NCBI GenBank assembly: GCA_937139405.1
Contig: CAKZPV010000048.1
Span: forward strand, 1-64,000
Reading direction: 5' to 3'
DNA length: 64,000 bases
From: an uncultured Nitrospirota bacterium
Lineage (GTDB): Bacteria > Nitrospirota > Nitrospiria > Nitrospirales > UBA8639
Shown: positions 1-64,000 of the stretch, one piece after another
Position numbering within the stretch: position 1 is the first letter of the stretch
Layout of the letters: each line of letters starts with the position of its first letter
The notes under the pieces: generated by a model
Seen by the model: the letters and a program-made list of their open reading frames with translations, nothing else
Database searches by the model: none
Told to the model about the DNA's origin: nothing
Made by a program: the position numbers and the translations under genes

Positions 1-239
1 AGAACTGTTCATAGAATAGTGTGGACGCGCCGCCCCAACCCCCGAGACCGACGTGGTTCATTCCCCCGTGGTTATAGGGATTTTTGAAAAGCTCTTGCGG
101 TGAGAATCACTACGCGTAATGGCACTTGAGCGAGTCCCATAGCCGTAATCGCGTGATGGCATGCCCCCTGCAATATTCCTCAAACATGCGAAACAAGAAT
201 AACCATCATGCACTCATTTTTTCCAAGGAGGAACATACG
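1..239. other. non-coding left edge
   Basis: I see no convincing gene here. An open frame runs upstream from 126, but the ribosome binding site (AAGGAGG, 223-231 region) decides the start of the secreted protein at 240, so this stretch is leader or promoter sequence. Confidence 0.5.
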
Positions 240-767
240 ATGAACAACCTAACCAGGACATTGATGATCATAGCAGTAGCAGGCGGCGTACTCTTTGGTG
301 GAACCATGGCCAGTCAGGCCGCTGACTCCTTTGCGACCACGAAAGAGAACGGTACGAGGCAAGTTGGGAACCAAGTGCCAAGCGACTTATATTGGGAACC
401 TGTAATAGGGCCTGATGAAGAAATTCCCATTCCAGGAGAAGATGACCCTAAGCCAGAAATCGATTATTGCCAAGCTACTGGAAAAATTACTGGGACTATC
501 TTACGGAAGAACGGTCAAACTTACTTACGCATGGATCACAATACCGATGGTCAATATAAAGTGTTTCAGGTTTTAGGAGGCACAACAGACTTTTTCCATC
601 CATTACAATCGGCCATCATCACAGAAGCCTGGTTGCGCAACCTAACAGTAAGGGTATGGGCGATAGGCCCGGCGGCAGGCGGCCAATGTGCGCCGCCAAA
701 CGGTAATGGTCGAATCGCTGGTGGAGTCGTTCAATTAATAGAAGTGTTACAAGCACCAACCGAGTAG
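240..767 (+). CDS. small secreted protein of unknown function
   Basis: 175 residues. The open frame extends upstream to 126, but an AAGGAGG sequence sits about 9 bases before the ATG at 240, and translation from there gives a clean Sec signal peptide: MNNLTR, a hydrophobic stretch, then a probable cleavage after ASQA (about residue 27). The mature part is acidic and proline-rich near residues 50-75 (DEEIPIPGEDDP) and has only two cysteines, which could form a disulfide in the periplasm. I do not recognise a family. It is a lone gene; downstream lie a hairpin (819-843) and a dispersed repeat. Secretion is well supported; function is unknown. Confidence 0.75.
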   Translation: MNNLTRTLMIIAVAGGVLFGGTMASQAADSFATTKENGTRQVGNQVPSDLYWEPVIGPDEEIPIPGEDDPKPEIDYCQATGKITGTILRKNGQTYLRMDHNTDGQYKVFQVLGGTTDFFHPLQSAIITEAWLRNLTVRVWAIGPAAGGQCAPPNGNGRIAGGVVQLIEVLQAPTE

Positions 768-818
768 TCTGTGGGATTTTCGCTATCATTCTGCTACATG
801 GTTCATACTTATTCCAAA

Positions 819-843
819 GGGAAGGGCTGGAAAATCCCTTCCC
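819..843. terminator. hairpin after the secreted-protein gene
   Basis: A perfect 8-bp stem, GGGAAGGG with CCCTTCCC, and a 9-base loop lies 51 bases past the stop codon at 767. There is no T-tract after it, so it is at best a weak or Rho-assisted terminator or an mRNA 3'-end stabiliser. Confidence 0.4.
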
Positions 844-1058
844 TTCCAGCATCAGGGAATCACGAGAGCTATTCCTCTGACAATCCACCTGAGTCTTTTC
901 TGGCTGACACATGATTATCGCCTACCAAAACGCCAAACATCTCTGATTAACCTACCCAACCTGAAATGCGCCGTGGAAGGACAAATGCCAGAAAGGCGAA
1001 CCATACAGAACATAGGGTTCCGCGTGTGTCTTGTTGACCTGCTTTTGCTTTTTGCCCT

Positions 1059-1250
1059 CCGACGCCTGCTGTTCGGTCCTTGAGTCGGCCGCTCTTTATC
1101 TTCGGCGGGCCTTGTTTGAGCGCAGTGAGTTGGGCCGCTCTTCTTCTGCGCGACCGTCCCATCCACCATGGCCGAACTGGGCGTCAATGGTTTTGGCTAC
1201 TTTTGCCAAAACAAAAGTGGCTCGGCTGCCGGGGCGAAACCCGGCAACAC
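1059..1250. repeat. dispersed hairpin repeat, copy 1
   Basis: This is about 190 bases sharing ordered conserved blocks with 3369-3562: CCGACGCCTGCTGT, GGGCCTTGTTTGAGCG, GGGCGTCAATGGTTTTGG and CGGGGCGAAACCCGGCAACAC. It carries two adjacent hairpins: 1195-1205 with 1212-1222 (11 pairs), and 1227-1233 with 1240-1246 (7 pairs). It lies 3' of the cytidylyltransferase gene that ends at 1347. Several short open frames cross it in all directions and are not genes. It resembles hairpin repeats scattered in many bacterial genomes; I cannot name the family. Confidence 0.85.
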
Positions 1251-1346
1251 CAAAAAACAATTAAATACTAGTTAGAGGCATCACTACCACCACGTAAAAT
1301 GGCAAGGGAGCTTTGAAAGGTCTGAATTAAAAGTTAAATCCGCGAA

Positions 1347-2300
1347 TTACCGGAAGGCCCCTTGCCGATAAAGCCGCCAAAACGTCGTAATACCCGCCCA
1401 AATCGGATGTCGCCGTTGAGCCGGAGTCAATTCAACTTTGACCCCTGAATGTCGTTCAATTTTCCAAATGAGATAATCCGCACCACCTTGAAATGTATAG
1501 GCCGCTTTCATTAGTCGCAAAATCGACAAAAGCTTCCCCTGCACCTTTCGAACGATCCAAGCCATTCGATTCTTAATCTTTTTCCATCCCGAAGATTCTA
1601 ATTCATAGTGAGTATTATCGTTCCGTTTAACGACCTTCACATTAGAAAAATGCGCCGACAAAGCTGCATCAGCGACTTGCTCATAATAGAATTGATTACT
1701 TTCCCATAATGTGCTGATTCGCCCCTTTGATTCAGCACGTAACTCCGCACCATAGCTAAGTGCCAAACCTGTAGCCCATACATCTTTGGCTGTAAATTGG
1801 GCTGGCATCTGCGGAAGGACATTCCCCAAAAACGTTAGTACCGCGCTTCCCAATCCTGAAATAATTCGTTGACTCATCGCTTCGCTTGTACATGCCATCA
1901 CAGCCGTGGGTTGCGCAAAGCGTCCCCAAAAATAGGAATGAAACCATAGTGGCCTCACACTTCGTTCAAAATCTTCTAATGACAAAACTGCATACTTCAT
2001 CCGAACTGTGTGGCCCTCCACATCTACCTCTCCATAAAACACATTTGGCGGAAGCCACGCATTAAGTCGCGCTAGCCAAGCTGATGAATAGACAGCCGCG
2101 TACTCATCCACAATGACATAACAGTCCACCAGTCCATTTTGATCCGTGCCAGCTCGCAGGCAAGAGCCATAGAGTAAAATTCCTTGAACGGCCTGCTCGT
2201 ATTTTTGAGCCAGAAAATTTCCAGCGGCTTGAATAGAAGGAGGAATCGGTTGCGCACTCGGCTGGCCAACAATCTCTAAGATGGTTGTAGAAAGAGCCAT
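1347..2300 (-). CDS. Tam41/Mmp37-family cytidylyltransferase (CDP-diacylglycerol synthase-like)
   Basis: 317 residues. Members of this family make CDP-diacylglycerol from phosphatidate and CTP; the best-known member is the mitochondrial enzyme Tam41, unrelated to bacterial CdsA. The nucleotidyltransferase signature is seen as LLYGS (residues 42-46) followed by VDCYVIVD with acidic residues 59 and 65. From memory of the family, further blocks match in order: VRMKYAVLSLEDF, WGRFAQP, a helix with SAVLTFL, and LALSYGAELR. It starts 2 bases after the stop of the lipid kinase gene, so the two are translationally coupled; that enzyme could supply its phospholipid substrate. Because ceramide genes lie nearby, the substrate could also be ceramide phosphate, which is inference. 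Family assignment is fairly sure; substrate is not. Confidence 0.75.
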   Translation of the reverse strand: MALSTTILEIVGQPSAQPIPPSIQAAGNFLAQKYEQAVQGILLYGSCLRAGTDQNGLVDCYVIVDEYAAVYSSAWLARLNAWLPPNVFYGEVDVEGHTVRMKYAVLSLEDFERSVRPLWFHSYFWGRFAQPTAVMACTSEAMSQRIISGLGSAVLTFLGNVLPQMPAQFTAKDVWATGLALSYGAELRAESKGRISTLWESNQFYYEQVADAALSAHFSNVKVVKRNDNTHYELESSGWKKIKNRMAWIVRKVQGKLLSILRLMKAAYTFQGGADYLIWKIERHSGVKVELTPAQRRHPIWAGITTFWRLYRQGAFR

Positions 2301-2302
2301 GA

Positions 2303-3268
2303 CTACTCGGATTTCAAGCGCACAAATGAAAGCTCGCCTGGAGAATCAAGGATGAGCGGCTCCTCAGGCTTGGAAGAAGTATACACCTCGCCATCCAACA
2401 CAAACCCACTGTTAAAACTCAAATGAATCTCTGAAAGGTTTTCACTCCAGTACCCATGATTAAGGGTCGCAAGATGATGAGGTTTTCCACGAAGCAATGT
2501 CGGCAAGACTCGCCATAAATGGTGATAGGGCACACGGAGGCTGGTAAATCGCAAGGGGCCAGAATTGTTGCCCCAAAAAGGTTTCATCCCTAAAAACAAT
2601 CGATTCAACGTGGTCACCAAGAGCACCAAATACTCATCCTGTAAAGGAGGCGTTTCTCCAACCGCAACGTCAGCAGTAATGGGATTCAATCCCTTTCGGG
2701 AACCAGTGGCTAAAGCCACTAAAAACTTCACCATAATTAGGCCTGCGCCCCATTCCCCTAACCGCCCAATCGATTGCTTCGTTTGAAGGCCCATTTGTGT
2801 CCCATGGTAAATGGCCCCTGCCCCGAAAAACATGCCATGTAAAGGTTCTCGTTCTTCAGGGAACCGAATTCTCAGAATTGGTCGGCTTTCGGTAAATGTT
2901 GTGGGATGGGAGGACTGCGCTTCGACGAGAAGTTGTTCCAAGGTCTTAGGCTCAAATTTCCCCAACCCCACATCACCTGCCATCAAATTGGCCGTCCCTG
3001 CTGGCAACAGCGCCAAACTCGGCATAGAAGCAAAAGGTTGATGACGAAATAAGGCACCCATGGTGGCTTGAATCGTTCCATCACCTCCATTCACAACCAC
3101 ACAATCCACCTGGTCTTGGGCAAACGTTTTCAAGGCCTCTAAGATTTCGACAGGCGTCTTGACCTCTGCCCATGGCAGGTCATGATTTTTTGAACGTACG
3201 TCCTGAAAAAAATCTGGATTCCGCCTATTTCGACCACTTAGCGGATTATGGAGGATCCCCACTCGCAT
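2303..3268 (-). CDS. diacylglycerol/sphingosine-kinase-family lipid kinase
   Basis: 321 residues, the usual size of bacterial YegS/DgkB-type kinases, which phosphorylate the hydroxyl of a lipid at the inner membrane. The N-terminus has the nucleotide-fold start VGILHNPLSG (3-12), and the catalytic ATP-binding motif NGGDGT lies at 60-65. LLPAGTANLMA at about residue 90 and a C-terminal beta domain (VLDGEVY) complete the family pattern. It is the first gene of a leftward pair with the Tam41-like enzyme (2-base gap). The substrate could be diacylglycerol, ceramide or a sphingoid base; the neighbouring ceramide genes make the latter two worth testing. It has no transmembrane segment and is likely a peripheral membrane protein. 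Confidence 0.85.
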   Translation of the reverse strand: MRVGILHNPLSGRNRRNPDFFQDVRSKNHDLPWAEVKTPVEILEALKTFAQDQVDCVVVNGGDGTIQATMGALFRHQPFASMPSLALLPAGTANLMAGDVGLGKFEPKTLEQLLVEAQSSHPTTFTESRPILRIRFPEEREPLHGMFFGAGAIYHGTQMGLQTKQSIGRLGEWGAGLIMVKFLVALATGSRKGLNPITADVAVGETPPLQDEYLVLLVTTLNRLFLGMKPFWGNNSGPLRFTSLRVPYHHLWRVLPTLLRGKPHHLATLNHGYWSENLSEIHLSFNSGFVLDGEVYTSSKPEEPLILDSPGELSFVRLKSE

Positions 3269-3568
3269 CGCGCAACCTAGTTCATGAAATTGAAAGTAAA
3301 AGAGTCATAGCACAAGTCTCGTCTATCACTTCTTCATCAAAGTCACTCCAAGACTTGAACCCCAAGATCCGACGCCTGCTGTCTGGTTCCTGGGATGGAC
3401 GCTCTTATGAGCTGACGGGCCTTGTTTGAGCGAAGCGAGTTGGTCCGCTTTCTTCAGACTGGCGGCCATCTTCTTAAATCAGAGTAGACAGGGCGTCAAT
3501 GGTTTTGGGCCCTTTTGCCGAAACAAAAGGGCCTCGCCTGCCGGGGCGAAACCCGGCAACACTGAATA
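3269..3568. other. 300-base intergenic stretch with repeat copy 2
   Basis: It separates the 5' end of the leftward lipid kinase gene from the 3' end of the leftward CDP-alcohol transferase gene. Bases 3369-3562 are the dispersed repeat. The remaining roughly 100 bases must contain the promoter of the kinase pair, but I cannot point to -10/-35 elements. Confidence 0.6.
3369..3562. repeat. dispersed hairpin repeat, copy 2
   Basis: Second copy of the element at 1059-1250, in the same orientation. Hairpins: 3507-3517 with 3524-3534 (10 Watson-Crick pairs plus a terminal G-T), and 3539-3545 with 3552-3558. Compared with copy 1, two stem positions differ by paired changes (A-T to C-G and C-G to G-C) and one by T-G to C-G, so the pairing is kept while the sequence changes. 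It begins 7 bases beyond the stop of the CDP-alcohol transferase gene, again at the 3' end of a leftward gene. Confidence 0.85.
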
Positions 3569-4777
3569 TCATTTAATAATGGCAGGAGGATTGGTGAACA
3601 CTCGGACAGCTAAAGAATCTCGACCATTCACAGGATCTATTTCGGCGAGCCAAGAAGTCAGGGATCCTTTCATGCTCTTCTCAAGCATCGCCATGGCTAA
3701 TCTCCCTAAAAGAATGACGGTCGAGAGCACGGTCCAGATTGCCACGGCCTCCAACCCGAGATCTGGTCGTCCAATCAGGATACTGCCCGTTAAAAAAATC
3801 ATATTGGGATTTCGTCGTGCGGTAATGAGTCGAAAAAATGAATCAAACGGCTTCCAACAAAAAATGACAAACCCTCCTAACCACCATTGAAAGATTCCTT
3901 CCACAATTCGCCCAAAAATATATCCAAGCACAATCACTAAACACGTGATCTCAAGGGTCATATTAGCAAACAAAGGAGCATACGAGACGAGTCCGATACC
4001 CCAGGCCAAATACCAAAGTGGCGGATGAATTAAATCAATGCCATGGTCGAAAATATTGCCCAATTTCGTTGACGTGACCGTGACTCTCGCTAATTTTCCA
4101 TCAACCGTATCCAGAAAAGTCATCACCCACCCACAGGCAAGGCCAAGGGCAAAATACCCATAGCTGAATAACATCCCTGCTAGAATCACCAGGCCTAAAC
4201 TCAGAGAGGTCACCTGGTTTGGTGAAATCCCCGCCATTGCACACAATCGAGTGGCCCACTGAGCTGGAACTGGCCACCAGAACTTTGTCACGAAATCCGT
4301 GACACTTTTATAGGATCCAGAAAATAAATGCTGTTCCAAACGCTGTCGGTTGTCCTCGCGAATAGGGAAAACATAAGGATGGTCGGTTTTTCGCAATTCG
4401 TTTGAAAAGGACCCCGAAAGATCTTTCAAGTTAACTCTTCTTACGTTTGGGATTTCGGCAAACTGTTCAGCTTGCATGGCTTCCGAAACAGAAAGCGCTT
4501 CCGATGCCGAGACATGAGCCACAACAGACACAGCACGTCCGCCCGACTCCATTTCAAGCAACACGTTCTTTTCGTTCGACAAACTGCGAAACACGCGTTC
4601 ATCATAAATAAAGTCTCCACGAATGATGAAAACGGAACTCTCGAGAGGAAGGTTCCTTAGATCAGACAGAAACTGATAGCTCCCAATTCGATCCAGCATT
4701 CGCCCCAATCGTTCGCGAGAAGTCAAATTCCACAAACGAATATCCGACTCATGACAGATGTACCAATATATGCTCAT
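3569..4777 (-). CDS. CDP-alcohol phosphatidyltransferase with degenerate N-terminal nucleotidyltransferase-like domain
   Basis: 402 residues. The C-terminal half carries the full family signature D-x2-D-G-x2-A-R-x8-G-x3-D-x3-D (D223, D226, G227, A230, R231, G240, D244, D248), followed by several transmembrane helices. Such enzymes displace CMP from a CDP-alcohol or CDP-lipid to form a phosphodiester. The first 165 residues resemble the later half of a MobA-type nucleotidyltransferase (LTSRERLGRML, then a VFIIRGDFIYDERVF strand) but lack the nucleotide-binding LAxGxGxR loop. That recalls the fused inositol-phosphate cytidylyltransferase/lipid synthases, with activity perhaps supplied by the separate genes at 7134 and 7947. 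The substrate is unknown; ceramide or diacylglycerol phospholipids are both possible. Confidence 0.85.
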   Translation of the reverse strand: MSIYWYICHESDIRLWNLTSRERLGRMLDRIGSYQFLSDLRNLPLESSVFIIRGDFIYDERVFRSLSNEKNVLLEMESGGRAVSVVAHVSASEALSVSEAMQAEQFAEIPNVRRVNLKDLSGSFSNELRKTDHPYVFPIREDNRQRLEQHLFSGSYKSVTDFVTKFWWPVPAQWATRLCAMAGISPNQVTSLSLGLVILAGMLFSYGYFALGLACGWVMTFLDTVDGKLARVTVTSTKLGNIFDHGIDLIHPPLWYLAWGIGLVSYAPLFANMTLEITCLVIVLGYIFGRIVEGIFQWWLGGFVIFCWKPFDSFFRLITARRNPNMIFLTGSILIGRPDLGLEAVAIWTVLSTVILLGRLAMAMLEKSMKGSLTSWLAEIDPVNGRDSLAVRVFTNPPAIIK

Positions 4778-4830
4778 ACCACCACTTGCCGTCCTTGAAG
4801 ACTATCCATGACAATCACGACTTCCCTCCG

Positions 4831-5907
4831 TTACGAAAAGTACACCCACCAAAGGATGCCAGTGGCCAACACGATCCCGAGAAATGGAATGGCGGTTGTC
4901 AATAATGCAGAAGCACCCAAGAGTATTCCTACATTTTCCAATATTTCTGTTGTCAGATAATATCCAATCCCGACTAACCCCCCGAGCATGATCCGTTTGC
5001 CGGCTGTCGCACTACGCAATGGCCCAAATGCAAATGGCAACGCGACTAAGATCATGAATCCTGTTTTCAAGGGCATAAAAATTTTGTCCCAGAAGGCTAA
5101 TTCATACCTCTGAACATTCTGTTTTTTGCGTTCAAGAATTCCAATATAGCGGAAAAGGTCAGACGGCGCGAGAGAAGATGGCGGCAATGTTAACAGCCGC
5201 ATCTCTTCTCGATTAAATGGAGAATCCCAAACAAGGCTCGACAATGTTTGTTCTGAAACACGAGGGCCCTGAATCACTTTTTTCTGAATGTTTTTTAAAA
5301 TCCACTTTTGAGGATTCTGAACATCCGCTTCTTCTGCATAAAGATAGACCACCATGGCTCCATCACGATTGAATTCGTAAATATCAATATCGTGCGGAAT
5401 TTCACCATACTCTAATGTCTTGATCCGAATATAGCGATTGTCTTCCCGAAACCATAGGCCTTCTTTTCCCTGATAGACTTGTGAGTTAGATAGCGCTAAT
5501 GAACGTGAAATATGTGCGTACTGATCCAACGTTGGCGTGACATATTCTTCTAAGCACGCAACAATCACAACAAAAACCACCCCCACCTGCAAAACAGCCC
5601 ACCCTATTTGGTAATGAGAGAATCCACCAGCCTGCATCGCCAAAAGCTCTCGCCCATTGGCTAGCCCACCCAAAGCCATAATACTTCCTAACAGGGCAAT
5701 GAATGGTGAGAGCACCACAAAACGCTGAGGTAATGTGAGAAGAACGAATTCCCCTGCGGCCCAAAAGGTGTAACGACCATTTCCGACTTCATCAACTTCT
5801 TCAACAAAGACAAATAAGCTAAACACCGCCAGCAGAATGGCTATCACAGGTAAATAACCCCTGATGACACTTCCCCAGAGGTATCGATAAAGAATGGGTA
5901 TAGACAT
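4831..5907 (-). CDS. lptG: LPS export permease LptG
   Basis: 358 residues, YjgP/YjgQ family. With LptF and the LptB ATPase this protein extracts LPS from the inner membrane and passes it to the periplasmic bridge. Visible are three N-terminal transmembrane segments (VIAILLAVFSLFVF near 18-31, then LSPFIALLGSIMAL), the family motif GRELLAMQAGGFS around residues 84-96, a large periplasmic beta-rich part (about 120-260) and three C-terminal helices. It lies downstream of lptF (107-base gap) on the same strand. I assign G rather than F by order and sequence type; the two paralogues are easily swapped. Confidence 0.85.
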   Translation of the reverse strand: MSIPILYRYLWGSVIRGYLPVIAILLAVFSLFVFVEEVDEVGNGRYTFWAAGEFVLLTLPQRFVVLSPFIALLGSIMALGGLANGRELLAMQAGGFSHYQIGWAVLQVGVVFVVIVACLEEYVTPTLDQYAHISRSLALSNSQVYQGKEGLWFREDNRYIRIKTLEYGEIPHDIDIYEFNRDGAMVVYLYAEEADVQNPQKWILKNIQKKVIQGPRVSEQTLSSLVWDSPFNREEMRLLTLPPSSLAPSDLFRYIGILERKKQNVQRYELAFWDKIFMPLKTGFMILVALPFAFGPLRSATAGKRIMLGGLVGIGYYLTTEILENVGILLGASALLTTAIPFLGIVLATGILWWVYFS

Positions 5908-6014
5908 GATGAGGCGATCAGGCGTATTCGTGTTTCAAGAAATCGCGATCGTGGTGACCAGCCAAAACGCGCTCACTCCTCTTAAATGTTTTTTGTGGAT
6001 CCAACCCGTCATGC

Positions 6015-7076
6015 TCATAAGAGTTGGCGTGTTGAAAATTTAGAGATGAAGACAAACACACTCACAAGTAGCCCTAAGCCAATTACGACCCACCATAGAC
6101 CGGGATAAATGGAAAGTGTTCCTTGCTCGACCAAATTTTTGACCATCAACCCTAAAAAATAGTACACAGCAAAGAGGACCGTTGCGGTAAATATTTTGGC
6201 ATATTTCCCTCCCCTTGGAGAGGAGCGACTCAACGGAATGCCTAACAACCCCAATAGAATGGTCGAAAAGGGCGTTGAAAACCGCCATTGAAGTTCGGCA
6301 ATATACTGCTTAGTCTCAAATGAGGCTAATTCGAGGGTAGGAACGGCCTTCCGTTTGTAATCTTGAATCGCTTCTTCAGGAAAAATGAACAATTTTTCAA
6401 AATGTGACATATGCGTAATACTGCCATTTCGAGTCAATTTGTACTCAAACCCATCAAAAAGTACAGGAATAGCGATCCCACTTTTGGGATGAAATTGTTC
6501 TCCGGCTTTTTGAGCCGAAATGATTCGTAGCTTATCTCCATGTTCGCTTTGTACAAAGACTCGTTTCAATTCTCGGTGTTGTTGATTCACCTCTTCCGCA
6601 AAAAGAACAAGTGAACCACCCCGTCGATCATAAAAATGCCCCGGCTCTAAATGACTGATGCCCAATCCAGCCTCTGCTTGCGCTTTGACGCGATAGCTTT
6701 CTTGATAGGCCAATGGGCGAAGATACAATGAAAACACAGCCACAAGAATTGCCACACATACTGAAAGAAGAAAAATCGATCCCATCACACGATAGGGGCT
6801 CACACCAGAGGCCAACAACGCTTTCATCTCTGAATCAGCATACAATCGGCCTAAGCCAAGAATAATTCCAAAGTACAGTGAGACAGGGAGTAACACCTCA
6901 AGCGCAATGGCAACCTTTAAGACAATTAATTTTAAGAGCATGCTAGTAGAAAGTAGAGCATCCACCGCTTGGGCTAAAAAAACGATCCAACTGTATCCTG
7001 CAAAGAGGACGATAAAAAGTACGCAGACCAGAATCGAAGGTTTGAGTACTTCTCGAATGAGATATCGATCTAACAT
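6015..7076 (-). CDS. lptF: LPS export permease LptF
   Basis: 353 residues, YjgP/YjgQ family, partner of LptG in the LptB2FG exporter. It starts MLDRYLIREVLKP, the typical N-terminus of LptF, followed by long hydrophobic segments, then the cytoplasmic coupling-helix motif YADSEMKALLASGVS near residues 79-93. The middle is a periplasmic domain with strands, and three helices close the protein (TVLFAVYYFLGLMV, LWWVVIGLGLLVSVFVF). A GAGAAGAG-like purine tract precedes the start. It is transcribed divergently from the nucleotidyltransferase gene at 7134 across only 57 bases, so the two promoters must overlap. Its position inside a sphingolipid gene set is noteworthy. Confidence 0.87.
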   Translation of the reverse strand: MLDRYLIREVLKPSILVCVLFIVLFAGYSWIVFLAQAVDALLSTSMLLKLIVLKVAIALEVLLPVSLYFGIILGLGRLYADSEMKALLASGVSPYRVMGSIFLLSVCVAILVAVFSLYLRPLAYQESYRVKAQAEAGLGISHLEPGHFYDRRGGSLVLFAEEVNQQHRELKRVFVQSEHGDKLRIISAQKAGEQFHPKSGIAIPVLFDGFEYKLTRNGSITHMSHFEKLFIFPEEAIQDYKRKAVPTLELASFETKQYIAELQWRFSTPFSTILLGLLGIPLSRSSPRGGKYAKIFTATVLFAVYYFLGLMVKNLVEQGTLSIYPGLWWVVIGLGLLVSVFVFISKFSTRQLL

Positions 7077-7133
7077 CCAGCTCTTCTCTACAATACCTTT
7101 ACATTTGCCATACCCGATGGTACTAATCGTTTC

Positions 7134-7862
7134 ATGAAAGCCATCATTCTCAGCGCTGGCCAGGGAAAGCGTTTACTGCCATTAACGAAAGACCAGCCTA
7201 AATGCACCATTCCTATTCATGGGCGATCCATCCTCGAATGGCAAATCCATGAATTAATCAAGTTCGGCATAAGCCCCATTCATGTGGTCGTAGGGTTTGG
7301 GGCGACCATCGTCGAGCAAGTCTTAGCCAAGCAGAGTAACGGTCACGCCATCCATACGTTATACAACCCCTTTTATGCACTCGCAGATAATCTTATCAGT
7401 TGCTGGACCGCTAGAAATGAAATGACAGAAGACTTTATCTTATTAAATGGCGATACCCTATTTGAGACGGCTGTTATTGAACGTTTGTTACAGGCTCCGC
7501 CAGCACCCATTACCTTAGTAACCGATGAAAAACCGCAGTATGATGCTGACGATATGAAAGTGATTGTACAAGGCACCCAGCTCATCCGTATTGGAAAAAC
7601 CTTAGAGACGGTCAAGGTCAACGGTGAATCCATAGGCATGATTCGGTTTCAACACGAGGGGCCGGAACTATTTTCGTCGACAATCGAACACCGTATTCGA
7701 CAACCAGAATCGCTCAAGCAATGGTATCTCTCTCTCATCGATGAGCTCGCCGCACAAGGTCATGTCTCCACGGTCTCAATTAAAGGATTGATATGGGCAG
7801 AGATTGACAACCCAGAAGATTTACTACAGGCGGAAACCCTGCTCAAACCCTTTGTGCCCTAA
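7134..7862 (+). CDS. sugar/alcohol-phosphate nucleotidyltransferase (phosphocholine- or inositol-phosphate-cytidylyltransferase-like)
   Basis: 242 residues, a single-domain nucleotidyltransferase of the GT-A fold. The nucleotide loop is LSAGQGKRLLPLT (6-18) with the conserved lysine in DQPKC, and the metal-binding strand is ILLNGDTLFE near residue 105. A final aspartate appears in WAEIDNPEDL. Small enzymes of this type activate phosphocholine, inositol 1-phosphate or sugar phosphates to CDP or UDP derivatives. The neighbouring CDP-alcohol phosphatidyltransferase would use such a CDP-alcohol, so a head-group-activating role is a reasonable inference. It is the only rightward gene in a block of leftward ones. 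The exact substrate cannot be read from sequence. Confidence 0.75.
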   Translation: MKAIILSAGQGKRLLPLTKDQPKCTIPIHGRSILEWQIHELIKFGISPIHVVVGFGATIVEQVLAKQSNGHAIHTLYNPFYALADNLISCWTARNEMTEDFILLNGDTLFETAVIERLLQAPPAPITLVTDEKPQYDADDMKVIVQGTQLIRIGKTLETVKVNGESIGMIRFQHEGPELFSSTIEHRIRQPESLKQWYLSLIDELAAQGHVSTVSIKGLIWAEIDNPEDLLQAETLLKPFVP

Positions 7863-7946
7863 CTAGATTCACGACCATCTGCAAGAGCATTACTTCATTC
7901 TTGCTATTTCAACCACCGTTTTCATTCCGCGCAATCTCAAGTTTTC

Positions 7947-8753
7947 TTAACCTCTGCCTCGTTGCTTGAGAATTTGTTCCGCTAACGCCAAGTCTTCTGG
8001 AGTATCAACATCAATCGCTGCTTCTGGGAAGGGTAGAATAATTTCTTTGATGGAAATCTCCATACGTTGACTGAGTTCTTTGAGCGCGTCAGACAGCGAC
8101 AACAAACCAAAAATATAGCGAAGAAGCATGATCCAACCTAGCCGACGAATCAAGCGAAACGGTTGTTTGCGTTCGCGCTCAACCTGCGACCAGAAATCTA
8201 CCAATCTCGACGCTCGCGGGGTACCAAGAAAGAACAAATTACACCCACAATATCCTCCGCCTTGAAACCGGATAACCGTACGCTTTGATTGAGGATATGC
8301 CTCTGCCACAACTGAATATGGCACCAGAGCAACGGCCACATCCGCTTGCGTCTGCCCAGCCTCTCGAAGAAAATATTCCACCATTTCAACGGTCAATAAA
8401 GCATGATCGGCTGTGGTTACGAGCAAAGGAAAATCTTGATGTGGTTGGTCTAAAAAACTCTTGACACTCAAGCTAGGGCCTTGTTGAGGAGCCACCCACT
8501 GAATGGTTTTCGTATTGACGAGATCACGTAATACGTTCTGCTCCTGCACCACTTCCCAAGAAGGCCCACACAACACCCGTCGCTCAACCAGGCTAGACGC
8601 TTCAAGAACCATCAAAACCCTAGACACCATCGGCATTCCACCCACTAAAGCCAGCACTTTCAGGGGCACTCCAGCAACTTCGGCCACTGGGTCCAACCCA
8701 GCGCGAGCACCAGCTAAGACTAACGCGGTCACTGGAGAGGGCTCAGACTTCAT
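7947..8753 (-). CDS. MobA-like nucleotidyltransferase
   Basis: 268 residues. The N-terminus has a divergent nucleotide-binding loop, ALVLAGARAGLDPVA, where the usual GGxSxRMG is reduced, followed by VPLKVLALVGGMPMV, which fits the product/base-binding strand of MobA-type enzymes. TTADHALL (about 113-120) is the likely metal-binding aspartate, and IDVDTPEDLALAE near the C-terminus is the closing motif of the family. It lies 30 bases downstream of the GNAT-like gene and is probably cotranscribed. Molybdenum-cofactor synthesis is unlikely because no other Mo genes are present. A role in nucleotide activation of a lipid head group is an inference from position. Confidence 0.7.
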   Translation of the reverse strand: MKSEPSPVTALVLAGARAGLDPVAEVAGVPLKVLALVGGMPMVSRVLMVLEASSLVERRVLCGPSWEVVQEQNVLRDLVNTKTIQWVAPQQGPSLSVKSFLDQPHQDFPLLVTTADHALLTVEMVEYFLREAGQTQADVAVALVPYSVVAEAYPQSKRTVIRFQGGGYCGCNLFFLGTPRASRLVDFWSQVERERKQPFRLIRRLGWIMLLRYIFGLLSLSDALKELSQRMEISIKEIILPFPEAAIDVDTPEDLALAEQILKQRGRG

Positions 8754-8783
8754 CGCGCCCGTCTCAATTCAATCCTGGATAAG

Positions 8784-9908
8784 TCAATTGAGTGCTTTCT
8801 CATAAACACGATAGGTTTTATAAGATTCCGCTCCTAGTGATTCAAGAATATGGCTCATACGTTTGTTATCTTCCAGAATCCAAGACAACTCGACGTGTTC
8901 AATTTTTTTTCGCAACCCCGCCTGCCTGACCGCCTCAATCATGCCATACGCCATAAGCGCACCCATCGGGCTGGCTTGAAACCGCGGCCTCACCCCCATG
9001 AGTGCAACCCGCCCAGTTTTTGGATATCCGACCTTCAGCCGCCAGAGAATCTTGAACCACCCCCAGGGCCATAGACGCCCATCAAGATCATGAATCACTT
9101 CATGCAAATTTGGAAACGCCACCAGCATGGCACTTGGGATCCCATCGATTTCCGCTATTTGCACAAAATCATCTTCAACTAACAATTTCATCTGCTGACC
9201 CAATTCAGCAAATTCTGCTTTGGTAAATGGCACAAATCCCCAATTCTCAGCCCAGGCCTCTTCAAAAATTTCCTTAATAATCGACAACTCTTCCTGTAAG
9301 TGGCCTCGACGTAGCGGGCGAATTCTGACTGAATCTTTGGCCTTGTTTAAAAACCTGGCTACGCCCGATGGAAGGGGAAAATCAATCCCTATGCGATAAG
9401 CCAGCATATCCTGGACCTTTTGATAACCCATGGCTTCAACGTGTTTTGGATAATAGGGTCTTGCATGGCCCATCATCACCATGGGAGGATCGTCATACCC
9501 CTTGATTAATAACCCACATTCCTGGTTTATGGACAAATTGAACGGCCCTTGAACGGCTGTCATGCCTTCAGCTTGCAACCATCCTTCTGCTGCTTCAAAA
9601 AGAGCCTGAAAGACTTCCACAGAATCTTCAGCTTCCAATGACCCAAAAAACCCAATTCGGGAGTCGTATCGCGCAAGATGCAATTCATCAATTTGAGCAC
9701 TAATTCGTCCAACCAGCATCTTCCCTCGATACGCCAACCAACATTGCCAACGCGCATGATCAAAATACGGATTTTTCTTAGAATAAAAATGAAGCCGTTC
9801 TACCGTAATCGGTGGAACCCAGGCAGGATCTGCCTTGTACAGTCCGGAAGGAAATTGAACAAACTGCTTGAGACCAACGCGATCATGAACAGGTTCAATC
9901 CGAATCAA
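8784..9908 (-). CDS. GNAT-like N-acyltransferase, candidate bacterial ceramide synthase
   Basis: 374 residues. It belongs to a family usually annotated as a GNAT acetyltransferase, with N-terminal IEPVHDRVGLKQFVQFP and a PAWVPP segment, GRISAQID (about residue 67) and a central block with NQECGLLI and YPKHVEAMGY. A second acyltransferase half follows (SAMLVAFPNL, GVRPRFQASPMGALM). As I recall, the ceramide synthase of Caulobacter (bCerS), which N-acylates sphinganine, is a protein of this kind encoded near serine palmitoyltransferase. Here it sits beside a fatty-acid hydroxylase and close to a complete SPT operon, so I propose N-acylation of a sphingoid base. The alternative is a GNAT enzyme acting on another amine. 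It is likely cytoplasmic or peripheral. Confidence 0.7.
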   Translation of the reverse strand: MIRIEPVHDRVGLKQFVQFPSGLYKADPAWVPPITVERLHFYSKKNPYFDHARWQCWLAYRGKMLVGRISAQIDELHLARYDSRIGFFGSLEAEDSVEVFQALFEAAEGWLQAEGMTAVQGPFNLSINQECGLLIKGYDDPPMVMMGHARPYYPKHVEAMGYQKVQDMLAYRIGIDFPLPSGVARFLNKAKDSVRIRPLRRGHLQEELSIIKEIFEEAWAENWGFVPFTKAEFAELGQQMKLLVEDDFVQIAEIDGIPSAMLVAFPNLHEVIHDLDGRLWPWGWFKILWRLKVGYPKTGRVALMGVRPRFQASPMGALMAYGMIEAVRQAGLRKKIEHVELSWILEDNKRMSHILESLGAESYKTYRVYEKALN

Positions 9909-10009
9909 AATGTCCGGCCTCGAATAGTCCCTGCTGGTCTTGAATAAGAAAAGTCTCTGGTAGATGAGAAAAAGGGAAGAGAACGTTGGTCATGCACAAC
10001 CATCCACAT

Positions 10010-10744
10010 TTAATGCTTCTGTTCTGATAATTGTGCAACCCAAGGATAGAGCAATCGTTCTTCATCTTGATATCCCAAATTTGAGACCGTCTGACTGACG
10101 GGGATCTTCTCAGGATTGGAATAATTACTACCAAATACGTGATCACAGAGAAGACTGGTAATGCCAAAATTGCCCTGTTCATTATGAAAATGATGCATCA
10201 AGTGATGGCGTTTTATTCGCCGTAAAAATTTGCTTTTCGGGTTCACACGAAGATGTTGCATGCAATGGCACAGTTCATACACCATAAAACACGCTAAGCC
10301 TGTGGCAAAAGATAGCGGCACACACGCCCAACCCCCTATGCTCAGGCCAATAGGAAACGTTGTCACAACAATAGTGGGCAGCGTGGTTGAAACTGATCCA
10401 AACAGAACACGCAAGTCATTAGGGTCTTGATGATGATCGTAATGTATTCGCTTCCACAAAGCTGCCGTCCAGGGTGACCGGTACAAATATCGTCCATGTA
10501 AGATAAACCGATGTACACCATATTCAACAAATGGATAGGCCAATAATGTCACAATAATACTTCCCAATAAACGAAATTCAGATACGGGGGTATAAGGATA
10601 AATCACAAAGGCCACAATAATACTGCCAACTAACAAGACAAAATACATCTGGATACTTGGATATGAGATGTATGCCCCAAGCAGATCACGCACCGTCATC
10701 CGATCAAGATGATATTTTTCACGATACCATTGGCTGGTCAACAT
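10010..10744 (-). CDS. fatty acid hydroxylase / sterol-desaturase superfamily membrane enzyme
   Basis: 244 residues. This is a di-iron membrane hydroxylase. The histidine clusters are plain: HRFILH (78-83), HYDHH (101-105), HCMQH (160-164) and HHLMHHFH (180-187). Hydrophobic segments lie at about 33-50, 59-74 and 120-155. In eukaryotes relatives hydroxylate the acyl chain of ceramide or C4 of sphinganine. Here the gene is 101 bases upstream of the candidate ceramide synthase on the same strand, which supports a role in hydroxylating a ceramide chain, though other lipids are possible. It faces the HIT gene across a 334-base divergent intergenic region. Confidence 0.82.
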   Translation of the reverse strand: MLTSQWYREKYHLDRMTVRDLLGAYISYPSIQMYFVLLVGSIIVAFVIYPYTPVSEFRLLGSIIVTLLAYPFVEYGVHRFILHGRYLYRSPWTAALWKRIHYDHHQDPNDLRVLFGSVSTTLPTIVVTTFPIGLSIGGWACVPLSFATGLACFMVYELCHCMQHLRVNPKSKFLRRIKRHHLMHHFHNEQGNFGITSLLCDHVFGSNYSNPEKIPVSQTVSNLGYQDEERLLYPWVAQLSEQKH

Positions 10745-11078
10745 TCTCGGACTACCGTCCCTTTCTCAATTTGCAATCTCGGATTCTACAAAGATTACGT
10801 CAATCGAATGTTTGATGGTGAGAAAGACCAATTATAGAAACCTTGTGAAGATGCCACAAGAACAGCGTGTGAGTTGCTTCGACTTCTAATGACACCACTA
10901 TAACCAAATTTGCTCGATGAACTAACCTTACCAAATGATCACGTTGGGACAAGATTCTGGCGTAAACCTCACTGTACAATCTGCACTTACCGTTGAATGG
11001 ATCTCACCTGCATAAAATTCAATGTGTCAGTCATTTTCATAGACACCATATTGATGGTTTCGGTATAAAACCATTTCG
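10745..11078. other. divergent intergenic region
   Basis: 334 bases between the leftward hydroxylase gene and the rightward HIT gene, so it should contain two outward promoters. I see no hairpin, riboswitch or clear sigma-70 hexamer pair that I would defend. Confidence 0.5.
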
Positions 11079-11507
11079 ATGAATGTGACAATGAAAAAAT
11101 TTGGGTTTCCTGAAACCTGCGTCAAAGAATTTCACCACTGGGTTGTCTTGTTGCGCCCACAACAGGTGACGCTTGGTTCACTGATCTTAATTTGTCGAGA
11201 AGACTCCACGGCCTTTTCACAAATCAGTTTGGAAGCGTTTGAGGAATTCCCTGAAATTATTCAAGAGATGGAAGCAAACCTCTCCCATGCCTTTAGCTAT
11301 AACAAGATTAATTACCTCATGTTGATGATGGTCGACCCAGAGGTGCATTTTCATGTTATACCTCGATACGACGCCCCTCGAACATTTTTTCAGCAGCAAT
11401 TTTGTGACCAGGGTTGGCCTGGCCCCCCTGATCTAAAAAATCCTCATGAAATATCCAAAGATGTCCGAAATCAAATCTTAATACATCTCAAAAGTATTTG
11501 GTGCTAA
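11079..11507 (+). CDS. HIT-family hydrolase/transferase
   Basis: 142 residues. HIT proteins hydrolyse or transfer nucleotidyl groups on phosphate and phosphoramidate bonds. The family motif HxHxHxx is present as EVHFHVIPR (residues 88-96): the second and third histidines are kept but the first is glutamate. The N-terminal FHHWVVLLRPQQVTLGSLIL strand also fits the family. The middle histidine is the nucleophile, so activity may be retained. A second ATG lies four codons in. The gene precedes the sphingolipid operon by about 200 bases; whether it serves in lipid nucleotide chemistry (for example CDP-lipid hydrolysis) is only a guess. Confidence 0.75.
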   Translation: MNVTMKKFGFPETCVKEFHHWVVLLRPQQVTLGSLILICREDSTAFSQISLEAFEEFPEIIQEMEANLSHAFSYNKINYLMLMMVDPEVHFHVIPRYDAPRTFFQQQFCDQGWPGPPDLKNPHEISKDVRNQILIHLKSIWC

Positions 11508-11622
11508 AAAAACTATTTGTGAAAAAAATCGGCTATCTACACTTCATTCTCTGTTGCCAAATAGACTCATTTTGTGTTTTTTTTGAGACACGTCTTTAGG
11601 CCCATAACTACAAATTATGATT

Positions 11623-11640
11623 TATAAACAACAGTTTATA
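11623..11640. promoter_or_regulatory. operator-like palindrome before the sphingolipid operon
   Basis: TATAAAC-AACA-GTTTATA is a perfect 7-bp inverted repeat with a 4-base spacer, in an AT-rich leader about 70 bases before the ligase gene. The symmetry and position fit a dimeric repressor site, but no regulator gene lies nearby and the AT content makes chance plausible. Confidence 0.35.
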
Positions 11641-11709
11641 GATGTTAATTTTAAGATAAATTTGGCACAGACATTGCTGTATTACCTTTGACTCTTAATG
11701 TCCTAATGA

Positions 11710-13512
11710 TTGATGAATTACATGAATCTTGAAAAAAGCAAAAATATTCATATGATTGCCACTCCAACTCACACTGCCATCGCTCTTCGTCCAGGAAATT
11801 TTTCGACCCTTTCCGAAGCATTGAACTACGCTGCCACTGGAAAAACGGGAAGTAATTTTTATTCTGGCCGTGGTCAATTAACACAGGCCCTTCCGTATGT
11901 TGACTTGCAAGCACAGTCAATCAACCTAGCAAAACGGCTTAATGGGTTAGGCTTACCCCGTGGATCTCGAGTGGCGTTAGTTGCTGATACAACACCAGAT
12001 TTTCTTCGATTCTTTTTTGCTTGTCAGTACGCTGGCCTTATCCCTGTGCCCCTTCCGATTTCTATCCATTTAGGTGGGCACCAAGCATATGTGAGCCAAC
12101 TGAGCCGTCTACTTGAAAGTTGCAAAGCTTCCATCGCAATGGCCCCTGAAGGATTTGTTCCATTCTTAGAAGAAGCTGCCAGTGGACTGAATCTTTCAAT
12201 GCTTGGGGGACCTGAGGCCTTTGCTGCACTGAAAGAAAGCCCGGCTCCGCTTGTGCCTCTTGCCCCTCATGAACTTGCGTATATCCAATACACTTCTGGC
12301 AGCACTCGATGGCCAAGAGGGGTTGAGGTGACCCAAGCTGCTGTGATGACTAATTTAGCTGGAATCATTCAGCATGGCTTACAAGTGCAACCTGGAGACC
12401 GCTGTGTCTCTTGGCTGCCTTTCTATCATGACATGGGCTTGGTTGGATTTGTCCTAGGTCCTATCGCTTCGCAGCTTTCAGTTGATTATCTCAGCACGAG
12501 AGATTTTGCCATGCGCCCTCGCCAATGGCTCAATCTCATGACCAAGAGTCAAGCGACAATTTCCTTTAGCCCATCGTTTGGCTATGAACTGTGCGTTCGA
12601 CGTTTACGAGAAGATTCCTCAAAAGAATCTTACGATCTCAGTGCATGGCGAATCGCAGGGGTCGGTGCTGAAACTATTCGAGCTGACAGTCTAGGACGAT
12701 TTGCTAAAGCGTTAGAACCTTCAGGTTTTAAATCAAACGCGTTTTTGGCATGCTATGGCATGGCTGAATGCTCATTAGCCATTAGCTTTGCCTCTCTGGA
12801 TCTCGGAATTCAAGTTGATCACGTTGACGCTGATGATTTATCAAATAACCGAAAAGCCTGTCTGGTCAATACCAATCCTTCTGAAGGGAATCAAACCCGC
12901 ATTAGCAAATTTGTCAACTGCGGAGTGCCTCTGCCGGGGTATGAAGTAGAAATACGGGACAACAAAGGAACAGTTCTTGATGACCGTGAAAGTGGGACGA
13001 TCTTTGTCCGTGGTGCTAGTACCATGACAGGATATTTTGATGATCCTGGATTAACTCAAGATGTCCTTTCTGAAGATGGATGGCTTGATACCGGGGATAT
13101 TGGATATTGGGTACAAGGCAGTCTCGTCATTATTGGGCGGTCAAAGGATATGATCATTATTAATGGTCGAAATATTTGGCCTCAGGACTTAGAATATGTT
13201 GCCGAGCAACAACCAGAAGTTCGCCCTGGTGATTCCTCAGCATTTTCAGTATCTGGTCCTGAAGGGGAAGAAGTAGCCATTATGGTCGTCCAATGTCGTG
13301 AAGGTAACTCTCAAAAACGAGACAACTTGATCGATCGTTTAGGCTCAAGGATTCAAAAAGAACTTTCCATACCCTGCTATATTGAGCTTATTGCTCCAAG
13401 GACCCTCCCAAGAACTTCTTCAGGAAAATTATCACGATCTCGCGCTAAAGCAGACTTTCTCAAGCGCGTCAAATGGGACGCGTTGGCGCCTACATTATCT
13501 CTTTCAGCGTAA
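11710..13512 (+). CDS. fatty-acyl-AMP ligase (acyl-ACP synthetase type)
   Basis: 600 residues. It adenylates a fatty acid and, in this subfamily, passes it to an acyl carrier protein rather than CoA. The adenylation core is seen as YIQYTSGSTRWPRGV (about 190-204), where the usual lysine before GV is arginine, then WLPFYHDMGL, ACYGMAE, WLDTGDIGYW and SKDMIIINGRNIWPQDLE. The last has the R-N-x-x-P-x-D-x-E pattern typical of fatty-acyl-AMP ligases. The C-terminal lysine motif is PRTSSGKLSR. The frame opens with TTG-ATG at 11710/11713 and has no strong ribosome binding site; an ATG at 11752 is an alternative. It is the first gene of an operon with an SDR, an ACP and an SPT-like enzyme, matching the ligase of the Caulobacter ceramide pathway. 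Confidence 0.85.
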   Translation: MMNYMNLEKSKNIHMIATPTHTAIALRPGNFSTLSEALNYAATGKTGSNFYSGRGQLTQALPYVDLQAQSINLAKRLNGLGLPRGSRVALVADTTPDFLRFFFACQYAGLIPVPLPISIHLGGHQAYVSQLSRLLESCKASIAMAPEGFVPFLEEAASGLNLSMLGGPEAFAALKESPAPLVPLAPHELAYIQYTSGSTRWPRGVEVTQAAVMTNLAGIIQHGLQVQPGDRCVSWLPFYHDMGLVGFVLGPIASQLSVDYLSTRDFAMRPRQWLNLMTKSQATISFSPSFGYELCVRRLREDSSKESYDLSAWRIAGVGAETIRADSLGRFAKALEPSGFKSNAFLACYGMAECSLAISFASLDLGIQVDHVDADDLSNNRKACLVNTNPSEGNQTRISKFVNCGVPLPGYEVEIRDNKGTVLDDRESGTIFVRGASTMTGYFDDPGLTQDVLSEDGWLDTGDIGYWVQGSLVIIGRSKDMIIINGRNIWPQDLEYVAEQQPEVRPGDSSAFSVSGPEGEEVAIMVVQCREGNSQKRDNLIDRLGSRIQKELSIPCYIELIAPRTLPRTSSGKLSRSRAKADFLKRVKWDALAPTLSLSA

Positions 13513-13568
13513 TTGGCCTGAGAAGGCCTCTCATCAATTACTGATTCTCACCTTCCTCGCCTCTGCTT

Positions 13569-14513
13569 ATGCCAAGTACGGTTGCCCTAACCGGGGCCTC
13601 AGGTTTTATTGGCCAAGCCATTGCCAATCAATTATCCCAGGCTGGCGTAAAAGTCAGAGGACTCGTCCGTACACATCCCAAAATTCCTGGACTCGAACAT
13701 CCAAATATTACGCTGATCAATGGGAGTCTCAACAATCTTGAAAGTTTGCACACACTGATTCAAGGTTGTGACAGCCTTATCAATTGCGCAGGTTCGATTC
13801 GTGGTCGTCGAAGAGAAGACTTTATTGCAACAAATGTACAGGGAGTCACAAATCTTCTGAAAGTATGCCTTTCTCAATCTTTTCCTCCTCAAATCATCCA
13901 GATCTCTTCACTGGCGGCCAGAGAGCCTTCTCTCTCTTCCTATGCATGGAGCAAACAAGAAGGAGAACGCATTATCCAAGAGCAAGCAGATTCCCTGAAA
14001 TGGGTCATTATTCGCCCACCCGCTGTTTATGGCCCAGGGGATAAGGCTCTCTTGCCTCTATTTCAATTAGCTAAAAAGGGAATCGCCCTACAACTAGGTC
14101 CTCATGAGGGTAAGTTTTCGCTTATCCATGTGAGTGACCTAACTGACGTTATTGTGCGCTGTCTTGAGGCAGACACCATTCGCTCAACAATCTTTGAAGT
14201 TGATGACGGTTTTCCAAATGGGTATTCGTGGGAATCAGTTTTTCACGTACTCAACCCCCACATAAAGGGCCATCTGAGGATTCCACCAAAGCTTCTATGG
14301 CTTGCTGGAAAAAGCAATGAAATATTGTCCCAGTTGTTTAGATATTCCCCACTTTTCACAACGGGTAAAGTAGCCGAACTCTGTCATACAAATTGGGTCT
14401 GTGACTCGCTAGAAGCCAGGAAGCAACTAGAGTGGGTTCCGCAAATTCCCTTAGCAGAAGGCTTGCGCCATCTCTTTGCATCAGATAATCTCATGATATC
14501 CAAGAAAAACTAG
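13569..14513 (+). CDS. NAD-dependent epimerase/dehydratase-family reductase, candidate 3-ketosphinganine reductase
   Basis: 314 residues, extended SDR fold. The Rossmann motif is GASGFIG (9-15), with the catalytic pair Y125 and K129 in YAWSK and a serine pair at about 113-114. RPPAVYGPGD marks the substrate side of the extended SDR family. Enzymes of this type reduce the 3-keto group of the SPT product in Caulobacter (CerR). The gene lies 56 bases after the ligase and 57 before the carrier protein, on one strand. The assignment rests on this context; sequence alone only shows an NAD(P)-dependent sugar-epimerase-like reductase. Confidence 0.8.
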   Translation: MPSTVALTGASGFIGQAIANQLSQAGVKVRGLVRTHPKIPGLEHPNITLINGSLNNLESLHTLIQGCDSLINCAGSIRGRRREDFIATNVQGVTNLLKVCLSQSFPPQIIQISSLAAREPSLSSYAWSKQEGERIIQEQADSLKWVIIRPPAVYGPGDKALLPLFQLAKKGIALQLGPHEGKFSLIHVSDLTDVIVRCLEADTIRSTIFEVDDGFPNGYSWESVFHVLNPHIKGHLRIPPKLLWLAGKSNEILSQLFRYSPLFTTGKVAELCHTNWVCDSLEARKQLEWVPQIPLAEGLRHLFASDNLMISKKN

Positions 14514-14570
14514 GTTCTCTACCCGATCACATTCCACTTAACAGCCTTTTTTATATAACATGAACCGATT

Positions 14571-14816
14571 ATGACGACGTATGCTGACATTCTGCCGAAA
14601 CTATTAGAAACACTCCAGCCCTATGCCAAAAAGATTGGGCATCTGAAAGAAACAACTGATTTAGTATCTGAACTCGGTCTCGATTCCCTTCAAGTCATGC
14701 AGGTGTTGCTCAAAATCGAAGACCAGTTTGATATCTCCATTCCTTTGAACAATTTGCCCAATATCCGCACTGTTAAAGATTTAGGACAAGAAATTGAGAT
14801 GTTGTTGAAAGCATAA
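14571..14816 (+). CDS. acyl carrier protein dedicated to the sphingolipid operon
   Basis: 81 residues. The phosphopantetheine attachment site is GLDSLQVM with serine 39, followed by the four-helix pattern of carrier proteins. It is separate from the housekeeping fatty-acid-synthesis genes, which are not in this window. Its stop codon is 3 bases before the SPT-like start, showing translational coupling. It should receive an acyl group from the ligase at 11710 and present it to the SPT-like enzyme, as the AcpR-type protein does in Caulobacter. Confidence 0.88.
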   Translation: MTTYADILPKLLETLQPYAKKIGHLKETTDLVSELGLDSLQVMQVLLKIEDQFDISIPLNNLPNIRTVKDLGQEIEMLLKA

Positions 14817-14819
14817 ATT

Positions 14820-16037
14820 ATGTCCTTATTTGAAAAGTTTCTCTCTATCCAACAGGCCCGTGAAGAGATATTACAAAACGGCATCAATCCGTTTCACCTC
14901 ACCATTGAAAAAATTAATTCTCCCACTGAAGGCGTCATTAATGGACGTTCGACTATTCTCGTCGGCACGAATAATTATTTAGGCCTGACTTTTCATCCAG
15001 ACTGTATTCAAGCTGGTCAAGAAGCTTTAGCACAAGAAGGAACCGGCACTACCGGGTCGAGAATGGCTAACGGATCATTTTCAAGTCACAATGATCTTGA
15101 ACGAGCCATTGCAGGTTTTTACGGTATGCCGCATGCCATTGTCTTTTCTACCGGCTATCAAGCAAATCTTGGAGTTCTTTCTGCATTGGCAGGTCCAGGT
15201 GATACGATATTAATGGATGGAGATTCACATGCCAGCATCTATGACGGGTGCCGGCTTGGAGGCGCAGAAGTTCTTCGATTTAAACACAATGACGTCGCTG
15301 ACTTAGATAAAAAACTCCGCCGATTAGGAGAGCGAAGTCAGCGGACCCTCATCATCGTCGAAGGTATCTATAGCATGTTGGGTGATCGAGCCCCTCTCAA
15401 AGAAATCGTTGCGATCAAACAACAATATGAGGCGACATTAGTGGTAGATGAAGCCCATTCCTTAGGCGTACTTGGGAAACGAGGACGAGGGTTGGCTGAG
15501 GAAGCAGAAGTTGAGGAAGGGGTCGATTGTATTGTCGGCACGTTTAGTAAAAGCTTAGGATCGACAGGAGGATTTGGGGTCAGCGTTCACCCTGAATTTG
15601 AATTTATTCGCTACACAAGCCGTCCTTATATATTTACCGCATCGCCGTGCCCCTCAGTAGTGGCATCAACCAAAGTTGCGTTACGACTTGTTCGTGAGAC
15701 ACCTCAACTTCGCCAACAATTGTGGGAAAATGCCCAAAAGTTGTACGATGGCCTGGAACAGATTGGGTATACATTGGGAGCAGAAGTCGGGCCAGTCATT
15801 GCAGCAATGATCCCATCAAAAGAACAGGCATTAGGCATGTGGCAAGGATTATTAGAACAAGGGGTCTATGTGAATCTCATGATCCCACCTGCTACACCAA
15901 ATGGCGAAAGCCTATTGCGATGTAGTGTCAGTGCCGCCCATACGCCTCAACAACTTGAGACCATTATCCAAAGCTTTTCTAACGTCCATAGCTCCTTCAA
16001 GGAACAGTCAGGATCTTATCAATCTTCAAAGATGTAA
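14820..16037 (+). CDS. spt: serine palmitoyltransferase-like alpha-oxoamine synthase
   Basis: 405 residues, a PLP enzyme of the AONS/KBL/SPT family. Seen are NNYLGLTFHP, TGSRMANGS, the histidine in DGDSHASIYDG, VVDEAHSLGVLG, and the PLP lysine K244 in TFSKSLGSTGG. It condenses an acyl thioester with an amino acid, releasing CO2. SPT uses serine and gives 3-ketosphinganine; BioF uses alanine and makes a biotin precursor. The company of an acyl-AMP ligase, a carrier protein, a reductase and ceramide-type enzymes favours SPT, and no other biotin gene is near. Start ATG 3 bases after the acp stop. The protein is probably soluble. I am fairly sure of the family and moderately sure of the SPT role. 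Confidence 0.85.
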   Translation: MSLFEKFLSIQQAREEILQNGINPFHLTIEKINSPTEGVINGRSTILVGTNNYLGLTFHPDCIQAGQEALAQEGTGTTGSRMANGSFSSHNDLERAIAGFYGMPHAIVFSTGYQANLGVLSALAGPGDTILMDGDSHASIYDGCRLGGAEVLRFKHNDVADLDKKLRRLGERSQRTLIIVEGIYSMLGDRAPLKEIVAIKQQYEATLVVDEAHSLGVLGKRGRGLAEEAEVEEGVDCIVGTFSKSLGSTGGFGVSVHPEFEFIRYTSRPYIFTASPCPSVVASTKVALRLVRETPQLRQQLWENAQKLYDGLEQIGYTLGAEVGPVIAAMIPSKEQALGMWQGLLEQGVYVNLMIPPATPNGESLLRCSVSAAHTPQQLETIIQSFSNVHSSFKEQSGSYQSSKM

Positions 16038-16113
16038 CTATTGCATCGAACATGTTCGTGTGGTTTTCCTACTCTCGAATAGTTGAGTGTCTTCTTCAAG
16101 GAGCCATCTTTTT

Positions 16114-18549
16114 ATGAAGACCTCCCATTCCCGACCTCCTGGGTATCGACTCTATCCAGAAAAAATTGTTTTAGAAGCCAAGCACCATGATTCAGTCTCT
16201 TCAATAACACCTGTTCGAATATTCGTCGGCACAGAAACGGCTCAAGCCAGAGCTGAACGAGTGTTTGTCTGGTCCATCGATTTGGTACGAGACCCATCTC
16301 GAACCTATGAAATCTACCTCATGAAAGAACTCACTGGATTTGACCGACGCCGATGGTTAACGGGATTTACCAATTACCGTTTTGCCATTCCGGAATTTGC
16401 TGGTGGATCTGGTCGAGCCATCTACAATGATGTCGATCAAATATATCTTGCTGACCCTGGTGAATTATTTGATCGTGATATGAAAAACCATGGGTTTTTG
16501 ACCATTGCCAAAAATGACTCTTCTGTCATGCTCCTCGACTGTGAAAAAATGGATTCAGTCTGGAACATTGAACAAGTCAGGCATGATCGAAAATCTACTC
16601 TGTTGAATAAAGCCCTGAGCATTGACAATTTTTGGGGGGAATTAGAGCCTGAATGGAACGCACGTGATGAAGAATATGTCCCTGGAAAGTCCAAGGTGCT
16701 TCACTTTACGGCCCTCCATACCCAACCCTGGAACCCTTTTCCTCAAGAATTTGTTTATCAAGAGAACCCGGTGGGGTATGTCTGGGATGAATTAGAAAAG
16801 TCGGCTGATGAAGCAACGTTTCAATTATTTAGTCGCACTCAACCAAGCTCTCAATTTCCTCAATTGGTAAAAATGGTTTCAAAGAAAAATGTGGACTGGC
16901 AGACTTCTTCTCATCACACCAAAGAAGATCCAAGCAAAGGAGACATGTCTCAACTCATTGCTTCTTTAGACAACCCAAGTCTCTTGCATTACCAAATGGG
17001 GTCCGCAGAAAACACTTCAATGGAAACCAACCGATCATTTTCCCCAACGGACTCCGTAACAATCACCCCTTTCAATTGGTGTGCATTAGATTCCGCACGA
17101 CCTCATGGTAAGTACGATATTGTGTATTGTTCCAATGGACTGTCGTTTCTGCCTGATGAAGATATTCCCTGGGTACTCGAGGAAATATTTTCACTGGCCT
17201 CTCATATGGTCTCTGTCATAATCCACGATAGAGAATTATCGTCTAAAATTCCTTGGTACCTAAGAAGTCGTTTGCGTAATTTTCATTGGTGGGCAAGTCA
17301 ATTTCATACTATCAGCATTCATCATCCAACGATCCATTGGAGACTTTCCTTTGCTACAACAAACCGTCAAGGCAAACTCTCTACCATAGTTCGCCATGGT
17401 GGACGTTGGCTAACCACTGCACCTCGGGTTTGGATACTTTCCGATGGGAAAATGGGTCATTCCACCCAATCTGAAGGTCTGGCTAAATCTCTGGGTTGGC
17501 CTTATGAAATAAAGCAACTCCATTTTCATTCATGGAACAACACACAGAAGCTCGTTTGGAGTTTACTCCCTCCAAATTGTATCGGACTGAATAAACTCAA
17601 TTCATGTGCACTTGAACCACCCTGGCCGGATATCGTGATTTCAACAGGTTGGCGTCCTGCACCTATTGCAAGATGGATTCGAGAGCAAAATGGTGGGAAC
17701 ACCCGCATTATTCAAGTCGGTCGAAAAGGTGGCGCCTCTGCCGATTTATTTGATGTAGTGGTTACCCCCTCTTACTATGGCTTTACTCCGCACCCTCATC
17801 GCATAGAGACTCTTGTTCCACTAAATGAACTCAGTCAGGAAAACTTAGATTCGGTCTCACGGCGATGGCCAAACCTATTTACTGGATCTCCACATCCTCG
17901 GATTGTGTTAATCGCCGGTGGGTCAACTGCCCGTTTCACTTTGACCTCAGATTTCGCTAGCTCCATAGGAAATCAGCTAAAAGAGTTAGCCAAAACCTGT
18001 GGAGGAAAAGTCTTTGCGGTGACATCTCCAAGAACCAGTAACAATGTGAGCCAAGCCTTACAATCGGCCTTAGCGCCGGAACACCATGTTCATCAATGGC
18101 AACCCAACCAAGCTGACAATCCCTATCTCGCCTACTTGGCAGGAGCGGATGTCATCATTGTCACCGGTGAAAGCGAATCAATGTTGGCCGAAGCCGCCTC
18201 ATTGGGAAAACCGGTCTATATCATTCCCTTGCCTGAGAACCCACCAAGTTGGAAGGTTCGGTTCAGTGAAGCCATTGTTCAACGAGCTCAATCCCAACCC
18301 CTCAATAAACGAGGAACCGCTCGGCCACAACAGGGCATCGAACGATTGTGCGCTAGACTGATTCGATCAGGAATCATTCAACCACGTCGAGATCTCTCTA
18401 TCCTGCACGATTCACTCATTCAACATGGCATTGCTCGCCCATTCGGCGAAGCCATAGAAAATGGTCAACGCCCCCAATTACGCGAAACCGAACGGGTCGC
18501 AAAAAAAATTAAAACCATCCTGGGAATCTTCGACCATGCACCTGTCTGA
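16114..18549 (+). CDS. three-part fusion: GT-A-type glycosyltransferase, degenerate methyltransferase-like segment, ELM1-family GT-B domain
   Basis: 811 residues. An in-frame GTG occurs at 16087, but AAGGAG at 16098-16103 places the start at the ATG at 16114. Residues about 33-250 resemble a GT8-like transferase (RIFVGTETAQARAERV; metal motif DVD at 106-108 in YNDVDQIYL). Residues about 320-430 contain YDIVYCSNGLSFLPDEDIP, like the late part of a SAM methyltransferase, without an obvious glycine-rich SAM loop. From about 437 the protein matches the ELM1/DUF1022 family: WILSDGKMGHSTQSEG, PDIVISTGWR, VLIAGGSTARF, VTGESESMLAEAASLGKPV. ELM1 proteins are likely GT-B sugar transferases near LPS loci. 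It follows the spt gene by 76 bases, so it may glycosylate the sphingolipid or start the surface-glycan region. Confidence 0.75.
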   Translation: MKTSHSRPPGYRLYPEKIVLEAKHHDSVSSITPVRIFVGTETAQARAERVFVWSIDLVRDPSRTYEIYLMKELTGFDRRRWLTGFTNYRFAIPEFAGGSGRAIYNDVDQIYLADPGELFDRDMKNHGFLTIAKNDSSVMLLDCEKMDSVWNIEQVRHDRKSTLLNKALSIDNFWGELEPEWNARDEEYVPGKSKVLHFTALHTQPWNPFPQEFVYQENPVGYVWDELEKSADEATFQLFSRTQPSSQFPQLVKMVSKKNVDWQTSSHHTKEDPSKGDMSQLIASLDNPSLLHYQMGSAENTSMETNRSFSPTDSVTITPFNWCALDSARPHGKYDIVYCSNGLSFLPDEDIPWVLEEIFSLASHMVSVIIHDRELSSKIPWYLRSRLRNFHWWASQFHTISIHHPTIHWRLSFATTNRQGKLSTIVRHGGRWLTTAPRVWILSDGKMGHSTQSEGLAKSLGWPYEIKQLHFHSWNNTQKLVWSLLPPNCIGLNKLNSCALEPPWPDIVISTGWRPAPIARWIREQNGGNTRIIQVGRKGGASADLFDVVVTPSYYGFTPHPHRIETLVPLNELSQENLDSVSRRWPNLFTGSPHPRIVLIAGGSTARFTLTSDFASSIGNQLKELAKTCGGKVFAVTSPRTSNNVSQALQSALAPEHHVHQWQPNQADNPYLAYLAGADVIIVTGESESMLAEAASLGKPVYIIPLPENPPSWKVRFSEAIVQRAQSQPLNKRGTARPQQGIERLCARLIRSGIIQPRRDLSILHDSLIQHGIARPFGEAIENGQRPQLRETERVAKKIKTILGIFDHAPV

Positions 18550-18599
18550 CCATGTCATGTTCCAAGTTCTCTTGGCCTGAATAAAGTAGCCCTTGACGA

Positions 18600-19991
18600 A
18601 TGTCCACACCTCGCCGTCGCCTGATTCTTCCTGTTGAAGTATTTAATCGGGAATTTGATGCCAAAGTCTTACTCGCCTGTTTTGCCGCAGAGCGAGGATT
18701 TTCTGTCATTGTGGGATCAAAACGTGAGATCCATCTTAAGATGGATACTCTGCCACAATCGATTTACCTTGCCATTAATTTGTCCGATCGAAATATTATC
18801 GTCGATAGCTTATTAACCAAACTGGGACACAGAATTGCTGGGGGCGATGAAGAGGGCATCGTCTATTCTTCACCAGAAGTGTATATCAAAGAAAAGCTTG
18901 GTGCGGAGGTCTTTAAAAAACCTGAAATTTTTCTGGCCTGGGGGCCGGAAAACCGCCATATCTGGGAGAACCATTCAGACTATCAAGGGGCGCCCATCCA
19001 TATCACCGGGAACCCCAGAATCGATTTATTACGACCAGAGTTACGGCTATTTTGGGAAGCACAGACCCAAAAACTTCGCAAGCAGTATGGCCAATTCATC
19101 TTGATCAATTCCAATTATGATCGCATTAATAACCATCGTCCTGGGAAAGGAGAAGACCAACAAATACTCAAAGCCGCCAAGGCGGATCCATCTTCAGTGA
19201 GTGCAGAAGATCTTGCTCTCGCCACCTATCATCGAGATTTATTCCAGAGCTTTCAAGCAATGGCTTCAACCATTGCACAATCTTTTCCAGACCATACTAT
19301 TGTCATTCGGCCTCATCCATCTGAGAGCAAAGCAAGTTGGGAAGAAGCCACAGCAGATTGCGCCAACGTCCAGGTCGTGTTTGAGGGCAATATCGTCCCT
19401 TGGCTCCTTGCAGCTCAAGTGGTAATCCATAATAGCTGCACCACAGGACTTGAAAGTTATGTCCTTGGGACACCAGTGATTGCCTACCGTCCTCTGACCT
19501 CAGATCAATTCGACAGACCACTTCCGAATAGTCTGAGCCAACAGGCTTTTACCCTTGATGAACTTCAAACGCTCGTAGGGATTTCTGTGAAGGGAGGCTA
19601 CGAACCTGACCCAAGTGTTTCAGCGACACAACAAACCCTCATCCAACAATATATCGCATTTTTAGAGGGGCCTTTTGCTTCGGAAAAGATCGTTGAAGTC
19701 CTGGAACAATTTGACAATAGCCTCAACGACCAACCCGCAATGAATATGAGAGCATATCTCTCAGGAAAGACACAGGCTGTATGGCGTCGAATCAAACGGC
19801 AATATAATGCCTCCTTTCATATGGGCAACAACAACCGACAAGAACGCCATCAATACCTTCGGCATATCTTTCCGGATATAGAATTGACAGATGTCGAGAG
19901 TCGAGTCGAAAATTTTCGAAACATCCTCAACCGCTTCCAGAGCCTTCAAACGCGTCGCATCACCAAGGGAATTTTTGAAGTCACCAGCTGA
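18600..19991 (+). CDS. surface carbohydrate biosynthesis protein (GT-B-like)
   Basis: 463 residues. The pattern is that of proteins annotated as surface carbohydrate biosynthesis, related to capsule transferases of the CDP-glycerophosphotransferase/KpsS type. The nucleotide-side motifs are VIRPHPSESK (about 238) and HNSCTTGLESYVLGTPVIAYRP (about 278 onward), preceded by ITGNPRIDLL. It begins with RRRLILPVEVFNREFDAK, which is a Rossmann first strand. It is 50 bases behind the ELM1 fusion on the same strand, and the leftward nonulosonate cassette ends at its 3' side. Donor and acceptor are unknown. Confidence 0.7.
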   Translation: MSTPRRRLILPVEVFNREFDAKVLLACFAAERGFSVIVGSKREIHLKMDTLPQSIYLAINLSDRNIIVDSLLTKLGHRIAGGDEEGIVYSSPEVYIKEKLGAEVFKKPEIFLAWGPENRHIWENHSDYQGAPIHITGNPRIDLLRPELRLFWEAQTQKLRKQYGQFILINSNYDRINNHRPGKGEDQQILKAAKADPSSVSAEDLALATYHRDLFQSFQAMASTIAQSFPDHTIVIRPHPSESKASWEEATADCANVQVVFEGNIVPWLLAAQVVIHNSCTTGLESYVLGTPVIAYRPLTSDQFDRPLPNSLSQQAFTLDELQTLVGISVKGGYEPDPSVSATQQTLIQQYIAFLEGPFASEKIVEVLEQFDNSLNDQPAMNMRAYLSGKTQAVWRRIKRQYNASFHMGNNNRQERHQYLRHIFPDIELTDVESRVENFRNILNRFQSLQTRRITKGIFEVTS

Positions 19992-20073
19992 AGTTGACCC
20001 CCTCATCATCGGAAACCTTTCCTGAAAGGCTCAATTGTGGGCCCTGGGGTAAATCAGGGAGTCTCAGAATCCA

Positions 20074-20898
20074 TCACCAGGCGGTCCATCCGCCATCAAC
20101 TACCAACGTACTGCCGGTCATATAACTAGAAGCATTAGAAGCTAAAAATACAAAGGGACCGCGGATTTCCTTTAATTCACACATACGTCCCAGAGGAGAC
20201 ATTTTTGAAAAATTCTCTTGGAAGGCCTTTGAATGCTGATTAAAGACACCGTGCGGTACCACCGTATTACACCGAATGCCATCACGAGCATAAAACGTGG
20301 CTAGATAGCGAGAAAAATTGGGAACCATGGATTTCGTCCCAACATAGTCAATGGGCTTAAATATGGGAGGAGCCTCAGCATCAGTCTTATACAGAGATTG
20401 ATTGGGAGCCACCAACGAATAGGTCGAAGCGACATTAATAATATTGCCTGAACATGAGGGGAGCATTAACCGTACCGCATGCTGGGTGACACGAATTAAC
20501 CCGGTCGCGTTCACCGCAACGGAGCGTTCCCAAAGCTCAAGAGGATAATGCTCAAATCGAGAGAGATTAATTTCCTTCTGCCCCTCATCGAATTTCGCAT
20601 CAATAGCGGCCAGGTTGACCAAGACATCAAGCTTCTGATGTTTGACTTGAATACGTTGAAAAATATTGGTAACTGACTCATCAGAAGTCACGTCAGCTGC
20701 CATAGCACAGAGATCTTGTCCGGGATACCGTCTCTTTAAGGTTTCAATTTGACGATCTAATGCATCAGCTTGGTTGTCTATGGCGATAACCGTAGCACCA
20801 TAAGCAGCATAGGCATCACACACTTCTTGCCCAATCAAGCCTCCTGCTCCGGTGACCAGAATAACCTTCCCCTGCAGAGAAAATTCAGGTTCGTTCAT
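20074..20898 (-). CDS. short-chain dehydrogenase of the nonulosonate cassette (PtmA-like)
   Basis: 274 residues, classical SDR. NAD-binding GAGGLIGQEV (about 17-26), the D-V-T and NLAAID motifs, catalytic serine in NVASTYS and the Y-x-x-x-K pair in YVGTKSM are visible, and the protein closes with MTGSTLVVDGGWTAW. Similar SDRs (for example PtmA) occur in flagellin-glycan and sialic-acid-like sugar loci. Its start overlaps the stop of the oxidoreductase gene by 4 bases, and an AAGG precedes it. It is the last gene of a four-gene leftward operon with NeuB-like and CMP-sugar genes, so it likely oxidises or reduces a sugar intermediate. Substrate unknown. Confidence 0.8.
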   Translation of the reverse strand: MNEPEFSLQGKVILVTGAGGLIGQEVCDAYAAYGATVIAIDNQADALDRQIETLKRRYPGQDLCAMAADVTSDESVTNIFQRIQVKHQKLDVLVNLAAIDAKFDEGQKEINLSRFEHYPLELWERSVAVNATGLIRVTQHAVRLMLPSCSGNIINVASTYSLVAPNQSLYKTDAEAPPIFKPIDYVGTKSMVPNFSRYLATFYARDGIRCNTVVPHGVFNQHSKAFQENFSKMSPLGRMCELKEIRGPFVFLASNASSYMTGSTLVVDGGWTAW

Positions 20899-21917
20899 GA
20901 CACACCTTTCGAAAGCGCCTGATGGGCAATACGAATAGATTCAGCTCCAGTAGAAATATCTGGCATCGGTTGTACTCCAATTTCCAGACACGAGAAAAAA
21001 TAACGCAATTCATCGAGAAACAAATCATTTCGATCGAATGTCTCGGGTAATGTCTGCACATCTGCCTGGCTGAGTGAGCCAGACTGTGAATCATGGATCT
21101 CTCCAATCGTCGACTCCCACCGTGTCAACGTTCCAGCAAGAATATCCATGTGAACCTTTCCCTGGCTACACACTAATTCCCATATGCGAGTTGGTGGATG
21201 CTGACAAAAATCAAGATGAACATTAGCAGTGACCCCTTCGTTAAAGCCCAAAAGAATATCAATACTATGCTCAACATCAAGGTCTAATGGAGAGGTCGAA
21301 TTGGACAATCCAACGATTGTTTCCGGAGCTCCAAACCACCAGACTAATACATCAAGGTCATGACTGAGCGTCAGGGCTGGTCCTCCACCCATTGCCGAAT
21401 TCGCAGCATAACTCTTACGATAATCTTCCCACGGATGCCAGTCGGGAAGATGCTCACCCCAGGTCGTCCGAAGAAAAAGTGGACGACCTAAAACCCCGGT
21501 AGAGCCCTCATCTAACCATGTTTTAACCTGTTGAAACAAAGGATGAAAGCGTAACATATATCCGACCATCGCTAGGCAATGGTGAGATTCTAATGTCCGG
21601 CATAATTCCTCAAGACCTTCAAAATTGTGACTGATGGGCTTTTCAATGAAAAGATGACTGTTCGCTCGCGCGGCCTCCAGAGCGATGGGTACATGAAAGG
21701 CTGTGGGATTGGTGATAAACGTAACCGTGGGAGAAAAATCAGTTAAGGCTTTTTTCAGGTCAGTGTATATTGGAATAGAGACATTCACATCGCGGAAAGG
21801 GGTATTTCTAGTCCTGTAAACCGCGATATCGTTGAACCCAAGAGTAACGAGATTTCGAATATGTCGTTCCCCAACCGAACCTACTCCACAAATCAAGATA
21901 CGGTGAGAAGTACTCAT
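20895..21917 (-). CDS. Gfo/Idh/MocA-family oxidoreductase
   Basis: 340 residues from the ATG at 21917; a TTG six codons upstream is a weaker alternative. The N-terminal NAD-binding strand is RILICGVGSVGERH. The family motif EKPISHN contains the catalytic lysine of this superfamily, and a C-terminal beta-sheet domain follows. It dehydrogenates or epimerises a sugar using bound NAD. Its stop overlaps the SDR start by 4 bases and the CMP-sugar synthetase gene lies about 80 bases upstream, so it belongs to the nonulosonate-type cassette. Related proteins (PtmF and others) sit in legionaminic-acid-like loci; the substrate here cannot be told. Confidence 0.8.
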   Translation of the reverse strand: MSTSHRILICGVGSVGERHIRNLVTLGFNDIAVYRTRNTPFRDVNVSIPIYTDLKKALTDFSPTVTFITNPTAFHVPIALEAARANSHLFIEKPISHNFEGLEELCRTLESHHCLAMVGYMLRFHPLFQQVKTWLDEGSTGVLGRPLFLRTTWGEHLPDWHPWEDYRKSYAANSAMGGGPALTLSHDLDVLVWWFGAPETIVGLSNSTSPLDLDVEHSIDILLGFNEGVTANVHLDFCQHPPTRIWELVCSQGKVHMDILAGTLTRWESTIGEIHDSQSGSLSQADVQTLPETFDRNDLFLDELRYFFSCLEIGVQPMPDISTGAESIRIAHQALSKGVS

Positions 21918-21998
21918 CACCCTATCTAAACTCAACAGACTGTGAAAAAGACAAGGTTAGGGCTAGACTGAATGCTACTAGCAGAAAGAAATGAAACA

Positions 21999-22775
21999 TC
22001 ACAATGAATTGGACATCTCATGCGGCTTTGGGCGAATACAATCAAGCTGCTGCATAAGGGCCTCAGCCACCTGAAAACCAATTTCACCGTCAATATCCAC
22101 CGCATAGTTTTGATCTGTTAGCAATGGCAGCACATTCTTTCCAGTCATGGACCCTCCGAGAATCGTGGAGACACGAATCACATCAAGTCCTCCCGTTTGC
22201 CACCAGATGACCGGCAATTCCTGTCGTGGATGATTAAACGGTTCAGTGATCCCAGGTAATTGAAGCAGTGGCTCCATGAATGCTTCTCCCTCTTGATCCT
22301 GTCCTCCAGTGCGCCACATTTTATAGGGTGTACATGGGGAAGGACAGACCGCACGAACACTGGTTGCTTCCGGATGAGCGACAAGCAACTCAATCGCTTC
22401 ATCAACTTGTCCAGAAAACCTAATCGGAGACGTCGGACGAAGATGAACCACAATTTCTGGCTTCCAATGTTGATGTTCATCAAACCATTGAAGCGCATGC
22501 AGAAACAAGGGAAGATCGGGAGAAATATCTTGAGCTAAAGATGGAGGGCGAAGAAACGGGACCTCTGCCCCACAAGCTAGGGCTTGCTGTTGAATCTCAA
22601 GATCATCGGTCGAACAAATCGTCCGCGAAACGCGAAGGGACTGCTTGCCAGCAGCAATCGAATAGGCCAACAACGGATGTCCCTGTAAATGACGGATATT
22701 TTTTCGAGGTAAGCCTTTTGACCCTCCACGGGCAGGAACTACCGCTAACACATCCAGCACAATCTTTTCCCTCAC
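21999..22775 (-). CDS. CMP-nonulosonate (acylneuraminate) cytidylyltransferase-like
   Basis: 258 residues. The signature loop VVPARGGSKGLPRKNI lies near the N-terminus, then the LRPTSPIR motif, which contacts the sugar, and VDIDGEIGFQVAE at the C-terminus (the second metal aspartate). These enzymes transfer CMP from CTP to a nonulosonic acid such as sialic, legionaminic or pseudaminic acid. The start is a GTG 13 bases after the NeuB-like stop; another GTG five codons in is possible. Partner of the synthase upstream. The sugar made cannot be named because no NeuC or aminotransferase gene is in the window. Confidence 0.8.
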   Translation of the reverse strand: MREKIVLDVLAVVPARGGSKGLPRKNIRHLQGHPLLAYSIAAGKQSLRVSRTICSTDDLEIQQQALACGAEVPFLRPPSLAQDISPDLPLFLHALQWFDEHQHWKPEIVVHLRPTSPIRFSGQVDEAIELLVAHPEATSVRAVCPSPCTPYKMWRTGGQDQEGEAFMEPLLQLPGITEPFNHPRQELPVIWWQTGGLDVIRVSTILGGSMTGKNVLPLLTDQNYAVDIDGEIGFQVAEALMQQLDCIRPKPHEMSNSL

Positions 22776-22788
22776 CTGAATCGAAACC

Positions 22789-23706
22789 TTACCGAGGACG
22801 GAACTTCAGCTTTTCTCTTTGAGGTAATTCGATGGGAAGCAGCTCAGCAGACCGAAAAGTCCAGGCCTGACCGAGATGCTTAATGTCACGAGTCAATCGT
22901 GAAAAACCACTTGGCTCAAGAGAAGCAGAATGGTCAGACCCCTTCCAAGCTCGATCAAGTGTAAAATGTCGTTCAATAAAGGAGGCTCCCAATACGGTGG
23001 CAATCGAATCAATGGCGATCCCATTATGGTGACCAGAAAATCCGATGGCACCAACCCGTCCGGTATTTTTATACTTTTGAATGAGACGCACAATTTCTAA
23101 CAAGCATACGTCATCAAAAGGGACAGGGTATCCTGATGTACAAGAATAGAGTACGACCCGGTGCGGACACGATTGAAACACCTCAACCGCCGTTTCAATT
23201 TCTTCTTCGGTCGACATTCCTACAGAGATGTGGACTTCTCCCTCAAATTCATCCCGCAACACTTTTAACATGGCCACATGATTATTGCAGGCCGATGGAA
23301 CCTTCAGAAGGCCCGGCTTCAGACTCGTCAGCTCACGGGCACTGGTCAAATCCCAGACTGAAGTAGAATATTCCACGCCATGTTCTTCTGCATAACTTTT
23401 CAATTTGGCATGAGTCTCAAGATCAAATTCTAAAAATTCTCGATGCTCTCCATACGTCTTCCCATAACTATTAATATTCTCATAAGGAGCATTGTATTGT
23501 TCCGGAGTCAACAACTCGCGAGAATGCCTTTTCTGAAACTTTACGACATCCGCTCCACAGGTTTTAGCCACAACCATCATTTGCTTCGCCGTCTCAACAT
23601 CCCCCCTATGATTACATCCAATTTCTGCTATAAATTTAGGAATAGGGAGAGAACCAGGCAAAGCAAAGGAATTCAATGAAGAGGGGACAGGAGCTGGAGA
23701 TACCAT
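22789..23706 (-). CDS. NeuB-family nonulosonate synthase lacking the SAF domain
   Basis: 305 residues, shorter than the usual 340-350. NeuB condenses phosphoenolpyruvate with an N-acyl sugar to make a nine-carbon acid. The TIM-barrel motifs are present: FIAEIGCNHRGD (about 25-36), VVKFQKR, VPSACNN, SVGMSTEEEI, IGFSGHHNG and ERHFTLDRAWKGSDH. The C-terminal antifreeze-like SAF domain, which covers the active site in NeuB dimers, is missing: the protein stops about 30 residues after the last barrel motif. An AAAGGA precedes the ATG. It is the first gene of the leftward cassette. The lost SAF domain suggests a different sugar substrate from sialic acid. Confidence 0.82.
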   Translation of the reverse strand: MVSPAPVPSSLNSFALPGSLPIPKFIAEIGCNHRGDVETAKQMMVVAKTCGADVVKFQKRHSRELLTPEQYNAPYENINSYGKTYGEHREFLEFDLETHAKLKSYAEEHGVEYSTSVWDLTSARELTSLKPGLLKVPSACNNHVAMLKVLRDEFEGEVHISVGMSTEEEIETAVEVFQSCPHRVVLYSCTSGYPVPFDDVCLLEIVRLIQKYKNTGRVGAIGFSGHHNGIAIDSIATVLGASFIERHFTLDRAWKGSDHSASLEPSGFSRLTRDIKHLGQAWTFRSAELLPIELPQREKLKFRPR

Positions 23707-23892
23707 GCATTTATCCTTTATTGAATGTGAAACCTACACCAAAAATATTATTCAAGAAATTCTTCAGAGATTGTATGATTTCATGCATACAGCTGTCGAT
23801 TATCTTATAGCGTTATTTACCATAACAGCTCATAGAGCTCATCAATTGGTCTCCAGGTACATTAACACAAAAACCATAAATAGAAGCGTACT

Positions 23893-24858
23893 CTAATAAA
23901 TCCCCAAAGCAAGTCTTTGAACTGCGTCCGGAGTAAAATTTGGAAACGTTGAAGGTGCCTTAAATGGAATATAGCCTCGATAGGAAGAATGAAACTTGAG
24001 GAATTGCACAATTAAGATAAGACGGTCTCGTTTATTAAATCGACTACCATAATGAAGACAACGTGATGTGTCCAAGAACGCACCAGAACCTCGTGGCCCT
24101 ACAAGCTTGAGATCATGGTTTTGTCCGCCTGCCTGATAAATTCGTTCATCAGAAACACGACCGAGAATGCGCCCGATAGACTTCTGAACTTGAGCTGAAA
24201 TATGCGCAGGAAGAAATGTCAATGGGCCTTGATCTTCAGCTGTATCAAAAATATTAATAAACAGCTTTAACTGCGTAAGATCCTCGTAATCAAAGTGAAA
24301 GAGCTGACTTGATCGTGCCGTTTCATTTTCAGGAGACCAGACCAACATGGCCCCGCTCAATCGGGGAACCGCACCAAGATAAATTGTGGCCGCATCAAGA
24401 ATTGGACGAGCAACTAAGCGTCGGAGGAGTTCGGGATGCTGAAAAAATTCCACTCCTTCAAGAAGGACATTGAAATATTTTTTTTTGGGGTTATTCTGCA
24501 AAGAATCTGGCGGAAGCGTCTTCCGTAATTCTTGATAAAATGAGGTACAATATTGAACAATATCTCCCGTTCCTGGGATCTCATCTTTGGAAAAAAATTG
24601 ATAGCCGTCTCTCCTTGAAACATGGATGTGCTGATCGCCATTAGCCCTTATCTCCTCGGCCAAACGTTTTCGTATAAAATATTGCGCCGGACTTCGTAAA
24701 ATCCTCGCAACACTAAGAAAGGGTTGGGTCATTCCTTGTGGAATTTTCAACCGTTTATGCAAAAACTTATGAAGTCGATGGGTCGCGCTTATCGGCTCCC
24801 GACCCTGCTCAGATACAGCTTCAGCTATCAGCGGCGCTGTTGAGTTAATTTTTTCCAT
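23893..24858 (-). CDS. Fe(II)/2-oxoglutarate-dependent oxygenase, PhyH-like
   Basis: 321 residues. The facial-triad motif H-x-D is in LFHFDYEDL (about 200-207) and the distal histidine in DTSRCLHYGSR (about 268-278), with an arginine ten residues further on for 2-oxoglutarate. The spacing and the RLVARPILDAATIYLG helix fit the phytanoyl-CoA dioxygenase superfamily. It lies between the NeuB cassette and a GT61 glycosyltransferase gene on the same strand, so modification of a sugar or lipid in this glycan is likely. No signal peptide. Substrate unknown. Confidence 0.72.
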   Translation of the reverse strand: MEKINSTAPLIAEAVSEQGREPISATHRLHKFLHKRLKIPQGMTQPFLSVARILRSPAQYFIRKRLAEEIRANGDQHIHVSRRDGYQFFSKDEIPGTGDIVQYCTSFYQELRKTLPPDSLQNNPKKKYFNVLLEGVEFFQHPELLRRLVARPILDAATIYLGAVPRLSGAMLVWSPENETARSSQLFHFDYEDLTQLKLFINIFDTAEDQGPLTFLPAHISAQVQKSIGRILGRVSDERIYQAGGQNHDLKLVGPRGSGAFLDTSRCLHYGSRFNKRDRLILIVQFLKFHSSYRGYIPFKAPSTFPNFTPDAVQRLALGIY

Positions 24859-25002
24859 AATTTGAGTACTGGACCATCAACATGAAAATTCTGGCTACTC
24901 AGGTAACAATCATCTTTCCTGAAGAACCGATTGTTGTCAATTCTCGCGTATTTCGCTACGGGTATTCAGGTCTCACCGAACAACCTTGGCCACAACATGC
25001 TT

Positions 25003-26265
25003 TCATTTGACACCAAGAGCGGGGCGCTGAACATACTCAGGATTCAAGCGCTGCGGGGTCAGCATCGATGGAGACAGTCCCCCTACTCTGTCGACCCTAT
25101 CAATTCCAGCCAGCTGGAGTGAATCGATAAGATCTTTGGGGTGAATCTTAAAGTCATAAGGAATATTACCTGAATGACTCGCCCCTTCTATGAGTGTTGA
25201 GTCCCCCTCTCTAGAACTCAGAAAGAAATAGTCCAGTTTGGCAGCTGTACTTAGCCGAAAACCATGATCAAGAACCTGAGTCGGAAGCAATTCGATCACG
25301 GGTGTGCCTTTCGAACAGAAGACCAAATTCGCAAGTCCACTACCATGGGGGAGTACTACGGCCTCAGCTTCCTGAAACAATTTTACTTGTTCTTGAAAAG
25401 AGAGTATTTCCAACTTCACCAGTGTGAACCCATATTCCTCAAGAATAGGAAGAATTTCATGTTCGTTCACAATCCGACGAAACAACGCATCAGCACGAGA
25501 AACATAGAGCCGCTTCGGAAAGGTTATCTCTGTCTTATCCACCTTCGATAGAAAGCTATTTCGGATAAAATCTATCACCCATTCAGGAAACTCTCGACCA
25601 TCCATTACTTCATGACAGGGGACAATAAGCGTTGAGGCTGAGAGTAACGGCACATCACTACAATTGATAATATTTGATTGAGGAACTAACTCAAGTAAAT
25701 CAAGAGTCTCTCTCTGGAATCGGTAATGGCACTGCAAATAAAATTTCTCAGGTTTTACACCTATATCCGATAGCATTTTCAGTCGAGGCAACAAATCAAA
25801 GAGCCAGTGAAAATAGGCATCATGATTGGAGGCAACAATTGCGGCGACTATTCCCTCTATTTTTTTTATAGGAGGAATAACGTGATAAGGATGACTCATC
25901 AGTCCACGTTGGATTTTTCGGCTAAAGCGATGAGAAGCCCCTTCTATCAAATATCCCGATTCGTCAAAAACGTACCCAGAGCAACTCACGAGACCGTTCC
26001 GGATTTCCAAGAGATGTCCCATGACCATGGGGCTTGTTGGAGTCGCATGCCAGCCAGCATTTCCTCGAATTGATCGCGGACCCTCCCTCGGAAAAACCGC
26101 TTGGTCCTTATAGGGAACAGGAAAAAATTCTTGGAATGATTTTTTTTTGACTGGCAGGATCCCAGTCCATCTAAAAATCAGTATCGGCTTGAAAAACAAG
26201 GCTGCAAGAGTGGCAACACGTTTCGCGAACTTAATGATTAGCTTCTGAAGATGATGGATATTCAT
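25003..26265 (-). CDS. GT61-family (DUF563) glycosyltransferase
   Basis: 420 residues. The family motifs are HDAYFHWLFDLLPRL (about 166-180), LYVSRADALFRRIVNE and the C-terminal HGSGLANLVFCSKGTPVIELLP, where GT61 normally has HGAGLTN. Such proteins add xylose, GlcNAc or other sugars. The frame opens with a TTG directly before the ATG at 26265; I use the ATG. It lies 144 bases upstream of the oxygenase gene on the same strand, and the two may form a pair. No membrane helix is apparent, apart from a basic N-terminus with a short hydrophobic stretch that may bind the membrane. Confidence 0.8.
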   Translation of the reverse strand: MNIHHLQKLIIKFAKRVATLAALFFKPILIFRWTGILPVKKKSFQEFFPVPYKDQAVFPREGPRSIRGNAGWHATPTSPMVMGHLLEIRNGLVSCSGYVFDESGYLIEGASHRFSRKIQRGLMSHPYHVIPPIKKIEGIVAAIVASNHDAYFHWLFDLLPRLKMLSDIGVKPEKFYLQCHYRFQRETLDLLELVPQSNIINCSDVPLLSASTLIVPCHEVMDGREFPEWVIDFIRNSFLSKVDKTEITFPKRLYVSRADALFRRIVNEHEILPILEEYGFTLVKLEILSFQEQVKLFQEAEAVVLPHGSGLANLVFCSKGTPVIELLPTQVLDHGFRLSTAAKLDYFFLSSREGDSTLIEGASHSGNIPYDFKIHPKDLIDSLQLAGIDRVDRVGGLSPSMLTPQRLNPEYVQRPALGVK

Positions 26266-26268
26266 CAA

Positions 26269-26608
26269 ATAAAATCCAGGGGAAGATTCCTACGGTGCAT
26301 TGAATACTTTCTTATGGCAAAGGAGATAGGCTCAATCTCATGAAAAATCCTCTAATCCTAATTAGACAGTGTAATGAAGCTTGGAAACAAACTTCTGAAT
26401 TCTGGTATATTCCACTCTCGTTATTTTTTTCAATAATTTTTATAATCGAATATTTTTCATCTCAGCAAAGATTTCTTCTCCATACCGACTAACAACCAAC
26501 GCGCTCTGATCCTCTCAACAAGGCGGAAGAACCAAGAAATATAATTTTACTCATCGAATCAAATTCTTATTTTGAACTGACCTCAAAAGTGGACAGCCAA
26601 ACCCTGGC
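26269..26608. other. AT-rich divergent intergenic region
   Basis: 340 bases between a leftward GT61 gene and a rightward FkbM gene. Apart from the possible small membrane protein at 26340-26492 I see nothing definite. It must hold two outward promoters. Confidence 0.45.
26340..26492 (+). CDS. possible 50-residue membrane peptide
   Basis: An ATG-initiated frame encodes a peptide with one clear hydrophobic segment (PLSLFFSIIFIIEYF, about residues 26-40). An AAAGGAG lies about 14 bases upstream, which is longer than ideal. It fits a single-pass small protein, but AT-rich intergenic sequence often gives such frames by chance. Function unknown. Confidence 0.3.
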   Translation: MKNPLILIRQCNEAWKQTSEFWYIPLSLFFSIIFIIEYFSSQQRFLLHTD

Positions 26609-27397
26609 ATGAAAAACCCGCTAAAAAAATACCGTAAGCCTTACAAGAGATATACTACACGTCTTCTGTCCAACAAGCAGTCTCGGTTTCTCCGTCCACT
26701 CTATCTCATATATGAGCTTTTTTTAAAAAGACATGGACAGCAATACTATTCTGGTTTTGGGGAAGACATCGTGCTCAAGAATATATTTCATCGAAAAAAT
26801 GAAGGCATTTACGTTGATGTTGGATGTTGGCACCCCAAATGGGGATCTAACACGTTTCTCCTCCATAAAAAGGGCTGGAAAGGCCTAAATATAGACATGG
26901 ACGATTTCAAGATAGACATGTTTAATATTGCAAGAAAAAATGCAACAAATTTATGTACCGCCGTCTCTGATTCAGAGAAGGACTTACAGTATTATTGTTC
27001 AAAAGATGATAGCTCGCTGAACACTCTAGATCAGAACTTTGCTGACGCGATGTTAAAGAATAAGCAGAAGCTCAAGTATGATGTAAAGCACATTCGTAGC
27101 AGACCTCTAGATGCAATTCTTGCCGAAACGCCCTATGCAGAACAAGAAATTGATTTGCTCACAATTGACGTGGAAGGGCATGAATTACCTGTTCTGCGAT
27201 CGCTTAATTTTGAAAAATACAAGCCAAAGGTTCTTGTGGTGGAATTACATGAAGAAAAAATTGAATCTATTCTTGAAAATGAAATTTATCAATATATTCA
27301 ATCCCAAAAATATGCACTCTTTTCCTGGGTGCTCCCGTCTTTGATATTTGTCAGAGAAGGGTATCTCACAGACAGTGCCGTTGTACCTTTTCCTTAG
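26609..27397 (+). CDS. FkbM-family SAM-dependent methyltransferase
   Basis: 262 residues. The FkbM fold is seen as the SAM loop IYVDVGCWHPKWGSNT (about 65-80), GLNIDMDD, and the family-specific IDLLTIDVEGHELPVLR (about 187-203) followed by VLVVELHEEK. FkbM enzymes O-methylate sugars or other hydroxyls. The local sequence is AT-rich compared with its neighbours (many AAA and ATA codons), which may show recent acquisition. It stands alone between a divergent GT61 gene and the MBOAT gene. Substrate is probably a surface-glycan sugar. Confidence 0.8.
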   Translation: MKNPLKKYRKPYKRYTTRLLSNKQSRFLRPLYLIYELFLKRHGQQYYSGFGEDIVLKNIFHRKNEGIYVDVGCWHPKWGSNTFLLHKKGWKGLNIDMDDFKIDMFNIARKNATNLCTAVSDSEKDLQYYCSKDDSSLNTLDQNFADAMLKNKQKLKYDVKHIRSRPLDAILAETPYAEQEIDLLTIDVEGHELPVLRSLNFEKYKPKVLVVELHEEKIESILENEIYQYIQSQKYALFSWVLPSLIFVREGYLTDSAVVPFP

Positions 27398-27584
27398 TGC
27401 AACTCTTGTACAGGGCTAAAAAGACCGTCTTTTGACCTCCAATACAAGTCTCATTTTACGAACCCCTCAAATATGTAACAACCCACCGAGTTGGCAATTC
27501 CCCTCCAACTCGTCAGTTTGGTTGCAGCCTGCCACAATCTACTGAAACGGATGCCGCCGCTCTACTTCATCACGAAAGACATCC

Positions 27585-29015
27585 ATGCAATTTAACTCAC
27601 TTATTTTTGCCGTATTCCTCTTCATCGTCTTTTTATTCTATTGGAGTTTACCCAACAAGCCCCTAGGAATACGCAATGCCTTTCTCCTGATCGCTAGTTA
27701 CATCTTTTATGGGTGGTGGGATTGGCATTTCCTAGGACTCATCCTGCTTAATTCGACCGTAGATTATGTCCTTGGGATGTCATTACACCAAACACAATCG
27801 AATAGAAGGCGGAAAATCTTACTTGGAATAAGCCTGACAACCAACTTAGGAATACTCGGATTTTTCAAATATTATGATTTCTTCATCAATTCGGCCATGG
27901 AATTTCTTCAGACAATCGGGTTACAGGCAAATTTTCATACCCTGGCGATTATTTTACCCGTTGGTATTTCGTTTTATACCTTTCAGACACTCAGTTACAC
28001 TATTGATATCTATCGCCGGAAAATCACTCCGACACATAATGTCATCGCATACTTTGCCTTTGTCAGCTTTTTTCCTCAACTTGTTGCCGGCCCAATTGAA
28101 CGCGCCAGTCACCTTCTCCCTCAATTTCTACAACGAAAAGTTTTTGATCTAGAACAAGCCAAAGATGGATTACGGCAAATTCTATGGGGGCTCTTCAAAA
28201 AAACGGTGATTGCAGACAATTTAGCCCCGTATGTCGATAAAATCTTTTCGAACTATGAAGCCTATTCAGGACCAATGTTACTCTTGGGAACAATCTATTT
28301 TGCTATACAAATATACTGTGACTTCAGCGGATATTCGGATATGGCGATAGGCACAGCCCGCCTTTTTGGGTTTGATCTCAAACGCAATTTCGCCTACCCC
28401 TATTTTTCAAGAGATATTGGAGAATTTTGGAGGCGCTGGCATATTTCCCTCTCCACTTGGTTCCGTGACTATGTGTATATTCCTCTAGGCGGCAACCGCA
28501 CCAGAACGTCTCTACAACACTTCTCAAATATTATCCTTACCTTTACGATTTCTGGGTTTTGGCACGGTGCGAACTGGACCTTTATCATATGGGGCTTCTT
28601 GAATGGCTTGTATTATCTCCCTCCTTCCTTACGAGACCCCCATACTCATCAGACAGAAGTCGTAGCGATGGGACGTTTTTTCCCAACTCCATTAGAGTTT
28701 TTTCAAATCTGTAGAACGTTTATCCTCATAGCATTCGCATGGATTTTTTTTCGAGCCACATCCTTTGCCCATGCCATCGGCTTTATTTCCCATATCGGAA
28801 CGAGTAGCTGGCTTGCCCCGTTACGACACACGAAAGGTCTATGGTATGTCCTTCTAATTCTTGTGATTGATTGGGTGCAGCGCGAGAAGCAACATCCCCT
28901 AGAAATTTCGAACTTACCTCGGTACACACGCTGGGGTATTTACTATATTATTTCAATTCTGGTTCTCTTTGTAGGCAAAACTGGCCATGTCCCATTCATC
29001 TATTTCCAATTCTAA
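27585..29015 (+). CDS. MBOAT-family O-acyltransferase (AlgI-like)
   Basis: 476 residues with about ten hydrophobic segments. AlgI/DltB-type proteins move an acyl group across the inner membrane to acetylate exported polysaccharide. Seen are FLFYWSLPNKP at the N-terminus, the conserved VGISFYTFQTLSYTIDIYR (about 126-144) and FFPQLVAGPIERASHLLPQ, DFSGYSDMAIG, REIG-like RDIGEFWRRWHISLSTWFRDYVYIP and the catalytic-histidine motif FWHGANWTFIIWG (about 325-337). The next gene overlaps its end by 29 bases and encodes an SGNH-type partner, as in alginate or peptidoglycan O-acetylation systems. Confidence 0.88.
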   Translation: MQFNSLIFAVFLFIVFLFYWSLPNKPLGIRNAFLLIASYIFYGWWDWHFLGLILLNSTVDYVLGMSLHQTQSNRRRKILLGISLTTNLGILGFFKYYDFFINSAMEFLQTIGLQANFHTLAIILPVGISFYTFQTLSYTIDIYRRKITPTHNVIAYFAFVSFFPQLVAGPIERASHLLPQFLQRKVFDLEQAKDGLRQILWGLFKKTVIADNLAPYVDKIFSNYEAYSGPMLLLGTIYFAIQIYCDFSGYSDMAIGTARLFGFDLKRNFAYPYFSRDIGEFWRRWHISLSTWFRDYVYIPLGGNRTRTSLQHFSNIILTFTISGFWHGANWTFIIWGFLNGLYYLPPSLRDPHTHQTEVVAMGRFFPTPLEFFQICRTFILIAFAWIFFRATSFAHAIGFISHIGTSSWLAPLRHTKGLWYVLLILVIDWVQREKQHPLEISNLPRYTRWGIYYIISILVLFVGKTGHVPFIYFQF

Positions 29016-30210
29016 AGTCAAAAAACATGCTTCGGGAGAAATTTGGCTCTTCTTGAGACGCATCCTCACGTTTCTTTTCCCATTTCTGATTATCAGCATC
29101 ATCCTGGAGTTCGGCTTATGGAAAACAGGCGATTTATGGGCTCCACAGTACGCACTTCACCAGCAACAAGCATCGGCCAATGAATCCATATACGGCCCTC
29201 GTTTTTTTTCTGACCAGTTTAATATTTATAAATTGTCTGGTATTCGATACCGACATCCCTCCATCTTAGTCATTGGAAGTTCTCGAGTCATGCAAATACG
29301 AGACATCATGTTCCATCCATTAGAAACAGAGTTTTACAACGGAGGAGGCTTACTCAGAAATGCGTTCGACCTTGAAGCCTTTGCAGCCATGCTCATGCGT
29401 GGGGAACTACCTTTACCAAAAGTCCTTATTATTGGCATTGATCCTTGGTGGCTTCGTACAAACTATGGGGAAACCACGTGGCTTCATGACTCAGATGAAC
29501 GCTTTAGCTTTGCGGGACACATTGAAGCATTCCGCCAAATCGTTAAAAAGGGTGCTTTCCAAAAAGTCTTTGCAGCAACCTCATCATTAAAGAGTCCAGT
29601 CTTCGGCCATGAAACTATTGGAACATTTGCTCGAATAGATGGAACCGGATTCAGGAAAGACGGAAGTAGTCTCTACCCTCCAAAAGTACTTTTAGAATTT
29701 ATGGAAACACCTATCTATGTGGACAGAGAATCTCCATCAATTATTGACCGCATACAAATGGCGAGAAGAGAATTCTCGCTTCCAGCCGTTATTGATGAAA
29801 AGCGAGTCAACCTTATTGTAAAAGCCTTGTCTCTCATCCAAAAAAAAGGAGTGGAAGTGCATGCCTTCATGCCTCCATTTTCAACAGAAGCATTTGAAGC
29901 ACTCGAAACGAGTCCTCCTTTAAACCAGTGGTGGGATTACTACAAAAATGAATTCCCTAAGTTACTAGAGAAAAACAACATTATGCTCGTTCCAGTCTCT
30001 CATCCTGTTCAATTCGATTTAAATGACACCTACATGTTTGATGGATGGCATCCCAGCGAAGTGTATATCGGTGATCTTATGAAAAGAATGATTGAACAAG
30101 CTCCAGATTCAAGTTACCTAAAAAACGTAAATATTGAGAACCTCACAGCATTGATCGAGAAAGCGTCCATTCCACTCACCTTTCATCTCCCTAGCACGTC
30201 ATATCCTTGA
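28987..30210 (+). CDS. SGNH/DltD-like partner of the MBOAT acyltransferase
   Basis: 407 residues. One N-terminal membrane segment (ILTFLFPFLIISIILEF, about 26-42) anchors a periplasmic domain. The SGNH blocks are ILVIGSSRVMQIR (serine about 99), IIGIDPWW and the C-terminal aspartate-histidine DGWHPSEVY. Proteins like AlgJ/AlgX/DltD transfer acetyl from the MBOAT protein to the glycan. The start overlaps the MBOAT stop by 29 bases, so coupled translation is likely. It has no other recognisable domain. Confidence 0.75.
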   Translation: MSHSSISNSKVKKHASGEIWLFLRRILTFLFPFLIISIILEFGLWKTGDLWAPQYALHQQQASANESIYGPRFFSDQFNIYKLSGIRYRHPSILVIGSSRVMQIRDIMFHPLETEFYNGGGLLRNAFDLEAFAAMLMRGELPLPKVLIIGIDPWWLRTNYGETTWLHDSDERFSFAGHIEAFRQIVKKGAFQKVFAATSSLKSPVFGHETIGTFARIDGTGFRKDGSSLYPPKVLLEFMETPIYVDRESPSIIDRIQMARREFSLPAVIDEKRVNLIVKALSLIQKKGVEVHAFMPPFSTEAFEALETSPPLNQWWDYYKNEFPKLLEKNNIMLVPVSHPVQFDLNDTYMFDGWHPSEVYIGDLMKRMIEQAPDSSYLKNVNIENLTALIEKASIPLTFHLPSTSYP

Positions 30211-30353
30211 GTCATTTTTAAAAGCACGAAAACAAATAAGAGAATACTCAAAGGAACTTCATAGGCTAAAGCTTACCAAATGGTAAGGGAACACCTAAGC
30301 TAATTTCTGTACAATGGCCACTGTTCTTATTCTTGATAGACTAGGATTGATCC

Positions 30354-31190
30354 ATGTCCTCGTACTTAAATTTTCTCAATGTCTTCCGAGACCAGAAGGT
30401 TCCACCAACCCTTCCGAGAAAAATTCGCCAACTCCAAAAACCACTAGGACTGGTGCTCCAAATGGCTTTTGTCAAAAAATTTGGCTCATTTGGAATGCAA
30501 CAACATTTTGATCTCATTTCCCGTCCACAGTATGCCTATGGCATGTTACGAGCAGCGGTGTTGGCCAAACAACTAGGAAAACAATCCACTACAGTTTGCG
30601 AATTTGGAGTGTGGAACGGTGACGGATTAGCGAAAATGGTGAAGATTGCTCCAAAAATCACCAAAGAATATGGCATCCATTTTAATATAGTGGGATTTGA
30701 ATCTGGGGAAGGACTCGCTCCCTCACTTACCCATAAGGATCACCCTGAGATTTGGGCGCCTGGGGCATTCGCATCGGCCAATATTCTTGATCTTGAACAA
30801 CGTTTTCGAGGTAAAGCTAAACTCAGAATTGGGAAAATTGAAGACACCGTCGATGGATTCTTGGATGATGTCTTCCTCCATGAAACCCCCATTGGCTTTA
30901 TCGCCATCGATGTGGATCGATACCAGGCGACAGTATCAACCCTCAGAGCCCTGAAAGGTTCAGCCGAAAAATATCTTCCCACGGTCAGTGTGTATTTAGA
31001 TGATATTGCTCAATATGAATCAAACAAATGGTGCGGGGAACTTGCTGCGATCCATGAGTTCAATGCCAACCATGATAGGCGGAAAATTGATGAAGACCGA
31101 ACGCTCTATGACCGTCCAATTACAAATGCCAAATGGCATAAAAAAATGTTTGCGATGCATTGTTTTGATCATCCTGCGAGACGAGAATAG
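30354..31190 (+). CDS. TylF-like SAM-dependent methyltransferase
   Basis: 278 residues. The class I SAM loop is CEFGVWNGDGLAKM (about 83-96), followed by VGFESGEGL for the ribose contact and IGFIAIDVDRYQ for a metal-type acidic site, like the TylF/macrocin O-methyltransferase family. The C-terminus is rich in histidine and charged residues. It lies 143 bases behind the SGNH gene on the same strand and faces a convergent SGNH hydrolase gene. It probably O-methylates a sugar of the surface glycan. Confidence 0.6.
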   Translation: MSSYLNFLNVFRDQKVPPTLPRKIRQLQKPLGLVLQMAFVKKFGSFGMQQHFDLISRPQYAYGMLRAAVLAKQLGKQSTTVCEFGVWNGDGLAKMVKIAPKITKEYGIHFNIVGFESGEGLAPSLTHKDHPEIWAPGAFASANILDLEQRFRGKAKLRIGKIEDTVDGFLDDVFLHETPIGFIAIDVDRYQATVSTLRALKGSAEKYLPTVSVYLDDIAQYESNKWCGELAAIHEFNANHDRRKIDEDRTLYDRPITNAKWHKKMFAMHCFDHPARRE

Positions 31191-31244
31191 ACATAAAACT
31201 CAGAATTTAAATTCAAGGGAAAATTTCCTCTTACCATCGTAGGT

Positions 31245-32381
31245 TTACCCTTTCTTCCTCAGTATATTCTGGAGATGATCCGCGACCAATTGTGCGAGGG
31301 CGTCAGAACCTTTTGGCACCACATGCACATGATCATCAAACGCCCAATCTTTTCCCGAGAGATGGGACGACGCATCAATTAAAATAGCTTCTTTCACAGC
31401 TGACACCTTCCGAACAATTTCGTCTAACTGCTCAAAGGTCTCAACCAATGCTTCATGGCTTAACCCGACATGATGATAGTCAATCCGTTTTCGTTGTTCT
31501 GGCGTAAGCACCTTGCTCCCATAGGGAAGTCGAGCTTGAGTCATGAGAATGGGTTCGGCGCCAATATTTCGAGCCAGATCAACAAACATTTCCATCGAAA
31601 GCTGATATTGTCGAAAGCCGTTAGGGTTGAGAGTGGCGATAGAATTTTGTGTATCTCCAGCCTTCCGCAACCCTTCCTTCCCAAACTTTAATTTAGTCTT
31701 GTAATAGATTCTTCTTAACACGGTGTAGAGTTGAGACCACTCACATAGCCAGCGATCAATGAAGCTACTATTGTGGATGCGCGGGTCAAATCCCTGGAGC
31801 GAAGGACGCAGGGTCCGCAGAACGGGCTTGGGTGAACTGAAGTATTTGATGTCATTCCATCCATTATAAATAAGAGCAAGATCTGGCTGGAACGCATAGC
31901 CTTCTGTGAATAATCTTCCAACTGACTCCAAAGAGGTATGCCCGATGACACCGGCATTAATCACTTCAATGTTCGAAAAACCCCTTTCCCGCAATTTACC
32001 TTCTACACGATGTGGCCAATCTTTTCCCTTAGTGCTTTTCGTGTCAAAAACAGCTGACCCTCCATAAATGACGACCCGAATGATTCCATCAGGTTTGTCG
32101 ACGTCAAAACTTTCCCCACGATAGCCTTGTTCATTGATTTCCCATATCAATTTTTTCTTCTTTCCAAATGGGTTATTCACGATTCGGGCTTCTTGCTTAA
32201 AGGCATGCCTGGCAAAGATGACAGGTTCATATTGCACTGATCTCTTTCTCAATACTTCAGGCGTGATTTCTCCATTTTTCACAAAAAGACGAACCCCTAC
32301 TTCTCCTAAGAGAATAAGGACTCCAATCGACAGAAAAATCACAAAAGCCGTGAATGCTCTTGTTTTTGGTGATGAAATCAT
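31245..32381 (-). CDS. membrane-anchored SGNH/GDSL hydrolase
   Basis: 378 residues. A hydrophobic N-terminal segment (AFVIFLSIGVLILLGEVGV, about 11-29) is followed by an SGNH domain: VVIYGGSAVFDTKS (catalytic serine about 112), NAGVIGHTS (block II glycine), YNGWND (block III asparagine) and FDDHVHVVPKG (aspartate-histidine). It would act in the periplasm as an esterase or acyltransferase. A kinase-like gene lies upstream on the same strand with a 62-base gap. Its partner glycan is unknown. Confidence 0.78.
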   Translation of the reverse strand: MISSPKTRAFTAFVIFLSIGVLILLGEVGVRLFVKNGEITPEVLRKRSVQYEPVIFARHAFKQEARIVNNPFGKKKKLIWEINEQGYRGESFDVDKPDGIIRVVIYGGSAVFDTKSTKGKDWPHRVEGKLRERGFSNIEVINAGVIGHTSLESVGRLFTEGYAFQPDLALIYNGWNDIKYFSSPKPVLRTLRPSLQGFDPRIHNSSFIDRWLCEWSQLYTVLRRIYYKTKLKFGKEGLRKAGDTQNSIATLNPNGFRQYQLSMEMFVDLARNIGAEPILMTQARLPYGSKVLTPEQRKRIDYHHVGLSHEALVETFEQLDEIVRKVSAVKEAILIDASSHLSGKDWAFDDHVHVVPKGSDALAQLVADHLQNILRKKG

Positions 32382-32443
32382 GATTCCCTACATACCCCTA
32401 TACACTGTCTAGAATTTCCGTGAGGGTTTTACTACAGACTACC

Positions 32444-33310
32444 CTACTTCCGAGGAATCCCATACCTTTCTTTGAAATCCTGACGAAGGCTGAAAAAACG
32501 TTGGTCACTATCGAGAATTTTTTCAACCCGGAAGAATACCCAATTGACCAAATCTTTACGCATAGCCTGATTCAATCGATGCATACCCGCCGCGCCAAAG
32601 TACCCAGAAAGGAATGCGAGAAGCTCACTCCGTTCCCCTCGCCCAAGAGTAAACGCTCCCTTAACCCAAATCTCTGCCAAAGTCTTTCCTCGGTGCTTTA
32701 ACGAAATATTTTCCCGACGAATCCGACCGCGTTCACGATCAATGACGACCACACTGCTCTGAAAAGACGTATAGTTCTGGGAAATGCATATTAAATCCCG
32801 CGGATGCACTTTCGACTCGATTCCCTTATTGTGCAAAATTCCCATTAACTCGCCATGTATCCACATGAGACGCCGACGAATTCGTATTGAGGCATCTCGA
32901 TAAACCTCCACAAATTCTTTTCCTACAACTTCCTCTACCAAAATAAAACCGGCTACAGGCCAACCTAGAACCCTATAATCCCCCCAAGCCACAGGATTCA
33001 TCACGGGAATTTCATGAGCACGAAATAACTCAAGGAGTAACTGTTCACGAGCCGTGTCCGAAAGAGGAGATTGAAGTCGACACCATGCATTGAGCACCAC
33101 TCTAATAGATTGCATGCCAGTTTGTTTAAGATAATACTTCTTTTTCTGTCCCCCTACGTCAAGATAAAGCATCCGGACATGTCGCTTGGAAGGGCGAGAC
33201 ACAAGCGTTCCTGACGAAAAATTGATGAAATCCTGAAATTCAGAAATGCCGATTGTCGCGAGGGGAAGTCTTTCGCTGTTATTGATGTGTAGACTCTTAT
33301 GAAAAAACAT
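32444..33310 (-). CDS. LPS-kinase-like protein (WaaP/Kdo-kinase type)
   Basis: 288 residues from the ATG at 33310, which has AAGGG 5 bases upstream; the frame also opens at 33373 with TTG. It shows a eukaryotic-type kinase fold: the nucleotide lysine in KKYYLKQTG, FILVEEV as the hinge, the catalytic loop in LHNKGIESKVHPRDLICI with histidine and aspartate, and VVIDRERGR as the metal-binding strand. This pattern fits the LPS core kinases (RfaP/WaaP, KdkA), which phosphorylate LPS sugars. Its neighbours are surface-glycan genes. The substrate is not known. Confidence 0.65.
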   Translation of the reverse strand: MFFHKSLHINNSERLPLATIGISEFQDFINFSSGTLVSRPSKRHVRMLYLDVGGQKKKYYLKQTGMQSIRVVLNAWCRLQSPLSDTAREQLLLELFRAHEIPVMNPVAWGDYRVLGWPVAGFILVEEVVGKEFVEVYRDASIRIRRRLMWIHGELMGILHNKGIESKVHPRDLICISQNYTSFQSSVVVIDRERGRIRRENISLKHRGKTLAEIWVKGAFTLGRGERSELLAFLSGYFGAAGMHRLNQAMRKDLVNWVFFRVEKILDSDQRFFSLRQDFKERYGIPRK

Positions 33311-33709
33311 GTGCCCTTCTGAAGAGAAGAAGCCGATGAATTTCGGATAGATAAAACAAAATAGCAATCTCAATCATGAAATTTTTGACGGCTCTACCTT
33401 CATTTATGAGTCATGAAGTAGGCATTTCCCCCAAGACAGTTCATTGTCGGAAATCCAGGAAAATGTTACCCTAAGCTGTCATCAATAATCTAATGATTAC
33501 AAACTGACAATCTTGCTTCTTTTTTTCAGCATGACTGAATTAGTGAACTGTTTTTAGCATATTCCTATCAACCTTTGACGATTCCCTAAGAATCTGCAAC
33601 ATTCCAAATGCTTCACTGGTTTCACCCATTCACGCCAATTACGCGATAAAAATTCGCCATCTGCTTTGTTGAACGAGCCTTGTCGACTGAACATTACGTC
33701 CTAACTCGC
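33311..33709. other. divergent intergenic region
   Basis: About 400 bases between the leftward kinase-like gene and the rightward phosphoglycerate-mutase gene. I see no RNA gene, hairpin or clear promoter elements in it. Confidence 0.45.
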
Positions 33710-34465
33710 ATGGCAATGCTTACAATACTCCGACACGGAAAGAGTCTATGGAATAAGGAGAAACGATTCACTGGATGGACAGATGTCACATTGAGCAACT
33801 CAGGCATTACCGAAGCGAAGCAGGCAGGCAGACTGCTTAAAGCTCGCGGGCTCACGTTTGACATTTGCTTTACCTCTTATCTGAATCGTGCTATTGAAAC
33901 TCTTGAGATCGTCCTTGATACCATGAAGTTATCTCATACGCCTATCCACAAAGATTGGCGCTTAAATGAACGGCACTACGGCGAACTCCAGGGTTTAAAA
34001 TGGTGGGAAGCCACAAAAAAATATGGAGCCAAACAGGTTCTCGCGTGGCAAAGAGATTTTGACGCGCCTCCCCCACCTCTGGCCCTAGTTGACCCTCGCT
34101 TTCCCGGCAATGACCCTCTCTATACGCATCTGGAATCAACAGGACTTCCTCAAAGTGAAAGCCTCAAAGACACGCTTGCACGCCTTCTACCCTTCTGGCA
34201 CGATATCGCGATACCCGAACTTCAGCGCGGAAAGAACGTCCTTATTGTGGCACATCATAATAGTCTACGAGGGTTAATGAAACACCTGGATAATATCAGT
34301 GACGCTGATATTGCGAATATTCGAATCCGCACTGCAGACCCAATACTGTATCAATTGAACGAAATAATGGCTCCTATAAGTCGAGAAAGTCTTAGGCCAC
34401 GCTCGACATTCAGCCGATTGTCTCAGAAAATATTAAGCCGTTGGCTTCAACGGATCTCAGGCTAG
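33710..34465 (+). CDS. gpmA: 2,3-bisphosphoglycerate-dependent phosphoglycerate mutase-like
   Basis: 251 residues from the ATG at 33710; the frame opens earlier with TTG at 33680. The phosphohistidine motif is ILRHGKSLWN, followed by RFTGWTDVTLSNSG, a hallmark of GpmA. LNERHYGELQGL and FDAPPPPLA are typical too, and the second histidine is in IVAHHNSLRGL, where most GpmA have HGNS. It converts 3- to 2-phosphoglycerate in glycolysis. Its location within glycan genes, 9 bases before a 2-oxoglutarate oxygenase gene, is unusual for a housekeeping enzyme, and it may act on another phosphate ester. Reaction type is sure; substrate in this context is not. Confidence 0.82.
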   Translation: MAMLTILRHGKSLWNKEKRFTGWTDVTLSNSGITEAKQAGRLLKARGLTFDICFTSYLNRAIETLEIVLDTMKLSHTPIHKDWRLNERHYGELQGLKWWEATKKYGAKQVLAWQRDFDAPPPPLALVDPRFPGNDPLYTHLESTGLPQSESLKDTLARLLPFWHDIAIPELQRGKNVLIVAHHNSLRGLMKHLDNISDADIANIRIRTADPILYQLNEIMAPISRESLRPRSTFSRLSQKILSRWLQRISG

Positions 34466-34474
34466 GAAGCAGGA

Positions 34475-35188
34475 ATGTCGTATCTGAATTTCCAACGCCT
34501 TTCAGCTATTGATCCACGGAAATTTCAAGCCCAAAAGCCTTATCCCTGGCTCAACCCTGAGGGCTTGTTAAATACTGAAGGACATGAACAACTGCTTGCC
34601 ACTCTTCCAGATGTCTCCTTATTTCAAAGACGTTTCGGAGTCATACGAGCGCATGGCCAACAAAGTCATGACCGTTTCACTCTGGAATACCAAGATGGTC
34701 TTCCCCTGGCACCAGCCTGGAAAACCTTCATTGCCGAATTACAAGGGAAGGAATACCAGACTTTTCTCCATCGGTTATTCAACGTTAATTCATTGGAATT
34801 AACACTTCATTGGCATTACACACCCAATGGCTGTTCTGTTTCACCTCATTGCGATGCCAAGCATAAACTTGGGTCCCATATTTTCTATCTCAATACCGAG
34901 GAGAACTGGGAAGAAAATTGGGGTGGAGAAACCGTCATTCTTGATGATGAAGGTCAGTTTGAGCGTAAATCAGCACCAGCATTTGAAGATTTCAAACATG
35001 CCACTGTCTCCAACGCCAGGGGAAACTACAGTTTATTATTTGCCAGAAAAGGCAATTCCTGGCATGGCGTGAGAGAAATTCAATGTCCCAAAGACCACAT
35101 GCGCAAAGTATTTATCGTCGTGATCAATCGATTCACGTTGCTTGATCGTGCACGGCGGATTTTCATCAAACCCGCCAAAGATTATTAG
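34475..35188 (+). CDS. 2-oxoglutarate/Fe(II) oxygenase
   Basis: 237 residues. The iron site is H-x-D in SPHCDAKHKLGSH (about 124-136) with the distal histidine in NSWHGVREI (about 203), and an arginine follows for 2-oxoglutarate. The middle LTLHWHYTPNG strand and the ENWGGETVIL motif match the prolyl-4-hydroxylase-like superfamily. It starts 9 bases after gpmA and is likely cotranscribed. It may hydroxylate a sugar, an amino acid or a protein; there is no signal peptide. Confidence 0.75.
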   Translation: MSYLNFQRLSAIDPRKFQAQKPYPWLNPEGLLNTEGHEQLLATLPDVSLFQRRFGVIRAHGQQSHDRFTLEYQDGLPLAPAWKTFIAELQGKEYQTFLHRLFNVNSLELTLHWHYTPNGCSVSPHCDAKHKLGSHIFYLNTEENWEENWGGETVILDDEGQFERKSAPAFEDFKHATVSNARGNYSLLFARKGNSWHGVREIQCPKDHMRKVFIVVINRFTLLDRARRIFIKPAKDY

Positions 35189-35252
35189 ACCATGACCTCA
35201 CTCGCCCGCTTGCTACGCAGGCGGATTTCAACCACTCCGCATCTCTGAACTA

Positions 35253-36464
35253 ATGAACAGCAACGAAAAACGGGCTCGCCTATTCCTGATTGTTGCTTCG
35301 ATTTTCTTGACAGCAATCGGAGGAGAAATTGCTTTACGTGTTCTTTCCCATACAGACAGTGATGGCAATGTGTCCGTTGCTGATCGAAGACTTCGACCAT
35401 TTCAATTCCCTATTACGAGTCTGAAAGAGAAACTTGAGCATTACAAAACACAGAAAACGAGTTATACCCATTATGACCCCGATCTTGGTTGGGCCGTGCG
35501 ACCAAACAGCCAATCTGCTAATGGGTTGTACTTTTCCAACAGTGCCGGAGTACGGACCTCCTCCTCTCGTCAAGAAACCAGCCCAAACCCAATGCCTGAC
35601 ATCTTACGCATTGCAATTTTTGGAGACTCTTTTACACATGGAGACGATGTTTCATATGAAGAGAGTTGGGGAGCTGTCATTGAAAAAACCATGAATGCCA
35701 GTGGTCGCCAAGTCGAGGTCATTAATCTTGGAGGACAAGGGTATGCAATAGATCAGGCTTTCCTTCGTTGGAGAAAGCATGGGAAGCCTCTTCAACCACA
35801 CATCGTGATTTTTGGATTTCAAAACTCTAACGTCAAGCGAACGATGAATCTCATACGAATGCTATACAGTCCTGGAACAGGAATAATCTTTACAAAACCG
35901 CGATTCCTCCTAAAGAATGACACGCTGCATCTTCTCAATGTCCCAACCGTTCAACCAGAAAACCTTATTGCTATCTTCAAAGATTTTCAAAATTGGACAT
36001 TGAAAGATCATGAGTTCTTCTATCAAGAAGCCAACTATATTGATCACCCAATATACGCCAGTCGACTTGCTTCGTTTATCATGACGGGTATGACCATTAA
36101 ATTCTCACATAGGAAAAAAGGGTATGACTTTTTTGCCCGCGACTCTATGTCCAGAAAAATCGTGTGGCGAATCATTGAAGAATTTAAACGTGAAGTCGAA
36201 GCAGAAGGGGGAAGATTCATGATTGTCCATCTCCCAACAAAAAAACCAATCAAACGACTACAAAATGGACGGCAACTAAAATATCAAGATCTCCTAGAAG
36301 AATTACAGGCTCACTTTGATCTGATCGACCCAGCACCAGAGCTCATGCAAAAAGCGGATACTTCTTCACTTGATGACTTAATTTCCAATCGCAGCAGTCA
36401 CTATTCCGCTGCCGGTAATCAAATCGTTGGAGAAGTCGTGGCCAACACATTATTGTCAATGTAA
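35253..36464 (+). CDS. membrane-anchored SGNH/GDSL hydrolase
   Basis: 403 residues. It has an N-terminal membrane segment (LFLIVASIFLTAIGGEIALRV, about 10-30) and an SGNH domain: IAIFGDSFTHGDDVS (serine about 126), NLGGQGYAIDQAF (glycine), FGFQNSNVK (asparagine) and NRSSHYSAAGNQIV (histidine near 385). It is probably a periplasmic esterase or transacylase acting on the exported glycan. It follows the oxygenase gene by 64 bases. Its spacing and length resemble the hydrolase at 31245, but sequence similarity is limited to the catalytic blocks. Confidence 0.75.
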   Translation: MNSNEKRARLFLIVASIFLTAIGGEIALRVLSHTDSDGNVSVADRRLRPFQFPITSLKEKLEHYKTQKTSYTHYDPDLGWAVRPNSQSANGLYFSNSAGVRTSSSRQETSPNPMPDILRIAIFGDSFTHGDDVSYEESWGAVIEKTMNASGRQVEVINLGGQGYAIDQAFLRWRKHGKPLQPHIVIFGFQNSNVKRTMNLIRMLYSPGTGIIFTKPRFLLKNDTLHLLNVPTVQPENLIAIFKDFQNWTLKDHEFFYQEANYIDHPIYASRLASFIMTGMTIKFSHRKKGYDFFARDSMSRKIVWRIIEEFKREVEAEGGRFMIVHLPTKKPIKRLQNGRQLKYQDLLEELQAHFDLIDPAPELMQKADTSSLDDLISNRSSHYSAAGNQIVGEVVANTLLSM

Positions 36465-36682
36465 ATCCCAGCAAGAAAATGCTCTTCCATGATCAAACAA
36501 GTCCCTACCCTTTAAAAGATTATCTCGAAAAATAACCAACGGTCGTTGGATGCCCCTGAATCGTCATTCAATCCCTATCTAAGTTGTTTCCAAATACCCA
36601 AGTAACATAAAAATACAACGCACAGGAAGAATTTTCGTAAAGAAGAAAATTGGCAGGAAGTCTCAAAGAACAGATCAAAAAA

Positions 36683-37504
36683 CTAGGAATGGCGAAATCG
36701 ATCAAATAGAGAGGGGTCAATCACTTTCCAATCCTGCTCCAGAAAGGCGCGTTTCATCCATTTGGCCAGAAAGCATAGTTCGACAAAGTTAAAATAGGCC
36801 TGAAAATCAGGGGCTCCCTTCTTAGACAGAGCGGAAAAGAACAAGGATTGATACGGACCCAGCCAACGGGCACAAGCTTTGGCCACTCCGATTCCTAAGA
36901 GTTGGTTTCCGGATAATCCATCAACATCCACCACGCAAATCCGCTCATTCTCTTTTCGAAGGATAAAGTTTTTAAGGACCGGGTCGGTATACTCATCACC
37001 CACCCATACCTGTGGCGGCATCGAATCATGTACCGCAATTTGAAGATCAGAATAGGCGTCTTGAGTTAAGACATTAATTTGGTGAAGAAAGCGAAGATCC
37101 TGAACGAGTCTTCCAGGGAAAGACGATTCTTTTGTATTCAGTAATATAGGGTTGTTGCCATATATTGTGGCGTAAAATTCCGCTAGTTTCAGAACAAAGT
37201 GTTCATCAACAGATCGCACAGAAGTACCTTCAACATATTCGAGCCAAATCTCATGTTCGTATCGAGCGACAACCGGCGGAAAATAGCCACTTTCTCTATA
37301 ATCATCGAGGTGCTGTTCAATTTCAGTGGCCAAAAAAGAATCGCATAGAATGAGTCGCTTAAATCGGTGTCCATTGACCGTGACAAAATAGATGCCTTTG
37401 GCTTTTTGCAGTCTAGTACCAAACAATCGCGAAAGGAAATATTTAACCCGTTTCAAAAAAAATGGAGAGGACTGCTGAATAGATCGACTCAAATCCATCA
37501 TCAA
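36683..37504 (-). CDS. kinase-like protein (LPS-kinase / APH fold)
   Basis: 273 residues. It starts with three consecutive methionines. The C-terminal part has a kinase-type metal and catalytic pair: DEYTDPVLKNFIL (aspartate-asparagine spacing of a catalytic loop) and ICVVDVDGLSG for the metal aspartate. The nucleotide part is weak (RFKRLILCDS, then IWLEYVEG as hinge). It resembles small WaaP/RfaY-like kinases of LPS core loci. It is convergent with the SGNH gene and divergent from the GT2 gene. Function beyond kinase fold is not supported. Confidence 0.5.
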   Translation of the reverse strand: MMMDLSRSIQQSSPFFLKRVKYFLSRLFGTRLQKAKGIYFVTVNGHRFKRLILCDSFLATEIEQHLDDYRESGYFPPVVARYEHEIWLEYVEGTSVRSVDEHFVLKLAEFYATIYGNNPILLNTKESSFPGRLVQDLRFLHQINVLTQDAYSDLQIAVHDSMPPQVWVGDEYTDPVLKNFILRKENERICVVDVDGLSGNQLLGIGVAKACARWLGPYQSLFFSALSKKGAPDFQAYFNFVELCFLAKWMKRAFLEQDWKVIDPSLFDRFRHS

Positions 37505-37810
37505 GAATTTCTCAAGACCGCAAAACCGGAAAAAACTTGCTTATGGCAATTACGTGATAGGTTGTATAAGATTTGCCGGCCATTCATAGAGACCATGGAA
37601 GAGAAGAGGCATGGCGATCATCCTATTTCTCAACCATGCAATTGTAGCAAACACGTGGCATCTGACAATACACATGATCATGGGAGTCTTTAGGTCATAA
37701 ACATGGTTACATCTAATCTTTCAAACGAACATTTCAATAACACGATAAAGCCTTGAGGCATATAATGAGGCACAGGCTCATACACCAATAGAGTTATTCT
37801 ACTCTCCACC
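37505..37810. other. divergent intergenic region
   Basis: 306 bases between the kinase-like gene and the GT2 gene. The sequence is AT-rich near the GT2 start, but I find no inverted repeat or named motif. Confidence 0.4.
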
Positions 37811-38833
37811 ATGGTCGATTCCAAAAACCCGAAAGTCACCGTTTTTATTCCCGTCTACAACCGAGAGCTATATATCGGTGAGGCCATTGAGAGTATTCTT
37901 GCTCAAACATTTTCAGATTTTGAAATCCTTTTGGTCGATGATGGGTCGACGGACAACAGCGTAGATAGAATCCGTTCCTACACGGATTCACGAATTCGAC
38001 TCGTCTGCAATGAAAAAAATTTTGGCATTCCCAAAACCCGAAACAAAGGAGTCGAACTTGCTCGCGGGGAGTATATGGCCATGCTGGATAGTGACGACCG
38101 TGCCTACCCTCAGCGCCTCGAAAAACAGATAGCCTTTTTAGATGACCATCAAGAATATGCCCAGGTAGGAAGCTGGTGCCGCATGATGGATGCGCAAGGA
38201 CGTATTTTAGAGAAAGTAAAACGGCAACCAGCGCTAGCAGATGACATTCATGCGCAATTTTTGTTTCGGTGTGCCATGAGCAACCGTTCGATTATGGCAA
38301 GGACCGCTATTTTGCAAGAATATGGATATCGCAACGATTTCCCACGCTGCCAAGACTATGAGCTCCATGTCCGTCTTGCTAAAAAGTTTAAACTCGGCAA
38401 CATTCCGGAATGCCTAGTCTATGGCCGAATTCACCCACAGCAAATTACAGAACAAACGACAGACCTCGGCGATACAAAAAAGCATGAGATTATCAGTGGG
38501 CAACTCCATGAATTAGGCATAACGTTTTCTCAGGAAGACCTGGAGCCCCACCTAACTCTCTCTCGTATGCGAAAATCTCATTTCGTCCCTGATGCTAACT
38601 ATCTCCAATGGGCGAGAGAATGGCTAGAACGATTACAACAGGCCAACGCTCAAACTCACCGTTATGCCGAACCTGCATTTTCTCATGCGCTCAGTCAAAA
38701 ATGGCTCCAAGCCTGCTGGACTGCTCGAAAAAAAATGGGTTGGACCATTGGAAAATACTTCTTTAGTTCGGCATTGAGTAAACATGTATTTTCAACTCTA
38801 CCAAAACAATTATTTCCTAAAAAGAATTCATAG
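37811..38833 (+). CDS. family 2 glycosyltransferase
   Basis: 340 residues. The GT2 fold is clear: VTVFIPVYNRELYIGEAIESIL (about 10-31, nucleotide-binding strand), LLVDDGSTDNSVDRI, NFGIPKTRNKGVELA and the metal motif MLDSDDRAYPQRLEKQ (D-x-D at 95-97). A second part, RFPR-like NDFPRCQDYELHVRLAKKF, gives the catalytic aspartate region (ED-like QDYE). It adds a sugar from a nucleotide donor in the cytoplasm. The next gene, a GT4 enzyme, follows on the same strand. Confidence 0.88.
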   Translation: MVDSKNPKVTVFIPVYNRELYIGEAIESILAQTFSDFEILLVDDGSTDNSVDRIRSYTDSRIRLVCNEKNFGIPKTRNKGVELARGEYMAMLDSDDRAYPQRLEKQIAFLDDHQEYAQVGSWCRMMDAQGRILEKVKRQPALADDIHAQFLFRCAMSNRSIMARTAILQEYGYRNDFPRCQDYELHVRLAKKFKLGNIPECLVYGRIHPQQITEQTTDLGDTKKHEIISGQLHELGITFSQEDLEPHLTLSRMRKSHFVPDANYLQWAREWLERLQQANAQTHRYAEPAFSHALSQKWLQACWTARKKMGWTIGKYFFSSALSKHVFSTLPKQLFPKKNS

Positions 38834-38900
38834 ACCTGTAACATTCATTATGACGTTTCTTGCTTAAGACCAATTCTGTTCGCACAGGGCAACGAAAGGC

Positions 38901-40121
38901 ATTAAGATCAACAACCATTCTCTCACGCATCCCAAACATCTCGCAATCTTTATCCCCTCGTTGGAGGGAGGAGGTGTTGCACGAGTGATGCTTCATTTGG
39001 CAGGGGCCTTTGTCACATCTGGACACCAGGTTGACCTTCTTCTGTGCCAACCTAAAGGAGCCTTTCTCGACACCGTTCCGCCCTCTATCAATGTAGTTGC
39101 CTTAAAACCCTCGCAAAATTTGTTTAGCCGCCTTCATGTGCTCATAGCAAATCCCAGGTTAGCTCTCACTCTCCTCCTGCCAATTCTGTTGCCAAAAAAA
39201 CCACCTAAAACCATTCGCTATCTTTCTGATTTGACTGCCTACCTGGTTCGAGAACAGCCTGATGCTCTCCTTTCAGCCAAAACCCACGCCAACCTTGTGG
39301 CGATTTGGGCCAAACAAAGTGCTGATGTTCGAACTCGAATTGTCGTTAGCGAACGATCCACGATGTCCACAGTTATTCAAAATTCTAGAAAATGGCGCTG
39401 GCGCTTTGCGAGGCCTTTAATACGAAAAGTGTACCCACATGCTCATCTCGTGATTGCTGTCTCTCACGGCGTCGCTGAAGATATCTCGGCTTGCACAGGT
39501 CTTTCCCAAAAACGGATTTCCACCATCTACAATCCCATGCTCATTGAGCACATCCAAGCCCAATCAATCCTGCCCATTTCCCATTCTTGGTTAAATAATA
39601 AAGAAATCCCCATCATCTTAGCCGTCGGTCGATTGGTTCCCGCCAAAGACTTTTCTACGCTTTTAAAGGCATTTGCCTATATTCATGCCAAACGCCCCGC
39701 GCGACTCATCATTCTTGGTGAAGGCCGCGAACGGCCAACTCTCGAAAAACTCGCAGAGGAATTAGGGATTGCATCTAATCTCTCATTGCCCGGATTTGAG
39801 GACAATCCCTATGCATTCATGGCACAAGCAAGTGTCTTTGTTTTATCATCGCGCTTGGAAGGCCTTCCCAATGCACTACTTGAAGCCCTTGCATGTGGGT
39901 GCCCGGTTGTCAGCACAAATTGTCGTAGCGGCCCACAAGAAATTTTGGACAATGGAACCTTTGGCACATTAGTTCCCGTTGGAGATGACAAGGCCTTAGC
40001 TGCAGCCATCCTTCGTACATTGGAACATCCCCCAAATACAGAAAAACTTCGGGCACGGGCAGCAGAATTTGACATCGATGCAATTGCAGCGCAATACCTT
40101 CAGACCTTACTTCCGCAATAA
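38901..40121 (+). CDS. family 4 glycosyltransferase with uncertain start
   Basis: The first standard start codon in frame is TTG at 38961, but that would cut off the first Rossmann strand LAIFIPSLEGGG, which is encoded just upstream. Between the in-frame stop TAA at 38865 and 38961 the only near-cognate codons are ATT (38901) and ATC (38907); I place the start at ATT 38901, giving 406 residues. An ATG at 38850 is in frame but is followed by that TAA after five codons. GT4 motifs are clear: VARVMLHLAGAF, VVSERST, VIAVSHGVAEDI, ILAVGRLVPAKDFSTLLKAF, LPGFEDNPYAFMAQASVFVLSSRLEGLPNALLEALACG. A sequencing error or loss of the start codon is possible. Confidence 0.75.
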   Translation: MKINNHSLTHPKHLAIFIPSLEGGGVARVMLHLAGAFVTSGHQVDLLLCQPKGAFLDTVPPSINVVALKPSQNLFSRLHVLIANPRLALTLLLPILLPKKPPKTIRYLSDLTAYLVREQPDALLSAKTHANLVAIWAKQSADVRTRIVVSERSTMSTVIQNSRKWRWRFARPLIRKVYPHAHLVIAVSHGVAEDISACTGLSQKRISTIYNPMLIEHIQAQSILPISHSWLNNKEIPIILAVGRLVPAKDFSTLLKAFAYIHAKRPARLIILGEGRERPTLEKLAEELGIASNLSLPGFEDNPYAFMAQASVFVLSSRLEGLPNALLEALACGCPVVSTNCRSGPQEILDNGTFGTLVPVGDDKALAAAILRTLEHPPNTEKLRARAAEFDIDAIAAQYLQTLLPQ

Positions 40122-40159
40122 ATCTTAACTTCGTTCTCTTTTGAGAGGAATGCCCGGCT

Positions 40160-42118
40160 GTGTGCGGAATTTGCGGTTTCTTCAATCCACATCATCTGAC
40201 TTCAAATGAATGGATGCAATCCGTTTCGCATCAGATGACTGATGCGCTTGTACATCGTGGCCCTGATGATGTCGGAATTTGGACTGATCCCAAGGCAGGA
40301 GTAGCTATGGGACACAGACGTCTTTCTATTCAAGATCTTTCGAGCGAAGGACATCAGCCCATGACATCAGCCTGCCGTCGCTTCGTGATGAGCTATAACG
40401 GCGAAATTTATAATTTCCAAATAATGCGCAAAACACTTGAGCGGGATGGGTTTCAATTCCGAGGTCATTCAGATACTGAAGTGCTTCTTGGAGCCATAAC
40501 AGAATGGGGTCTTGAGAAAACCCTCGAGCAAATTATTGGCATGTTTGCTATTGCGATATGGGACAGAGAGAGAGAGGCCCTCACATTAGTTCGAGATCCT
40601 GTTGGGAAGAAACCATTGTACTACGGGTGGTGTCATAATACTTTTCTCTTTGGATCAGAGCTCAAAGCACTACGTACGCATCCTGAATTTGACGCACCGA
40701 TTGATCCAAATGCTCTTGGTCTCTTTATCAAATACTCCTGGGTGCCAACGCCTTTTTGCATTTATCAGGGCATTCGCAAACTCCCGCCAGGACACCTAAT
40801 CACGATCAACTCCAAAAGCGCATTGGAGAATTCGATCCCCCGTTCGTATTGGTCAGCACGAACCGTTGCTGAAAATGGTGAGCGAATGCCATTCACCGGT
40901 TCTTTGGAAGATGGCACCGACGCCCTAGAAAAGCTGTTGCAACATGTCGTGAGTTGTCGAATGATCGCCGATGTCAGCCTAGGGGCTTTATTATCGGGAG
41001 GATTTGACTCCACCATGGTCGTGGCCATGATGCAAGCCATCAGTCCTCGGCCCATCAAGACCTTCTCCATTGGGTTTTGGGAATCGCAATATAATGAAGC
41101 CCAACATGCTCAGGAAATCGCTCGCCACCTTGGAACCGATCACACTGAACTCTATATTTCACCAAAGGATGCTCAAGCCGTTATTCCTGAGCTCCCCAAA
41201 ATTTACGATGAACCCTTTGCCGACTCCTCTCAAATACCAACCGTACTACTTTCAAGATTAGCTCGACAGAACGTTCAGGTCGCACTCAGTGGAGACGGGG
41301 GCGATGAACTCTTTGCTGGATATACCAAATATCCTGAATGCCTCAAACGCTGGAAAACCTGGGGGGACAGGCCTCTCTGGCTTCGCCGACGGATGGCTGA
41401 AGGCATGACATCCATCGGGAAAACGAGCTGGAATCTATTAGGGGCGCCAAGAAATTCACCAACTGATGAAATACCTCAATGGCAAAAATTCTTCGGGAGG
41501 GTAGAAAAAAAATCTCGGTGGATTGCTGCAACCAGCCCGGTAAATCTCGTCGCCCTAAGACACGCTCGATGCAGACGAATTCAAGATTATGTTCTCCATG
41601 CAAAAGAAAAAAAGTGTCTGCTGACCAACCCAAAGGATTGGGCAGAAGTATCAAATCCCGTTCAAGGCATGATGCATTTAGACTTCGTGACATTTCTGAC
41701 CGATGACATCCTGGTTAAAGTCGATCGCGCCAGTATGTCGGTCGGCCTGGAGGTTCGCTGTCCATTACTGGACACCCGGCTTGTCGAATTTGCCTGGAGT
41801 CTCCCCCTTTCTATGCGGTTACAGGGTAACAAGGGGAAAATTATCCTCCGAAACGTACTGAAACGATACGTTCCTCCTGAACTGACCGAACGCCCAAAGA
41901 AAGGCTTCGCCGTACCAGTCTCGGAATGGATCAAAGGCCCATTACGCGATTGGGCAGAACATTTATTGGATAAAACACGCATACGTGATCAAGGCTTACT
42001 GGAACCAGAAACGGTGCATCGCGCTTGGCAACAACACCTTTCAGGATGGCAAGACTATGATACCCTCCTATGGAGTCTCCTCATGTTTCAGGCATGGCAC
42101 GAAGAAACCATTCAATGA
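40160..42118 (+). CDS. asnB: asparagine synthase (glutamine-hydrolysing)
   Basis: 652 residues, GTG start with GAGAGGA about 10 bases upstream. The glutaminase nucleophile is Cys2 in MCGICGFF, followed by HRGPDDVGIW and GHRRLSIQDLS and the SYNGEIYN motif of the class II amidotransferase domain. The synthetase half has the ATP-binding loop LLSGGFDSTMV and the DGGDELFAGY motif. It lies between a GT4 gene and a UDP-sugar epimerase gene. In glycan loci AsnB paralogues often amidate uronic acids rather than make asparagine; the neighbouring UXS-like gene uses UDP-glucuronate, so amidation of a uronic acid is plausible. That is inference. Confidence 0.87.
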   Translation: MCGICGFFNPHHLTSNEWMQSVSHQMTDALVHRGPDDVGIWTDPKAGVAMGHRRLSIQDLSSEGHQPMTSACRRFVMSYNGEIYNFQIMRKTLERDGFQFRGHSDTEVLLGAITEWGLEKTLEQIIGMFAIAIWDREREALTLVRDPVGKKPLYYGWCHNTFLFGSELKALRTHPEFDAPIDPNALGLFIKYSWVPTPFCIYQGIRKLPPGHLITINSKSALENSIPRSYWSARTVAENGERMPFTGSLEDGTDALEKLLQHVVSCRMIADVSLGALLSGGFDSTMVVAMMQAISPRPIKTFSIGFWESQYNEAQHAQEIARHLGTDHTELYISPKDAQAVIPELPKIYDEPFADSSQIPTVLLSRLARQNVQVALSGDGGDELFAGYTKYPECLKRWKTWGDRPLWLRRRMAEGMTSIGKTSWNLLGAPRNSPTDEIPQWQKFFGRVEKKSRWIAATSPVNLVALRHARCRRIQDYVLHAKEKKCLLTNPKDWAEVSNPVQGMMHLDFVTFLTDDILVKVDRASMSVGLEVRCPLLDTRLVEFAWSLPLSMRLQGNKGKIILRNVLKRYVPPELTERPKKGFAVPVSEWIKGPLRDWAEHLLDKTRIRDQGLLEPETVHRAWQQHLSGWQDYDTLLWSLLMFQAWHEETIQ

Positions 42119-42423
42119 CGATGCTCTTGACCAAGTTAACATGGGGGAGTTCCCCTGAATGTTGCTCTTTTGAGAAATATGATCATTTGGTGAAAAAACA
42201 TCATTTCCAGGCTTCGTTCTTTAATCCCCTCCTCTAGATTTCTTTCAAAAAATGCGGTATGGTTTGTACTTACTCCTACCGCAATTCCAAAGAAAAATCA
42301 GTCTATTATTTCCTATGTACTTTTTACGCCTAGCCCCCCTTATTACATCTTTATTGGCTAGAACCACTATTTGCAAATTTGAAGAGTCAATAATCGTAGC
42401 ATCAATATCTTAAAGGAGGCAGT
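42119..42423. other. intergenic region before the UXS-like gene
   Basis: 305 bases, AT-rich, between asnB and the epimerase gene on the same strand. It ends in a strong ribosome binding site, AAAGGAGG (42412-42419), 4 bases before the GTG start. No other element is clear. Confidence 0.5.
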
Positions 42424-43428
42424 GTGAGAATTCTGATTACGGGGGGAGCTGGATTTCTAGGAAGCCATTTATGTGAAGAATTGCTTAAGGAAGGGCATCA
42501 GGTTATTGGGCTTGATAATTTCATTACAGGAAAACCAGAAAATATTAGTCACCTACTCGGCAACAAGAACTTTTCCTTTCTGGAATATAACGTCTGTGAT
42601 TTTTTACACGTTGACGGCTCGCTTGATGCCGTGATGCATTTTGCTTCACCAGCCAGTCCACAAGATTATTTAGAATTCCCTATTGCCACCATGAAAGTAG
42701 GAGCTCATGGCACGCACAAGGCATTGGGCTTGGCCAAAGCAAAGCAAGCGCGGTTTCTCGTAGCCAGCACATCAGAAGTCTACGGAGACCCTCTCGTAAA
42801 TCCCCAACCCGAAACGTATTGGGGGAATGTCAATCCCATTAGCCCTCGCGGGGTTTATGACGAAGCCAAACGTTTTGGAGAAGCCCTGACGATGGCCTAT
42901 CATCGAGTCCATGGCCTCGATACCAGAATGGTAAGAATTTTCAATACCTATGGTCCGCGAATGCGGCCTGGTGATGGACGTGTCGTATCAAATTTCATCG
43001 TGCAGGCATTACAGAACAAACCCCTCTCTGTCTATGGTGATGGTTCACAAACCCGCAGCTTCTGCTACGTCGACGATTTAGTCCGAGGTATTATTAAACT
43101 TCTCCTTGCTCCACCTCATGATCAACGAACAGATAAGCAATTTCAGCGTGATGTCCAATTTGGACGCATAGCAACCAACCATGAATCAGTACATAATCCG
43201 GTCAACATTGGGAATCCAAATGAATTGACCGTATTAGATATTGCAAAAATGGTCTTGGAGAAAACTCAATCGACTAGTCAAATTGAGTTTCTTCCCCTTC
43301 CCATTGATGACCCAAAAGTCCGCCGTCCTAATATCGAAAAGGCAAAAATGTTGTTGAAGTGGGAACCACTGATCTCATTAGAAGAAGGGTTAAAGAAAAC
43401 CATCGCCTATTTCAAAGAAATTCTTTAA
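42424..43428 (+). CDS. UDP-glucuronate decarboxylase-like (UDP-xylose synthase family)
   Basis: 334 residues, GTG start after AAAGGAGG. The extended SDR motifs are [14 protein letters not shown] (2-15), [27 protein letters not shown] and the catalytic YDEAKRFGE (Y about 147). [19 protein letters not shown] and [19 protein letters not shown] are typical of UDP-xylose synthase, which decarboxylates UDP-glucuronate to UDP-xylose. An insertion of about 25 residues lies around 228-255, between APPHDQR and NPVNIGNP, where family members go almost directly from the helix to PVNIGNP. It is likely to supply a nucleotide sugar to the glycosyltransferases nearby. Confidence 0.82.
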
Positions 43429-43511
43429 ATGATTTTCATACGTAACCTACACTTAGTGCCTAAAAAAATTCTATTGAAGAAAGTCCCCTTTTATTGCAAG
43501 GAGTCAAAAAG

Positions 43512-45017
43512 ATGATTTCCCACATCTGCCTCATCACCCCTCCATCAATTTTCTTATTAGACGAACGGGTGTTCATGACCCTTGGAATTCTGAAAATCGC
43601 CGCCGTTCTTGAAAAATCTGGAGTCACCGTGGATATGTTAGATCTTTCAGGCGTGGAAAATTTCGAACAAGTTGTACATGATTACGCACAAAGGAATAGT
43701 ACAGCCTGCTACGGCCTCACTGCCACAACGCCTCAAATGCCAGCAACATCCAAGGTCCACAAAGCTATCCGTGAAGTTCAACCCGATGCACGCATCATTT
43801 TGGGCGGGCCGCATGTCACCTTAATCCATGCCGCACAACTGTATGAGAAAAAACGTGGTGAGGCAGGCCGTGGCACCACAGGCTTGAATCAACTCAGTGA
43901 AATGTTTGATGTGCTAGTTACCGGAGATGGGGAAGAGGCTATTTTTAGAGCCCTCACTGATCACCCACCAAAGCTAGTAGACGGAGATGATCCTAAATCT
44001 GAATTATTTTTAACCAACAAACGCCTCACAGAGCTTCCTTTACCCGCCAGGCATCTCCTCGATGTTGACAGTTATCAATATGAAATTGATGGCGTCCGCG
44101 CATTGTCTCTCATCGCTCAATTAGGCTGTCCGTTCGGATGTGGATTCTGTGGAGGACGGATGAGTCCATTCTTACGACGTATTCGTATGCGAACCTCTGA
44201 AAGCATTGTCCAAGAGGTTGAACACCTATATGAGACCTATGGCACCAAAGGGTTCATGTTTTATGATGATGAACTGAACGTAAACCCAAAGTTTGTTGAA
44301 TTAATGAACCTCATTGCCCAGTCGCAAAAAAATCTTGGCACCGAGTTTCGTCTTCGTGGGTTCATTAAAGCCGAGCTCTTTACTGACGAACAAGCAGAAG
44401 CGATGTATCGAGCAGGATTTCGCTGGGTTCTTGTTGGCTTTGAATCCGGGCACGAGCGTATCCTGACGAATATTCAGAAAAAAGCGTCTCAAGCTGATAA
44501 TACTCGCTGTATGGACATTGCTAAACGTCATAACTTGAAAGTAAAAGCCCTCATGTCGGTTGGGCATCCTGGAGAATCAGAAGAAACCATTCGAGCAACA
44601 AGAGATTGGCTTATTGAAGTCAAACCTAATGACTTTGATTCCACGGTTATTACAACGTACCCTGGAACACCCTACTTCGATGAAGCGATCGAAACCCAAC
44701 CTGGCATTTGGACGTATACATATAATAAAACCGGTGACCGGCTCCACAGCGTGGCCGTCGATTACCGGGAAACTGCCGAATACTACAAAGGCATACCAGG
44801 CGAATATACCTCTTATGTCTATACTGACCATCTGAGTTCTCCTGAACTCGTGCGATTGCGCGACTGGCTCGAAGCCGATGTCCGCCAACATCTAGGGATT
44901 CCTTATAATACGGGGGCTCCCGCAGTTCGATATGAGCATTCCATGGGACAGGGAGGCATTCCTTCATCAATTCTTAGGACATCCTCGCTACAAGTACCGG
45001 AGACATCTGCCAAATAG
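43512..45017 (+). CDS. B12-binding-domain radical SAM protein
   Basis: 501 residues. The frame opens at 43494, but AAGGAG at 43498-43503 points to the ATG at 43512. An N-terminal cobalamin-binding-like domain (VFMTLGILKIAAVLEKSG, IILGGPHVTL, VLVTGDGEEA; about 1-160) precedes the radical SAM core with cysteines in CPFGCGFCGG, the C-x3-C-x2-C cluster site. FMFYDDELNVNP and VLVGFESGHERIL are the later barrel strands. Family members methylate, rearrange or form C-C bonds on unactivated carbons, often in lipid, hopanoid or antibiotic pathways. Its neighbours are sugar enzymes and methyltransferases. Substrate unknown; a methylation or ring reaction on a glycan or lipid is possible. Confidence 0.82.
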   Translation: MISHICLITPPSIFLLDERVFMTLGILKIAAVLEKSGVTVDMLDLSGVENFEQVVHDYAQRNSTACYGLTATTPQMPATSKVHKAIREVQPDARIILGGPHVTLIHAAQLYEKKRGEAGRGTTGLNQLSEMFDVLVTGDGEEAIFRALTDHPPKLVDGDDPKSELFLTNKRLTELPLPARHLLDVDSYQYEIDGVRALSLIAQLGCPFGCGFCGGRMSPFLRRIRMRTSESIVQEVEHLYETYGTKGFMFYDDELNVNPKFVELMNLIAQSQKNLGTEFRLRGFIKAELFTDEQAEAMYRAGFRWVLVGFESGHERILTNIQKKASQADNTRCMDIAKRHNLKVKALMSVGHPGESEETIRATRDWLIEVKPNDFDSTVITTYPGTPYFDEAIETQPGIWTYTYNKTGDRLHSVAVDYRETAEYYKGIPGEYTSYVYTDHLSSPELVRLRDWLEADVRQHLGIPYNTGAPAVRYEHSMGQGGIPSSILRTSSLQVPETSAK

Positions 45018-45219
45018 ACTCACCGTAACCCCCGAACCATGAGAATGCCGAGCGATATGCCTCCTCAAAAGAGACACGTAGGGGATTCTCTTGAAACGTA
45101 AATTTCGATATTATCCTCACAAAACCCAATCTCATATTTCACACTAAATTCCGCTCTCGAGAATTCATCGGGCTTCAAAATTCAACGAACGTTCCATTGA
45201 TCAATCATCCAAGAATCCA

Positions 45220-46125
45220 ATGAAAAAAAATCTTATTTTAGCCATGGGAACGGGATATTCGGAGGCTGATTTAGCGCCATTCTTTAATTCCCTCAACCAA
45301 AGCGGTTTCAAGGGTGACATTTGCTACATCACCCGCGAACAAGATGCCTCAGCCCTTTCAAATTTTTCAAAAGTAGGGAACATCAAAATTCATCTCTTTC
45401 GCGAACAGCGCCCTATGAAAAAAAAGCGAATCAGAAAAATTGGGAAATTTATTGACGCCGCATGCGCTCGCTATCCTCTGTTAGGCAATCTCACAATGGA
45501 TTTCAGAGAAAAGTATGCGTTCAAAAACGCGTGCGCTCACCTCAGACGCCATTTTCTCATTCGAGACATTCTTGGTACGTTGGCTCCTGACTACGAAAAT
45601 GTGATGATGACCGATGTTCGTGACGTGATCTTTCAGCGAGATCCCTTTGATTTTGATATTCAACCTGAGTCGATCTATTACTTTCTCGAGGCTGAACATA
45701 CGAGAATTCAAAGTTGCGAAAAGAACTCGTGGTGGATTACGGAGATGCTTGGAGAGGAAGCCTTACAGAGACTCGGGCACAATCATATTTCTTGTGGTGG
45801 GACAATCATTGGTTGTCCATCGATTATGCACAAGCATTTCCAGATCACTACAGAATCTATTACGAAAAATCTTCGATGCTGTAATAGAGCTGGCATCGAT
45901 CAAGCACCCCACCATCTGATTGTTTGGGACCAACTCGTTCCAAATATTCATGTGATCCCCAATCGTGCTGGCATTATCCTCACGATGCAAACCACAAAAA
46001 GGGAACATTGGAGCATTACTGAAGATGGGTTAATCCTCGTCGACGGCGAAAAAATCCCCAATACTGTTCATCAATATGACCGATATCCAGACGCCACCAA
46101 AGCTATTCTCACCCGCTACACTTAA
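45220..46125 (+). CDS. putative GT-A-fold glycosyltransferase
   Basis: 301 residues. I do not recognise a named family with certainty. The N-terminal half reads MKKNLILAMGTGYSEADL and continues with a strand GDICYITREQDASAL, as in nucleotide-sugar enzymes. VMMTDVRDVIFQRDPFDF (about 128-145) looks like the D-x-D-type metal motif of GT-A proteins. ISCGGTIIGCPSIM and a late HQYDRYPD (histidine that may bind metal) also fit. It stands 202 bases after the radical SAM gene and 83 before an FkbM gene, all on one strand. A sugar-transfer role is an inference from the fold and position. Confidence 0.6.
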   Translation: MKKNLILAMGTGYSEADLAPFFNSLNQSGFKGDICYITREQDASALSNFSKVGNIKIHLFREQRPMKKKRIRKIGKFIDAACARYPLLGNLTMDFREKYAFKNACAHLRRHFLIRDILGTLAPDYENVMMTDVRDVIFQRDPFDFDIQPESIYYFLEAEHTRIQSCEKNSWWITEMLGEEALQRLGHNHISCGGTIIGCPSIMHKHFQITTESITKNLRCCNRAGIDQAPHHLIVWDQLVPNIHVIPNRAGIILTMQTTKREHWSITEDGLILVDGEKIPNTVHQYDRYPDATKAILTRYT

Positions 46126-46208
46126 AACATGAGGAACAAAGGGCAATAGATGAAGATTCCTATCGTCACAATCTAATTTGTATCGGCCAAGGATATCTAG
46201 GAAATTCC

Positions 46209-47033
46209 ATGATAAAAAAATTCGCATATAAAATCAGACCCTTTACGTCAAAGCGTATCAGAAAGTTAATTTATAAAGTTGGCCTGATCATGCATGAGAA
46301 GGCTCCGTATCCAAATATGGAGTCTACCCTCTACGATCTTAAGCACAGGGGGTTCAGCCCATCGGCCACTGTGGATGTGGGGGCCTACCACGGAGAATGG
46401 ACAAACATGTTCAAAAAAATCTTTCCTTCTACCAAAGTCCTGATGGTAGAGGCTCAAAAGGAAAAAGCTCCGAGACTCAAGGAAGTGTGTGAAAGGTTTT
46501 CCGGAGAAGTTTTTTGTGAAACCGCTTTATTAGGAGCCAATGCCGGACAAGAAGTGGAATTTGTCCAAATGGAAACAGGCAGTTCAGTTTTTGAAGAATC
46601 CAGCCCCTATGCGAGGAAACGTCTTAAAAAAACACTGACAACTCTAGACAGCCTACTGGAAGCTCATAGAGATTTTCAAAAAATTGATTTTCTCAAATTA
46701 GACGTTCAGGGCTATGAGTTAGAAGTACTCAAAGGTGCCACAGCTCTCCTGAAACATACGGATTTCGTCTTGATGGAAACATCATTGATTCCCATCAACC
46801 AAGGTTGCCCACTAATCTTAGAGGTCATGGCATTTATGGATAGTATGGGCTTCCGCGCTATGGATTTCTGCTCTCAAGTTCGAAGAAAGGACGGATCGTT
46901 GTGGGCAACGGATTTGTTATTCGTTAGCAAAGGCTCTCAATATCTGCCTGATGCACAATTAGATGAAACGAATTGGGAAATCACCAAGCAGGCACGAGAA
47001 CTTCTCCAGCAAGGAGCTGAAAGAGGTGCGTAA
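46209..47033 (+). CDS. FkbM-family SAM-dependent methyltransferase
   Basis: 274 residues. The SAM-binding loop is ATVDVGAYHGEWTNMFKKIF (about 56-75), then VLMVEAQKEKA, and the FkbM strand IDFLKLDVQGYELEVLKGA (about 158-176). LMETSLIPINQGCP follows. It differs from the FkbM protein at 26609 in the loop and in its acidic-residue spacing, so the two are separate paralogues. It is 83 bases after the putative glycosyltransferase gene and convergent, with a 12-base gap, to the next FkbM gene. Probably a sugar O-methyltransferase. Confidence 0.82.
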   Translation: MIKKFAYKIRPFTSKRIRKLIYKVGLIMHEKAPYPNMESTLYDLKHRGFSPSATVDVGAYHGEWTNMFKKIFPSTKVLMVEAQKEKAPRLKEVCERFSGEVFCETALLGANAGQEVEFVQMETGSSVFEESSPYARKRLKKTLTTLDSLLEAHRDFQKIDFLKLDVQGYELEVLKGATALLKHTDFVLMETSLIPINQGCPLILEVMAFMDSMGFRAMDFCSQVRRKDGSLWATDLLFVSKGSQYLPDAQLDETNWEITKQARELLQQGAERGA

Positions 47034-47045
47034 GGCGATGGATAT

Positions 47046-47720
47046 CTATTTCCTCGAATAAAATTCTAGGGAAAACTCACCAGGGACTTGTCGTAACGTC
47101 TGACACTGCAAAAAACCCATTTCCTTTAAGATCCGACGGCACTTCTCCGTATCACAATTGTAATCATGCAGCTCAAAGACCGCAGTGCGCACTTTGGAAA
47201 AGATCTCTGAACTACTTTCCAAAAATCCCAACTCCGAGCCTTCAATATCACATTTGAGTAAATCTATCTCTGGAATGTCTGCCAATTTCTCAGGCAAATT
47301 GATATAAGGGACGAGCACACCTCGTTCTCTCGATTTTGTGACAATATCGACCCTGTTCATGGCATGAAAGGGTTTTTCTACAATCTTTCCCTGTCCATGG
47401 CGTTGTCCGACAAGACCATGCAGCATGGTCAGGCGGTCAGCCAAAAAACTCTCGGCGGTTAATCGTCTCTGTAATTTCTTGAAAACTCTTGAGCTTCCTT
47501 CTATACAGACAATTCGAAAATCCTTCGCTACATCTGAATTTCGTAGTAACCAATCTGTCGCCTTCAATGTAAAAAAACCGACATTGGCACCTATATCCAC
47601 AATTGTCACCAGTTCTTTTGAAGATCGGGCCTTGAACGCTTCCTGAATAGCAAAATCGTATTCTCTATCAACAAAAATATCATTATAGATAAGCCACTCT
47701 CCTTGATCTTCTATGGTCAC
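47046..47720 (-). CDS. FkbM-family methyltransferase, possibly 5'-interrupted
   Basis: 224 residues from a GTG at 47720. The SAM loop is VTIVDIGANVGFFTLKATDW, then IVCIEGSSRVFKKL and the FkbM strand IDLLKCDIEGSELGFLE. The N-terminus is odd: eight codons upstream is an in-frame TAG (47742-47744). Beyond it the same frame stays open to a GTG at 47825 and encodes a basic stretch typical of these proteins' starts (GIFKKIIKRMRRAQ, then REQQRRLDIE before the stop). A TGG-to-TAG change would explain this. The part after the stop still contains all visible SAM motifs, so the short form could work. Possible pseudogene or re-initiation. Confidence 0.7.
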   Translation of the reverse strand: MTIEDQGEWLIYNDIFVDREYDFAIQEAFKARSSKELVTIVDIGANVGFFTLKATDWLLRNSDVAKDFRIVCIEGSSRVFKKLQRRLTAESFLADRLTMLHGLVGQRHGQGKIVEKPFHAMNRVDIVTKSRERGVLVPYINLPEKLADIPEIDLLKCDIEGSELGFLESSSEIFSKVRTAVFELHDYNCDTEKCRRILKEMGFLQCQTLRQVPGEFSLEFYSRK

Positions 47721-47854
47721 AGTCAGACCAGAGCGCAGTGTCTACTCGATATCAAGTCTCCGTTGCTGCTCCCTGGCATGCTGGGCTCTTCGCATCCGCT
47801 TTATGATTTTCTTGAAAATTCCCACGAAAATAATCCAGCTTCTGGAATTACCGT

Positions 47855-48346
47855 CTAGTCATATTTCATTTTCACATCAACATGAGTGATGCGCCTATTC
47901 ACCTCAAACGCTACCTCTTCAAAGCTGGGTGGGGCTAAATATAAGGTGGGATCATTGGAGAATCCAAAACCCTCAGTAGGAAGGCCAATCCAATTGCGAT
48001 CAAATTTATGGTTATCATTTTCGTCATGATAGACGACCACAGCATATTGACCATTTTCGGGAGCAGACACACAAAGTGTCATTGAGCCCTCTTCGGCTGG
48101 CTCTCGCTCTTTATCCGCTTTTTTCCCTTTCACTAAGAATGTTTTCGGACCTGGACCATACAATATAGCCTTAACTGTTCCTTCCATATTACGGATCCCA
48201 TAAATATGAACATGAATAGGCGTCCCCCATGAAGGACATCCATTCGAGGGAACCTGAGGAACAGCCCCCATACTCACCCCAGCACTCACTAAAATAATAA
48301 GAAAAGAGATCAATTTAGACTCCGGATGACCTGTATATATCCTCAA
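47855..48346 (-). CDS. secreted DUF2141-like protein
   Basis: 163 residues. An N-terminal hydrophobic stretch (LISFLIILVSAGVSMGAV, about 12-29) suggests a signal peptide. The rest resembles the DUF2141 family: a beta-sandwich pattern with VHIYGIRNMEGTVKAILYG, QYAVVVYHDENDNHKFDRNWIGLPTEGFGFSNDP (family-typical D-x-N-x-N-x-x-D loop that may bind calcium). The reading frame opens with TTG at 48346; a second TTG twelve codons on has CCGGAG before it and is a possible true start. It is 18 bases downstream of lspA on the same strand. Function unknown. Confidence 0.72.
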   Translation of the reverse strand: MRIYTGHPESKLISFLIILVSAGVSMGAVPQVPSNGCPSWGTPIHVHIYGIRNMEGTVKAILYGPGPKTFLVKGKKADKEREPAEEGSMTLCVSAPENGQYAVVVYHDENDNHKFDRNWIGLPTEGFGFSNDPTLYLAPPSFEEVAFEVNRRITHVDVKMKYD

Positions 48347-48364
48347 AAACCAGGGGATAACCAG

Positions 48365-48877
48365 TTACAATTGCGAGTCTTCTTGTGGAGTGAGATCGGG
48401 TTTTCGCTTTTCGAAGGCAAATAAGAGGAGGAGGGAGACCACACCGACACTGATGGCCGAATCAGCTACATTGAAGGCTGGCCAATGATAGCCATTAATA
48501 TAGAAATCTAAGAAATCAATGACTTCACCATATTGAAGACGATCAATAAAATTTCCGATGGCTCCACCAAAGATCGACGCAATGGTGAGTTGGCCCCACC
48601 AATCCTGTGGATCTAGCCGTAAAAAAATGGTGATGAGTAGGCCCATAGCTAGTACAGACGTCAGAAAAAAAAAGATAATCCTAAATCCACTGCTCATGGT
48701 TCCCATAATGCCAAATGCCGCTCCTGGATTGCGGATATAGGTGAGATTAAAATACCCGGGGATAATTGAGATCGATTGGTGGAGATACATCGAACTATCA
48801 ATATAGATTTTCGTGATTTGATCGACCACAATAATAGCCAACACCACGAACCCTAACACCACATATCTGCGAATCAT
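48365..48877 (-). CDS. lspA: lipoprotein signal peptidase
   Basis: 170 residues with four transmembrane segments. The family signature FDRLQYGEVIDFLDFYI-like region appears as GNFIDRLQYG with one catalytic aspartate and FNVADSAISVG with the other. YIRNPGAAFG near residue 52 is the conserved N-x-G-A-A motif. It cleaves the signal peptide of prolipoproteins in the inner membrane. Its ATG overlaps the ileS stop by 4 bases, the classic ileS-lspA arrangement. Confidence 0.95.
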   Translation of the reverse strand: MIRRYVVLGFVVLAIIVVDQITKIYIDSSMYLHQSISIIPGYFNLTYIRNPGAAFGIMGTMSSGFRIIFFFLTSVLAMGLLITIFLRLDPQDWWGQLTIASIFGGAIGNFIDRLQYGEVIDFLDFYINGYHWPAFNVADSAISVGVVSLLLLFAFEKRKPDLTPQEDSQL

Positions 48878-51747
48878 GTGACTCCCACCAACGCCTCGAC
48901 ACAGCGACTACAGAGAGTGGGAAAATCGGCCTCTCCCCCCACATCGTTCCTAATATTCCAACATCGATCACATTTTTCACCCTCCGCCTTAACGACGTCG
49001 ATAACCACACCAAGACTGATATCCACCAATTCATGATCTTTTTCTATCACCTCAGCTATCGGTTCCACTGCCACGCAGGAGACAATAAAGAGCGCAGGAA
49101 GATCCTGTAAATATTGTTGTAACAACGCACACTTTGCTTCAGTCGCCCGCAAGAGAACTTGAGCCTCTAACGACGAGCCAATCACTTTATCCCGTCGTTT
49201 CTTCTCCAAAGCTCCCTGAACAATTTTTCGCACCTGAAATAAATAATCCCACGAGCTGTGCAAATCAGAGTTCGCAAATACCTTTGGCGAGACGGGAAAT
49301 TCTGCCAAGTGGACACTCGGCAACTTTGAACCTGTCTGTTTCGAAGTTGACAACACCTGCCAAATTTCTTCAGCAGTAAAACTCAATATCGGAGCCATGA
49401 GTTTGGCTAATGCGGTCACGATCTCAAACAAAACCGTCTGGGACCCACGGCGGAGTGGCGAGTTAGTTGGAAAAGTATAGAGCCGGTCTTTGAGAATATC
49501 CAAATACGTCGCACTCATATCTGTCGAACAAAAGTAATCGATCTCATGTACGACCTGTCGGAATTGAAATTGGGCATACCCCTTTTTGACATTCTCGATT
49601 AGTTGCCCTAATCGCCACAGCGCCCATTGGTCCAACTCGGGCAATTCTGAATGAGGCACTGCATGAACAGTTGCATCAAAGTCAAACAAGTTACTCAGAA
49701 GAAATCGGCAGGTGTTGCGTACTTTTCGATAGGCATCCATCAACTGCTTCACAATATCTTTGGAGATACGAAGATCTTCCTGGTAGTCCTGCGAGGCGAC
49801 CCATAATCGTAAAATTTCTGCACCAGACTCTTTGATAATGTTTTGTGGGGAAATCACATTCCCAGCCGTCTTCGACATCTTCTTGCCTTCGCCATCTAGG
49901 ACAAACCCATGCGTCAGCACGGCCCGATAGGGTGCTTGTTCATCCGTCGTGACCGAGGTTAACAGCGAACTATGGAACCACCCTCGATGTTGATCGGACC
50001 CCTCAAGATACAAATCTGCGGGATACCAGCCAGCACCTTGAGGTCTCAACACGGCCGCATGACTCACACCAGATTCAAACCACACATCTAAAATATCATG
50101 TTCTTTCTTGAACGATCCGTGACCGCATTGCGCACAGGTGGTTCCAGCCGGCAGCAATTCGCTCCCAGGACGGCTAAACCAAATATCAGCACCGCCCTTC
50201 TCCATGAGCATTCCAATGTGCTCAATGACTTTGGCATCGGCAAGAGGAGCAAAACAGACTTCACACGAAAACGCGGGAATAGGCGTGCCCCACATACGTT
50301 GACGCGACAAACACCAATCTGGACGGTTCAATATCATGCCATGAATACGATCGCGACCTCTCTCTGGGAACCACTGCACCTTATCGATTTCCTTGAGGGC
50401 AGTCTGCCGGAGATTGGCTTCCTCCATCGAGACAAACCATTGATGGGTCGCCCGAAAAATGACCGGCTTTTTGCAGCGCCAACAATGCGGGTATGAATGC
50501 TCAAGTTTCTTTTCCCCAACTAATAGTTTCTTGGATTTCAAGAGGTCAATAATCTCAGAATTGGCTTCCAAGACGGGCTGCCCAGCACATTCAGGAAATT
50601 CATCCGTAAACCGTCCTGCATTATTGACCGGCACCAGAATATCTAATGGCTGTTGATTGGGCAGCACGGTAAGCAACGGTGGTTTGTTGTATTTCAAGGT
50701 TAAAAGATAGTCGTCCATCCCGTGTCCCGGAGCAATGTGGACACACCCAGTCCCCTGCTCCAAAGTAACAAAGTCTCCATTGAGGATGGGGACCTCTTTC
50801 TTGGTAAATGGAGGGTGGCACGTCCACCCTTCAAAATCTTTTCCTTTTTTCTTACCGAGGACCTCAAATTTCTCAATTTTGCATGCTTTAGCAAAGGTGT
50901 CTTCCAACCCAACCGCAACAATATAAGCCTCATCATCGACCTGAAGCACCGCATAGTCAAAATCCGGATGCAGACAAATGGCTTGATTGGCTGGAAGCGT
51001 CCATGGAGTCGTCGTCCAAATCACAGCCGATACCGCTCGCAATCCCTTCACCGTAGGAAGATCCAGGCGTTGCTCAGCACCCATTTCAGTTGGCCCAACG
51101 GTAAAAGGAAATTTCACATACACCGACGGAGAGAGATGATCCTCATATTCCACTTCGGCTTCTGCTAGAGCCGTTTGATCCACCGTGCACCACAACACTG
51201 GCTTCAATCCTTTATACACCCGCCCTTTTTCCACAAATTTCCCGAACTCACGAACAATGGCCGCTTCATAGGCATGATCCATGGTCAGATAGGGATGATC
51301 CCAATCGCCAAAGATGGCCAAACGACGGAACTCATCTCGTTGAATCTCAACAAATTTCTGTGCGTATTCTCGGCAAATCTTTCGCAGCTCTACCGCACTC
51401 AAATCTTTTTTCTTGGAGCCAAGCTGCTTAGACACTTGGTGCTCAATCGGCAGCCCATGACAATCCCATCCTGGAATGTAGGGCACACGAAAACCTTCCA
51501 TCGTTTTTGATTTAATGATGATGTCCTTCAAAATTTTATTGAGCCCATGCCCAATATGAATATGCCCATTGGCATATGGAGGACCGTCATGAAGAATATA
51601 CAGAGGACGGTCTTGGCGAGACGCCTGGATGCGCTCGTACATCCGCTCCTGCTCCCACCACGCTAAACGCTCTGGTTCCTTTTGAGGCAAATTGGCCTTC
51701 ATCGGAAACTCGGTCTTGGGAAGATTCAATGTTGATTTATAGTCCAT
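48874..51747 (-). CDS. ileS: isoleucyl-tRNA synthetase
   Basis: 957 residues, class I synthetase of the usual bacterial length. The HIGH signature is in PPYANGHIHIGHGLNK (about 57-72) and the KMSKS loop is GKKMSKTAGNV near residue 620. The editing domain with WTTTPWTLPANQA lies between them. The C-terminal zinc finger is seen as CDRCWNI and LCSRCVEAL (four cysteines). It charges tRNA-Ile with isoleucine in the cytoplasm. The start at 51747 is MDYKSTLNLPKTEFPMKANLP, a typical N-terminus. No T-box or other leader is visible in the 174 bases upstream. Confidence 0.96.
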   Translation of the reverse strand: MDYKSTLNLPKTEFPMKANLPQKEPERLAWWEQERMYERIQASRQDRPLYILHDGPPYANGHIHIGHGLNKILKDIIIKSKTMEGFRVPYIPGWDCHGLPIEHQVSKQLGSKKKDLSAVELRKICREYAQKFVEIQRDEFRRLAIFGDWDHPYLTMDHAYEAAIVREFGKFVEKGRVYKGLKPVLWCTVDQTALAEAEVEYEDHLSPSVYVKFPFTVGPTEMGAEQRLDLPTVKGLRAVSAVIWTTTPWTLPANQAICLHPDFDYAVLQVDDEAYIVAVGLEDTFAKACKIEKFEVLGKKKGKDFEGWTCHPPFTKKEVPILNGDFVTLEQGTGCVHIAPGHGMDDYLLTLKYNKPPLLTVLPNQQPLDILVPVNNAGRFTDEFPECAGQPVLEANSEIIDLLKSKKLLVGEKKLEHSYPHCWRCKKPVIFRATHQWFVSMEEANLRQTALKEIDKVQWFPERGRDRIHGMILNRPDWCLSRQRMWGTPIPAFSCEVCFAPLADAKVIEHIGMLMEKGGADIWFSRPGSELLPAGTTCAQCGHGSFKKEHDILDVWFESGVSHAAVLRPQGAGWYPADLYLEGSDQHRGWFHSSLLTSVTTDEQAPYRAVLTHGFVLDGEGKKMSKTAGNVISPQNIIKESGAEILRLWVASQDYQEDLRISKDIVKQLMDAYRKVRNTCRFLLSNLFDFDATVHAVPHSELPELDQWALWRLGQLIENVKKGYAQFQFRQVVHEIDYFCSTDMSATYLDILKDRLYTFPTNSPLRRGSQTVLFEIVTALAKLMAPILSFTAEEIWQVLSTSKQTGSKLPSVHLAEFPVSPKVFANSDLHSSWDYLFQVRKIVQGALEKKRRDKVIGSSLEAQVLLRATEAKCALLQQYLQDLPALFIVSCVAVEPIAEVIEKDHELVDISLGVVIDVVKAEGEKCDRCWNIRNDVGGEADFPTLCSRCVEALVGVT

Positions 51748-51921
51748 AGCGAAAAATTCGAAAAAGCATAAAAAAAGGCAAATGCATTCTAGCCGTGGCC
51801 TAGAAACCCGTCAAACAACGCTGATGGCAAGCCCACATCATCGCAGAGAGCGGGAATCAAAAGATGTCTCTTGATAATGGATCAAATGATGAGGAAAGGG
51901 AAACGAATAAAAGGAAGGCGA

Positions 51922-53073
51922 TTAACTCTGAGCCATCATCCGCTCCAACGCAATCTTGGCTAGAATTTTTTCATCATCTGGAACCGAAATGCGATTCACG
52001 ACCTGCCCCTTCGCTAAATTTTCCATGGCCCAACACATATGAGGAGCATCGATCCGAAACATCGTCGCGCACCGGCACACCATCGGCGAGAGAAAAAAGA
52101 CTTTTTTGTCGGTTTGCTCCGCTTTCAGCCGATTCACCAAGTTTAATTCGGTTCCCACAACCCAGGCCGTCCCGGCTGGCGCTTTGGAAACAGTTTGAAT
52201 AATAAATTCCGTGGATCCTACAAGGTCGGCTTTATTGACCACATTTTCATGACATTCAGGGTGCACGATGACCTGAATCCCAGGATACTGTTTCCTGAAA
52301 TAGTCCACATGAGCGGGTTGGAACATTTGGTGGACACTACAATGACCTTTCCAAAGGATAAGTTTCGCCTGACGAATAGCCGCCTCGGTATTCCCTCCAT
52401 TGTCCTTAAAGGGATCCCACACAATCATGTCCTCTTGAGGAAAGCCCATTTTATTCGCGACGTTTCGCCCGAGATGTTCATCTGGGAAAAAGAGAATTTT
52501 CTCTCTTCTGGACCAAGCCCAATTCATAACCGCTTTGGCATTAGATGAGGTGCAAGTAATCCCGCCGTGCTCTCCACAGAATGCCTTCAAATCGGCAGCC
52601 GAGTTCACATACACCACAGGAGTCACAACGTCTTCAGCCGAGACAATCCTAGACAAGGCATCCCAACATTCATCAACCTGTTCAATTGCCGCCATATCAG
52701 CCATAGAACAGCCTGCATTTAAGTCCGGCAAGATTACTGTTTGTTTCGAACGACTCAGAATATCTGCCGTTTCAGCCATAAAATGCACACCACAGAACAC
52801 GACGTGCGGGAATTCAGACCGCTCAGCCGCTAATTTTGACAACAAGAGAGAGTCCCCACGCAAATCAGCATGGACGATGACTTCATCGCGTTGATAGTTA
52901 TGACCGAGCACTAAAACCTGATCACCAAGACTTTTCTTGGCCTCTACAATTCGGTCAAACAATTCCTCAGCCGGACGATCCTGATAATCGGCGATGGGCA
53001 ACTCAGTGCTTGCGGACCCGTTCACATTATCTTCCTTAGTATCTAGACTCGTTGGGTTCAACAGTTGGTTCAT
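51922..53073 (-). CDS. nadA: quinolinate synthase
   Basis: 383 residues from the ATG at 53073, which is preceded by GAGGA about 6 bases upstream; the frame also opens at 53100 with a GTG nine codons earlier. NadA condenses iminoaspartate with dihydroxyacetone phosphate in NAD synthesis, using a [4Fe-4S] cluster. The three ligand cysteines are apparent in VVFCGVHFMAE, HPECHENVV and MVCRCATMFR. Also seen are VLGHNYQRDEV, DLNAGCSMAD and ITCTSSNAKAVM. It lies next to ileS on the same strand but with a 174-base gap, and is divergent from thiC. Confidence 0.93.
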   Translation of the reverse strand: MNQLLNPTSLDTKEDNVNGSASTELPIADYQDRPAEELFDRIVEAKKSLGDQVLVLGHNYQRDEVIVHADLRGDSLLLSKLAAERSEFPHVVFCGVHFMAETADILSRSKQTVILPDLNAGCSMADMAAIEQVDECWDALSRIVSAEDVVTPVVYVNSAADLKAFCGEHGGITCTSSNAKAVMNWAWSRREKILFFPDEHLGRNVANKMGFPQEDMIVWDPFKDNGGNTEAAIRQAKLILWKGHCSVHQMFQPAHVDYFRKQYPGIQVIVHPECHENVVNKADLVGSTEFIIQTVSKAPAGTAWVVGTELNLVNRLKAEQTDKKVFFLSPMVCRCATMFRIDAPHMCWAMENLAKGQVVNRISVPDDEKILAKIALERMMAQS

Positions 53074-53237
53074 CAGTTCCTCGTTATTCAAGAAAAGCAC
53101 AGGTAGACTTTTTATTGTATCAAATCAAATACGTTTGAAAAAGCTCAAATGCCCAATGCTGACGATCTCTCATCAAATGAAAAGAGGCCCGCTTGACTCA
53201 TTGACAAGGCCCAGGTTGAGCGTTAGCATTGATTTTA

Positions 53238-53325
53238 CAAGGCTAGGGGAGCGTTTTGCTGAGATGTCCAAGATAAATTGGACGACCCTCATACCTGACC
53301 TGGGTAATACCAGCGTAGGGAAGCG
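53238..53325 (+). promoter_or_regulatory. TPP riboswitch (THI element) of thiC
   Basis: The aptamer core is plain: GGCTAGGGGAGC at 53241-53252, CTGAGA at about 53259-53264, then ACCCTCATACCTGACCTGGG, and the strongly conserved GGTAATACCAGCGTAGGGAA ending near 53323. The closing helix uses GGGG with the later TAGGG segment region. It senses thiamine pyrophosphate in the leader of the thiamine operon. Confidence 0.93.
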
Positions 53326-53350
53326 GCACAATGAGAATTAATTTGTTTAG

Positions 53351-53381
53351 GCCGCATTCCTTACCGAATGTGGCTTTTTTT
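53351..53381 (+). terminator. intrinsic terminator serving the TPP riboswitch
   Basis: A 9-bp stem, GCCGCATTC with GAATGTGGC (one G-T pair), a 6-base loop and a run of T at 53375-53381. It is 26 bases after the aptamer and before thiC, so transcription would stop when TPP is bound. Confidence 0.88.
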
Positions 53382-53417
53382 ATTTCCTCCATTCGAGACT
53401 TGTCCACTGCGCCATAA

Positions 53418-55382
<1,965 letters not shown>

Positions 55383-55407
55383 GACGGGTTTTTATTAAGG
55401 AACAGAT

Positions 55408-56208
55408 ATGAGTCAGATGAAAATGGCCCCCCTCCGTGAACGTGATGTGACGCGTCATATCGCCCGGGAATATTACAAAGAATTCGATCAACTTATTGAA
55501 AGTGACGTCATCATTGTCGGAGCTGGCCCCTCAGGTTTGCTGTGTGCCAGAGACTTAGCTCAGCAAGGCTTTAAGACCTTATTGATCGAACAAGGCTTAG
55601 CACTTGGCGGAGGATTTTGGTCTGGTGGTTACCTCATGAACAAGGCCACCATTTGTACACCAGCTGATTCGATCTTGGAAGAGCTCGGTATTCCGTACAA
55701 AGTGATTAAAGAATGCGATGGCATGACCATCGTTGACCCCCCTCATGCCACAGCCCGATTAATTGCTGCGGCCTATGAAGCCGGCGCCAAAGTCATGAAT
55801 CTCACACGCGTGTTAGACTTGATCGTGCGGGAAGCCGGATCGTTAGAAGGTGTTGTCGTGAACAATACAACAGCAGAGATGGCCGGGCATGATATTATTC
55901 ATGTCGATCCAATCGCTCTGGAAAGCCGCATTGTCGTAGATGCCACAGGACACGATGCGGTCGTAGTCGATCTCCTCAATCGCCGCAACCTTCATGCAAA
56001 AATTCCAGGAAATGGTGCCATGTGGATTGCCAAATCCGAATACCTTGTTGTAGAGAATACCCGTGAAATCTACCCCAATTGCTTCGTGACAGGCCTAGCG
56101 GTCGCTGCCGTCGATGGCTCGCCACGCATGGGGCCGGCCTTTGGCTCGATGCTCCTCTCTGGCCGGCGCGCAGCAGAACTCGTTCAACAAAAACTTAAAG
56201 AGGAATAA
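55408..56208 (+). CDS. thi4: Thi4-type thiamine thiazole synthase, sulfide-using form
   Basis: 266 residues. The FAD/NAD-binding glycine motif is VIIVGAGPSGLLCARDLA (34-51), followed by LLIEQGLALGGGFWSGG and MGPAFGSMLLSGRRAAE at the end. Thi4 makes the thiazole from NAD and glycine. In yeast the sulfur comes from a cysteine of the protein itself, destroyed in one turnover. At that position here is His165, in IIHVDP where the suicide form has C-x-D-P, as in archaeal Thi4 that use free sulfide with iron and are catalytic. The downstream gene overlaps its stop by one base. It replaces ThiG/ThiH in this pathway. Confidence 0.9.
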   Translation: MSQMKMAPLRERDVTRHIAREYYKEFDQLIESDVIIVGAGPSGLLCARDLAQQGFKTLLIEQGLALGGGFWSGGYLMNKATICTPADSILEELGIPYKVIKECDGMTIVDPPHATARLIAAAYEAGAKVMNLTRVLDLIVREAGSLEGVVVNNTTAEMAGHDIIHVDPIALESRIVVDATGHDAVVVDLLNRRNLHAKIPGNGAMWIAKSEYLVVENTREIYPNCFVTGLAVAAVDGSPRMGPAFGSMLLSGRRAAELVQQKLKEE

Positions 56209-56762
56209 TGAGGGACAGCCCTGTAGAAAGCGCAGATAAGAAAACTATGGAAATCCAAGATTTTTTAGACCAAGGCGAAGGTAAAGAAGAAGATAAGATC
56301 GCCGCCTGGAATTTATTTCAACAAGCGTATGAGCTCCAAATGAAAGGGCAATTAGAAGAAGCTGTCGAGGTCTATAAACAATCTCTTGACACACACCCCA
56401 CTGCAGAAGCCTATACGTTCTTGGGTTGGACTTACAGCTTCATGGGGCAGCTGAATGAAGCCATAGAGGAATGTCATCGAGCCATTCGCCAAGATCCGGA
56501 CTTTGGAAATCCTTACAACGACATCGGTGTCTATCTCATCGAACTCAATCAGCTCGAAGAGGCAATCCCTTGGCTGGAAAAAGCCATGAACGCCAAACGC
56601 TATGAAAACCCAAACTTTCCTCATATGAACCTTGGCCGGGTATACGAGCGACAAGGGGAATGGGACCAAGCGGTTGAATCTTACAAAAAATCCTTGGCGC
56701 TGAATCCAGAATATAAGACTGCGAAACAAGCGTTGATGCGCATTCTCACGTTAATGAATTAA
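56208..56762 (+). CDS. tetratricopeptide-repeat protein
   Basis: 184 residues. At least three TPR units are visible: AYELQMKGQLEEAVEVYKQSL, the next AYTFLGWTYSFMGQLNEAIE, then YNDIGVYLIELNQLEEAIPW and NLGRVYERQGEWDQAVESYKKSL, each with the W-L-G-Y-A-F-A-P helix pattern. TPR domains bind proteins. The start codon shares a base with the Thi4 stop (TAATG), so the two are coupled. It is rare for a TPR protein to be inside a thiamine operon; it may help assemble the iron enzymes. No signal peptide. Confidence 0.82.
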   Translation: MRDSPVESADKKTMEIQDFLDQGEGKEEDKIAAWNLFQQAYELQMKGQLEEAVEVYKQSLDTHPTAEAYTFLGWTYSFMGQLNEAIEECHRAIRQDPDFGNPYNDIGVYLIELNQLEEAIPWLEKAMNAKRYENPNFPHMNLGRVYERQGEWDQAVESYKKSLALNPEYKTAKQALMRILTLMN

Positions 56763-56790
56763 CCCTTTCATATACTAAGGCTATTTTCAC

Positions 56791-57174
56791 ATGGACGATA
56801 CGAAAACTATTCTCGTTGCTGTGAGTGATATTTTTTTCTACACCAAGATTCGTGATGCATTTAAGCCAGCAGGCTATAAGCTTGAGCGACTCCGTAGCTC
56901 CGAAGATTGGCAGGAAAAGGCACTCAAAAGTCAGCCGATCGGGATGATTGTCAATATGAACGATGATCGATTGAATACACCAGACATCCTGAAAGCGCTC
57001 AAAGCCTCACAGCAAACTGAATCACTGCCGATACTGGCTTTTGCTAATCATGAAGAAGTCGGAACGTGGAAGTTGGCGAAGGACCTTGGCATTCAAAAAG
57101 TAGTCTCTCGCAATGAGTTCTCAGCACGCACTCTCGCATTATTTGAGGAAGTCACCTCCTCAACCTCTTCATGA
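56791..57174 (+). CDS. receiver-like protein lacking the phosphorylation aspartate
   Basis: 127 residues, with the alternating strand-helix pattern of a CheY-type domain: TILVAVSDIFFYTKIRDAF at the start and LPILAFANHEEVGTW around residues 76-90. In the position of the phosphoaccepting aspartate is asparagine in GMIVNMNDDRL, and the acidic pair near the N-terminus is reduced to a single aspartate. It would not be a normal phosphorylated regulator. The next gene overlaps its last 4 bases. The function in the thiamine operon is unknown. Confidence 0.6.
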   Translation: MDDTKTILVAVSDIFFYTKIRDAFKPAGYKLERLRSSEDWQEKALKSQPIGMIVNMNDDRLNTPDILKALKASQQTESLPILAFANHEEVGTWKLAKDLGIQKVVSRNEFSARTLALFEEVTSSTSS

Positions 57175-58262
57175 ATACTCTTCCTCTTCACGAGCAACAT
57201 CGCGCGCTAGGAGCCGCATTTCAGTCCTATGGAGATTGGGAAATTCCTATTCACTATGGCAACCCTCAAGCAGAATATGAAGCTCTGCACACGAGTGCTG
57301 GCCTCGCAGACTTATCATCTCGAGGAAGCGTCATTGTCAGGGGCGATGATCGGATCACCTGGCTGCAAAGTATCATCAGTCAAGACATTCTGCCACTCCA
57401 ACCCGGGCAAGGCCGATATTCGGTTTTCATGGATCATAAGGGCAAAATATTGTCCTATTTTCGAGTATTGATTCGGCCAGAGGAAGTAGTAATTGAGGAT
57501 GTCGGGGAAGTCGGCGAACAAACGCATGCGGCATTCCGAAAATTTCTTCTCTACGGCACAAAAGCCAAGATGGCTAAAAACATCGAGAGTCAGGGACTCC
57601 TTCTTCTCAGTGGACCAAAAGCGGCAGAGATTCTGGAAGCCGCGTTCGGACTAGACGTCGAGAATTTGGCTTCGCTCCAATCACTCCCTTTTTCCTTTGA
57701 AAAGTCAAATGGATTTCTCACTCGGACTGAAGAAACAGGCTTACCCGATTTTGAGCTATTCGTCCCTCTTGAAGTATTGCCATCTGTGTGGGCGCACCTA
57801 TTGAAGACAGGAGAGCCCGAAGGACTCAAACCTATTGGAAGAATGACACTTGAAACCACACGAATTGAAGCTGGATTGCCTCGATTGGGGCCGGATATCA
57901 ATGACCGGATTGTGCCTCCCGAAGCCAACCTAGAAGGAATCGCCTTTAGCCTGTCAAAAGGGTGTTACCCAGGACAAGAAGTCGTCGCAAGAATGGATAC
58001 CTATGGATCGGTCAAACGAAGACTCGTTGGCTTAGTGGTCGAGGGGACAGCAGAGGATAGTCCAGAAGTTGGCGGCAAACTCTTCTCTGGCACAAGAGAA
58101 GTCGGATGGGTAGCGAGTTCGACTTTCTCTCCCCTCCTGCAAAAACCCATTGCCTTAGGGTTTCCGTTGAGAGACTTCACTAACCCAGACACGCAGCTAG
58201 AAATTGAAATTCAGGCCAGGCGCGTGCCTGCTCGTGTCTCTTCCCTTCCATTCACTGCTTGA
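57171..58262 (+). CDS. ygfZ: YgfZ/GcvT-family folate-binding protein
   Basis: 363 residues. The family hallmark KGCYPGQEVVARMDTYG (about 263-279) holds the conserved cysteine. The N-terminal half resembles aminomethyltransferase GcvT (LADLSSRGSVIVRGDDRITWLQSIISQD), and the folate site follows. YgfZ uses tetrahydrofolate to help assemble or repair certain iron-sulfur proteins, which would fit an operon containing ThiC. Its start overlaps the previous gene by 4 bases. The last 130 bases of this gene have a diverged second copy at 60836-60994. Confidence 0.88.
   Translation: MNTLPLHEQHRALGAAFQSYGDWEIPIHYGNPQAEYEALHTSAGLADLSSRGSVIVRGDDRITWLQSIISQDILPLQPGQGRYSVFMDHKGKILSYFRVLIRPEEVVIEDVGEVGEQTHAAFRKFLLYGTKAKMAKNIESQGLLLLSGPKAAEILEAAFGLDVENLASLQSLPFSFEKSNGFLTRTEETGLPDFELFVPLEVLPSVWAHLLKTGEPEGLKPIGRMTLETTRIEAGLPRLGPDINDRIVPPEANLEGIAFSLSKGCYPGQEVVARMDTYGSVKRRLVGLVVEGTAEDSPEVGGKLFSGTREVGWVASSTFSPLLQKPIALGFPLRDFTNPDTQLEIEIQARRVPARVSSLPFTA
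58129..58164 (+). repeat. 36-base direct repeat, left copy (within ygfZ)
   Basis: Matches 60855-60890 with one mismatch, including 25 identical bases from 58129 to 58153. It lies in the 3' part of ygfZ and encodes PLLQKPIALGF. Confidence 0.9.
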
Positions 58263-58790
58263 TCGTCTTGAACAGAAACGCTGGAGTTCACTCTAACCTA
58301 CAGCAGAATGTTTCCCCTCTTTTTTCTCTCTGCTTTCGCCTCACACATGCCCCTCTCTGTTTAACCATAATAGTTTGAGAAATATTCCAGAATCAAAATC
58401 CCAAGAACCACAACCAAATTTTCCGCAGTGAAGCCAAGATTCTCACGCACATGGGTGTGCCCGCCCGAACCCCACCTGGAGCTCTGATTCAACGAGTTCT
58501 GGCAGATAGCCTATTCCAACCGCCTTTCCTCTTTGCGCATTTCCCCAGCGCCACGTCCTGATGGGAAGACATGTCGGACTGATCCATGGGCAAAGAGACC
58601 ATCCGACGCTACTCTCGGAGAGTACAAAACATTAAATTTCTCAAGAATCACAACCGACAATATTTTCTAAGTACACGTTCGCTCATGTTCTTACTCCCCT
58701 ATATTGGGAATATTCCTTTTGCATCTTTGCAAATCTGAGAGCCATACATGATTACTCCATCCCCAAAACATCTCATAAATCATCTGTACG
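58263..58790. other. 528-base region ahead of the spermidine-synthase-like gene
   Basis: No gene is convincing here. A perfect 10-bp palindrome (GGAATATTCC, 58707-58716) is 74 bases before the next start and might be a regulator site, but it is short. It lies inside the segment bounded by the duplicated ygfZ ends. Confidence 0.45.
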
Positions 58791-60884
58791 ATGACTGATT
58801 CCAAAGCCCCAGCCTGGCATATAGCTCTTATCTCAGCTTCCATCCTTATTCTGGAGCTGGCCTTCATTCGTTTGATCCCTGCAGAGGTACGGGCGATTTC
58901 TTACTTCACGAATCTGATACTGATTGCTGCATTTTTTGGCATGGGTGTGGGGTGCATATGTCAGAAGCAGAAATCTCTAAGTTGGGCGCTTCCCCTCGGC
59001 TTGGGTTTGATTTTTCTCTTCATCATGGTTGGTCGTGGGATTGTTATCTACGAAGAAGCAGCCGCAGTTCATTACTGGCTTCAATATGCAAACATTAAAG
59101 GTGAGGCAACTACGTTTCCACTTTTCCCTGCTGCTGCAATCATCTTTATTTGCTCCGCGATGCCATTTGTCGCTATGGGACAATCGCTTGCCCGGGCGAT
59201 GGATCAGTATCCAAGATTAGGTGCCTATGGTTGGGATATAGCCGGCTCCCTTGCCGGGACGCTAATCTTTGTTGGCTCTTCTCTTTTGTCAATTCCGCCT
59301 TGGGTTTGGCCACCGGTACTGATGCTTCTTTGGGCATTAGTGTTAGTTCCAGCAAAACTAAACAAGCTTATGTATTTGGCTTCGGGGGTACTGTTTTTAA
59401 TTCTTTCCCAAACGCCTTATCCCTCTGACTGGAGTCCCTATTACTACACCCAGCACGACATTGAAGAGGGTAGGGGAATTCGTGTTTGGGTAAACTCTAG
59501 CTTTCATCAGTTTGGGATTGATTTTAAATCCACGGAGCCAAGCTCAGTGGAGATGCAAGAGCTGATGAAAAAGAAATGGAGCTATCCATATCAGCTCTAT
59601 CAGACACTAAACGGTGCACCTCCAAAGAAAGTTTTAATCCTTGGAGCTGGAACTGGGAACGATGTAAATATAGCCCTTTTAAACGGTGCAGAGGAAATCA
59701 CGGCTGTTGAAATTGACCCTGTGATTCTTTCTTTAGGGAAGGAGCACAACACGAACAATCCTTATGGGAATGAAAGGGTAAAAACTATCGTAGATGACGG
59801 TCGTCATTACGTTCGTACTTCCAAGGAAAAATACGATCTCATTCTTTTTGGGACACTTGATTCGCTCACCCTTCTCAACAACCAAGCAAACCTCCGCCTT
59901 GAAAGCTACGTCTACACGGTAGAATCTCTTGAAGACGTCCGCTCTCTTCTTACCGAGAGGGGTGTGGTTGGGATTTATTACTCGGTGTTTAAACCTTGGC
60001 TTTATAAGCGCCTGTATTCCACTGTCAGAGAAGCTTTTGGAGACAGTACTCGAATTAAAACTTTAGATAACGGTTTTCTTTTTAATACGATTATTGTTGG
60101 AGCCAAGGGTGCTCCCGAATTTAAGGATGAGACGACAACAGTAGAGGCTTACGGACAGGGGTTAGTTGTGACAGATGATTGGCCCTTTATCTATCTAGAA
60201 CATCCCACGATTGCGCCTGTGTATATTAAGCTTTTTGGCGTCGTAGCGTTTCTTATTTTATGTGCATTTATATTGCTAAGGAAACTCCATCCGGCAACTG
60301 GTCTTCATTCTAATTTCTTAGCTCTTGGAATGGGATTTACACTGATGGAGTCGAGTGCCATCGTTCGCTTGTCACTAGTGTTTGGAAATACCTGGAGCGT
60401 AAACGCAGTCGTTTTCAGCTCGGTGCTGCTAACAATTTTTCTAGCAAATTTAGCTGTGATGAAAAAAATTTCCCCGTCTTTAAGACTCTCGTGGATAGGG
60501 CTGATAGTTTTTATCCTTGTCAATTATTTCTTCCCAATTCACACACTTTTTGAAGTAGACATTGTCGCGCGCGTAGCACTTTGTGTATTGCTGATTGGCC
60601 TCCCCGTCTTTTTTGCAGCAGTGTGTTTCAGCACGCTTTTTGAGAAGGAAACTGTAACTGGCTATCCACTTGGCATTAACCTAATCGGGGCCATGGCAGG
60701 CGGGATGATTGAGTACACCTCAATGCTCACCGGTCTTCGCTCGGTGTGGCTGATAGTTCTCGGAATTTACCTTTTAGCTTGGGCCTCAACAGAAGTCTTT
60801 AAAAAAAGTGAGAATTTAGTGGGGAGATTGGATGAGAGTCAAGTGCAATCTTTGCTCCCCTCCTGCAAAAACCCATTGCTTTAG
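58791..60884 (+). CDS. membrane-embedded spermidine-synthase-like protein
   Basis: 697 residues. About six hydrophobic segments in residues 9-220 and six more after about 480 flank a soluble domain (about 230-450). That domain has a SAM/decarboxylated-SAM-type loop VLILGAGTGNDVNIALLNGA (about 282-301), ITAVEIDPVILSLGKEHN and VDDGRHYVRTSKEKYDLILFG, the pattern of spermidine synthases. Many such membrane proteins have unknown substrates. The last ten residues (LLPSCKNPLL) are an out-of-frame reading of the duplicated ygfZ fragment, so the native end is lost. The codon use is more T-rich than its neighbours. It sits in a segment bounded by repeats. Confidence 0.78.
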   Translation: MTDSKAPAWHIALISASILILELAFIRLIPAEVRAISYFTNLILIAAFFGMGVGCICQKQKSLSWALPLGLGLIFLFIMVGRGIVIYEEAAAVHYWLQYANIKGEATTFPLFPAAAIIFICSAMPFVAMGQSLARAMDQYPRLGAYGWDIAGSLAGTLIFVGSSLLSIPPWVWPPVLMLLWALVLVPAKLNKLMYLASGVLFLILSQTPYPSDWSPYYYTQHDIEEGRGIRVWVNSSFHQFGIDFKSTEPSSVEMQELMKKKWSYPYQLYQTLNGAPPKKVLILGAGTGNDVNIALLNGAEEITAVEIDPVILSLGKEHNTNNPYGNERVKTIVDDGRHYVRTSKEKYDLILFGTLDSLTLLNNQANLRLESYVYTVESLEDVRSLLTERGVVGIYYSVFKPWLYKRLYSTVREAFGDSTRIKTLDNGFLFNTIIVGAKGAPEFKDETTTVEAYGQGLVVTDDWPFIYLEHPTIAPVYIKLFGVVAFLILCAFILLRKLHPATGLHSNFLALGMGFTLMESSAIVRLSLVFGNTWSVNAVVFSSVLLTIFLANLAVMKKISPSLRLSWIGLIVFILVNYFFPIHTLFEVDIVARVALCVLLIGLPVFFAAVCFSTLFEKETVTGYPLGINLIGAMAGGMIEYTSMLTGLRSVWLIVLGIYLLAWASTEVFKKSENLVGRLDESQVQSLLPSCKNPLL

Positions 60885-60994
60885 GGTTTCACTTGCAGGA
60901 TTTCACGTCCACTGGCCCCCGACTGGAAGTAGAAACTCAAGGCGAAAAGTTTTCCACTATTGTCGGTGCCCTGCCCTTCACCAAACTTCAATAG
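60836..60994 (+). pseudogene. fragment of a ygfZ 3' end
   Basis: The frame of 60848-60994 reads IFAPLLQKPIALGFHLQDF, then RLEVETQ and finally ALPFTKLQ and a stop. This matches the last part of the intact YgfZ (TFSPLLQKPIALGFPLRDF, QLEIEIQ, SLPFTA) in order. There is no start codon or upstream domain. It is a diverged partial copy left at the far side of the spermidine-synthase-like gene, most simply by insertion into, or recombination at, ygfZ. Confidence 0.8.
60855..60890 (+). repeat. 36-base direct repeat, right copy
   Basis: Matches 58129-58164 with one C/T mismatch; 25 bases are identical. It carries the stop codon of the spermidine-synthase-like gene. Confidence 0.9.
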
Positions 60995-61037
60995 GCTTCT
61001 AGAGATCAAGGAGGAACCTGATCACCTAAATTATGAG

Positions 61038-61517
61038 TTAGGAAACGCGTTCAGGATGCCGACCTTGAGAAATCTTATCGGCGATCGCTAAGACTGGTTC
61101 CCGTTGATCGTCGTTCAATGCCAATAAAATATGAGCTTCGTCTCCATGCATAAGCCGAAGACTCAGAAACATATCCTGTGTGCGATTTTCTTTATTATCC
61201 CACGTCCCATCAATTAACTGGATCTTATCCAGATCACAACAGGAAAACACATCATACCGAAAATAGGAATCACCGATAACCATATCGAACACGACATTTC
61301 CGCTGGTCATGACAATGGTATTAAATCTGCCCTGATCTTCGTAGCCTTCCGGAAGGAATGTATTGATATGGAGCAACTCAATCTTTCGTCCGGCCAAGGC
61401 TCGTTCCATTTTTCCTTCTAATGCCGCATAATCAACTTGAAGCGGCTTTTCATCTTCATCAGTTGCCGCCAGCGCAGCTTCTCTTGTTTTTTCCCACACA
61501 TCTTTAGCTGTCAACAC
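61038..61517 (-). CDS. conserved hypothetical protein
   Basis: 159 residues from a GTG at 61517: AAAGGAG lies 8 bases upstream. The frame also opens at 61544 with an ATG, which would place the ribosome binding site inside the gene, so I prefer the GTG. It has a long first helix (VWEKTREAALAATDEDE), a strand IELLHINTFLPEGY and several conserved-looking acidic and aromatic residues. I do not recognise a family, and there are no membrane segments or cysteine motifs other than CC near residue 95. It lies between the ygfZ fragment and a small rightward gene. Confidence 0.65.
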   Translation of the reverse strand: MLTAKDVWEKTREAALAATDEDEKPLQVDYAALEGKMERALAGRKIELLHINTFLPEGYEDQGRFNTIVMTSGNVVFDMVIGDSYFRYDVFSCCDLDKIQLIDGTWDNKENRTQDMFLSLRLMHGDEAHILLALNDDQREPVLAIADKISQGRHPERVS

Positions 61518-61598
61518 AAAACACACTCCTTTGCTGAAGGGCACAATAAATAGATTTTTCCATCAATTCCATGAGAATAGGGAACCTACGATACCCGC

Positions 61599-61620
61599 CT
61601 TTTGCGTGAGAACGCAAGGG
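61599..61620. other. hairpin with GAGA loop between divergent genes
   Basis: CTTTTGCGT pairs with ACGCAAGGG (7 Watson-Crick and two G-T pairs) around a GAGA tetraloop of GNRA type. It lies in the leader side of the gene at 61752. No T-tract follows; its role, whether a leader structure or chance, is not known. Confidence 0.35.
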
Positions 61621-61751
61621 AATCAAATGCTGCTCAATTATTTTCGTAGATGGGATGGGCCGGGAGGCGATACTGATTGCCTTGGGGCCTCTCAGTTGGG
61701 CATACTTCCTGGGTTACACAGCTATTATGAGCCATTCGAAGGAGACCAGAC

Positions 61752-61970
61752 ATGAGTACAGAATCCTGTTTAATTGGTGGATGCACAGAGCAACTCTATG
61801 CCCCGGCTGGAACGCAGTCTGTATGCAAAGAACATTTTTTACTATTTCTGACGTGGCGTAAGAAAAAAGGCGGGCTCGGCATGTTCAAGAAATATAGTGC
61901 GATGACCATGGATGAACGTGACACAATTGTGGAAGAATGGGGTCATACGGTTCAACATACGACGGCTTAG
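61752..61970 (+). CDS. small zinc-ribbon-like protein
   Basis: 72 residues, ATG with AAGGAG about 8 bases upstream. Cysteines and a histidine are spaced as in a metal site: CLIGGC (6 and 11), then SVCKEH (25 and 28). The second half is basic then acidic (LTWRKKKGGLGMF, MDERDTIVEEWGH). It could bind zinc in the first half. No family recognised. It is followed by a convergent NTF2-like gene 16 bases further on. Confidence 0.65.
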   Translation: MSTESCLIGGCTEQLYAPAGTQSVCKEHFLLFLTWRKKKGGLGMFKKYSAMTMDERDTIVEEWGHTVQHTTA

Positions 61971-61986
61971 GTAGCTTCTCCCTTCA

Positions 61987-62379
61987 TTATTCCATCAAGG
62001 GCGAACCATGATGGTGGATAATTTTCCATTCCTCACCGATACGCTCAAATAAATTGGTGGCTACAACTCGACTATTCTGAGGAGATTCTCCCACACGGCT
62101 AGCGATATTTTCCGTACAAATCACCCAAGCGATGTCTGCTGCAACCTGCACCTGTAATTCCGTCAACTCAAATTCCATGGAGAAGGTATTGTTAAATATC
62201 ACCACCCATGAATCTCTGACAGCCGGCCACCCGACACGAATGCTCCAACCTGGATGAATACAGGTTACATATTCCTGGTGTGCCCAAATTGAATCCATCA
62301 GTCCTACATCAAGATTTTCAAAGGCTCGATAAAACTGTTCATTCATTTGGGTCACTTCTTCAATTCGTTCTTTCAACAT
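61987..62379 (-). CDS. NTF2-like (SnoaL/DUF4440-type) protein
   Basis: 130 residues from the ATG at 62379, which has GAGAGGA upstream; an in-frame start at 62400 is also open. The fold pattern is that of small cone-shaped NTF2-like domains: helix IEEVTQMNEQFYRAFENLDVGLMDSIW, strand VTCIHPGWSIRVGWPAVRDSW, and late strands IAWVICTENIASRV and WKIIHHHGSP. Members may be enzymes, immunity proteins or ligand binders; catalytic residues cannot be assigned here. The gene is convergent with the small zinc-ribbon-like gene. Confidence 0.72.
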   Translation of the reverse strand: MLKERIEEVTQMNEQFYRAFENLDVGLMDSIWAHQEYVTCIHPGWSIRVGWPAVRDSWVVIFNNTFSMEFELTELQVQVAADIAWVICTENIASRVGESPQNSRVVATNLFERIGEEWKIIHHHGSPLME

Positions 62380-62434
62380 AGTCTGCTCTCTTCCTCTCAA
62401 TCGTTCTTTCTAATATTTCGAATGCCTTGCTTGC

Positions 62435-63349
62435 TCATGTCCTAATAATTTTCGCTCGTTGATTTACTAACCAAACACCTAACAAAATCAATCCTACCCC
62501 AGCTATTTCTCTCACGCCAACCGTTTCGCCCAATATCACAAAAGAAAAAAACAGCGCAGAAACGGGAACCAGATTCCCAAAAATTCCAGCCCGTGATGGC
62601 CCCACCCCATCAACCCCATAGAGCCAGGCCTGTTGTCCCAACGCCGTGGCGAATACCATAACATAGACCAAGGCCATCCAACCGGACAGCGGTACCGTAT
62701 CGAGACCCGCCACCAACATTTTGTGATTCATCGCGAGCAAAGGAATTTCAAAGAGTAAGGACATCATCAACGTTGTCCAGGTCACGGTTAAAGGCGAGAA
62801 ACGGTCCATAATCCGTCGACAACCAATCGTATATAGAGCCCAGCTCACCAATGCCAAGAACACCAACACTCCTCCCAACAGAGGATTAGATCCAACACCA
62901 GCCATTCCGCTTTGTCCGGTGACGACCACAACTCCAATAAAGGAAACGACGCATCCGAGCCAAATGACTCGAAAAGGAACATCTTTTAGAATCAATGAAG
63001 ACAAAAAAGCCGTGATGGCCGGACTTGCCCCGATAATGACACCTGCCGAGCCAGCACCAATGAATTGCAACCCAAATAACACTAAAAGATGATTGCCCAA
63101 GACCCCCAATCCCAGCAAGAAAAATGTCCCCCACTCATTCTTCGAAAACTTCCCTCCACCTTCAATCCATATCCATAAGGGAATGAGAACCGCTAAGGCC
63201 CCGAGCCCTCGAAAGACTGAAGTCTCGACAGGAGAAAATGGTCCTAAGGCGACTTTTTGAGCCACCACTGATCCTCCCCATACCATCGCAGCTGTCGTTA
63301 GGGCACCATAGGCCGAAATAGCCGAAGGCTTAGCAGAAAAAGTGTTCAT
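62435..63349 (-). CDS. EamA/DMT-family transporter
   Basis: 304 residues from the ATG at 63349; a TTG start at 63382 is also in frame. Ten hydrophobic segments occur as two repeats of five, the pattern of drug/metabolite transporters: AALTTA..., then ALAVLIPLWIW, FLLGLGVLGNHLLVLFG, GVIIGASPAITAFLSSLI, the middle VIWLGCVVSFIGVVVV, and later LVFLALVSWALYTIG and LVPVSALFFSFVILGE. It moves a small metabolite across the inner membrane. It is 55 bases from the NTF2-like gene on the same strand and divergent from the ferredoxin gene. Substrate unknown. Confidence 0.82.
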   Translation of the reverse strand: MNTFSAKPSAISAYGALTTAAMVWGGSVVAQKVALGPFSPVETSVFRGLGALAVLIPLWIWIEGGGKFSKNEWGTFFLLGLGVLGNHLLVLFGLQFIGAGSAGVIIGASPAITAFLSSLILKDVPFRVIWLGCVVSFIGVVVVTGQSGMAGVGSNPLLGGVLVFLALVSWALYTIGCRRIMDRFSPLTVTWTTLMMSLLFEIPLLAMNHKMLVAGLDTVPLSGWMALVYVMVFATALGQQAWLYGVDGVGPSRAGIFGNLVPVSALFFSFVILGETVGVREIAGVGLILLGVWLVNQRAKIIRT

Positions 63350-63724
63350 GATAGGGACCGAACGAGGAAATAATACTCTCAAGTGAGAACGGACTCGTAT
63401 TCGTTTCTAGACAATGATTCATTCAAATGCACAACTTCACGATTATAGTGAAGGCCGTCAGGCATTTCACCAACTTCATACGGCTTTCAGCTTCTAACAA
63501 AATCTCTTATCTCTCTGATATTCCTAGGCCCGAATGGCTTACTTGGTTAGGTCTTCTGTCCTGTTGACGCATAGAAAATTCTGTCGTTACAATGGTTTGA
63601 CGTATCTTGTTTGGGGAAATTTCTAAGAGCTTTAAAGATGACCCACTCACTGATATAAGGTTTACTGTTTAACCAAGCTCAATCGAATTGCCGATACTTT
63701 TCATTTGTCTGTGAAGGAGGAATT
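63350..63724. other. divergent intergenic region
   Basis: 375 bases between the EamA and ferredoxin genes. There is a weak inverted repeat, CTTCAC and GTGAAG with 7 bases between (63435-63453), of uncertain meaning. A strong ribosome binding site, GAAGGAGG, is at 63713-63720. Confidence 0.4.
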
Positions 63725-64000
63725 ATGTCGTTACTGATCACCGAAGAATGCATTAATTGTGGTGCATGCCTCCCGGAGTGCCCTAATGAAGCCATTTTTG
63801 AGACGCGCAGTGCCGCTGAAGAACTCAACCATAAGGTAGGGGAAGGACAAGGAGATGGTGATACTGTCTATGTCATTACCTATGAGCGATGCACAGAATG
63901 TGTAGGGCATTTTGATGAGCCTCAATGTGCCGCGGTGTGTCCCGTCGATGACTGCTGCATTCCCGATCCAGAAATCCCTGAGACAACCGAGGTCCTTTTG
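63725..64000 (+). CDS. 2x[4Fe-4S] ferredoxin (partial, cut by window end)
   Basis: ATG at 63725 after GAAGGAGG; 92 codons before the window ends with no stop. The first cluster motif is CINCGACLPECP (C-x2-C-x2-C-x3-C-P) at residues 9-20. The second half carries CTECVGHFDEPQCAAVCP (C-x2-C-x8-C-x3-C-P), the long spacing typical of YfhL-type ferredoxins. It carries electrons or sits in iron-sulfur metabolism. Divergent from the EamA transporter gene. Confidence 0.92.
   Translation, partial: MSLLITEECINCGACLPECPNEAIFETRSAAEELNHKVGEGQGDGDTVYVITYERCTECVGHFDEPQCAAVCPVDDCCIPDPEIPETTEVLL

Follow-up and report, generated by a model that had tools for sequence, protein, structure and literature searches.

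Two adjacent genes in a full sphingolipid cluster of a Nitrospirota genome, encoding a lipid kinase and a nucleotidyltransferase of the Tam41 fold, correspond by domain content and gene order to cpgB and cpgC (CC_1160 and CC_1161) of Caulobacter, and the second enzyme probably converts ceramide-1-phosphate and CTP to CDP-ceramide and pyrophosphate. This mechanism agrees best with the fold, the conserved active site, the Caulobacter genetics and the genomic linkage. The pair is a known one, now placed in Nitrospirota with structural and co-occurrence support, and the preliminary description of this DNA, which was made from the sequence alone, was correct in what it had observed. To our knowledge, no CDP-ceramide route has been established in any organism, and the term CDP-ceramide did not occur in the literature searched.

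The genes lie in the window, a 64,000-nucleotide stretch of a 4.46-Mb genome whose closest relatives in a scan of genome contigs were Nitrospirales and UBA8639 assemblies. Both ORFs are intact and on the minus strand: 1347-2300 encodes a Tam41-like (CpgC-like) protein of 317 residues, 2303-3268 encodes a GGDGT lipid kinase (CpgB-like) of 321 residues, and two bases separate the kinase stop codon from the ATG of the Tam41-like ORF. The motifs described earlier are all present, namely, LLYGS and D59-x5-D65 in the Tam41-like protein and NGGDGT in the kinase (GGDGT from residue 61). The two acids of D-x5-D fared differently, as D59 was invariant (75/75 sequences) and D65 was found in only 62/75. 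The kinase matched DAGK_cat in Pfam (PF00781, 60.9 bits), and its translation lacks CxxxCxxC, the motif of eukaryotic ceramide kinases (PMC10331486). The pair and its neighbors are as follows.

1347-2300, minus strand: CpgC-like Tam41-fold nucleotidyltransferase, 317 residues (PF09139, 26.6 bits; Z of 19.2 to 7ecd; invariant active-site residues)
2303-3268, minus strand: CpgB-like lipid (ceramide) kinase, DAGK_cat with NGGDGT, 321 residues (PF00781, 60.9 bits)
3569-4777, minus strand: CpgA-like CDP-alcohol phosphotransferase with an N-terminal extension, 402 residues (PF01066, 34.5 bits)
4831-5907, minus strand: LptF/LptG-family permease, cluster copy (PF03739, 215 bits)
6015-7076, minus strand: LptF/LptG-family permease, cluster copy (PF03739, 205 bits)
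7134-7862, plus strand: CpgD-like cytidylyltransferase, candidate CDP-glycerate synthase (PF00483/PF12804)
7947-8753, minus strand: MobA/CofC-like nucleotidyltransferase, CC_1153-like (PF12804, 44 bits; adjoins CerS in many loci)
8784-9908, minus strand: CerS-like N-acyltransferase, CC_1154-like (conserved position, homologues in sphingolipid clusters; no Pfam match)
10010-10744, minus strand: fatty-acid hydroxylase/sterol desaturase family, candidate ceramide hydroxylase (PF04116, 74 bits)
11710-13512, plus strand: fatty acyl-AMP ligase, AasR-like (NF006624, 785 bits, above the cutoff)
13569-14513, plus strand: NAD-dependent epimerase/dehydratase, CerR-like (PF01370; conserved in spt clusters)
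14571-14813, plus strand: acyl carrier protein, AcpR-like (BLASTP, 39% to the ACP of a Pseudomonas plasmid cluster)
14820-16037, plus strand: serine palmitoyltransferase, Spt (NF047599, 625.7 bits against an NCBIfam cutoff of 500 bits)

The Spt score bears out the earlier claim that ceramide genes are close to the pair. These neighbors match the Caulobacter phosphosphingolipid cluster, CC_1168-CC_1152 (PMC11324152), in the CC_1159-1160-1161 order, the two LptF/LptG permeases and the two nucleotidyltransferases (CC_1152/CpgD-like and CC_1153-like); further counterparts are the CerS-like, AasR-like and CerR-like proteins, the ACP and the serine palmitoyltransferase. The order CpgA-CpgB-CpgC recurs in many loci. 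In the PDB, the CpgD-like protein best matched CTP:phosphocholine cytidylyltransferase and also matched 4jd0, a reported structural homologue of CpgD.

Next, the resemblance of the 317-residue protein to Tam41 was examined. Its match to the Tam41 family exceeds chance, as confirmed by PF09139 (Tam41_Mmp37; 26.6 bits, E value of 4.6e-6, Pfam cutoff of 24 bits), which was its sole Pfam match and was also found in 54/75 relatives at an E value of ≤0.01; CTP_transf_1 (PF01148), the CdsA family, was not matched. A search of the PDB with the single sequence gave no match, and a profile of the 75 relatives matched Schizosaccharomyces pombe Tam41 best (6ig2/6ig4; E value of about 8e-6), with K102 opposite the Lys of KYG and SYRAELR opposite SYLGDIR of 6ig2. 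An AlphaFold model built from 71 sequences (mean pLDDT of 85.4, pTM of 0.83) retrieved Tam41 structures as the top four Foldseek matches (first E value of 2.9e-11). In VIA-align, the model aligned with the CTP-Mg-bound Firmicutes Tam41 (7ecd) with a Z score of 19.2 (2.8 Å over 226 residues) and with S. pombe 6ig4 with a Z score of 17.8, compared to 9.3 for the best non-Tam41 fold, another nucleotidyltransferase. Thus, the model has the nucleotidyltransferase and winged-helix domains of Tam41, although identity in the structural alignments was only 13 to 18%. The protein also differs from Tam41 in its genomic partners, which are ceramide genes, and in a conserved basic C terminus (251-317): the last 80 residues contain 17 Lys/Arg and 3 Asp/Glu, and residues past 251 were modeled with lower confidence and are scarcely covered by the structural matches. 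The preliminary description had called Tam41 the mitochondrial CDP-diacylglycerol (CDP-DAG) synthase; the activity holds, but the family is not restricted to mitochondria, since the crystallized Firmicutes enzyme (7ecd) is an active CDP-DAG synthase.

Y44, G45, S46, D59, K102, R127, Y183, E186 and R188 were invariant in 75/75 sequences, and Y61 lies two residues past D59 in the Tam41-type active site. The SYxGDxR block of Tam41 reads SYxxExR here, Glu replacing Asp. From the alignments, the protein seems to keep a single classical acid, D59, together with the Lys of KYG. That only one such acid is clearly kept might indicate an inactive or regulatory homologue that merely supports the kinase. 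However, active Tam41 enzymes have been reported with just one of the three classical acids (PMC11646218), approximately 25 residues including the active-site set are invariant over the 75 sequences, and deletion of CC_1161 abolishes ceramide phosphoglycerate (CPG) in Caulobacter; an inactive homologue is therefore very improbable. Given the Tam41 fold, CpgC is far more likely to carry out a nucleotidyl transfer than any other reaction, and this is directly testable; the shared fold does not fix its lipid substrate.

The probable assignment to cpgC was made through Pseudomonas luteola, a species for which orthologues of the Caulobacter genes have been listed (PMC11324152): the window protein is 42% identical to the P. 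luteola cluster protein (L073), and the tie to CC_1161 runs through this protein and gene order. The two proteins occupy the same place in the same type of cluster (CDP-alcohol phosphotransferase, kinase, Tam41-like), the window homologue differing in that it is found in Nitrospirota. CC_1161 is required for CPG and carries a CDP-DAG-synthase domain by InterPro; an NDP-activated ceramide was proposed on its account in 2024 (PMC11324152). Thus, the central idea was already in print, and the interpretation given in the preliminary description is partly supported. The possibility that the gene pair was undescribed was rejected, as it matches cpgB-cpgC (PMC11324152, PMC10331486, PMC12275187, PMC13228409). 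The mechanism of CpgC was still called unidentified in a 2025 paper and a 2026 preprint (PMC12275187, PMC13228409), and published schemes draw CpgC as converting ceramide-1-phosphate to CPG. The kinase step is established in Caulobacter by others: purified CC_1160 (CpgB) is a ceramide kinase that also takes diacylglycerol in vitro with comparable activity, and cpgB deletion leaves phosphatidate unchanged (PMC10331486). The window kinase resembles CpgB in its DAGK_cat domain with GGDG, the absence of CxxxCxxC and its position directly upstream of the Tam41-like gene; ceramide is its predicted substrate.

To characterize the pair across genomes, we scanned genome contigs for the Tam41-like gene, which gave 80 loci. 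A same-strand kinase of the CpgB-like family lay directly upstream in 77/83 loci, the 83 being those with sufficient upstream sequence, including loci from other searches; because they were picked by similarity to the query, scan loci are not independent. Evenly drawn whole genomes (398 Pseudomonadota and 148 Nitrospirota) provided a cleaner test. In Pseudomonadota, 27 genomes had the Tam41-like gene, 36 had Spt above the cutoff and 26 had both, such that Spt was present in 26/27 carriers versus 10/371 noncarriers (Fisher P value of 2e-31, or 2e-30 once the seed genome was removed); these P values overstate independence, since related genomes share history. Spt lay within 15 kb of the Tam41-like gene in 16/27 of these carriers. 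In Nitrospirota, the gene was present in four genomes, with Spt above the cutoff in 3/4 carriers and 0/144 others. The Tam41-like gene is thus almost exclusive to Spt genomes, and the pair recurs near spt elsewhere. Both a missing Tam41 fold and a missing association with sphingolipid genes had been looked for; the fold and the association were found.

Spt was below the cutoff or absent in six carriers (G154, G157, G159, G162, G164 and G169). A pair that operates without sphingolipids, on another substrate, was considered for these and rejected: CerS homologues were present in G154, G157, G164 and G169, and another locus, L026, adjoins assembly gaps, so that missing contigs are likelier than Spt-free carriers. 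G159 and G162 are left unexplained. A 1.9-Mb Nitrospirota assembly (L004/G087) has a divergent Tam41-like gene (28 to 31% identity) with no adjacent kinase, located between a CDP-alcohol phosphotransferase gene and a metallophosphoesterase-like gene; at another place on that contig, a CerS-like gene and an Spt-like gene (below the cutoff) are separated by approximately 14 kb.

In a maximum likelihood tree of the 75 sequences, the window protein grouped with Nitrospirales, and other Nitrospirota carriers fell elsewhere, among delta-type lineages. The tree shows a patchy distribution but is no proof of transfer, because its backbone support is weak. Phosphosphingolipid clusters were also observed on IncP-type plasmids (pPNP1 of Pseudomonas and pDCB2 of Diaphorobacter), one of which is typed as conjugative; an integron carrying sul1, or genes for mercury resistance, lie close to the clusters. 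These plasmid-borne clusters represent horizontal spread of a lipid pathway.

The preliminary description had left the product as CDP-ceramide or CDP-DAG. CdsA (PF01148), which would run the analogous reaction on phosphatidate, is an unrelated integral membrane protein, and a canonical cdsA is encoded elsewhere in the genome of the window, between uppS and dxr. CdsA was also found in 17/17 other carriers examined (18/18 with the window genome); therefore, the Tam41-like enzyme is not a replacement CDP-DAG synthase, and that candidate was rejected. A second CDP-DAG synthase, in which the kinase would make phosphatidate from diacylglycerol and the Tam41-like enzyme would make CDP-DAG for a dedicated lipid, would be in keeping with a fold shared with CDP-DAG-making enzymes, the activity of bacterial Tam41 and the in vitro use of diacylglycerol by CpgB. 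This is nevertheless quite unlikely, given CdsA in all carriers tested, the almost exclusive co-occurrence with Spt, and the Caulobacter deletions, of which ΔcpgB left phosphatidate unchanged and that of CC_1161 abolished CPG. CDP-DAG is thus weakened as the product, and the predicted CDP-ceramide is the best reading.

The earlier proposal that the kinase makes a lipid phosphate, which the Tam41-like enzyme activates with CTP, gained support from the fold, the pairing and the linkage. In the pathway that we propose, AasR, AcpR, Spt, CerS and CerR would make ceramide, which CpgB would phosphorylate to ceramide-1-phosphate. The nucleotidyltransferase domain of CpgC would bind CTP-Mg, and the phosphate of ceramide-1-phosphate would attack the alpha-phosphate of CTP, yielding CDP-ceramide and pyrophosphate; we infer this use of CTP and ceramide-1-phosphate from the Tam41 fold and its active site, together with the genetics and the genomic linkage. 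By chemical reasoning, CDP-ceramide would then condense with glycerate or phosphoglycerate, through a further transferase, to give ceramide phosphoglycerate and CMP. CpgD, which makes CDP-glycerate (PMC12275187), and the CDP-alcohol phosphotransferase CpgA would supply and attach a second phosphoglycerate, after which the lipid would be exported by the additional LptF/LptG permeases. CPG has one bridging phosphate and requires both the kinase and CpgC, which fits CTP activation of the phosphate that the kinase adds.

The chief alternative is a different nucleotidyl step, in which CpgC would join glycerate to ceramide-1-phosphate by means of an NTP or NDP-glycerate and free CDP-ceramide would never accumulate. 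Caulobacter still makes CPG when it lacks CpgA, the one CDP-alcohol phosphotransferase that has been named in its cluster, and CpgC may therefore suffice; moreover, the published schemes take ceramide-1-phosphate to CPG by CpgC with the mechanism left unspecified, and a CofC-like nucleotidyltransferase is conserved nearby. Against this, characterized Tam41 enzymes move a cytidylyl group from CTP, and CPG forms without CpgD and also without CC_1153, such that no known NDP-glycerate is needed. We consider this alternative rather unlikely, and CDP-DAG synthesis less likely still.

Any CDP-ceramide produced by CpgC would have to be consumed by a further transferase, and the formation of CPG without CpgA implies that this consumer is missing among the named cluster enzymes. 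The CpgA/CpgD module was tallied from the genes of each fetched locus rather than genome-wide, for loci whose upstream sequence spanned 7.5 kb or more: CpgA-like and CpgD genes occurred together in 29 loci, a CpgA-like gene without CpgD in 2 and CpgD without a CpgA-like gene in 0, and 18 loci had neither. CpgA and CpgD thus travel together (CpgD in 29/31 loci with a CpgA-like gene), in agreement with published work that proposes CpgA as the user of the CDP-glycerate made by CpgD, and the CpgB-CpgC pair stands without either nearby. Many carriers have the pair in this form and, if they produce CDP-ceramide, may build different headgroups from it. The PF01066 enzymes recovered from nine genomes, an incomplete set, clustered into two large groups plus several small groups; none of the small groups was common to all, and this small sample revealed no extra PF01066 enzyme shared by carriers that lack CpgA. 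In another locus (L091, 3512-5793), two CDP-alcohol phosphotransferase genes flank the Tam41-like gene, a candidate site for a CDP-ceramide consumer.

Ceramide diphosphoglycerate helps Caulobacter live without LPS, and CpgC has been one undefined step on the path to it. The link described here extends the phosphosphingolipid pathway to Nitrospirota; new are the kinase upstream in 77/83 loci, the Spt co-occurrence counts, CdsA in 18/18 carriers and the pair without CpgA or CpgD nearby. Members of the Tam41 family may then have diverged in substrate, some taking glycerolipids and others sphingolipids. In eukaryotes, ceramide itself is the acceptor of sphingolipid headgroups. It is conceivable, if somewhat short of probable, that CDP-ceramide, made by a Tam41-fold enzyme encoded beside a ceramide kinase, is a general activated sphingolipid intermediate of diderms (at least Pseudomonadota, Nitrospirota and Desulfobacterota-type lineages) serving more than one headgroup transferase.

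Several further features of the region were noted. The hydroxylase/desaturase gene inside the cluster (10010-10744) may hydroxylate ceramide; in Caulobacter, the amide-linked chain is reportedly the target of a DesA-family enzyme. A HIT-like protein is encoded at 11079-11507, with homologues that recur in other clusters; some HIT enzymes act on CDP-lipids, and this one may act on a CDP-activated intermediate. Two direct copies of an intergenic repeat of approximately 205 bp (1058-1264 and 3368-3576; 79 to 91% alike in blocks) flank the kinase/Tam41 pair; an Rfam search of positions 1 to 20000 gave no match for it, and in the related loci L013, L020 and L021 its core again adjoins the same gene. 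Following the lipid cluster, ORFs resembling CMP-acylneuraminate synthetase and NeuB were recognized by eye at 21999-23706, which suggests a surface polysaccharide region.
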